Source: a virus
Direction: 5' to 3' (one strand)
DNA: 24,092 bases
Virus record (IMG/VR): IMGVR_UViG_3300025853_000645
Coordinates: 1-24,092 of that record
The stretch's first letter is position 1. The number at the start of each line of letters is the position of its first letter. Under the pieces are notes generated by a model, which had not been told where the DNA came from, ran no database searches, and saw nothing but the letters and a program-made list of their open reading frames with translations. A program made the position numbers and the translations under genes. Below are positions 1 through 24,092 of this stretch, in pieces.

Positions 1-2188
1 CCCATGTTGAACTCAGATATGAGCCAGTGCTTATTTCTAAGTCATTGTCAGCACCAAAGATAGCTTTGTCGGTATCGCCAAAAGTAACGTTATTGCCATT
101 AGAGTCTAAATCACCACCAAGTTGCGGCGAAGTATCGTCAACCAAATCCTGCATCGCAGAGTCAGCAGTCGTACCCTGAGCTGCGGTAGCGTAGTCAGCA
201 GAATCAAAGGCTTTAACTTGTGCAAGGTTAGTTACCTCGCTATCCATTAACGCACCGGCAGCTTCTACATTGGTTGCATCTGTTACGTCAGCACTGGCTT
301 CAATGCCAGATAATTTAGTTTGCTCTGCATCCGTAAATGCGTTGGTATCTGCATTAGATTCGTATGCAGTTTTAATTTCACCTGCTGTCTGATCAGCAGT
401 CGCTCCTGCCTCAATACCATCTAGCTTTGCGCCATCTACTGATACATCACGACCATCAACGGTTTCACTACCTGTCATTACGATGTTGCCACCGTTCAGA
501 GTGAAGTCACCTGTAATGGTATCGCCGGTATTTAATATGAACGCATCATCTACGTTAAAGGTAGTACCATCTAATGTAATGTTAGTACCTGCGGTATATA
601 CAGCGGTTTCAGCAATCTGAGTGAAAGTAATATCAGTGGTGCCAAAGGTAATAGTGCCGGATGTATTCATTACATACAGCTCACCTGCACCCGTATTACC
701 TTCCTTTACAAAGTAAGCATCACCTTCGCCAAGAGCGTCTTGATCTGAAGCACCATAGCTATCAGCATCAGTAGCACGAGTCAATACCCACGCAGTAGAG
801 CCATCGCCTACTGTGGTGACGGTGTAGATACCGTTTTGTGTCGCATCAGTTTGCTCATAAATGAGAACACGATCATTGAGTGACAATGCAATGCCATCGA
901 TTGTGATTGCTTCTAATGTGCCCGCATTGGTGAGAGTTGCACCTACACCATCAGTTCCGTTATCATAAGTAACCGTTAAGGCTGTTGGGGATTCAACACG
1001 AACAGGCGTATGGTAGTGAATACCTGCGGCTGCAATTGTATCTACATAAGACTTGGTGGCGGCTTGTAAAGAGCTTGTTGGATCGGCGTTTAGTGTCAAT
1101 GAACCTGTCATTGTACCGCCAGATCGAGCTAAAGCATTATCAGCTGTTGTTCCTTGAGCCGCTGTTGCATAATCAGAAGAGTCAAATGTTTTAACCTGAG
1201 CGAGATTTAACACCTCAAGGTCCATTAAGGCACCTGCGGCTTGTACGTTGGCTGTATCTGTTACATCCGCGTTAGCCTCAATACCGTCTAACTTGCTGCC
1301 ATCAGTTGAAACATTACGTCCATCAACAGTACCTGTTACAGTGATATTTCCGGGAACAGTGAGATTGTCGTTTAATGTAACATCACCTGATGAATCAACA
1401 CTTATCGCCTCAGTGGAGCCTGTTCTAATTTTTACTGATTCGCCTGTTGTGTTGGTGATATAAAAATCTGTAGTTAAAGCATTAGAAAATCCAACCGCCC
1501 CTGCAAGTGTATTTGTTAGGTCTGTAAATTGAATCTCAGCTGTATATAAACCATTAGATTCAGCAAACGTGTCATTTTTAATTTTAATTTTTGGCAGACT
1601 GCCTTGCAAAGTGATGGTGTTTTCTGCTGTAATACTGCCATCTATAACAGCATTACCAGAACTACTAATAAATGAATGCCAAGTACCACTGTCATAGATT
1701 TTTAACAAATTTGACGTGGTGTTAAAATACATAGCTCCATTAATCAGAGCATCCCCGTCATTATCCACTGTAGGGTCAGAAGACTTAGCACCTAGATAGG
1801 TGTCTTGGAATTCATCTAGGATGTCAACGAAATAGACAATAGACGATCCATCGTAATAACCAACCTTGTCATCTGTGAGATTGTACCACAAATCACCTGC
1901 ACTCAGCTCAGCAGGTTGTGTAGCAGCTACGTAGTAGTTAGCTTGGAAAGCAAGCTGTGCAACATCTAAACCACCAATGGACATAGAGGTGGCATCAATG
2001 CTATTTACATTTAAAATATCGTTGTTGTTAAAATCAACGTCATCTTGCAAGCTATTATCTTCACCCACAGGATTGTCACGATAGAGAACTTTGTTGTTCA
2101 ATTCGTCTTCAATCTGTTGGAACTTGTTGTTGATGTCGTTTACAGCCCCCACCAGAGTAGTCAGGTCTGTTATTGTTATTTTAGCCAT
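1..2188 (-). CDS. Tail fibre protein, N-terminal part (3' end outside window)
   Basis: Open on the minus strand for 729 codons from the ATG at 2188 to the left edge without a stop, so the C-terminus is missing. An AAGGA ribosome site lies just upstream of the ATG. Residues about 1-60 match the particle-anchoring N-terminus of T7-gp17-like fibres, with the signature LYRDNP followed by NSLQDDVDFNNNDILNV. The remainder is low-complexity beta-rich sequence: a KSYVDTIAAAGIHYHTPV segment common in phage fibres, DTSPQLGGDLDSNGN, and two long copies of a VDGR..DG.KLDGIEA...DSADYATAAQGTTAD unit (codons from about 288 and from about 577). Such fibres trimerise, attach to the tail and bind the host surface. 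It appears to be the first gene of the leftward late operon, next to the divergent control region. The fibre role is well supported; the receptor is unknown. Confidence 0.85.
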   Translation of the reverse strand, partial: MAKITITDLTTLVGAVNDINNKFQQIEDELNNKVLYRDNPVGEDNSLQDDVDFNNNDILNVNSIDATSMSIGGLDVAQLAFQANYYVAATQPAELSAGDLWYNLTDDKVGYYDGSSIVYFVDILDEFQDTYLGAKSSDPTVDNDGDALINGAMYFNTTSNLLKIYDSGTWHSFISSSGNAVIDGSITAENTITLQGSLPKIKIKNDTFAESNGLYTAEIQFTDLTNTLAGAVGFSNALTTDFYITNTTGESVKIRTGSTEAISVDSSGDVTLNDNLTVPGNITVTGTVDGRNVSTDGSKLDGIEANADVTDTANVQAAGALMDLEVLNLAQVKTFDSSDYATAAQGTTADNALARSGGTMTGSLTLNADPTSSLQAATKSYVDTIAAAGIHYHTPVRVESPTALTVTYDNGTDGVGATLTNAGTLEAITIDGIALSLNDRVLIYEQTDATQNGIYTVTTVGDGSTAWVLTRATDADSYGASDQDALGEGDAYFVKEGNTGAGELYVMNTSGTITFGTTDITFTQIAETAVYTAGTNITLDGTTFNVDDAFILNTGDTITGDFTLNGGNIVMTGSETVDGRDVSVDGAKLDGIEAGATADQTAGEIKTAYESNADTNAFTDAEQTKLSGIEASADVTDATNVEAAGALMDSEVTNLAQVKAFDSADYATAAQGTTADSAMQDLVDDTSPQLGGDLDSNGNNVTFGDTDKAIFGADNDLEISTGSYLSSTW
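151..460 (-). repeat. Tail-fibre internal repeat, copy B (split by an insertion)
   Basis: In-frame second copy starting at codon 577 with VDGRDVSVDGAKLDGIEA. An extra segment (ATADQTAGEIKTAYESNAD...) follows, and the repeat then resumes with ASADVTDATNVEAAGALMD and NLAQVKAFDSADYATAAQG. The extra segment relative to copy A shows how the shaft has lengthened by duplication and insertion. Confidence 0.75.
1132..1327 (-). repeat. Tail-fibre internal repeat, copy A
   Basis: In-frame coding repeat starting at codon 288. It reads VDGRNVSTDGSKLDGIEA, then ADVTDTANVQAAGALMD, then NLAQVKTFDSSDYATAAQG. It is closely similar to a second copy further downstream in the fibre (plus coordinates 151-460). 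It probably forms a repeated shaft unit produced by internal duplication. Confidence 0.8.
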
Positions 2189-2264
2189 GCCTTGTCCTTG
2201 GAAACTGAAAGCAATCAGTAGATTGTATATATATAATATATATAAATATTATAATATTTAAATA

Positions 2265-2295
2265 TATTGTTTTTCTCTAAAAAAGAAAAACAATA
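2265..2295. other. AT-rich inverted repeat in the tail-fibre leader
   Basis: A 12-bp stem (TATTGTTTTTCT paired with AGAAAAACAATA) closes a 7-base loop. It lies between the leftward promoter (2345-2373) and the tail-fibre ATG, so it would be in the 5' untranslated leader. It could be an mRNA stability or translation element. Function unknown. Confidence 0.5.
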
Positions 2296-2344
2296 AATAA
2301 TTATTATAATAATTATAATTTAAATTATTATACTCTATATAAAT

Positions 2345-2373
2345 AAGATAACAGGTAAATTACAATCTGTCAA
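2345..2373 (-). promoter_or_regulatory. Leftward sigma70-like promoter for the tail-fibre/late operon
   Basis: On the minus strand the -35 is TTGACA (2373-2368), the spacer is exactly 17 bp, and the -10 is TATCTT (2350-2345; four of six consensus bases). It faces the tail-fibre gene and would give a leader of about 150 nt. The perfect -35 and optimal spacing make it a good candidate, though whether it is early or late is not visible. Confidence 0.6.
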
Positions 2374-2526
2374 CACTTTTTTCCCAATATCCCAAAATCC
2401 CATGATTTCTAGCAGATTTTTTTTAGTTGCAATGCATTATGAATGAACACCCGACACCCCCTGTGTACCCCAACAGCCGTCTGCCAGTAAATCGGACGAC
2501 CGTCCTATATGGCAATGTCCATCAGC

Positions 2527-3256
2527 ATATTAGTATATTCGCATATTCTAATATACTATCATCATTAGCATATTATAATATTCTAATATTCTTATGAACA
2601 CCAGTATTAGAATCTGCTAATATTCTAAATTAGCATATCAGTATATTCTAATATTTGTATGTTAGTGTTCACTAACTTACTAATATGGTGTAATGCTAAT
2701 ACTCTAATATTCGCACTGGCTAATATAAGCATTCCCTAATATAAACATTTGATTATATTAGTGTTTTATAATATTATTATATTGACCTGCGGTCGGCAGT
2801 TAGTTAGTAGTTACTAATATTATTATATAATCAATTACTAATATAAAGGTATATTAGTATATGGTGATATTCTAATGTAATTGTCTATAAGAATTTGCTA
2901 ATATTCTGATATTCTAATATGATTGTGGTGTATTAGAACACACTAATATAGGGTTATAATTGGTGTATTAGTATTTGCTTATATGCTAATTGGCATGGTT
3001 TTTGACTATCCACAGGTTATTAACAGCCTAATTTAGTGTTTGCTAATGTTCTAATATGGAGCCTTGTAATCGATTCTAAGCCGTTTTTTCTCAAAAAATA
3101 GGGGGGTGTAGGGTTTGGTATTACTTTTCCGAGAAGTCGCTAAACTAACAGGTTATCCACAGATTTATTCACATGTGGATAAGTTATTCACATTTTGTGG
3201 ATAACTTTTACATACCTTATATATACATGTCAGGGTATATTAGCATTCTCTAATAT
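2527..3256. repeat. CTAATAT / ATATTAG short-repeat array (iteron-like)
   Basis: CTAATAT starts at 2548, 2583, 2617, 2648, 2680, 2704, 2720, 2736, 2814, 2838, 2898, 2914, 2943, 3051 and 3250. The inverse ATATTAG starts at 2527, 2755, 2851 and 3237. Many one-mismatch variants lie between (for example GTATTAG, CTAATGT, CTAATAC). Some copies are spaced exactly 16 bp (2704/2720/2736; 2898/2914) and others about 31-35 bp (2548 to 2680). Only sporadic copies were noticed in the coding regions. It is most likely a multi-site protein-binding array for initiation, partition or repression. Confidence 0.8.
3153..3204. promoter_or_regulatory. Cluster of five DnaA-box matches
   Basis: Nine-mers matching TTATNCACA: TTATCCACA at 3153-3161 (+), TTATTCACA at 3165-3173 (+), TTATCCACA on the minus strand at 3174-3182, TTATTCACA at 3184-3192 (+), and TTATCCACA on the minus strand at 3196-3204. 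A one-mismatch box (CTATCCACA) lies at 3006-3014. Three are the exact strong R-box of E. coli oriC. This density in 52 bp is characteristic of chromosomal and plasmid origins. DnaA binding in this phage is inferred from the sequence. Confidence 0.75.
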
Positions 3257-3301
3257 AAAATTTATTTTAGGGTCATAAAAACATTCAGTGCAAATTGCCC
3301 C

Positions 3302-3330
3302 TTGACAATCCCGAAACCCTCTTTTATATT
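3302..3330 (+). promoter_or_regulatory. Rightward early promoter P1
   Basis: The -35 is TTGACA (3302-3307), the spacer is 17 bp, and the -10 is TATATT (3325-3330; five of six). It lies about 55 bp upstream of the first rightward gene, as expected of a host sigma70 early promoter. Confidence 0.75.
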
Positions 3331-3343
3331 TATGGCCATGGAC

Positions 3344-3358
3344 GGGGCACGTCGCCCC
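3344..3358 (+). other. GGGGC hairpin in the early leader
   Basis: GGGGC, five-base loop ACGTC, GCCCC. It would be the first structure in the transcript from P1 (3302-3330). It is one of five GGGGC...GCCCC hairpins between 3.3 and 6.8 kb. No U-tract follows, so it is not a classical terminator. Confidence 0.55.
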
Positions 3359-3372
3359 TGTTTAGAATATAA

Positions 3373-3388
3373 GGAAACACTAATATGA
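3373..3388 (+). promoter_or_regulatory. Ribosome site and start, copy 1 of an exact 16-bp repeat
   Basis: GGAAACACTAATATGA combines a GGA ribosome site, one CTAATAT repeat unit and the ATG of the first gene. An identical 16-mer recurs in frame at 3487-3502. Part of the CTAATAT unit is the start codon itself, so a protein bound to this motif could also affect expression here. Confidence 0.6.
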
Positions 3389-3678
3389 ACACTAAATACC
3401 CGGACCTAAGCAATACCTTCTTTTATGATGCGTACTGGTTTAACTTCCAAATGCGTGATAACTACAGCGCACCATCTACTCCATTAGGAAACACTAATAT
3501 GAGGACCTACTACTTTTTATTTGAACTAATTGACGGTAAATACCATTTCGCTTTTGGTGATTACAATAAAGACCTTGTAAAAGATGAGGCGGCATGCCTA
3601 GACAACAAAACCAAATTAGTGCGCGGTTGGGATGAAGAAACCGACATTAACGAAATTCTAGCAGACTTAAATAAGTAA
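3385..3678 (+). CDS. Early hypothetical protein, 97 aa
   Basis: First gene of the rightward early block, behind P1. No family recognised. The sequence is rich in aromatic residues (TFFYDAYWFNF, TYYFLFEL, YHFAFGDY) with an acidic C-terminus (RGWDEETDINEILADL), suggesting a small globular alpha/beta protein. The ATG at 3385 has a GGAAAC ribosome site. The same 16-bp start context recurs at codon 39 (ATG 3499), which would give a 59-aa product starting MRTYYFLFEL. Either or both starts may be used. Being first from the origin-proximal promoter, it is probably an immediate-early product. Confidence 0.7.
   Translation: MNTKYPDLSNTFFYDAYWFNFQMRDNYSAPSTPLGNTNMRTYYFLFELIDGKYHFAFGDYNKDLVKDEAACLDNKTKLVRGWDEETDINEILADLNK
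3487..3502 (+). repeat. Internal copy 2 of the 16-bp start context
   Basis: Exact repeat of GGAAACACTAATATGA (copy 1 at 3373-3388), inside the first gene and in the same frame, so its ATG at 3499 is a possible internal start at codon 39. It suggests either a nested short isoform or a 5' extension by duplication. Confidence 0.6.
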
Positions 3679-3694
3679 ATTAGGAGATACTAAA

Positions 3695-3979
3695 ATGGCT
3701 AAAAATATCCGAATCACTAAAGCTAACCAAATCGCAGTAAATGAGATTATCAGCGTTGATAAAGAAATGAGACAATTCGAAGATTGGCGCGACAATGCGC
3801 GAGAGCGTGGTGATGAGAAACTTGCTGAGCTCTGGCAGGGTCACTATAAATCAGAGTTACGTACATGGTCCGCTATGATTAACTTGCTCGCAAAAATGAA
3901 CAACCTTAGTTTTACCGATATGGTGATGTCAGATAATTATCACACTATGCAAGATATCGCAGACGCAAACCTAGATTAA
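3695..3979 (+). CDS. Early hypothetical protein, 94 aa, predicted helical
   Basis: Good AGGAG site before the ATG. No family recognised. The composition (ITKANQIAVNEIISVDKEMRQFEDWRDNARERGDEKLAELW...) suggests a mostly alpha-helical, charged protein without transmembrane segment or cysteine. It lies 16 bp behind the first gene and ends just before promoter P2, so it belongs to the first early transcript. Confidence 0.7.
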   Translation: MAKNIRITKANQIAVNEIISVDKEMRQFEDWRDNARERGDEKLAELWQGHYKSELRTWSAMINLLAKMNNLSFTDMVMSDNYHTMQDIADANLD

Positions 3980-3982
3980 CCA

Positions 3983-4011
3983 TTGACAGGGGCAGAAATG
4001 CCCCTTACAAT
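3983..4011 (+). promoter_or_regulatory. Early promoter P2 with a hairpin filling its spacer
   Basis: TTGACA (3983-3988), 17-bp spacer (3989-4005), TACAAT (4006-4011). The spacer is almost entirely an inverted repeat: GGGGCA, GAAA tetraloop, TGCCCC. As RNA from upstream transcription this would be a stable GNRA-loop hairpin that could end or pause transcripts of the preceding gene. As DNA it could be an operator between -35 and -10. The same design recurs at 6730-6758. Confidence 0.75.
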
Positions 4012-4037
4012 AAACTTACTTTCTAACTCAAAAGAGG

Positions 4038-4049
4038 CATTTAAAAATG
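4038..4049 (+). repeat. Start-proximal motif CATTTAAAAATG, copy 1
   Basis: A 12-bp string ending in the ATG of the ArdC/papain gene. It recurs exactly at 6782-6793 and 6943-6954, each time ending in a start codon and preceded by a GGA/GAGG ribosome site. It may be a conserved translation-start cassette. Confidence 0.6.
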
Positions 4050-4736
4050 TATAAGAATTTTCTTACAGGTATTGAATACACCAACAGCAATTGGGAAACC
4101 TTAGCAGAATCAGGGTTTACTAATCCTAACTTCCTAACATTCAAGCAAGCGCAAACAGCGGGCTTGAAAATCAAAAAAGGTTCAAAGGGTATCGAGCTAA
4201 AGCGCGTTGTTATCAAAAAACAGAAAGATAAAAACGGGGTTGAGGTTGAGAAAAAACTAATCAAAAAGTTTTATGTTTTCAACCTAGAGCAGACAGAAAA
4301 GTTTGAGGAAAAGCCGGTTGAGGTTGAGCACGTTTACCCTAAGCCCGCACCAGAAACAATCACTTTCGAGCACTGCGAAAAAGAAGCTATTGATATGGGC
4401 GAGGCAAACGATTGCACAGTAAAAGCCCTAGCCATTGCCGGAAATGTAGCTTATAAGAAAGCCCACGACTATATGCGCCAAGCGGGACGCAGAATGCGCC
4501 GAGGATTGCACACTGGAGCCATTGAAAAAGGCTTTAAACTAGCGGGCTTTAAGCTTGTAAAGGTTAAGCATACAGGCAAAACAGCGACAACAATCACGAA
4601 AGATTGCGCCAAATCAAAGCGTTATGTTGCTTACACCCGAAACCATATTTTAGCAATCACTAATGGACAGGTACAGGACTGGACAGAAAATCGTCGCCAC
4701 CGTATCGAAACATTATTCGAAGTAGTAAAAGCATAA
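4047..4736 (+). CDS. ArdC-N domain fused to a papain-like cysteine peptidase domain
   Basis: Start ATG 4047 with an AGAGG site. Residues about 20-90 resemble the ArdC N-terminal ssDNA-binding domain: NFLTFKQAQTAGLKIKKGSKG (about 28-48), then KKFYVFNLEQTEKF (73-86). Residues about 108-229 resemble the papain-like domain of small phage proteins, with NDCTVKALAIA (Cys123 at a helix start), RYVAYTRNHILAI (His200) and GQVQDW (Asp211), a plausible Cys-His-Asp triad. Classical ArdC proteins join this N-domain to a zinc metallopeptidase; here a cysteine-peptidase-like domain replaces it. ArdC-N domains occur in antirestriction proteins and in phage or plasmid polyvalent proteins delivered early. A counter-defence or host-protein-processing role is inferred from domains and early position behind P2. 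Activity is not shown. Confidence 0.65.
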   Translation: MYKNFLTGIEYTNSNWETLAESGFTNPNFLTFKQAQTAGLKIKKGSKGIELKRVVIKKQKDKNGVEVEKKLIKKFYVFNLEQTEKFEEKPVEVEHVYPKPAPETITFEHCEKEAIDMGEANDCTVKALAIAGNVAYKKAHDYMRQAGRRMRRGLHTGAIEKGFKLAGFKLVKVKHTGKTATTITKDCAKSKRYVAYTRNHILAITNGQVQDWTENRRHRIETLFEVVKA

Positions 4737-4742
4737 TTAAAC

Positions 4743-4760
4743 GGGGGCAGCAATGCCCCC
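4743..4760 (+). other. GGGGGCA hairpin with GNRA loop between genes
   Basis: GGGGGCA, loop GCAA, TGCCCCC. It falls between the ArdC/papain gene and the next gene. No U-run follows, so it is an inefficient terminator at best. It may protect or separate mRNAs. It belongs to the GGGGC hairpin family of this region. Confidence 0.6.
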
Positions 4761-4779
4761 ATAAATGAGGATTAATAAA

Positions 4780-5061
4780 ATGAAATTAGCAGATATTGAA
4801 AAAATTGTTTTTGCAAGTAAAAATGAAATTGGTTTTGCCCCTGAAGCGATTGATGGTGGATATAGTGAGCGCCCAGTTTCTCATTATGAAATTTATGTTG
4901 ACGATTACAGTAGCACAAACACAAAATATATCCCTAGATTTATTAGTGTTTTTGATTGTTATGATGGTTGGGATTCTATGGATTATGAGGTAGGTGATGG
5001 CAAATATGATACCTACGCAGAAGCGTTATTTGCTTGCTATCTTGAAATTAAATGTAGTTAA
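4780..5061 (+). CDS. Early hypothetical acidic protein, 93 aa
   Basis: The start is placed at ATG 4780 (MKLADIEK), which has AGGA nine bases upstream; an in-frame ATG at 4765 lacks a site and overlaps the hairpin. No family recognised. Tyrosine- and aspartate-rich (YEIYVDDYSS, VFDCYDGWDSMDYEVGDGKYDTY), strongly acidic, soluble. Last gene of the first early block, directly before the terminator at 5077-5102. Confidence 0.7.
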   Translation: MKLADIEKIVFASKNEIGFAPEAIDGGYSERPVSHYEIYVDDYSSTNTKYIPRFISVFDCYDGWDSMDYEVGDGKYDTYAEALFACYLEIKCS

Positions 5062-5397
5062 TAATTAAATTCTAATATAGGGGCATAAGCCCCTATTTTT
5101 TTGTTTGCGTATATTAGAATATTCTAATATAATAATATACTATCATAATACTATCACAAATTAGCATTTGCTTATATTAGAATTTCCTTATATACTAATG
5201 CTGAGTATATTAGCATATTATTATATACCAATATGCCAATACAATCTATATTAGAATCTACTAATATGCTAACATATAAATAATTTATGTGAGGTATAAA
5301 TATTTTCGTATAGTAATGTAGGGTTTTCCCCTATATACCACAACCTAGAAATATATATACTTATAGTCACAAACTAACTGAACAGGAGCGTAAGCGA
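5062..5397. repeat. Noncoding 336-bp spacer with second CTAATAT/ATATTAG island
   Basis: No gene. CTAATAT starts at 5072, 5124 and 5261; ATATTAG starts at 5111, 5174, 5207 and 5248. At 5111-5130 the units form a perfect 20-bp palindrome, ATATTAGAATATTCTAATAT. The spacer also holds the terminator at 5077-5102, a small TAGGG/CCCTA hairpin (5319-5333) and AT-rich sequence that may include the promoter for the following mini-genes. With the array at 2527-3256 it brackets the first early gene block. Confidence 0.75.
5077..5102 (+). terminator. Rho-independent terminator of the first early block
   Basis: Stem ATAGGGGC (5077-5084), loop ATAA, GCCCCTAT (5089-5096), followed directly by six T residues. 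Canonical intrinsic terminator 15 bp after the stop at 5061. Overlaps the last bases of a CTAATAT unit. Confidence 0.85.
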
Positions 5398-5598
5398 ATG
5401 ATTGCATATAGATATCACTTATACGTTAAACGTATGGATTATGACGAGACCATTAACTGGGAACACGTCGCGACATTTCACAAAGCGAAAGGTGCTCGGA
5501 AATATATGAGAGCTAACAATAACTTTAATTATAGAATGGATACCGAATATACAAATGGAGATATTGACTCAATAGAATTGAACAGAGGAGACTATTAA
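5398..5598 (+). CDS. Hypothetical mini-protein, 66 aa
   Basis: AGGAG at 5384-5388, nine bases before the ATG. No family recognised. The sequence (YRYHLYVKRMDYDETINWEHVATFHKAKGARKYMRANNNF...) looks like a small beta-alpha fold with many aromatics. First gene of the second early block; its leader shares ACAAACTAAC with the leader behind promoter P3. Confidence 0.65.
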   Translation: MIAYRYHLYVKRMDYDETINWEHVATFHKAKGARKYMRANNNFNYRMDTEYTNGDIDSIELNRGDY

Positions 5599-5600
5599 AA

Positions 5601-5795
5601 ATGCGTGAAGTTAAAAGAGAATTACATATTGACAGCTTGCTAGGTTTTGAGGTTTATCAGGAATTTAATTCATCATGTAACGTGGAAAATCTATGGTATG
5701 ACAGACTAGCAAAAAATAATTCAGTGTTAACGGCTTGCCTTGTTTATAAATACAAGCATAATGGCAAGGTTATTCAAGTGATTAACTTAAAATAA
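5601..5795 (+). CDS. Hypothetical mini-protein, 64 aa
   Basis: Starts 2 bp after the previous stop with an AGAGGAG site inside the preceding gene, so translation is probably coupled. Not recognised. Ends in a short basic beta-like segment (VYKYKHNGKVIQVINLK). Two internal cysteines. No membrane segment. Confidence 0.65.
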   Translation: MREVKRELHIDSLLGFEVYQEFNSSCNVENLWYDRLAKNNSVLTACLVYKYKHNGKVIQVINLK

Positions 5796-5807
5796 AGGGT
5801 ACACCCA

Positions 5808-5978
5808 ATGAAATTAGATTCAATCAGTTATGCGGCGTTTATTGATGGTCGCGACAATGGTACAATCAAAGATACTGAACAAGAGATTGTGCGTATCGTA
5901 CAGGAACAAGAGTTAGTAAGTTATTGCAGCGAGTATGGCTGCTACACTTTCGACTATATGGATTTATGCGAGGATTAA
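5808..5978 (+). CDS. Hypothetical acidic mini-protein, 56 aa
   Basis: ATG 5808 to TAA 5978. An AGGG site lies upstream. The product begins MKLDSISYAAFIDGRDNG and ends SEYGCYTFDYMDLCED; three cysteines, strongly acidic, not recognised. Supported by tight packing (12 bp after one gene, 3 bp before the next) and by the same orientation as its neighbours. Confidence 0.6.
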   Translation: MKLDSISYAAFIDGRDNGTIKDTEQEIVRIVQEQELVSYCSEYGCYTFDYMDLCED

Positions 5979-5981
5979 TAA

Positions 5982-6140
5982 ATGAATCACTTAGAACAAA
6001 ATGATAAAATTAGGGCTTACGTTAAACAGGCAAGGGAATCAGGCGCACCCGCAAACCTAATCACTAAATATGAAATTTACGCTTGTTTTTCTGATGATGG
6101 TGCGGCATTAAAAACTTTTTACGAATGGTTGAGGAGCTAA
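5982..6140 (+). CDS. Hypothetical mini-protein, 52 aa
   Basis: ATG 5982 with GAGG in the end of the previous gene. The product (MNHLEQNDKIRAYVKQ..., ending LKTFYEWLRS) looks helical and is not recognised. The next gene follows after 4 bp. Confidence 0.6.
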   Translation: MNHLEQNDKIRAYVKQARESGAPANLITKYEIYACFSDDGAALKTFYEWLRS

Positions 6141-6144
6141 GAAA

Positions 6145-6366
6145 ATGAACTTAAAAGAATTTACTCAGGCTTTATATAAAGAATTAGCGTTTTATGGTTT
6201 TACTACTAAAGATTTTCCAAGTAGCGGACAGCTAGAGTTAATCTATCGCTATACTAAGGGAGATATCGGTGAAGCTTACGGGGTATGCTGCGATATAAAC
6301 GCGGGTTATAGCGTTGAAGAAGCTTTAGATTTAGATAACAATTATCTTGTATCACAATATAGATAA
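6145..6366 (+). CDS. Hypothetical mini-protein, 73 aa
   Basis: GGAG seven bases before the ATG, inside the previous gene's end. Mixed helical protein (MNLKEFTQALYKELAFYGFTT..., GDIGEAYGVCCDINAGYSVEEAL) with a vicinal Cys-Cys pair at about residues 48-49. Not recognised. Part of the co-oriented mini-gene run. Confidence 0.65.
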   Translation: MNLKEFTQALYKELAFYGFTTKDFPSSGQLELIYRYTKGDIGEAYGVCCDINAGYSVEEALDLDNNYLVSQYR

Positions 6367-6376
6367 GGGAAAAACA

Positions 6377-6556
6377 ATGACGCATTCAGAATATTTAGAA
6401 ACACTACGCCCAATTATTCCAGAAGGTGAACGACTACGCTTCCAAGGGTTACAAGGTGAAACTTGCATTGCTTGGATTGATCAAGGTGAGGTAAACTATC
6501 GGGAATTCTGGTCAGCATACGCAGCAAACAAATGGTTAAAGGATAATGCAAAATGA
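6377..6556 (+). CDS. Hypothetical mini-protein, 59 aa
   Basis: Start chosen at ATG 6377 (MTHSEYLETLRPIIPEG), which has a GGGA site; an in-frame ATG at 6347 overlaps the previous gene and has no site. Ends FWSAYAANKWLKDNAK, a probable C-terminal helix. Not recognised. Confidence 0.65.
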   Translation: MTHSEYLETLRPIIPEGERLRFQGLQGETCIAWIDQGEVNYREFWSAYAANKWLKDNAK

Positions 6557-6726
6557 GCAAGATTTTAAACTATAATCCAAATGAATTATTAGCAGATATT
6601 CAGAAACGTATTAATCAAATTGTTTCTAATAACGAGCAAAACAAATTTAAAACAGAGCTAGAGGGTCTTTACGATTCAAAGAAAGAGTTAATCGATTTAA
6701 TTTTATTAAGAAATAATTTCAAATAA
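6553..6726 (+). CDS. Hypothetical helical mini-protein, 57 aa
   Basis: ATGA overlap with the preceding stop, typical of translational coupling. The sequence (NELLADIQKRINQIVSNNEQ..., LYDSKKELIDLILLRNNF) predicts two amphipathic helices, possibly a coiled coil. Not recognised. Its stop is 3 bp before the -35 of promoter P3, whose hairpin may also end this transcript. Confidence 0.6.
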   Translation: MSKILNYNPNELLADIQKRINQIVSNNEQNKFKTELEGLYDSKKELIDLILLRNNFK

Positions 6727-6729
6727 CTA

Positions 6730-6758
6730 TTGACAGGGGCCGCATTGCCCCTTAGAAT
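6730..6758 (+). promoter_or_regulatory. Early promoter P3 with a hairpin filling its spacer
   Basis: TTGACA (6730-6735), 17-bp spacer (6736-6752) containing GGGGC, six-base loop, GCCCC, then TAGAAT (6753-6758). Same geometry as P2 (3983-4011), and the downstream leaders are also related (AATAAAC, CTAAC, AAAAG, then CATTTAAAAATG). The two promoter-leader cassettes are evidently copies of one element. Confidence 0.75.
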
Positions 6759-6790
6759 AAACCTACAAACTAACAAAAGGACATTTAAAA

Positions 6791-6937
6791 ATGGCAAAGT
6801 ATAGAGATATATTATTTGATTCAGTAAATGAAGGTCTAATTTCAGAACGTGATCTACTGAATGAAATCCTTCAGTATTTATCTGAAAATGATTGCGAAGA
6901 TATTGCGCACACCTTAGAGCTAACAGAATTATTTTAA
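6791..6937 (+). CDS. Hypothetical acidic mini-protein, 48 aa
   Basis: First gene behind P3, with an AGGA site and the CATTTAAAAATG start motif. The product (MAKYRDILFDSVNEGLISERDL..., ENDCEDIAHTLELTELF) is acidic and helical. Not recognised. Kept because of the promoter, ribosome site and exact start motif shared with the ArdC-domain gene. Confidence 0.6.
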   Translation: MAKYRDILFDSVNEGLISERDLLNEILQYLSENDCEDIAHTLELTELF

Positions 6938-6951
6938 TGGAGCATTTAAAA

Positions 6952-7182
6952 ATGAAACTAACACCAATCGCATCAAACATGACAGAAGTAAAAACAGCAG
7001 GTGGAAGCGTTGTATTATTCAGCTACTCGACACCAGTAGCAGCATTGCTACCTAGTGGGCAATACTGGCGCACCAAAAAATGGTATAGTGTAACCACAAC
7101 ACGCCACATCAACAAATGGCTAAAAGGCGTATTAGCTAACGTTGAAGAAGTAGAACAGGAACAAATTGAAGGTTTAGTTTAA
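6952..7182 (+). CDS. Conserved small phage protein (DUF8033-like, tentative), 76 aa
   Basis: Start at ATG 6952, with GGAG and the CATTTAAAAATG motif; an in-frame ATG at 6892 would overlap the previous gene. The sequence has the pattern of a widespread small phage family: SNMTEV, then GGSVVLFSYSTPVAALLPSG, W..TKKWYSVTTTRHINKWL. I associate this with DUF8033, but from memory only. Function unknown. Probable compact beta-sheet protein with an acidic tail. Confidence 0.65.
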   Translation: MKLTPIASNMTEVKTAGGSVVLFSYSTPVAALLPSGQYWRTKKWYSVTTTRHINKWLKGVLANVEEVEQEQIEGLV

Positions 7183-7192
7183 GGGGTATAAC

Positions 7193-7525
7193 ATGAAAGA
7201 AAATACGGCATTTCATTTATTGAGAGAGGCAGCAAACGCGGGTTATACATTCACGGTTGCAGGTCTTGAGGGATGGGAAGAAGGCATTATTGATTATGAA
7301 GGTAGCGATTGGCAAAAAGCTTTTGACGCTACCAAGTATGAAGGCGCAGCTAACGTATGGATTAAAAAAGATGGTCAGAAAGAATGGGCGTTAATCATTC
7401 ACCTAAATGACCCTGACGAAAGCCTAAGTGATTGCACGGCAAACGGATGGATTGATCGTTGGTGTGACATAACAGACTTCGGTCAAAAATACAAGCCTTT
7501 ATCTTGGAACAGCATAGAGGTATAA
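7193..7525 (+). CDS. Hypothetical protein, 110 aa
   Basis: GGGG site before the ATG. Not recognised. Tryptophan-rich (eight Trp) and acidic: AGLEGWEEGIIDYEGSDWQKAF, ANVWIKKDGQKEWALIIHL, GWIDRWCDITDF. Probably a soluble alpha/beta protein. Its stop codon lies within a perfect TATAAT (7521-7526). Confidence 0.65.
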   Translation: MKENTAFHLLREAANAGYTFTVAGLEGWEEGIIDYEGSDWQKAFDATKYEGAANVWIKKDGQKEWALIIHLNDPDESLSDCTANGWIDRWCDITDFGQKYKPLSWNSIEV

Positions 7526-7550
7526 TACTATCATAGCGCACGGATGCGCT
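7521..7550 (+). promoter_or_regulatory. Possible promoter -10 with leader hairpin
   Basis: A perfect TATAAT (7521-7526) overlaps the preceding stop codon, but no good -35 lies 16-18 bp upstream, so the promoter is tentative. A clear hairpin follows at 7535-7550: AGCGCA, loop CGGA, TGCGCT. This is the only gap over 40 bp between 6.8 and 9.2 kb, which supports a regulatory role. Confidence 0.4.
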
Positions 7551-7570
7551 AACATTTAGGAGTAAATCAA

Positions 7571-7753
7571 ATGACATTAACAGACAAAGAACGAAAGCAA
7601 TTGCAACATGAATTATATATGGACGATTGCAAACCACATTTAATTATGGCATTAAGCGATGAAGAATTATTACGGATTGTGGAGAAAAACAGAGCATTCC
7701 ATAACCCGTCACCATTACCAGATGAATACTGGCACTCAATGAATAAGGATTGA
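7571..7753 (+). CDS. Hypothetical mini-protein, 60 aa
   Basis: Preceded by a leader hairpin and a TTAGGAG site. The sequence (MTLTDKERKQLQHELYMDDCKPHLIMALSDEELLRIVEKN...) looks helical, and PSPLPDEYWHSMNKD forms a proline-rich tail. Not recognised. Confidence 0.65.
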   Translation: MTLTDKERKQLQHELYMDDCKPHLIMALSDEELLRIVEKNRAFHNPSPLPDEYWHSMNKD

Positions 7754-7756
7754 TTA

Positions 7757-7936
7757 ATGAAAGATTATTATGTTACAATTGATTTTGAACCTATTACACT
7801 TTACGTTGAAGCTGATAAATGGGAAGATGCTTTAGTAAAAGCACATGAAGAAATGACAGATAAACAATATCAGCCTGAAGATTGGTGGATTGGTTATGCT
7901 GAAGATGAAGAAGGAGACGAGGTTTACTCGGTTTAA
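7757..7936 (+). CDS. Very acidic mini-protein, 59 aa
   Basis: ATG 7757 with AAGGA in the previous gene's end, to TAA 7936. By count it has 18 Asp/Glu against 4 Lys and no Arg (net about -14). The N-terminal half (MKDYYVTIDFEPITLYVEADKWEDA) resembles a small ferredoxin-like beta-alpha unit; the C-terminus is nearly all acidic (YAEDEEGDE). Not recognised. Charge and early position fit a DNA-mimic or RNAP-binding protein, as inference only. Confidence 0.65.
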   Translation: MKDYYVTIDFEPITLYVEADKWEDALVKAHEEMTDKQYQPEDWWIGYAEDEEGDEVYSV

Positions 7937-7938
7937 TT

Positions 7939-8175
7939 ATGGCAACATTTGCATACACACGTATCCATAATGAATTATATATGGTGTACTATGACGGAAA
8001 ACAAATCGGCGAGATTGATAGAGATCACGGTGAGTATTGGCAAATCACTTTTAGAGGTGACAGGATTGAGAATGTATTTATTCAAGATTTACGCCAAGCT
8101 AAAACATTTATTGAAAACATGGTGAAAAGGGGGTGGGCTAATGATGACACGCAAGCAGCTGATGGAGTGGCTTAA
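7939..8175 (+). CDS. Hypothetical protein, 78 aa
   Basis: Starts 2 bp after the previous stop with no strong nearby ribosome site, so coupling is likely. Beta-rich N-terminus (FAYTRIHNELYMVYYDGKQIGEIDRD) and helical C-terminus (LRQAKTFIENMVKRGWAND). Not recognised. Overlaps the following small gene by 35 bp in another frame. Confidence 0.6.
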   Translation: MATFAYTRIHNELYMVYYDGKQIGEIDRDHGEYWQITFRGDRIENVFIQDLRQAKTFIENMVKRGWANDDTQAADGVA

Positions 8176-8302
8176 AACATGCCCTGATAAAGTGTGGTTA
8201 CATAGCTTTGACAATGTAACACATTATGCTACAATCACATTTAAATACAAAGATGATGAGGTAGAGGATGAGATTCACACCACCAGAGATTCCGATAACT
8301 GA
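8141..8302 (+). CDS. Hypothetical mini-protein, 53 aa
   Basis: Tandem ATGATG start at 8141 with a GGGGGTGGG purine run just before it. The product is MMTRKQLMEWLKTCPDKVW..., ending in an acidic DDEVEDEIHTTRDSDN. It overlaps the genes on either side in different frames (35 bp each). Not recognised. Retained because it fills the only hole in the array with a plausible start. Confidence 0.5.
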   Translation: MMTRKQLMEWLKTCPDKVWLHSFDNVTHYATITFKYKDDEVEDEIHTTRDSDN

Positions 8303-8465
8303 GGACAAAAGACTTGACTATCTACCGCACCTTGTGCGAAGATATACACAGCTAGTCATTGACGCAGATTTTGACGATGACCCAAAGCTAAAACACTATG
8401 AGCAAATGCTCAAATATTACAAGTATTTAATTAATGAGGGACATACTTATGAACCAAAATTTTGA
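8268..8465 (+). CDS. Hypothetical mini-protein, 65 aa
   Basis: AGAGG adjoins the ATG, with GAGG a few bases further up. Sequence RFTPPEIPITEDKRLDYLPHL then DDDPKLKHYEQMLKYYKYLIN: a proline-rich start and a helical tyrosine-rich end. Not recognised. Overlaps the next gene by 17 bp. Confidence 0.6.
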   Translation: MRFTPPEIPITEDKRLDYLPHLVRRYTQLVIDADFDDDPKLKHYEQMLKYYKYLINEGHTYEPKF

Positions 8466-8652
8466 AGTAGAATATTTCCAAACGCCTGACAAATGGTTTA
8501 AGGTGGTGTATAATGGAATCGAAGAAGGTAAGATTGCTATGGGTAACACACGCGGTATGTTACATGATGCAGCAGTAGCAATTGACAACGATGATGTTCG
8601 ATCTGTTATTATTAACGATTCAGATGGTGGACACATCATCCTAAAGGGGTAA
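8449..8652 (+). CDS. Hypothetical acidic mini-protein, 67 aa
   Basis: Start placed at ATG 8449 (MNQNFEVEYFQTPDKW), which has GAGGG eight bases upstream; the in-frame ATG at 8434 has none. Beta-alpha-beta pattern (FKVVYNGIEEGKIAMGN, AAVAIDNDDVRSVIINDSDGG). Not recognised. Confidence 0.65.
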   Translation: MNQNFEVEYFQTPDKWFKVVYNGIEEGKIAMGNTRGMLHDAAVAIDNDDVRSVIINDSDGGHIILKG

Positions 8653-8654
8653 AC

Positions 8655-8954
8655 ATGATTAAGTCACAACAAGAACTTTTTGAGCAATACATTGACAGCG
8701 AAGATTTCGTTAATGATTGCCGACAAATGGCTGAAGATATGCTAACAGACGATGCAAGCCTCATAGAGTCTACATTCGCCGATTATTCGTGGGACGTGCT
8801 CGACTATTCAAATCTCTTTAAAGAGCCTGACAACTTCTTACAGGACGCGAGAGAGATGTGTATTGACTATTGGTCAGAGTCCGAGCAAGTGATCAAAGAA
8901 GTAGTTAATAAATGGCACGAATATGACCAAGAAATGAGGGAGACTTTTCACTAA
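8655..8954 (+). CDS. Highly acidic helical protein, 99 aa (DNA-mimic candidate)
   Basis: Good GGGG site before ATG 8655. By count it has 26 Asp/Glu against 7 Lys/Arg (net about -19 over 99 residues). The acidic residues are spread along predicted helices, for example DSEDFVNDCRQMAEDMLTDD and DNFLQDAREMCIDYWSESE. T7 Ocr is likewise small, early, all-helical and strongly acidic, and mimics B-DNA to block type I restriction enzymes. No clear homology to Ocr can be claimed by eye. The DNA-mimic role is a hypothesis from charge, helicity and position. Confidence 0.65.
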   Translation: MIKSQQELFEQYIDSEDFVNDCRQMAEDMLTDDASLIESTFADYSWDVLDYSNLFKEPDNFLQDAREMCIDYWSESEQVIKEVVNKWHEYDQEMRETFH

Positions 8955-9181
8955 TGAATGAAACAAGACAGAACTTTTATATTGCAGTGTTAAATCATCA
9001 CCTTGAGGAATACCGCAACGGACAAACAAGCGCGAACGAATATATGGTACACGTTAATGATATCTATGACAAGGTTGTTGAGGAAGCAGGAGAGGATGAC
9101 AGCTTGCATGGATTAGTGTATCAGCTAGAACAGCACATGGACTACATCACTGGGCAATTAACTTCGGAGAATGAGCATTGA
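8954..9181 (+). CDS. Acidic helical mini-protein, 75 aa
   Basis: Its ATG shares the last base of the preceding TAA. It has 15 acidic against 3 basic residues (net about -12), mostly helical (FYIAVLNHHLEEYRNG, DIYDKVVEEAGEDD). Not recognised. Tightly coupled to the acidic 99-aa gene before it, so the two may act together. Confidence 0.65.
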   Translation: MNETRQNFYIAVLNHHLEEYRNGQTSANEYMVHVNDIYDKVVEEAGEDDSLHGLVYQLEQHMDYITGQLTSENEH

Positions 9182-9282
9182 CAGAGACTAAGCAGGTACT
9201 ACTAGGTACACTTGGCATCTTAGCTCTTAGTCCTTTTGCAGTAGTTTATTTACTTTACAGGTTATTGACATTCAAAGAATAA
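9178..9282 (+). CDS. Predicted 34-aa single-pass membrane protein, TTG start
   Basis: TTG at 9178 overlaps the preceding TGA (TTGA), with GGAG eight bases upstream; it ends at TAA 9282. The product is TETKQVLLGTLGILALSPF, then AVVYLLYRLLTFKE: one hydrophobic helix of about 20 residues (6-27) flanked by basic residues. Size and topology resemble phage membrane micro-peptides. Function unknown. Confidence 0.5.
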   Translation: MTETKQVLLGTLGILALSPFAVVYLLYRLLTFKE

Positions 9283-9292
9283 TGTGTTATTT
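9264..9292 (+). promoter_or_regulatory. Possible promoter P4
   Basis: TTGACA at 9264-9269, a 17-bp spacer, then TATTTT (9287-9292; four of six). It overlaps the end of the 34-aa gene and enters a 71-bp A/T-only tract before the next gene. A perfect -35, good spacing and an otherwise unexplained gap make it plausible. Confidence 0.45.
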
Positions 9293-9357
9293 TAATTTAA
9301 ATTATTATTATATTAATAATATATTATATTATTATATATAATATAAATTATTATAAA
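9287..9357. other. 71-bp A/T-only tract
   Basis: An uninterrupted run of A and T made of TATTAT and AATTTAAATT-like self-complementary pieces, between the mini-gene run and the gene at 9366. It contains no CTAATAT unit. It may be an easily melted or nucleoid-protein-binding segment, or simply a leader. Confidence 0.5.
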
Positions 9358-9365
9358 GGAAAATT

Positions 9366-9563
9366 ATGAACTTTACAATACAAAAAATTGCTAACAGCTA
9401 CTATTGCCAGAATGACCGTAATGGCTTAGAGATTGTACTCGATGATGAGCTGCAGCTTAAAGTTGCAATCAAACGAAACAATGATTCAATCTATGAGTTT
9501 TATTCGCCAACCAAAGAAGAAGTTGACGCTTGCGTTGAACTAATCAAGAGCATGGGAGTCTAA
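9366..9563 (+). CDS. Hypothetical mini-protein, 65 aa
   Basis: AAAGGA site six bases before the ATG, first gene after the A/T-only tract. Beta-rich (MNFTIQKIANSYYCQ, GLEIVLDDELQLKVAIK) with a C-terminal helix (EVDACVELIKSMG). Not recognised. Confidence 0.65.
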   Translation: MNFTIQKIANSYYCQNDRNGLEIVLDDELQLKVAIKRNNDSIYEFYSPTKEEVDACVELIKSMGV

Positions 9564-9566
9564 TGC

Positions 9567-9797
9567 ATGCAAATCAACAAGTACGTGTTTAAAGTAGCAA
9601 CAACCTATAATGGTGATTGGTACGAAGAACAGGAGATTGTGCAGTATGAGGAAAGCGAAGCAGCGGCACGAGCAAGATTGCAGCCAGAGCTAGAGCGTAT
9701 CGTTTTGTCAGGACACGCACTAGAGGATGTTAAACTGATTGAAGAGATTGACTTAAATGAGATTCCAGATACAGGAAATGAAGGAGTTGGTTGCTGA
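9567..9797 (+). CDS. Hypothetical acidic protein, 76 aa
   Basis: GGGAG eight bases before ATG 9567. 17 acidic against 6 basic residues; an N-terminal strand (YVFKVATTYNGDWYEEQEIV) followed by an alanine/glutamate-rich helix (EESEAAARARLQPELERIV). Not recognised. Its 3' end overlaps the primase gene by 41 bp. Confidence 0.65.
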   Translation: MQINKYVFKVATTYNGDWYEEQEIVQYEESEAAARARLQPELERIVLSGHALEDVKLIEEIDLNEIPDTGNEGVGC

Positions 9798-10560
9798 TTT
9801 AGAAATTGCAGAAGGTGAAACATCACATATTCACCATTGCAAAGAAGGACACAACAACGACAGACTTTACATCTCAAACAAAGAAGATTGTTATTTGTTC
9901 TATTGTCACCATTGTGGAAGCAAGGGTAAATTGGACAAGCATCTTAAACACTACCACAGGCATGTTACACCAAAGGCTAAGCCTAAGTATGTGTCAGCTA
10001 ATCCGCCGGATGACGCTGTTTACAAGACATCACAGTTTCCGGTAAAAGCAATTGCATGGTTGGCAAAAGCTAAACTCAATCTAACTCAAATCGAACAGCA
10101 AGGTATGTGGTGGAGTGAGAAGTTACAGCGTGTAGGGATTCCAGTGGTGGCAAATGGCTATCAGGGTTTCATCGCTAGAAACATAGATGCAGATGGAGCT
10201 AAGTATTTAGTTAAACGGAAAGACGATCAGAAGTTTATCTTTAGACGTAGACCAAAGAAAGACAGTAGGACAGTGGTGATTGTAGAGGATGCTCTTTCTT
10301 GTATCAGGTTGAGCTATGCAGGTTATAACGCAGTAGCATTGCAAGGCACATCACTAACTGATACAATGCTCTCTTACTTACTAGATCATTACGACAATTT
10401 TATTGTATGGCTTGATGATGACAAGCCAGAAGTTAAGATAAAGCAAGTGAAGCTAAAACAGGAATTAGATTTATTTGGCAAGGTGTCAATGCGTAAGACA
10501 CCAAATGACCCCAAGGAGTATACAGCAGATGAGCTTAGACTTATTGTCGGTAATGTCTGA
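9757..10560 (+). CDS. DNA primase (zinc finger plus TOPRIM), T7 gp4 N-terminal type
   Basis: Makes RNA primers for lagging-strand synthesis. An N-terminal Cys/His zinc site is visible (C28, H32, C50-HH-C53). A TOPRIM domain follows: VVIVEDALS with catalytic Glu177, ALQGTSLTD, and WLDDDKPE with D220/D222. It ends at 267 residues without a helicase domain; the helicase is the next, overlapping gene. T7 gp4 carries both in one chain, so the functions are separated here. ATG 9757 has an AGAG-like site; an in-frame ATG at 9778 is an alternative. Confident for a TOPRIM primase. Confidence 0.85.
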   Translation: MRFQIQEMKELVADLEIAEGETSHIHHCKEGHNNDRLYISNKEDCYLFYCHHCGSKGKLDKHLKHYHRHVTPKAKPKYVSANPPDDAVYKTSQFPVKAIAWLAKAKLNLTQIEQQGMWWSEKLQRVGIPVVANGYQGFIARNIDADGAKYLVKRKDDQKFIFRRRPKKDSRTVVIVEDALSCIRLSYAGYNAVALQGTSLTDTMLSYLLDHYDNFIVWLDDDKPEVKIKQVKLKQELDLFGKVSMRKTPNDPKEYTADELRLIVGNV

Positions 10561-11782
10561 TCGTAGTAATTACGACAGATTTAGCCGTTTCATTAAACCT
10601 AACACTCTACCGAAAGAAGCTAAGACATTGATGGCTGATATTGGTGAGTGGTTTAAAGAACATCCGAACAGTGAATATATTGATTGGAGTATGTTCGATG
10701 AGTGGTTTCGTATTGTTCGTCACAGTAATTACAAAGAGGAGCAATTCAAGACATTTGATCGTATCATTGAACGCTTAGATGGTTATGAGCCTACAGAGCT
10801 ACACGATGCAATCATTCAGAAGTATATCGCACAGGACTATTGCAAACGTATTGCCGATGTCGCTCTACAGGGAGCCGAAGGCGGGACGATTGACATGTCA
10901 GATATATCTACCCTAGTGGATGGATACAATGACGAGTCACAACGCGCCCTAGAGCTTGAGAAGTATATTGTTGGTAATGGTATTAAAGGACTTGTCGAAG
11001 AGGTAATGGATCATGGTTATGATTGGCGGCTTGATTGCCTTAATCGCAGCATTGGTAATCTTCGCAAAGGTAAGTTGGTATGCTTCGCTGCGCGTCCCAA
11101 CACAGGCAAGACGACGTGGCTTGCATCAGAAGCAACATTCATTGCAGGACAGCTACCGGAAGACAAGGATGTAATATGGTTTAACAACGAGGAAGCAGGT
11201 GCAGATGTTCGCATGCGTATCTATCAGGCAGCACTGAAGAAAGACGATCAGTGGATTAGAAATAACATTGATGATGTTGAGCGTTTGTATGGTGAAGCTG
11301 TGAACGGTGGTATTAACAAGATCAAGGTGATTGATCTAGCTACCCTATCAACTAAGGATGCAGAGGAAATCTTACGCAACTACAATGCGGGCTTGATTAT
11401 CTTTGACCAGTTATGGAAGGTACATGGTTTTGAGAAGTCACAGAGTGATACAGCTAGACTAGGCAGTATCTTCCAGTGGGCGCGTGAGATTAGTAAACAG
11501 TATGCGCCAGTGATTACGGTGCATCAGGTTAAGACAGAAGGCGAAGGTGTGAAGCAACTAGATCAGTCTATGCTTTACATGTCAGGCACAATTGTTCAAG
11601 GTGAGGTGGACAGTCTATTGATGATGGGTAGATCACACAGTGACGAAGACAGTAACAAGCGTTACATTCATGTTGCTAAGAACAAAGGTGCTTATGGTAA
11701 TAAAGTGGATAAGAAGCTGAACGAGGCTACTTTTGTAACGAACATTCACCCTGACATCGCTACATTTACTTGGATGGGATAA
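10529..11782 (+). CDS. Replicative DNA helicase (RecA/DnaB fold, T7 gp4 C-terminal type)
   Basis: Hexameric 5'-3' helicase unwinding the fork. The start is set at ATG 10529, with AAGGAG ten bases upstream; it overlaps primase by 32 bp. Walker A is ARPNTGKTT (188-196), Walker B is GLIIFDQ (288-294), and VHQVK (331-335) is the conserved His/Gln motif. An N-terminal helical region of about 150 residues precedes the motor and could bind primase. The 417-aa length suits a helicase-only protein. Overlap with primase suggests coupled synthesis and a two-protein primosome. Confidence 0.9.
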   Translation: MSLDLLSVMSDRSNYDRFSRFIKPNTLPKEAKTLMADIGEWFKEHPNSEYIDWSMFDEWFRIVRHSNYKEEQFKTFDRIIERLDGYEPTELHDAIIQKYIAQDYCKRIADVALQGAEGGTIDMSDISTLVDGYNDESQRALELEKYIVGNGIKGLVEEVMDHGYDWRLDCLNRSIGNLRKGKLVCFAARPNTGKTTWLASEATFIAGQLPEDKDVIWFNNEEAGADVRMRIYQAALKKDDQWIRNNIDDVERLYGEAVNGGINKIKVIDLATLSTKDAEEILRNYNAGLIIFDQLWKVHGFEKSQSDTARLGSIFQWAREISKQYAPVITVHQVKTEGEGVKQLDQSMLYMSGTIVQGEVDSLLMMGRSHSDEDSNKRYIHVAKNKGAYGNKVDKKLNEATFVTNIHPDIATFTWMG

Positions 11783-11928
11783 TGTTTTTTGAAATTTATC
11801 AGATTGTGATTTTGTTAGGCGTGTTCGGATACGGACTACGATATGTATATCAACAGGGCTATTATCAAGCATGTTATGAAGTGGCTAATAAAATCATCAT
11901 AGTGACAGCAGAGGATGAAGATGAATAG
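11782..11928 (+). CDS. Predicted 48-aa membrane mini-protein
   Basis: Its ATG shares the last A of the helicase stop, and its 3' end overlaps the start of the polymerase gene, so it is held by both neighbours. One hydrophobic segment (IYQIVILLGVFGYGL, about residues 5-19) followed by a tyrosine-rich stretch and an acidic tail (TAEDEDE). Not recognised. A membrane anchor within a replication operon is noteworthy, but the function is unknown. Confidence 0.55.
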   Translation: MFFEIYQIVILLGVFGYGLRYVYQQGYYQACYEVANKIIIVTAEDEDE

Positions 11929-13084
11929 GTTATTGTTTCTCGACACAGAGACAACTATCTACAACACAGGAGATCAGAGCGTTGGAAACTTTAGTGCAAA
12001 CCCACACCATGCTGATAACCGTATTGTTTATACTGGTTGGGCATTTGATAATCGACAAGTACACTGGTTGAAGGGTGTACCTGACTTCTTTGAGAATCCG
12101 CCGCAAGCTTTGATTTGTCAGAACATTGCATTCGACTTGCTGTACTTGTTACATGACAAGCAGTATGGCGATGATTGGCGAGAGTGGACACGCAAAGGAT
12201 TCATTTGGGATACGATGTTGGCGGAATACCTAATTACAGGACAGGACACAACACGAGGTCATTTGTCATTAGACTACATGTCACAGAAGTATGGTGGCAC
12301 GTTGAAAGACAGCCGTATGAAAGAATACTGGGAGAACGGTGTGTCTACTGAGGACATTCCAGAAGAAGAAATTGTACCTTATCTGATTGGTGACGTGGAA
12401 AATTTACGCATCATCTATAATGCACAGCGTAAAATTGTAGATGAGATGGGAATGTTTGAATTGGTGGTTAGTCAGATGCAAGCTAGACTTGCTACGATTA
12501 TGATGGAGTATAATGGCATGAGCTTTGACCTGAAGTTAGCACACGAAGAGAAGCTTAAACTACTACCACAGCACGAGGCAGTGACACAAGAGGTCGTGGA
12601 ACTGATGGCTAGACGTACAGGATGTGATGTTGAAGAACTGAATCCAAACTCAACACAACAGCTATCAGCTGTATTGTTCGGAACTGAGTTTAAGGTGAAG
12701 CGTGATATGCCTGTAGTAGATGAGGAAGGTAATCCTGTTATTTACAAGTCAGGTAAACGTAAGGGTGAGCAAAAGACAAAGAAACAGGACATCATCATTC
12801 AACCTGAAGGTATCTTTCGACATACAAAGAAATTGAATGATCGTGGCATTCATCCTGTAGGTGACGATGTGCTACGTAAACTTGAGCATCCTATCCTTTC
12901 AAAGGTGTTAAAGATGCGGGAACTGACTAAACAGATTAGTACGTATTTCGATGGCTACTCTAATCTTGTATGGTCAGACGGATTGATACATGGCAACCTA
13001 AACCATTGTCAGACAGCAACAGGTAGATTGAGCAGCAGCAATCCCAATCTACAGAATATTAGTAATAAGGAGAGCGAGGCATGA
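11921..13084 (+). CDS. Family-A DNA polymerase, N-terminal polypeptide (3'-5' exonuclease, thumb, TGR motif)
   Basis: Start at ATG 11921 (MNRLLFLDTETT) with AGAGG six bases upstream. The proofreading domain has all three motifs: D8-x-E10, NIAFD (D72) and YLIGD (Y154/D158). The thumb follows, then TATGRLSSSNPNLQNI (365-380), normally just before palm motif A. The chain stops seven residues later (SNKESEA), with TGA overlapping the next ATG. It therefore lacks motifs A, B and C, which are in a separate gene at 13916-14797. The two parts total 680 residues, close to T7 gp5 (704). The break falls in a loop before IKKCF, suggesting a two-subunit polymerase rather than decay. Confidence 0.88.
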   Translation: MNRLLFLDTETTIYNTGDQSVGNFSANPHHADNRIVYTGWAFDNRQVHWLKGVPDFFENPPQALICQNIAFDLLYLLHDKQYGDDWREWTRKGFIWDTMLAEYLITGQDTTRGHLSLDYMSQKYGGTLKDSRMKEYWENGVSTEDIPEEEIVPYLIGDVENLRIIYNAQRKIVDEMGMFELVVSQMQARLATIMMEYNGMSFDLKLAHEEKLKLLPQHEAVTQEVVELMARRTGCDVEELNPNSTQQLSAVLFGTEFKVKRDMPVVDEEGNPVIYKSGKRKGEQKTKKQDIIIQPEGIFRHTKKLNDRGIHPVGDDVLRKLEHPILSKVLKMRELTKQISTYFDGYSNLVWSDGLIHGNLNHCQTATGRLSSSNPNLQNISNKESEA

Positions 13085-13389
13085 AGTGCAAAGCATGCGG
13101 TGCGACAGTGAATACGTCTCGTTGGATGTATTTTGCAGATGAATCAGAACAGCCTAGACCTAAGAAGAAACAGACCGAGGAGTTATGCTCTCTCTGTTTA
13201 GGTGAGGCTAAGACAGCATACTATGAAATGTTTGACAAAGACCCGCAAGTCATTGAATTTGAATGTAAAAACATGTGGAAAGAGGGGTTAAAACAGGAAG
13301 GTGATCCATTATACATCTTGACAAACGGTGATGAAGATGCTACCTTATTAATAGACCTAGAGAACTTCTCTCTCGGAACTGAGGAATAA
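13081..13389 (+). CDS. Small zinc-finger-like protein, 102 aa, inside the split polymerase locus
   Basis: ATGA overlap with the end of the polymerase N-part. Two CxxC pairs (MKCKACGA and ELCSLCLGEA) form a probable zinc-binding module like those of small phage MKC.AC proteins; the C-terminal half is acidic. No nuclease motif (no HNH, GIY-YIG or LAGLIDADG) is visible, so it is not an obvious homing endonuclease. Function unknown; it might bind DNA or polymerase. Confidence 0.7.
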   Translation: MKCKACGATVNTSRWMYFADESEQPRPKKKQTEELCSLCLGEAKTAYYEMFDKDPQVIEFECKNMWKEGLKQEGDPLYILTNGDEDATLLIDLENFSLGTEE

Positions 13390-13390
13390 C

Positions 13391-13624
13391 ATGATTAAAC
13401 AGGGAATCATTAAAAGAATTCATGTGAATCAGCACAACATTCGTCATAATAGCAAACATGATGACAAGCTTCCTGTACTTACTGTGAAAACAAGTAAAGA
13501 AAATATCAAGTGTGATAAAGTTGTTATTCATGGTAGCAGTGAAATTGTGTACTCACCAGATAAGCCATTAGCATGCGGTGCTAAGGTATGGATTGAAACC
13601 ACAGCAGAGGTTGATACGGAATGA
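13391..13624 (+). CDS. Conserved phage hypothetical protein, 77 aa
   Basis: Sequence pattern KRIHVNQHNIRHNSK, LPVLTVKTSKEN, VYSPDKPLACGAKVWIETTA. I recognise this as a recurring phage family of unknown function from memory; no enzymatic motif is visible. Beta-rich, with two cysteines. Starts 1 bp after the zinc-finger gene stop and ends in an ATGA overlap. Second of three genes between the polymerase halves. Confidence 0.7.
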   Translation: MIKQGIIKRIHVNQHNIRHNSKHDDKLPVLTVKTSKENIKCDKVVIHGSSEIVYSPDKPLACGAKVWIETTAEVDTE

Positions 13625-13926
13625 TGAAGAATAAATGGGGTGTTGATAGGTTTGATCTTGAAACTGCTATGATGAAAGTAGCTATGACACAAGATGACAT
13701 CATGCTAATAGCAGAAACAGCGTACAATGACGATTGGAATGCAGACAAGACTATGAATGCTTGGATTGGATTAGCACACTTACTAGAAGCTCGCACACTT
13801 AAACAAGAAGTGATATTTTCTAAGCTATTCGAGATAGATGGATACGAACCTCATAATTGGGATGAGGATAGGATGGATATTATCGGCAGGAACGGTAACA
13901 ACGGCGAACATTACAATGACGATTAA
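13621..13926 (+). CDS. Hypothetical acidic protein, 101 aa, inside the split polymerase locus
   Basis: Starts within an ATGATG overlapping the previous stop. Helical, acidic: RFDLETAMMKVAMTQDDIMLIAETAYNDDW, WIGLAHLLEARTLKQEVIFSKLF, ending in an Asn/Asp/Gly-rich tail. Not recognised. Its last 11 bp overlap the polymerase C-part start (ATG 13916), so it and the catalytic half are probably translated together. Confidence 0.65.
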   Translation: MMKNKWGVDRFDLETAMMKVAMTQDDIMLIAETAYNDDWNADKTMNAWIGLAHLLEARTLKQEVIFSKLFEIDGYEPHNWDEDRMDIIGRNGNNGEHYNDD

Positions 13927-14797
13927 TATCAAGAAATGTTTTAAGTCTAGGTGGACTGACGGCTTTATTGTAGAAGCCGACTTTTCGCAGCTTGAGGTGG
14001 TAGGAGCTGCAATTGTATCAGGTGACAAGAACATGAAGCAGGATTTGCTAGATGGTATTGACAGCCACAGCCAATCAGCAGCATGGCTTAATCCTAAATA
14101 CAGCTACGAGGAAATCTTAGCAGGGTATAAGGCAGAGGATAGCTTCTTCACAAAGCTACGTAAGAATGCCAAAGGACCTCGCTTTGAACTACAATATGGT
14201 GCAGGTGCTAAATCTATTGCAGAGAATAACAACCTGACTAAAGATGAGGCACAGGGATTCATTGATAGATATTATGAACGCTATTCAATGTTGAAAGACT
14301 TTCAGAACAAAGTAATGCAGGAGGTAGATGAGAGCTTACAGCCAATTGATGAGTATTACAGTGGACACCAAGTCCAACAAGGAACATATAAATCTATAAC
14401 GGGTAGACGCTACACATTTAAACAACAGAAAGCCCCTAAGTTTTTACAAGACAGAGGTGTGATGTTGTCAATTAGCCCTACTCAAATTGCAAACTATCCG
14501 ATGCAAGGCTTTGCAACAGGTGACATCGTGCCAGAGACATTAGGCAGACTACACAGAGCAATATCAGCAGACGATCAGTTATGGAATAAGTGCTTACCAA
14601 TTAATACTGTACATGACAGTGTGATATTTGATGTACATGAGAGTGTATTGAAACGTGCAGGACTAATCATCCGAGACACAATGCAAGCAGCTCCTAAGTG
14701 GATGAAGACACGATTTGGTGTTGACATTGACTTACCATTGAATGTTGATGTAGAGTATGGTAAAGATTGGAACAGCCTTACCAAACTAGAGGTATAG
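13916..14797 (+). CDS. Family-A DNA polymerase, C-terminal polypeptide (palm/fingers)
   Basis: Carries the polymerase active site. Motif A is VEADFSQLE (Asp22). The O-helix is RKNAKGPRFELQYG, with R82, K86, F90 and Y94 lining up with T7 R518, K522, Y526 and Y530. Motif C is VHDSV (D234). F90 at the T7 Y526 position matches E. coli Pol I and other enzymes that discriminate against dideoxynucleotides. Homology begins at IKKCF, directly following where the N-part stops. Start taken as ATG 13916 (MTINIKKCF), with only a weak GGCGA site; an in-frame ATG at 13838 would add 26 non-family residues. It must assemble with the N-part for a full polymerase. Confidence 0.85.
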   Translation: MTINIKKCFKSRWTDGFIVEADFSQLEVVGAAIVSGDKNMKQDLLDGIDSHSQSAAWLNPKYSYEEILAGYKAEDSFFTKLRKNAKGPRFELQYGAGAKSIAENNNLTKDEAQGFIDRYYERYSMLKDFQNKVMQEVDESLQPIDEYYSGHQVQQGTYKSITGRRYTFKQQKAPKFLQDRGVMLSISPTQIANYPMQGFATGDIVPETLGRLHRAISADDQLWNKCLPINTVHDSVIFDVHESVLKRAGLIIRDTMQAAPKWMKTRFGVDIDLPLNVDVEYGKDWNSLTKLEV

Positions 14798-14798
14798 A

Positions 14799-14933
14799 AT
14801 GATTGATATTCAGGAAGAGATAGATGAATTAGAACGTGCAAGGGATCGGCTAGAACTGATCCGAGATGAAATAGAAGCAATTATTGAAATGCTTCGATCT
14901 AAAAACTTACATGAGGAAAACGAAGATGGCTAA
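14799..14933 (+). CDS. Hypothetical coiled-coil mini-protein, 44 aa
   Basis: ATG one base after the polymerase stop. The whole product is a charged heptad-like helix (IQEEIDELERARDRLEL, IRDEIEAIIEMLRSKN), a probable coiled-coil dimer. Its end overlaps the start of the next gene. Not recognised; possibly a structural partner of the replication proteins. Confidence 0.6.
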   Translation: MIDIQEEIDELERARDRLELIRDEIEAIIEMLRSKNLHEENEDG

Positions 14934-15384
14934 AGTTAGCGGTGTAGTAGAAGCGTCACATCAAAGTAAATTTGAGGATGACAAATGGTCAATGAAAGTT
15001 AATGGTGTGTATTACAATCAAAAGAAGAAATGGTTAGATTGCACTCCAAACTCAGGAGATGTTGTAGAGTTTGACAATGGTGGTTCTAAGTATATCCAGA
15101 ACCTACGCATAGTAGGTGCGGGTGAAGTACCAACTGCAAGCTCTTCACCTAAACCACGTAGTGTTAATAGCTCTCCTGCGGGACGTACATTCCCTGTAGG
15201 TAAGTCAGCACCTGAGCGTACAATTAATCGCCAGAATGCGCTTACAGCAGCTGTGAACTACTGCAATGATAATCACAGTCCTGAGCAAGTTATCGACATT
15301 GCCCGTATGTTTGAAGCATACACCACAGGTGATTTAGATAAGTCTGAAGAGGACATGAAGCGTGAGCAACTCGGCATCGAATAA
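14926..15384 (+). CDS. Probable ssDNA-binding protein (OB-fold-like), 152 aa
   Basis: Start at ATG 14926 (MAKVSGVVEASHQSKF), with AGGA nine bases upstream; an earlier in-frame ATG (14884) overlaps the coiled-coil gene. Residues 1-65 have an OB-like pattern (SGVVEAS, WSMKVNGVYYNQ, GDVVEFDNGG, YIQNLRIVG). A Ser/Pro-rich linker follows, then a helical tail starting INRQNALTAAVNYC. The same order (small beta domain, disordered linker, RQNAL helix) occurs in small phage proteins thought to bind DNA. Position between polymerase and exonuclease matches T7 gp2.5's neighbourhood. Function is a reasoned guess. Confidence 0.55.
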   Translation: MAKVSGVVEASHQSKFEDDKWSMKVNGVYYNQKKKWLDCTPNSGDVVEFDNGGSKYIQNLRIVGAGEVPTASSSPKPRSVNSSPAGRTFPVGKSAPERTINRQNALTAAVNYCNDNHSPEQVIDIARMFEAYTTGDLDKSEEDMKREQLGIE

Positions 15385-16255
15385 ACGCATTGTTCACATT
15401 GATGGAGACATCATTGTTTACAGCGTAGGCTTTGCAGCCAACGATGACCCTGTAGAGAATGCTCTGCACTCAGTGAAGATATTAATTAAATCAATCACTG
15501 ATGCTACAGAAGCAGACGAATACGTTGTTCACTTAACAGGTAAGGGTAACTTCAGGAATGAGTTAGCTACCATTCAAGGGTACAAGGCAAACCGCAAGGA
15601 TGCGGCTAAACCTGTGCATTATGATGCAATACGAAACTATCTAATAAATCATTGGGGAGCTTTCGTTACATATGGTCAGGAAGCTGATGACACGATAGGT
15701 ATTGAAATGACAAGACCATCCGATCACACCCTGATTTGTGCATCACTTGATAAAGACTTGGAGATGATTGTAGGAGAGCATTACAATTGGCGTAAGAAGG
15801 AACACTACCATATTTCGCCAGATGATGCTGATAAATTCTTCATCATTCAACTATTGACAGGCGATAGTACGGATAACATTCCGGGCTTGAAGCGAATCAC
15901 AGGTAAGGTTGCCAGTAAGTCTATCAAGGACTACTGCATTGAACCTGACAATTTCACATCGTGTATCGAACGTGTCTATGAGACATATAGAGAACACGCA
16001 CCCGACTTAGACGTTTGTAAAACACTAAGCGAGATAGGCAATCTATTATGGATAAGACGTTATGGCTATAAAACGTGGGAAGACTACGCGGCAGAAAGTA
16101 CCCCGAACGAGAGCAGGGAACACTTGGACGGAGAGTCAGTATTGGGGATTCATCAGATCGGGACTGAGGTCGAAGAGCAGTCGATACCCAGTGAAGTATC
16201 AGGTGATGAACGATGCGAAGAGACTTTGCAAGAAGAAGGGCAGACAGAAGTATGA
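15362..16255 (+). CDS. 5'-3' exonuclease (T7 gp6 / FEN-like)
   Basis: GTG start at 15362 with GAGG nearby, overlapping the previous gene by 23 bp. Metal-binding motifs of the 5'-nuclease superfamily: HIDGD (D14, D16), YKANRKD (74-80), GQEADD (105-110), CASLDKD (126-132) and GDSTDNIPG (167-175). It removes RNA primers and degrades host DNA to nucleotides. The conserved domain seems to end near RRYGYKTWEDY (about 232-242). The last 60 or so residues are an unusually acidic tail lying entirely over the start of the HNH gene in another frame. Confidence 0.85.
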   Translation: MSNSASNKRIVHIDGDIIVYSVGFAANDDPVENALHSVKILIKSITDATEADEYVVHLTGKGNFRNELATIQGYKANRKDAAKPVHYDAIRNYLINHWGAFVTYGQEADDTIGIEMTRPSDHTLICASLDKDLEMIVGEHYNWRKKEHYHISPDDADKFFIIQLLTGDSTDNIPGLKRITGKVASKSIKDYCIEPDNFTSCIERVYETYREHAPDLDVCKTLSEIGNLLWIRRYGYKTWEDYAAESTPNESREHLDGESVLGIHQIGTEVEEQSIPSEVSGDERCEETLQEEGQTEV

Positions 16256-16457
16256 ATACCAATGTGCAGCCTGTAACAAGTGGTACAAAGGGGCAGATGT
16301 TCAAGTTGACCACATTGTACCTTGCGGTAGTTTAAAGTCATATGATGACTTACCACGTTTTGTAAAACTTATGTTTTGTGAAGCTGATAACTTACAAGTA
16401 TTATGTAAAGACTGTCACCAAGACAAGACGAACAAAGAACGAGAGGAACGAACGTGA
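16062..16457 (+). CDS. HNH endonuclease, 131 aa
   Basis: HNH/ββα-metal nuclease with paired zinc CxxC motifs: CAAC (68-71), VDH (D83-H84), N110, and CKDCH (115-119). The basic N-terminus has a WTESQYWGFIRSGLRSKSSRYPVKYQV segment (22-48) that I have seen associated with this HNH type in phages, so the long frame overlapping the exonuclease gene by 194 bp appears real. It could nick DNA for replication, packaging or host degradation. It is not embedded in an intron. The next gene starts in an ATGA-type overlap. Confidence 0.8.
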   Translation: MAIKRGKTTRQKVPRTRAGNTWTESQYWGFIRSGLRSKSSRYPVKYQVMNDAKRLCKKKGRQKYEYQCAACNKWYKGADVQVDHIVPCGSLKSYDDLPRFVKLMFCEADNLQVLCKDCHQDKTNKEREERT

Positions 16458-16648
16458 AATGGGTATTAGTATTTATTTACACAAAGTCTTTAATTCCTGA
16501 GATAGGGTGGTATGGTGATTACGATACCATGACGCAATGCTTTGAAGAGCGAGAGAAATTGGTAGAAGCTGTAGGTAGACCAATTGTTAATTACCAATTT
16601 GTATGCGTACATACGGAGCGTAAAGATGTTAAAAACCCTAATTCTTGA
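16454..16648 (+). CDS. Conserved small phage protein, 64 aa
   Basis: Starts 4 bp inside the HNH gene end. Begins MKWVLVFIYTKS with a short hydrophobic stretch, then GWYGDYDTMTQCFEEREKLVEA and a beta segment IVNYQFVCVHTE. This layout (hydrophobic start, DTM..C...R..L helix) recurs in small phage proteins of unknown function, some annotated as exported or membrane-associated. Its tail overlaps the next gene. Confidence 0.6.
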   Translation: MKWVLVFIYTKSLIPEIGWYGDYDTMTQCFEEREKLVEAVGRPIVNYQFVCVHTERKDVKNPNS

Positions 16649-17390
16649 TATAGAGACAGCACCTAAACGTGCATATGTGTGGCGAATGTGGAAAGAGAAT
16701 GTGTCATACAGCCAGTTGATTAGTGATTGGTTTATGCTAACATGGTCAGCTAAGTGGCATGGTGAGAAGCATATCTATGGTGATAAGCTTTCACCTAAAG
16801 AAGTGAATGAAGAAAACGATTATCGTATTGTACACTCACTACGAGATATGATGGATGAGGCAGATGTTATTGTTGCACACAACGGTGATAAGTTTGACTT
16901 ACCTTCTATTAATACACGCATGGTGGTTAATGGTATTACACAACCTTCCCCTTATCGCAGTGTTGACACACTGAAGATTGCAAAGCGTAATTTCAAGTTC
17001 AGTAGTAATAGGCTTGATTATCTAGGTGAGATACTTGGCTTAGGTCGTAAGCTAGACACAGGTGGTTTTGACTTGTGGGCTAGATGTATGGCAGGTGAGG
17101 CAAAAGCTTTTCAAGAAATGCTTGACTACAATATGCAAGATGTGGTATTGTTAGAAGCTGTTTACGATGAGCTACGTCCTTATCATAAGACACATCCTAA
17201 TCAGGGTGTAACAAGTGATGTACCTGTTTGTCCTAAGTGTGGTGGACAGCACATGCAGAAGCGTGGCTACTCTGTTACACAGGTGAGTAAGTATCAGCGT
17301 TATCAGTGTCAGGACTGTGGATCATGGGCGAGAGGTCGTACCAATCTACGTGACAAAGAAGAAATGAATGCAACACTATTGGGAGTATGA
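16626..17390 (+). CDS. DnaQ/RNase H-fold 3'-5' exonuclease with C-terminal zinc ribbon
   Basis: Start at ATG 16626 with GGAG seven bases upstream. DEDD exonuclease motifs: LILDIETAP (D8, E10), VAHNGDKFD (D91) and YNMQD (Y168/D172). Residues 202-231 form a zinc ribbon, CPKCGG...CQDCG, with KRGY and YQRY strands. This nuclease-plus-ribbon arrangement occurs in many lytic phages, probably for DNA degradation or proofreading. The polymerase N-part already has a complete exonuclease site, so this enzyme is additional. Confidence 0.85.
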   Translation: MLKTLILDIETAPKRAYVWRMWKENVSYSQLISDWFMLTWSAKWHGEKHIYGDKLSPKEVNEENDYRIVHSLRDMMDEADVIVAHNGDKFDLPSINTRMVVNGITQPSPYRSVDTLKIAKRNFKFSSNRLDYLGEILGLGRKLDTGGFDLWARCMAGEAKAFQEMLDYNMQDVVLLEAVYDELRPYHKTHPNQGVTSDVPVCPKCGGQHMQKRGYSVTQVSKYQRYQCQDCGSWARGRTNLRDKEEMNATLLGV

Positions 17391-17391
17391 T

Positions 17392-17655
17392 ATGTTTCCA
17401 GATGATGATGAATTAACCTATGATGATTACCAGACTGCACGTAAAGTTGTGCAGATTGGTGGAAATCACTACGTTAAAGAGATTCAACCTTGGGATGCTA
17501 TGCAATCATGGATGACAAGTATGGAATTTAAAGGATTCCTTCGTGGTAATGTTATCAAATATGTAGCTCGCTACAAAGAAAAGAACGGTGTAGAAGACTT
17601 AGAGAAGGCTATGCACTATTTAGATAAATTGATCCAAGAAGAAGAAAGAGAATGA
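17392..17655 (+). CDS. DUF3310 family protein (T7 gp1.7-like), 87 aa
   Basis: Start at ATG 17392, with GGGAG upstream; an in-frame ATG at 17368 overlaps the previous gene. DUF3310 signature: IGGNHYVKEIQPWDAM, then FKGFLRGNVIKYVARYKEKN and DLEKAMHYLDKLI. The family is related to T7 gp1.7, described as a nucleotide kinase acting on dGMP/dTMP, though many members are short and not characterised. Location directly before the ribonucleotide reductase genes supports a nucleotide-metabolism role. ATGA-type overlap with nrdB. Confidence 0.85.
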   Translation: MFPDDDELTYDDYQTARKVVQIGGNHYVKEIQPWDAMQSWMTSMEFKGFLRGNVIKYVARYKEKNGVEDLEKAMHYLDKLIQEEERE

Positions 17656-18632
17656 TTCAATTATACACACCAAAGTCTACATTCACTGTGGACTATCCAG
17701 AAGCAGTACAGTTTGCAGACAAGCAAGCGTCTATCTTTTGGCCTCACAATGAGGTTAAGGTAGGTAAGGACAAGCAAGATATTTTGGTGAACATGACAGA
17801 AGCTGAACGACATGGTGTTATCACTGTTCTAAAGCTGTTCACTAAATACGAGCAAATTATTGGTGATGAATTTTGGACTGACTTTGTCTTTAAGAAGTTT
17901 CCACGTCCTGCTGACATTCAGCCTATGGCTGCTATGTTTGCAGCAATGGAATTACAGGTACATGCTAAGTTCTACAGCAAGTTGAATGAAGAGTTAGGCT
18001 TAGCTACCGATGAGTTTTATGATGAGTACACACATGACAAGGTGTTGTCAGATCGTATCAAGTTTCTACATGATACCCTTGATGATAAGGATGACCTGAA
18101 AGCATTAGGTGGTTTTGTGTTTGCTGAAGGTGCAATCTTGTACACAAGCTTTGCTTATCTAAAACACTTCCAGAGTCAAGGTAAGAACAAACTATTAAAC
18201 GTCGTAAGTGGTATTAACTTTTCAGCACGTGATGAGGCATTGCATTCAGAAGCTGCGGGATGGTTATTCCAAACATTAAAGAAGGAGTTAAAAGATGCGG
18301 GAAAAATTGATGAAGCGTATGAACAAGCTTTATACAAGCATATCGTACTGGCTGCTACGGAAGTCTATAAGCATGAAGAAGCGATAGTTGAAAAGATATT
18401 CGCTAAAGGACGAGTTGAAGGCATCACAGAAAAGCAACTCCTCCACTTTGCTAAGAGCCGTATTAATGTCTGTATGCGTAATATGGGATACGATAATCTT
18501 TATAAAGTCGAGTATAATCCGGTTGGTGAATACTTTTATAAAGGGGTGAACGGATTCCAAGCTACAGATTTCTTTAACAGTCAAGGTCGTGAGTATCAAC
18601 GCGATTGGTCAGAGAAAGGATTTGCATTTTGA
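17652..18632 (+). CDS. nrdB: Class I ribonucleotide reductase, beta subunit
   Basis: Ferritin-like radical-generating subunit. Visible ligands: E66 or E73 (TKYEQIIGDEFW), E100 and H104 with Y108 (MELQVHAKFY), E159 (FAEGAILYTSF) and E195/H198 (ARDEALH). The last two match E. coli E204 and E238/H241; Y108 is four residues after His, as in E. coli (H118/Y122). The first Glu is four rather than three residues before H104, so that helix differs from the canonical ExxH. Length (326 aa) is normal. C-terminus WSEKGFAF would dock on NrdA. Stop overlaps the nrdA TTG start. Confidence 0.92.
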   Translation: MIQLYTPKSTFTVDYPEAVQFADKQASIFWPHNEVKVGKDKQDILVNMTEAERHGVITVLKLFTKYEQIIGDEFWTDFVFKKFPRPADIQPMAAMFAAMELQVHAKFYSKLNEELGLATDEFYDEYTHDKVLSDRIKFLHDTLDDKDDLKALGGFVFAEGAILYTSFAYLKHFQSQGKNKLLNVVSGINFSARDEALHSEAAGWLFQTLKKELKDAGKIDEAYEQALYKHIVLAATEVYKHEEAIVEKIFAKGRVEGITEKQLLHFAKSRINVCMRNMGYDNLYKVEYNPVGEYFYKGVNGFQATDFFNSQGREYQRDWSEKGFAF

Positions 18633-20317
18633 GCAACATTTACAACAAACTCCGAGAAGAGAGGATGCATCTACTAGAGCAGGACTTAGTACCTGAGTGG
18701 ATGAGTACAGCAGGTTATCAACTCTTTAAAGAGAAGTATTTGTATCAAGCAGACAATCCTCGTGAACAATACGAACGGATTGCTGCCACGCTCTCAGCAC
18801 ATACTGAAGACCCTAACATGTGGCGTGACAAGTTCTTCCACCTTCTATGGAAGGGATGGCTTAGCCCATCTACACCTGTATTAGCTAACACTGGTACAAC
18901 ACGTGGACTTCCTGTATCATGTGCAGGTACGTATATCTCTGACAACTTAGACAGCATCTACAATGCTAAGCATGAAGTAGCTATGCTGACTAAAGCAGGA
19001 TTCGGTACTGCTTCCTATCTAGGTGATCTACGAGGACGTGGTGATAGTATTTCTGTAGGCGGCAAGTCTTCAGGACTACTACCCATCATCGAAGGATTCC
19101 AGAAGGACATGGAGTATGTATCACAAGGTACAGCACGTAGAGGTAGTTGGGCAGGTTATGTACGAATTGACCACAAGGACTTTGATGAGGTTTGCGACTA
19201 TCTATTCGCACACCCCGATGGAAACAACATTGGTTGGGTTGTCGGTGATGATTTTATTGATGACCTGAGACAAGGAGATGAAGAAGCTATACGCCGTTAC
19301 GGTAAAGCCATGAAAACAAAGATGGTTACAGGTAAAGGTTATTTCTTCTTTGACGATAAAGCCAATAACAAGCGTCCACAATGGTACAAGGATCAAAACC
19401 TAGACATTAAGTCTAGTCAGTTGTGCTCTGAAATCATGCTGCATAGCAGTGAAGAATACACATACACTTGTGTACTATCTTCAATGAATCTGTCTAAGTG
19501 GGATGAATGGAGAGAAACAGATGCTGTATTTCAAGCAACAGTGTTCTTAGATGCTGTAGTTCAAGAGTTCATTGAACGTGCTAAGAATATGGCAGGGCTT
19601 GAGAAAGCAGTGGCATTCACTAAGAACAGTAGAGCATTAGGCTTAGGTGTTTGTGGATTCCACTCTTATCTTCAGCAAAACTTAATTCCGTTTGAGAGCT
19701 TTGAAGCTCACCAATGGAACACTAATGTCTTTGTTCATTTAGACACCGAGTCACGTCGAGCATCAGAATACTTAGCTCGAACATGGGGTGAACCTAAATG
19801 GATGAAAGGCTATGGGATGGCTAACACCCACCGATTAGCAGTTGCACCAACTAAAAGCACAGCGTTAATTATGGGCGGTATTAGCGAAGGCATTAATCCT
19901 GACACAGCAATGGTTTATACACAACGCACACCTGCGGGTGAAGTTGATCGTATCAATCCTGCTCTGTTGCGGTTGATGAAAGAGAAAGGCGTGTACAACC
20001 AAAAGAACATCGAAGAAGTACGAGATGCTCATGGCAGTGTTCAACACGTCGATTGGCTAGACGACGATGAGAAGCTTGCTTTCCGTACAGCATTTGAGAT
20101 TGATCAGGATGCTGTAATCCGGTTAGCTAGTAACAGAGGACGTTGGATAGACCAATGGCAAAGTTTAAATCTATTCTTTGCAGCAGGTGAAGATGAGGGC
20201 TACGTGAACAGTATTCACAAGAAAGCCTTCCTCGATCCTAACATTCTTGCTCTGTACTACGTGTACAGTAAAGCAGGAGTAATCACTAACAAAGACGAAT
20301 GTCTTGCATGTCAATAA
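18629..20317 (+). CDS. nrdA: Class I ribonucleotide reductase, alpha subunit (no ATP cone)
   Basis: Reduces ribonucleotides to deoxyribonucleotides. The start is taken as TTG 18629, overlapping the nrdB stop, with AAGGA eight bases upstream. Active-site cysteines: C98 (LPVSCAG), C266 in QLCSEI with E268, and C281 (TCVLSSMNL). The radical-transfer tyrosine pair is Y543-Y544 (ALYYVYSKAG); the C-terminal redox pair is C558/C561 (ECLACQ). At 562 residues against 761 in E. coli, the N-terminal ATP-cone is absent, so dATP feedback inhibition is probably lost, as common in phage enzymes. Q264 stands where E. coli has N437. The C-terminal cysteines would be reduced by host redoxins, since none is seen here. 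Confidence 0.92.
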   Translation: MSNIYNKLREERMHLLEQDLVPEWMSTAGYQLFKEKYLYQADNPREQYERIAATLSAHTEDPNMWRDKFFHLLWKGWLSPSTPVLANTGTTRGLPVSCAGTYISDNLDSIYNAKHEVAMLTKAGFGTASYLGDLRGRGDSISVGGKSSGLLPIIEGFQKDMEYVSQGTARRGSWAGYVRIDHKDFDEVCDYLFAHPDGNNIGWVVGDDFIDDLRQGDEEAIRRYGKAMKTKMVTGKGYFFFDDKANNKRPQWYKDQNLDIKSSQLCSEIMLHSSEEYTYTCVLSSMNLSKWDEWRETDAVFQATVFLDAVVQEFIERAKNMAGLEKAVAFTKNSRALGLGVCGFHSYLQQNLIPFESFEAHQWNTNVFVHLDTESRRASEYLARTWGEPKWMKGYGMANTHRLAVAPTKSTALIMGGISEGINPDTAMVYTQRTPAGEVDRINPALLRLMKEKGVYNQKNIEEVRDAHGSVQHVDWLDDDEKLAFRTAFEIDQDAVIRLASNRGRWIDQWQSLNLFFAAGEDEGYVNSIHKKAFLDPNILALYYVYSKAGVITNKDECLACQ

Positions 20318-20328
20318 AGGAAACTATT

Positions 20329-20583
20329 ATGAAAAACATTATCGCAATCGCAGCTATCGTAGCATCTTCAGCATCATTTGCTTTCATGGATAACACTCAC
20401 TCAGGCACTGAGGGTGGTATGGCTAACTCAATTGAGAATAAAACCACTGGTAATGCAGAAGCACGTGGTACTGCAAACTTCACCATGTCATTCTCAGGTT
20501 CAGCAAAAGCTATCGGTGACTTCTTGTCTGACACCTTTGGTCAACAAGCTGTAGACGGTGCAGCTGCCTCACAAGATAAGTAA
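20329..20583 (+). CDS. Small secreted protein with signal peptide, 84 aa
   Basis: Start ATG 20329 with AAAGGA. A clear N-terminal signal sequence, MKNIIAIAAIVASSASFA, precedes a small polar mature domain with many Thr, Ser, Gly and Ala (GNAEARGTANFTMSFSGSAKA). The FTMSFSGSA stretch recalls the F.M.FSG.A core in proteins annotated as the sulfur-globule family in bacteria and some phages, but the glycine/asparagine/tyrosine repeats of that family are missing, so this is only a lead. Last gene of the rightward operon, just before the terminator. An exported product here is unexpected; it may act in the periplasm. Confidence 0.6.
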   Translation: MKNIIAIAAIVASSASFAFMDNTHSGTEGGMANSIENKTTGNAEARGTANFTMSFSGSAKAIGDFLSDTFGQQAVDGAAASQDK

Positions 20584-20587
20584 GGCA

Positions 20588-20615
20588 TAAAAAAAGGGGA
20601 GCTAATTGCTCCCCT
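20588..20615. terminator. Terminator hairpin between convergent operons
   Basis: GGGGAGC, loop TAATT, GCTCCCC. A run of A lies on its left, so leftward transcripts end in GC stem plus a U-tract (strong). Rightward it is followed only by TAATTCTT (weaker). It separates the replication operon from the late operon. Confidence 0.8.
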
Positions 20616-20620
20616 AATTC

Positions 20621-20896
20621 TTACCATTTGACTTTGTTAGCCCAGTAAGCTGCTGACATCTTTCCTTTCGAGATGTTCTTCTTATGTCTCGCCTTAAAAG
20701 ACTTCCTACGGGCTTTCTCAGCCGCTGTCTTAGGACTTTTACCCGCACCCTTTACTCCCTGTTGTCCGAAACGAATAAGCTTCTCTTTGCCGCCCTCACA
20801 GGCTTTCACAACGTGTGATTTCTTAGGATGAGAAGGTGTTCGCCTTGGCTTATTGCAAGGCATATTCTTCTTGCTTGTAGTCTTTTTCTTAGGCAT
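20621..20896 (-). CDS. Small basic conserved phage protein, 91 aa
   Basis: ATG 20896 shares a base with the previous stop. Lys/Arg-rich throughout, with N-terminal PKKKTTSKKN, middle SHVVKACEGGKEKLIRFG and C-terminus RRKSFKARHKKNISKGKMSAAYWANKVKW. The IRFGQQG...KSFKARH...AAYWA.KVKW pattern recurs in marine phage genomes among late genes; function unknown. Possibly DNA-binding and packaged in the virion. Last gene before the terminator. Confidence 0.7.
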   Translation of the reverse strand: MPKKKTTSKKNMPCNKPRRTPSHPKKSHVVKACEGGKEKLIRFGQQGVKGAGKSPKTAAEKARRKSFKARHKKNISKGKMSAAYWANKVKW

Positions 20897-21012
20897 TAAT
20901 AACCTCGCTTAGCCTTACTTTTTGCTTTGCTTTTCTTAGCTCTCTCACCACGTTTAGGTAATTTAGGTGCTTTAGATTTAGTCATTTTCTTGCCACGACC
21001 AGAATAATTCAT
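20896..21012 (-). CDS. Very basic 38-aa protein
   Basis: Minus strand, ATG at 21012 with GAGGA site, stop overlapping the next ATG. The product MNYSGRGKKMTKSKAPKLPK, then a Lys/Arg/Ala tail, has 16 basic of 38 residues. Resembles protamine-like or histone-tail-like phage mini-proteins in composition. Function unknown. Confidence 0.6.
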   Translation of the reverse strand: MNYSGRGKKMTKSKAPKLPKRGERAKKSKAKSKAKRGY

Positions 21013-21014
21013 AG

Positions 21015-21248
21015 TTATTTCCTCTTTTTTCCACTAGCTGTTGTAGACCACTTTACTTTTCTTGGACCAGTTTTCTTACTGGCTTCTTTCTTGCTGATTT
21101 TAGAAGCAACTTTTTTAGGTCTGCATGCAGGATATGGTCTCTTAGAACCACCCTTAGCACTTTTACGACCACAAGGTTTGCCAGTTTTGACATCAGTCCA
21201 TTCTTCACTAAACCACTTACCGAGTCCACCTTTCTTACTTTTTGCCAC
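21015..21248 (-). CDS. Small basic conserved phage protein (DUF5872-like, tentative), 77 aa
   Basis: GTG start at 21248 with AAGG upstream, overlapping the previous gene by 14 bp. Pattern GGLGKWFSEEWTDVKTGKPCGR, then KRPYPACRPKKVASK, with Lys-rich remainder. I associate the KWF.E.W.DVKTGKPCGR..PYPACRP pattern with the DUF5872 family of phages and large viruses, from memory. Two conserved cysteines. Function unknown. Confidence 0.65.
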   Translation of the reverse strand: MAKSKKGGLGKWFSEEWTDVKTGKPCGRKSAKGGSKRPYPACRPKKVASKISKKEASKKTGPRKVKWSTTASGKKRK

Positions 21249-21414
21249 GTTTAGCTACCTTGTTGTTTCCACCTTTCCAACCACCACCTTTTTCCTTGTA
21301 CCACTTAGCAGCCCAAGCATTAGCGTATGCGGATGGATAAACTTTAAATTTCTTTTTAGCAGCAGCTTTAGCTCTCGACCAAAGTTGCGGATTAGTTGGA
21401 GTTGATTTAGACAT
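21235..21414 (-). CDS. Small basic conserved phage protein, 59 aa
   Basis: ATG 21414 shares a base with the preceding stop. Sequence NPQLWSRAKAAAKKKFKVYPSAYANAWAAKWYK then a GGGWKGGNNK tail. The F.VYPSAYAN.W pattern is very frequent in small marine phage proteins of unknown function next to virion genes. Helical, basic. Confidence 0.7.
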   Translation of the reverse strand: MSKSTPTNPQLWSRAKAAAKKKFKVYPSAYANAWAAKWYKEKGGGWKGGNNKVAKRGKK

Positions 21415-21542
21415 TACTTCCTCTTCTTTTTGTAACCAGAGGCATAAATAGCTTTACCTTGCTTTTCAGCAGCAGCCTTAGTCTTATACACTTTTCCAGA
21501 CTTGCCCCACTTATACCCACCTTTAACTTTGTGTACAGGCAT
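21414..21542 (-). CDS. Small basic conserved phage protein, 42 aa
   Basis: ATG 21542 overlaps the previous stop (ATGA). MPVHKVKGGYKWGKSGKVY then TKAAAEKQGKAIYASGYK and a Lys/Arg tail. The PV.KVKGGY.WG.SGKVY..K..AE.Q..AIYASGY pattern recurs in many phages. Function unknown; likely an abundant late protein. Confidence 0.7.
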   Translation of the reverse strand: MPVHKVKGGYKWGKSGKVYKTKAAAEKQGKAIYASGYKKKRK

Positions 21543-21799
21543 CACTTCTTCCTTGGGCGACCACCCTTTCCACCGTTGTCAGCTCTGTTAGCACTGCGTG
21601 AACGAACACGAGTATTGCTACGAGAATTACTCCCACCAGAGCGCAACGGTTTTTTATGATCCACGTCTTTACCATCGCCTTTCCTCACTTTACCAGAAGC
21701 CATTGCACGTTTACGTGCTGTGTTTCTTTTTGCTCTCTTCTTCTTTTGAGAAGGTTTGCTGTGATACGAGTCGTATTCTTTCTTATAGTTTCTTGCCAT
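21542..21799 (-). CDS. Basic HNH-like phage protein, 85 aa
   Basis: ATG 21799, overlapping the end of the transglycosylase gene. Begins MARNYKKEYDSYHSKPSQ and continues with KRAKRNTARKRAM, then GKDVDHKKPLRSGGSN and a Ser/Arg/Asn tail. DVDHKKPL..GG.N is the core of an HNH motif, and similar MARNYKKEY proteins are annotated as HNH-like in many phages, but a full set of catalytic residues and the zinc cysteines are absent. It may be a DNA-binding packaging or structural protein rather than an active nuclease. Confidence 0.7.
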   Translation of the reverse strand: MARNYKKEYDSYHSKPSQKKKRAKRNTARKRAMASGKVRKGDGKDVDHKKPLRSGGSNSRSNTRVRSRSANRADNGGKGGRPRKK

Positions 21800-22445
21800 G
21801 TTCCTCTACCTTATCGGCTGCCCACTTCTTCAATCCACCAACAGTCTTAGCTTTGTTGACAACACTCTGATTGTTTTTTATTGATCTTTCAGACATAACA
21901 TCTTCAAGTTTTGTATCATCATCACCTTGTAGTACATCAAGCCCAACACCTAAGCCTAAGAAGTGAGTGATATACAGGTTTGTTTCATTCACAGGAATGT
22001 TACGCCTCTGCATCCCTTGAGCATTTTCATCAGCCATGTACCCTGCCATTCGACGAGAAACTACAGGATCATAACGTAAATCCAATAATTCTTTATCAGA
22101 CTTACCTTGTTTTAGTTCTGGCTCATACTTATTCACAAAGTCTAAGAATGTCTTGTCTAGAAATTGGTAGTGTCCTGCTGCACCAGAGGTTTCATTAAAT
22201 GCTTTCGGATCATTACTAGATTCAATTGACCTAGAAATATCTAGATAACGAGAGTATTTTTCTTGCTTTTGAGGAGATGGTAGTGGAGCACCACTGGTTA
22301 GTGATTCCTCATATGCTTGTTGCTCAACATCATCCTGAGTGTATGTAAACTCTCTATTGTTTTGTTGCTCAAGAAATTGAATAACTTCATAGTCCTGTGT
22401 ATCATCAGGAAAGTTATAATTAATACCTTCGTAATTAACATCCAT
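21783..22445 (-). CDS. Virion lytic transglycosylase, 220 aa
   Basis: ATG 22445 overlaps the upstream stop by one base. N-terminal MDVNYEGINYNFPDDTQDYE matches the GxxYxFPDxTxD motif at the start of many phage internal virion proteins. The SLT-type domain (about 65-170) has SIESSNDP with catalytic Glu75, SGAAGHYQF (87-95) and ETNLYITHFLG (154-164). It cleaves peptidoglycan locally so the tail can pass the cell wall; the whole set suggests an ejected, virion-associated enzyme rather than an endolysin. Lies directly behind a large virion protein. Confidence 0.8.
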   Translation of the reverse strand: MDVNYEGINYNFPDDTQDYEVIQFLEQQNNREFTYTQDDVEQQAYEESLTSGAPLPSPQKQEKYSRYLDISRSIESSNDPKAFNETSGAAGHYQFLDKTFLDFVNKYEPELKQGKSDKELLDLRYDPVVSRRMAGYMADENAQGMQRRNIPVNETNLYITHFLGLGVGLDVLQGDDDTKLEDVMSERSIKNNQSVVNKAKTVGGLKKWAADKVEEHGKKL

Positions 22446-24092
22446 TACTTAAATCTCAACTGTCCATTTTCATCTCGTACAACTTCACGAGCTTCTTGCT
22501 GCATTGCCATGCCCATTTCTTGCTCACGAGATGGTAGAGGTAGATTACTGATTTGCTGACTTAAACGACCTGAACGCTTCAGCACCTGAACAGCTACTTC
22601 ATTACGAGGTTGATTGTACAAATTACTGGTAGCTGAAATGATTTTATTCAATGAAGCAATCGGACCTGCATTAATCCTTGCCATTTTCTTCTTCATCTTA
22701 CGCATCATATTCTGTTGTTCTGATCCAGTTAGTTGATTGTTTAATGCCCATTCTGTTGCAGCACGTTCGTTGATGCGGACAACCACTTGATCACCTTGCA
22801 ACTCTGGATAAACAAATGCAGTGGTTTCTGGACTATCTACGTTCTCAACATCCGATGGATAGGATGTGCCTTCTAGAACACGTTGAAGACTATTAGCTGC
22901 ACCATTACCTGCACGTTGTACATGCTTTGCCATAAGATCATTAATTGACATTTTAGCTTGAGGAGCATTTTGTAATGCTTGGCGCATACCCTCTGCTGTA
23001 GAAGGTGAGTTTAAAACATCAATGAAACTATCCACTACTTCTGGTTTATAGCTATCTCCATCTTCAAGCATTGTAGCTATATTCTCAATAATCTTGATTG
23101 AAGTGTTACGGCTTTCTTCTGTAGTAACATCAGTAGACAAGATTTTAGTTAGAGGCTGCACCAATGAACGAACGTCATCAGCTGTAGCAGCTTGTTGTTT
23201 TTCCTTAGATGGTGCAGTAGGAAGTTTATTAGGATTGTCAGGATCAGGTAGAGCAGTAGCAAAAGTTTTCATGCTCTTCGATAACAGTTTGTTAAATATT
23301 TCTACAGGAGCATTACTATTTTTTAGTATTTCAGCCACTGCAACATACGCTTTAAGCTCTGGAGATTTGTATATCTCTTGTTTAATCGTTTCAGTCTCAA
23401 ACGCATTCCAGTTTTTAAGACTATCAATTGTAGTCTTACCTTCTATCAAATCAATATAGTCTTGATAGGGAGCTACAATACGTGTTAAGATGTCTTCAAA
23501 TTGGTCTCGTGTATCAAATCCTGCTGCATATTTTTCATAAATAGAAGCAGCAGCACGTTGTGAACTTTTTAACTCTGTGATTAAAGCTGTACGATCATCT
23601 TGAGACATATTAGAAATGGTTTGAGCACTAAGCTCAGCACCATTTAAATATTTATTTACTGTTTGTTGAGCACTTGTTCGGCTTGTACCTGCATAACCTA
23701 TTTGAACACTTGGATCACTGAAGTGTTTAGAATTAGCTTTATCAACAGTATCTTGTTTAACAGCACCAATTTTAGCTGTTGTTTCTAATGATTTAAGCTG
23801 CATTTCTTTAAGGTTATTACTAGATCGAATCTCACTCAAAGCCATGTATTTTTCTTGACCTTCTTTAGTGTACACTTCCCCCGGAAGCATACCAAAGTTT
23901 GTCACAGAATCATTTGCTACTTGTGTAAGAATACGCTCTGCATCAGCTTCTTCTTCAGCCATACGAGCAAAGGCAGTTTTAGCACCTTGACCTGCCGGAT
24001 CAATACCAATAATACTAGCAGCAGCCTGTCTAAATTCACGCTCTAGTCCCGGAGTTCTAGCAATCTGCTGCTTCAACAAAGCTTCAGCTCGT
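22445..24092 (-). CDS. Large internal-virion-type protein, 3' part (5' end outside window)
   Basis: Open to the right edge for 549 codons; upstream codons at the edge (RAEALLKQQ) continue the frame, so the start is not in the window. The sequence is helical and rich in Ala, Gln, Glu and Lys, with KLNDM-like heptads, no membrane segment, ending in MAMQQEAREVVRDENGQLRFK. Size, composition and the transglycosylase directly downstream suggest an internal core/ejection protein like T7 gp15/gp16 counterparts. No recognised domain, so this is mostly context. Confidence 0.55.
   Translation of the reverse strand, partial: RAEALLKQQIARTPGLEREFRQAAASIIGIDPAGQGAKTAFARMAEEEADAERILTQVANDSVTNFGMLPGEVYTKEGQEKYMALSEIRSSNNLKEMQLKSLETTAKIGAVKQDTVDKANSKHFSDPSVQIGYAGTSRTSAQQTVNKYLNGAELSAQTISNMSQDDRTALITELKSSQRAAASIYEKYAAGFDTRDQFEDILTRIVAPYQDYIDLIEGKTTIDSLKNWNAFETETIKQEIYKSPELKAYVAVAEILKNSNAPVEIFNKLLSKSMKTFATALPDPDNPNKLPTAPSKEKQQAATADDVRSLVQPLTKILSTDVTTEESRNTSIKIIENIATMLEDGDSYKPEVVDSFIDVLNSPSTAEGMRQALQNAPQAKMSINDLMAKHVQRAGNGAANSLQRVLEGTSYPSDVENVDSPETTAFVYPELQGDQVVVRINERAATEWALNNQLTGSEQQNMMRKMKKKMARINAGPIASLNKIISATSNLYNQPRNEVAVQVLKRSGRLSQQISNLPLPSREQEMGMAMQQEAREVVRDENGQLRFK

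Follow-up and report, generated by a model that had tools for sequence, protein, structure and literature searches.

The non-coding junction between the late and early genes of this phage raises the question of what a dense cluster of binding sites for the bacterial initiator DnaA does in a genome that encodes its own polymerase, primase and helicase. The window, by which we mean the whole 24,092-nucleotide stretch analysed (positions 1 to 24,092 of IMG/VR record IMGVR_UViG_3300025853_000645), has late genes running leftward up to 2188, early and replication genes running rightward from 3385 to 20317, and more late genes running leftward from about 20.6 kb. Between the fibre gene and the early genes lies a non-coding gap of 1.2 kb, which contains five exact DnaA boxes, two one-mismatch boxes, a CTAATAT/ATATTAG array and a promoter:

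2..2188, − strand: tail-fibre gene, the first leftward late gene; its N-terminal domain is common to two uncultivated relatives (L094, L100)
2226..2332: two A/T-only tracts of 43 and 41 bp (2226–2268, 2292–2332), between the tail-fibre gene and the array
2345..2373, − strand: promoter-like TTGACA-17-TATCTT, 10/12, with TG before the second hexamer, reading toward the tail-fibre gene
2524..3256: CTAATAT/ATATTAG heptamer array, iteron-like, on either side of the DnaA boxes
3006..3025, + strand: two one-mismatch boxes, CTATCCACA (3006) and TTATTAACA (3017), 11 bp apart
3153..3204: core array of five exact DnaA boxes (TTATNCACA), start-to-start distances 12, 9, 10 and 12 bp
3302..3330, + strand: sigma-70-type promoter TTGACA-17-TATATT, 11/12, preceding the first early ORF and among the top two scorers of the promoter scan
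3385..5061, + strand: first early ORFs, 3385–3678, 3695–3979, 4047–4736 (ArdC N-terminal domain) and 4765–5061
5072..5267: second CTAATAT cluster, seven heptamers, after the first early cassette
9757..10560, + strand: DNA primase (TOPRIM)
10475..11782, + strand: DnaB/gp4-like replicative helicase, separate from the primase
11915..14797, + strand: family A DNA polymerase in two ORFs (11915–13084 and 13838–14797) with small ORFs between

A preliminary description of this DNA had noted five DnaA nine-mers within 52 bp, three of them identical, and exact matches bear this out: TTATNCACA boxes start at 3153 (+), 3165 (+), 3174 (−), 3184 (+) and 3196 (−), with TTATCCACA present three times and TTATTCACA twice. 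Their orientation, which had been called alternating, is so only in part, the order being + + − + −. Variation among the five core boxes is confined to the degenerate position of the DnaA consensus, TTWTNCACA (PMC5835720). Elsewhere in the 24 kb, exact TTATNCACA occurs only at 17661, 19915 and 22129, and the number of matches expected per whole window is 1.98, with a maximum of 6 in 100 shuffles. The fullest 52-bp stretch in dinucleotide shuffles held two boxes (20,000 shuffles of 2200–3400 and 600 of the whole window), and a chance origin of the cluster is rejected on these counts. At least five copies in 60 bp are reached in the window by 14 of 205,498 one-gap nine-mer motifs; twelve of these consist of A and T only and come from low-complexity DNA. 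TTATNCACA and its reverse complement make up the remaining pair, so that outside the A/T words no other motif reaches this density.

The boxes are also regularly phased. Core box centres lie at 0, 1.14, 2.0, 2.95 and 4.1 helical turns, and the degenerate boxes at 3006 and 3017, which sit within a 22-nt imperfect direct repeat partnered with 3148–3169, lie at −14.0 and −12.95 turns from the first core box; all seven share one helical register. As in origins of the oriC type, consensus boxes are thus clustered above chance and placed on one helical face, and the 52-bp cluster is very probably a genuine binding array for host DnaA that is under selection.

The polymerase, primase and helicase genes that had been attributed to the phage were all found, along with a separate 3'-5' exonuclease at 16584–17390. 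A split DNA polymerase A with small ORFs between its parts is known for MEP401-type phages (PMC10580990). The helicase has 40–41% identity to its counterpart in Vibrio phage ICP2, and for the C-terminal half of the polymerase the identity is 51–57% to ICP2 and VP41s3, both of which are recorded as Zobellviridae; the gene order, with its split late and early blocks, matches ICP2, VpV262 and RIO-1. Judged by its genes, the phage is a marine-type, Zobellviridae-like podophage without an RNA polymerase (RNAP), its replication proteins being closest to that family, an assignment that rests on the replication module and gene order, with terminase, portal and capsid lying outside the 24-kb fragment. 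No phage RNAP (PF00940) was found in the window or in the eight Zobellviridae records searched (8/8), by a search that did detect this family in CRP-361 and MedPE-SWcel-C56. The single-subunit RNAP that serves as the criterion for T7-type Autographiviridae was therefore not seen in the window, which is a fragment and yet holds the complete rightward early module (3385–20317).

A T7-type replication start needs a phage RNA polymerase. Since none was found and the closest relatives lack one, a T7-like RNAP-primed start would be unavailable here, and the premise of a T7-type phage from which the preliminary description had set out gives way to replication proteins closest to RNAP-less Zobellviridae. 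Its remark that no loader was seen holds: neither a DnaA nor a loader domain was recognised in the scanned ORFs of the window, a fragment in which many small ORFs belong to no family, and no lambda O/P-like gene was recognised there. At 20621–20896 (−) the window encodes a small basic protein (phrog_7595) with relatives in 15 of the 120 listed DnaA-cluster loci, a raw count without a background rate, which we did not weigh as evidence.

The repeat array that had been reported beside the boxes is real, 28 of the 30 CTAATAT heptamers in the window starting between 2527 and 5261; the A/T-only DNA reported there fits more loosely, its tracts (2226–2268, 2292–2332) lying 820–930 bp from the boxes. 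The heptamers at 2527–3500 and 5072–5267 lie around and partly inside the first early cassette (ORFs 3385–5061), and some overlap start codons (3380–3386, 3494–3500). They may be binding sites of a phage regulator or initiator. The A/T-only tracts at 2226–2332 are a possible unwinding region. The longest A/T-only run of the window, 71 bp at 9287–9357, lies 6 kb from the boxes in the gap before the primase genes; it has no DnaA boxes and is another candidate for the site of unwinding. High A/T content close to arrays is nonspecific, with a mean of 34% of the other gaps equally A/T-rich across 17 loci including the window, and because other gaps do as well we dropped an A/T-rich unwinding region as specific evidence. 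The GC-skew minimum near 3 kb was likewise dropped as an origin sign: on either side of the window the skew follows the direction of the genes, and the minimum is therefore not independent evidence of an origin.

Contigs of the same species end before the boxes, L131 (99.96% identical) covering the junction to 2692 and L003 beginning at 6911; the interval 2693–6910, boxes included, is represented by one contig. Searches with exact 20-mers and early-gene proteins found no further copy of the array, and the exact box arrangement is absent from the viral contigs searched. A relaxed form of it occurs in eight genome contigs, four of them Lysinibacillus and the others scattered, which point to no host, and in three plasmid records of little meaning.

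Among named phages, the box cluster is absent from all 13 scanned, eight of them Zobellviridae (the set comprised ICP2, VP41s3, Saratov-12, MEP401, MEP402, VpV262, SIO1, RIO-1, HMO-2011, HTVC115P, CRP-361, MedPE-SWcel-C56 and 1.204.O), with at most one exact box in the best 120 bp of each, and for this reason the array is no fixed feature or core origin of the family. ICP2, VP41s3, MEP401/402, VpV262, RIO-1 and SIO1, all Zobellviridae, resemble the window phage in replication genes, gene order and the failure to find an RNAP, but lack the DnaA array that it carries. The preliminary description had held that relatives lacking the boxes would refute its reading, and here the outcome is split, named relatives being without boxes and several uncultivated relatives having them in the same gap.

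A three-box pattern taken to viral contigs matched at least 120 stretches, against 3 for the reversed pattern. Gene comparison with named genomes identified ICP2/MEP401-like genes in four contigs among the 120 listed box-cluster loci, and all four (4/4) carry exact boxes between leftward late and rightward early genes, in a late/early gap that makes up the share of the examined contig sequence given with each:

L094 (33%): terminase 58% identical to that of ICP2; boxes flanked by rightward early DNA and by a fibre gene that shares a homologous N-terminal domain with the fibre gene of the window
L100 (27%): fibre N-terminus followed by an A/T-rich tract, six exact boxes and CobT/CobS-type genes (early in ICP2)
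L108 (4%): terminase genes on one side of the boxes, early and CobS/T-like genes on the other
L036 (9%): small-terminase-like gene, boxes, then MEP401-like early genes

The boxes of L100, L108 and L036 follow orders and spacings that differ from those of the window, and the arrays of all four contigs are unrelated to it in sequence; what is conserved is therefore the place and not the sequence. The same gap placement recurs in a second lineage, whose replication or packaging genes are SIO1/HTVC115P/HMO-2011-like (L040, L071, L025, L123 and L101 among others). Because distant uncultivated relatives keep an array in the same place, the window array is probably a site borrowed from the host for starting replication or for early control. 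In L100, an A/T-rich tract at 5150–5300, between fibre gene and array, recalls the layout at 2226–3204 of the window. L040, a phage with a T7-like primase-helicase and polymerase, has ten exact and three one-mismatch boxes in about 250 bp (1936–2128), between terminase and early genes.

In viral contigs at large, the listed clusters show 85 distinct spacing patterns, in which 121 of 365 successive box distances are 11–12 bp, with a second peak at 22 bp. In a family of 11 contigs with four boxes at fixed spacing and eight distinct rows over the cluster (L020, L031, L042, L068, L069, L076, L077, L105, L116, L121 and L126), none of 36 box columns varies, against 16 of 50 spacer columns (p=1e-4). 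Of the classifiable clusters among the matches listed, 33 of 75 are found in divergent gaps; for the remaining gaps of these loci the figure is 77 of 486 (p=1.6e-7). The 75 exclude 26 clusters inside ORFs of at least 80 aa and 19 at contig edges, and include near-duplicate contigs. Most of the 120 listed contigs are fragments, and DNA polymerase A was found in 10 of the 120. Over the first 50 of these loci, a DnaA domain passed the cut-off in none and an integrase was found in one, which rules out contamination by host chromosomes and indicates that the contigs are not mis-called chromosomal origins. No phage RNAP was found in 50 box-cluster records (0/50), in a search that had no positive among its own records, the same family being detected in CRP-361 and MedPE-SWcel-C56 by the search described above. 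Intergenic, unannotated clusters also occur in two large cultivated phages outside the Zobellviridae-like group, Vibrio phage VH7D (L186; seven exact boxes in about 110 bp, 3913–4021) and Lactococcus phage WRP3 (L185; four exact boxes in about 90 bp, 4002–4092), which are convenient bench models.

With moderate confidence, we propose that the array at 3153–3204 is part of the phage replication origin and is bound by host DnaA. In the mechanism that we infer, host DnaA would oligomerise on the in-register boxes, and the oligomer would strain and open nearby A/T-rich DNA, possibly assisted by host transcription that begins at the early promoter (3302); helicase and primase encoded by the phage would then take over on the melted DNA without a dedicated loader. 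T7 gp4 loads without a separate loader, and self-loading of this kind by the DnaB/gp4-like helicase would account for no loader being recognised. On the best reading of its use, the array would serve to open the origin, to time early transcription, or both.

The nearest rival to an origin is a transcription switch, in which DnaA at 3153–3204 would tune two divergent promoters, the early one at 3302 and the late one at 2345–2373, without any origin being present. Such a switch would make use of the strong sigma-70-like promoter that starts 98 bp downstream of the array, it agrees with the enrichment of box clusters in divergent gaps, and the CTAATAT array suggests that a phage regulator binds here too; lambda offers a parallel, as DnaA footprints two DnaA-box-like sites close to pO and activation of the lambda origin is tied to transcription (PMC3985674). 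However, a distance of 98 bp is long for DnaA to touch RNA polymerase directly, and promoter predictions in the region are no commoner than in shuffled DNA (19 promoter-like sites in the scan against 18.1 in shuffles), and we regard a pure switch as unlikely. Replicated phage genomes might instead titrate or inactivate host DnaA in the manner of E. coli datA, halting new host rounds. With its two consensus and four one-misfit boxes, datA is a strong titrator of DnaA (PMC5835720), compared with five consensus and two misfit boxes in the window, and the patchy presence of the array fits an accessory trait. A single incoming genome nevertheless brings five boxes against the 307 consensus boxes of the E. 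coli chromosome (PMC5835720), and on that count a decoy, which the preliminary description had put forward, is weak at the onset of infection and could not act before the phage has replicated. Placement at the late/early junction would also be needless for a decoy, yet the arrays sit there; host stopping by this route appears improbable, and less likely than an origin.

Still less probable is a stop or anchor for DNA entry like the T5 injection stop signal, in which boxes, repeats and palindromes would hold the incoming genome. These podoviruses are not known to have a two-step entry, which counts against it. In PMC13250531 the T5 signal is said to comprise repeats and inverted repeats along with palindromes and DnaA boxes, all of which the window gap has, and the terminal repeats of the Zobellviridae VpV262 and RIO-1 lie in the same gap, so that this gap may enter first and a T5-type entry signal is a live rival. 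Unlike the dense window array, however, the 1-kb T5 signal has one exact and four one-mismatch boxes (AY543070). We consider it very improbable that the locus is no protein site at all, being a terminator or structural hairpin with DnaA-box-like arms or a product of chance. The + strand does fold strongly (−23.3 kcal/mol, z −6.8), but every one of the five arms fits the DnaA consensus and variation is limited to its degenerate base, boxes one and two point the same way, no terminator was flagged at the array by the scan, and L100, L108 and L036 have their boxes in other orders and spacings. The strong fold is explained by box orientation, and a hairpin or terminator was rejected as the source of the array. 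No structured RNA or tRNA was found.

Returning to the origin, we suggest more tentatively, at less than even confidence, that RNAP-less phages with a phage-encoded T7/ICP2-like replisome repeatedly place oriC-like DnaA arrays at the late/early junction, replacing an RNAP-primed start by the host initiator, with direct hand-over to the phage helicase without a DnaC-type loader, and that the sequence of these arrays turns over with their place kept across Zobellviridae-like and HMO-2011-like lineages. DnaA boxes in phages were known already, as isolated cases. The literature covered, whose scope left out most subscription papers and all preprints, gave no description of their position-conserved use in RNAP-less phages with their own replisome, of such arrays in Zobellviridae or at a late/early junction that is conserved, or of how RNAP-less podophages with T7-like replisomes start replication. 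A position-conserved DnaA array is a concrete, testable candidate for that start. If the proposal is true, replication of an aquatic phage group would depend on the host cell-cycle initiator, and this initiator would be coupled to a phage helicase without a known loader.

Several known systems resemble the window in part. Pseudomonas phage vB_PseuGesM_254 is likewise a lytic phage, with an origin predicted by Ori-Finder that includes DnaA boxes; in the available part of its description (PMC11512268) this is a prediction on a different phage, without comparative or positional evidence. Like the window gap, the T5 injection stop signal combines DnaA boxes with palindromes and repeats in non-coding DNA (PMC13250531; AY543070). 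Only one of its boxes is exact, and T5 is a very different phage with a very different mode of entry. A titration or inactivation locus of the datA type is marked also by DnaA-ATP hydrolysis. E. coli datA itself is alike in being a small, dense DnaA-binding locus, and it requires an IHF site between its boxes (PMC5835720, in the part available). At lambda ori/pO, DnaA-box-like sites lie beside a promoter near the phage origin, as in the window, but lambda carries a pair of such sites, encodes an initiator (O) and a loader (P) and uses the host DnaB, whereas the window has five exact boxes and a phage helicase (PMC3985674, in part). From bacterial oriC the window differs in belonging to a phage that itself encodes helicase, primase and polymerase, with no dnaA gene and no loader recognised; in both, a non-coding gap contains several consensus DnaA boxes that keep helical register.

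What the first reader, a model, noticed from the sequence alone, without database searches (positions are those of the whole stretch)
2527..3256. Undescribed CTAATAT iteron-like array
Nineteen exact CTAATAT/ATATTAG units in about 730 bp (15 forward, 4 inverse), plus a unit forming the first gene's start and many one-mismatch variants. Units sit 16, 24 and about 32 bp apart, roughly multiples of 8 and partly of the DNA helical repeat. Far above what base composition predicts, and nearly absent from coding DNA. Candidate roles: initiator iterons, a partition/centromere site, or operators for a silencer. No known Rep or ParB is encoded in the window, so the binding protein would be novel or host-derived.
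Basis: seen in the sequence. Interest (0 to 1): 0.75.

Follow-up and report, generated by a model that had tools for sequence, protein, structure and literature searches.

The report
Palindromic operator arrays in marine phages
A phage related to the cholera phage ICP2 carries two dense clusters of about 27 copies of a 20-letter palindromic protein-binding site between its gene blocks; the same clusters occur in several otherwise mostly unrelated uncultured phages, and the same site sits in front of ArsR-type regulator genes in bacteria, so they look like switchboards read by a shared, not yet identified protein.

Summary
In detail: 19 exact CTAATAT/ATATTAG units lie in 2527-3256 (about 0.9 in shuffles), and a second array at 5103-5275 was missed. 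The 7-mer is half of a 20-bp palindrome, ATATTAG-NANNTN-CTAATAT (gap 6 only), laid partly in an 8-bp register. A profile built from other phages finds 27 sites in the window (control 0.3). The same arrays occur in at least five IMG/VR phage groups with mostly non-homologous genes, usually in non-coding DNA between gene blocks and near sigma-70 promoters. Named phages tested (ICP2, KIT05, CRP-5 and others) lack them. No protein common to the array phages was found. In bacterial chromosomes, twin copies stand directly before ArsR/SmtB-family genes (Pseudoalteromonas BigR-like, Bacillales metal regulators), so an ArsR-type dimer is the best-supported kind of binder; none is encoded in the array phages searched. 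Array A also flanks five DnaA boxes in 52 bp. A related phage has DnaA boxes beside an array of a different palindrome (GTCTTATATAAGAC). Best reading: dispersed operators for a dimeric regulator, with array A inside a probable DnaA-dependent origin/promoter region. Binder and effect are inferred, not shown.

The parts
2519..3256 (.). Array A: about 19-20 palindromic sites (consensus ATATTAG-NANNTN-CTAATAT, one arm often degenerate), partly in tandem 8-bp register; dense part 2519-2984, then sparse, with one perfect palindrome at 3237-3256
2604..2623 (.). Strong site GTATTAGAATCTGCTAATAT (core matches the consensus exactly)
3237..3256 (.). Perfect-arm palindrome ATATTAGCATTCTCTAATAT, 45 bp upstream of the -35 box of the rightward promoter
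5103..5275 (.). Array B: about 7 palindromic sites including perfect-arm palindromes 5111-5130 and 5248-5267; between a terminator and the next operon
3153..3204 (.). Cluster of five DnaA boxes (TTATCCACA or TTATTCACA, both orientations)
   Evidence: 6 in the window, 0.97 expected, five of them in 52 bp
3006..3026 (+). Degenerate DnaA-box-like element CTATCCACAGGTTATTAACAG, nearly repeated beside the array of phage G001 as CATCCACAGGTTACTAACAG
   Evidence: read
2222..2345 (.). Very AT-rich stretch between the tail-fibre gene and array A (candidate unwinding region)
3302..3330 (+). Sigma-70-like promoter TTGACA-17-TATATT (11 of 12) for the rightward early genes
2345..2373 (-). Sigma-70-like promoter TTGACA-17-TATCTT (10 of 12) towards the tail-fibre gene
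5077..5096 (+). Terminator-like hairpin followed by a T run, just before array B
3385..5061 (+). First early gene block (small ORFs and a protein with an ArdC N-terminal domain), bracketed by arrays A and B

Best explanation
The arrays are clusters of operators. A dimeric DNA-binding protein, most likely of winged-helix ArsR/SmtB type, binds the 20-bp palindrome ATATTAG-NANNTN-CTAATAT and, because many sites overlap in an 8-bp or 16-bp register, loads co-operatively over array A (between the leftward tail-fibre gene and the rightward early genes) and array B (between a terminator and the next early operon), controlling transcription from the neighbouring host-type sigma-70 promoters. In this phage array A lies in the same non-coding region as a DnaA-box cluster and an AT-rich stretch, so it probably also touches initiation of replication. 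Shown: the sites, their geometry, their recurrence in other phages, their identity with sites in front of bacterial arsR-family genes. Inferred: the protein, whether it comes from the host or the phage, and whether it represses or activates.
For: Palindrome specific for gap 6 and far above shuffles. A profile from other phages finds 27 sites in the window against 0.3 +/- 0.7 with column-permuted profiles. Mismatches in one arm are rarely mirrored in the other (169 one-arm deviations, 8 compensated pairs, 95 sites), so sequence rather than hairpin is selected. Several clusters per genome: window A and B, L132 at about 0.8-1.3 and 2.5-2.9 kb, G008 at 24.4, 26.1-26.5, 27.3 and 27.8 kb. Sigma-70 promoters with 10-12 of 12 matches stand beside clusters in most lineages, operators usually upstream of the -35 box or over the start. 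Chromosomal twin copies scoring 18.7-25.2 under the phage profile stand directly before ArsR/SmtB genes in Pseudoalteromonas, Pseudocolwellia and four Bacillales, and one gene away in an epsilonproteobacterium; in 369 gammaproteobacterial genomes the palindrome is found in 58, the reversed control in 3.
Against: No ArsR-like ORF in the array phages and no protein family shared by all of them, so the binder is unnamed. Only 2 of 30 single chromosomal sites are next to an arsR gene, so other proteins may use the same palindrome. Chromosomes carry 1-2 sites, never such arrays. No transcription or binding data. The dense part of array A is more than 300 bp from the nearest rightward promoter, further than ordinary repressor operators.
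Confidence: 0.5

Rival explanations
1. Array A is a replication origin whose palindromes are iterons for a phage initiator (lambda O-like, each iteron a hyphenated dyad bound by a dimer), with DnaA boxes and an AT-rich unwinding stretch; array B is a secondary or incompatibility site.
For: Five DnaA boxes in 52 bp, AT-rich 2222-2345, and a change of GC skew from -0.25 to +0.39 inside non-coding array A near 2750. Phage G001 has DnaA boxes beside the same palindromes. Phage L232, whose tail-fibre N terminus is 47% identical, has two DnaA boxes plus four copies of another palindrome, GTCTTATATAAGAC, at the same place: architecture kept, motif exchanged, as in co-evolving initiator/iteron pairs.
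Against: G002, G003, G008/G010, L131 and L132 have the palindrome arrays but no clustered DnaA boxes. Sites form several clusters per genome at gene-block boundaries. No initiator found in the window; replication genes are DnaB-like helicase, Toprim primase and Pol A.
Confidence: 0.27
2. The arrays recruit or titrate a host regulator: many copies of a host ArsR-type (BigR/HlyU-like) operator sponge the repressor or hand phage promoters to the host's sulfide/redox or metal state.
For: Chromosomal twin operators of the same sequence before arsR-family genes; array present in phages that share few genes; no common phage protein.
Against: Host unknown; no phage with arrays has a cultured host; single chromosomal sites mostly not near arsR.
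Confidence: 0.15
3. Partition/centromere site (parS-like) of a plasmid-like phage.
For: Dense, partly tandem 8-bp register arrays resemble in form sites bound by ribbon-helix-helix or ParB proteins.
Against: No ParA/ParB in the window; several clusters next to promoters; no match to plasmids.
Confidence: 0.04
4. RNA hairpins or compositional artefact of AT-rich spacer DNA.
For: Region is 72-78% A+T and palindromes could form 7-bp stems.
Against: Shuffles of the same DNA give 0.7 sites against 19; arms do not covary; no Rfam match; same motif in GC-rich phages G007 and G011, GC 0.57 and 0.54.
Confidence: 0.02

Closest known systems
ArsR/SmtB-family operators (BigR/SqrR/YgaV/HlyU and metal-sensor boxes)
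   Same: Same 20-bp AT-rich palindrome, found in twin copies directly upstream of ArsR-family genes in several phyla.
   Different: One or two sites per chromosome and next to the regulator gene; here about 27 sites, in an 8-bp register, in phages without a detectable ArsR gene.
Lambda-type replication origins (O iterons) and P1/plasmid origins with iterons, DnaA boxes and AT-rich stretch
   Same: Repeated dyad sites next to DnaA boxes and an AT-rich stretch in non-coding DNA (array A; from general knowledge of those origins).
   Different: No initiator found; several clusters; most array phages lack DnaA boxes; sites spread over about 730 bp.
Repressor operator arrays of phages (P1 C1 sites, mycobacteriophage L5 stoperators; general knowledge)
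   Same: Many operators for one protein dispersed at gene boundaries.
   Different: Symmetric palindromes clustered in dense overlapping arrays; shared by phages of different gene content; no repressor or integrase identified.
MetJ met-box arrays (8-bp tandem boxes; general knowledge)
   Same: 8-bp register of half-palindromic boxes, co-operative loading expected.
   Different: Sequence unrelated (ATTAGNAT-type against AGACGTCT); no MetJ-like protein found.
Control region of Vibrio phage ICP2 (Zobellviridae)
   Same: Same place: long non-coding region between tail fibre and early genes with sigma-70 promoters.
   Different: No palindrome sites and no clustered DnaA boxes there.

Membership tests
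ArsR/SmtB-type operator | Sequence matches operators located at arsR-family genes | tested here: met
   Twin chromosomal sites score 18.7-25.2 under the phage profile and adjoin genes passing the NCBIfam ArsR/SmtB cut-off
ArsR/SmtB-type operator | Cognate ArsR-family gene encoded next to the sites or in the same genome | tested here: not met
   hmmsearch of 2035 ORFs of window and array phages, best E = 0.89; records are fragments, the host was not tested
ArsR/SmtB-type operator | Binding by an ArsR-family dimer | not testable with these tools
   needs EMSA or footprint
Replication origin with iterons | DnaA boxes and AT-rich stretch beside the repeats | tested here: met
   five boxes at 3153-3204, AT-rich 2222-2345
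Replication origin with iterons | Same association in other carriers of the repeats | tested here: inconclusive
   met in G001, and with another palindrome in L232; not met in G002, G003, G008, G010, L131, L132
Replication origin with iterons | Cognate initiator gene nearby | tested here: not met
   no initiator among the ORFs tested; small proteins without any family remain possible
Replication origin with iterons | Repeats in one orientation (direct repeats) | tested here: not met
   no significant polarity in any array, all p > 0.06
Partition site (parS) | ParA/ParB or other cognate pair encoded | tested here: not met
   only 24 kb of the phage is held
Zobellviridae (the phage) | Replication proteins and gene order like ICP2 | tested here: met
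   helicase 41%, primase 38% to ICP2; tail fibre (-), non-coding region, early genes (+); formal classification not tested, virion genes mostly missing

The most novel reading that the evidence does not exclude
A set of marine short-tailed phages has independently acquired dense arrays of a host ArsR-type (sulfide/redox- or metal-sensing) operator, so that the host's own stress regulator, loading co-operatively on tens of sites, times or silences phage transcription, or is itself titrated away from the host.
Probability: 0.15. Interest if true: 0.82.

Novelty: new variant of a known kind. Interest (0 to 1): 0.52.

Why it matters
Arrays of one operator shared by phages with different gene sets suggest a common control signal, possibly a host regulator, acting on uncultured marine phages. 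The case is directly testable with a few DNA fragments and known ArsR proteins, and the DnaA-box cluster points to a mappable origin of replication in a group of lytic phages where I found no described origin in the literature searched.

Tried and rejected
Hairpin/RNA reading: arms do not covary, no Rfam family. Helical phasing: weak. Polarity of the array: not significant. Compositional artefact: refuted by region-specific shuffles. BLAST hit MW202697 to 2222-2472: AT-rich spacer only, scattered sites, no array. Contig L103: palindromes are part of a 42-bp protein-coding repeat. Pseudoalteromonas phage Slicky01 hit: no site above threshold. Named relatives or terminase/gp88-like neighbours ICP2, Vibrio 1.262.O, KIT05, Greip, CRP-5, H4/4: zero sites; Baldr three scattered ones. 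Plasmids: no match. A large host regulon: chromosomes hold only 1-2 sites. General link of all chromosomal sites to arsR: only 2 of 30, so the ArsR link rests on the twin operators. Shared phage-encoded binder: none by blastp or phmmer. Relatives of the first early ORFs: none. Literature for an exact ArsR/BigR box with this sequence or a phage with CTAATAT operators: none found in the open library. Structure prediction was not run: the candidate small proteins have no relatives for an alignment.

Full report
1. What is there. The window is a 24,092-base IMG/VR virus record, a fragment of a short-tailed phage whose replication genes resemble Vibrio phage ICP2 of the Zobellviridae (helicase 41%, primase 38%). 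A 1.2-kb non-coding region separates the leftward tail-fibre gene (2-2188) from rightward early genes (from 3385). In it, 19 exact CTAATAT/ATATTAG units lie in 2527-3256, exactly as reported, against about 0.9 in shuffles of the same region.

2. The real unit. Counting pairs of arms at every gap shows that only ATATTAG-N6-CTAATAT is strongly over-represented: 19 sites with at least 11 of 14 matches in array A and 7 in array B, against about 0.6-0.7 in shuffles. Inside the spacer A and T are fixed at positions 2 and 5, giving ATATTAG-NANNTN-CTAATAT (profile). Because the motif carries AnnT every 8 bp, sites overlap in tandem with an 8-bp register (autocorrelation z = 8.0 at lag 8), which explains the 16, 24 and 32-bp spacings. 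One-arm deviations outnumber compensated ones (169 against 8 in 95 sites): a protein reads the sequence, no hairpin is selected. There is no significant orientation bias and no clear helical phasing.

3. Other phages. Pattern scans of IMG/VR found the same arrays in other contigs: L036/G001, L052/G002, L067/G003, the G008/G010/L129/L131/L135-L137 group with L132/L139, and L238/L239/L242; sparser cases lie in the GC-rich G007 and G011. The reversed-pattern control is nearly empty. A profile made from the other phages alone finds 27 sites in the window, against 0.3 +/- 0.7 for column-permuted profiles. These phages share only parts of their genes: the window shares RNR, exonuclease, DUF3310 and several small genes with G001; G002, G003 and G008 share structural genes; no protein is common to all. 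ICP2, Vibrio 1.262.O, KIT05, Greip, CRP-5 and H4/4 have no site. The arrays therefore do not follow phage descent. Most lie in non-coding DNA between divergent gene blocks or before the terminase gene, near sigma-70 promoters with up to 12 of 12 matches.

4. Bacterial chromosomes. A scan of 84,980 genomes for two close palindromes gave no phage-like array of this motif, but twin copies stand directly before ArsR/SmtB-family genes in Pseudoalteromonas (BigR-like, with DUF2892-like and rhodanese-like genes beside it), Pseudocolwellia and four Bacillales (with heavy-metal ATPase-like genes in the loci), and near one in an epsilonproteobacterium; all tested regulator proteins pass the NCBIfam ArsR/SmtB cut-off. 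The DUF2892, rhodanese and ATPase names are my reading of the sequences, not a database result. Single sites are widespread in Gammaproteobacteria (58 of 369 genomes, reversed control 3 of 369), but only 2 of 30 adjoin an arsR gene, so other users of the palindrome exist. No ArsR-like ORF is encoded in the array phages. An ArsR-type dimer is thus the best-supported kind of binder, and the host its likeliest source, but this is inference.

5. Origin features. Between array A and the early promoter lie five DnaA boxes in 52 bp (3153-3204; six in the whole window, one expected), and a degenerate sixth at 3006. G001 has two or three DnaA boxes beside its array. Phage L232, related in the tail-fibre N terminus, has two DnaA boxes and, instead of ATATTAG sites, four copies of GTCTTATATAAGAC spaced 33, 23 and 23 bp at the same place. 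The GC skew of the non-coding DNA changes sign near 2750 (weak, few G and C). This makes the region a candidate DnaA-dependent origin and shows that the palindrome can be exchanged while the architecture stays. The remaining array lineages lack DnaA-box clusters, so the palindromes are not tied to DnaA.

6. Verdict. Most likely the arrays are dispersed operators, occupied co-operatively by a dimeric regulator that controls early and neighbouring gene blocks, array A being embedded in an origin/promoter region (0.5). Iterons of an unknown initiator (0.27) and a host-regulator sponge or sensor (0.15, which overlaps with the first) remain open. Operator arrays in phages are a known kind; what is new is this palindrome, its 8-bp-register arrays, their sharing by phages of different gene content and their identity with sites in front of ArsR-family genes.

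Noticed in passing
window 3153-3204: Five DnaA boxes in 52 bp in a virulent-looking podophage: a candidate DnaA-dependent replication origin.
   Followed up: partly
L232:5256-5498: Related phage with two DnaA boxes and four copies of a different palindrome, GTCTTATATAAGAC, at the homologous place.
   Followed up: partly
window 11915-14797: Family A DNA polymerase is split into two ORFs (exonuclease plus start of the polymerase domain, and the rest), with three small ORFs between them; one of these (13621-13926) has a 66% identical homologue in G001 away from its intact polymerase, and no intron family is found by Rfam.
   Followed up: partly
window 3370-3388 and 3484-3502: Near-identical leader repeat GGAAACACTAATATGA at two start codons; the second (3499) may be the true start of the first early gene.
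   Followed up: no
G008 (24.4-28 kb and 62.2-64.4 kb): The 64-kb contig contains two 94-98% similar copies of the same region about 37.8 kb apart, suggesting that two strains of a roughly 38-kb phage were joined in assembly.
   Followed up: no
window 4047-4736: Early protein with an ArdC N-terminal (anti-restriction) domain fused to another phage domain (phrog_3754).
   Followed up: no
L205 and L222: The palindrome also lies upstream of RND-efflux-adaptor-like genes in two gammaproteobacteria, and between a QueA-like gene and a divergent gene in two others (L216, L217): an undescribed chromosomal regulon.
   Followed up: no
L036:234-830, L067:12679-13272, L139:3597-4187: A conserved cysteine-containing protein of about 200 aa lies near the arrays in three array phages, with homologues in Pelagibacter phage Greip and Roseobacter phage CRP-5, which have no arrays.
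   Followed up: partly
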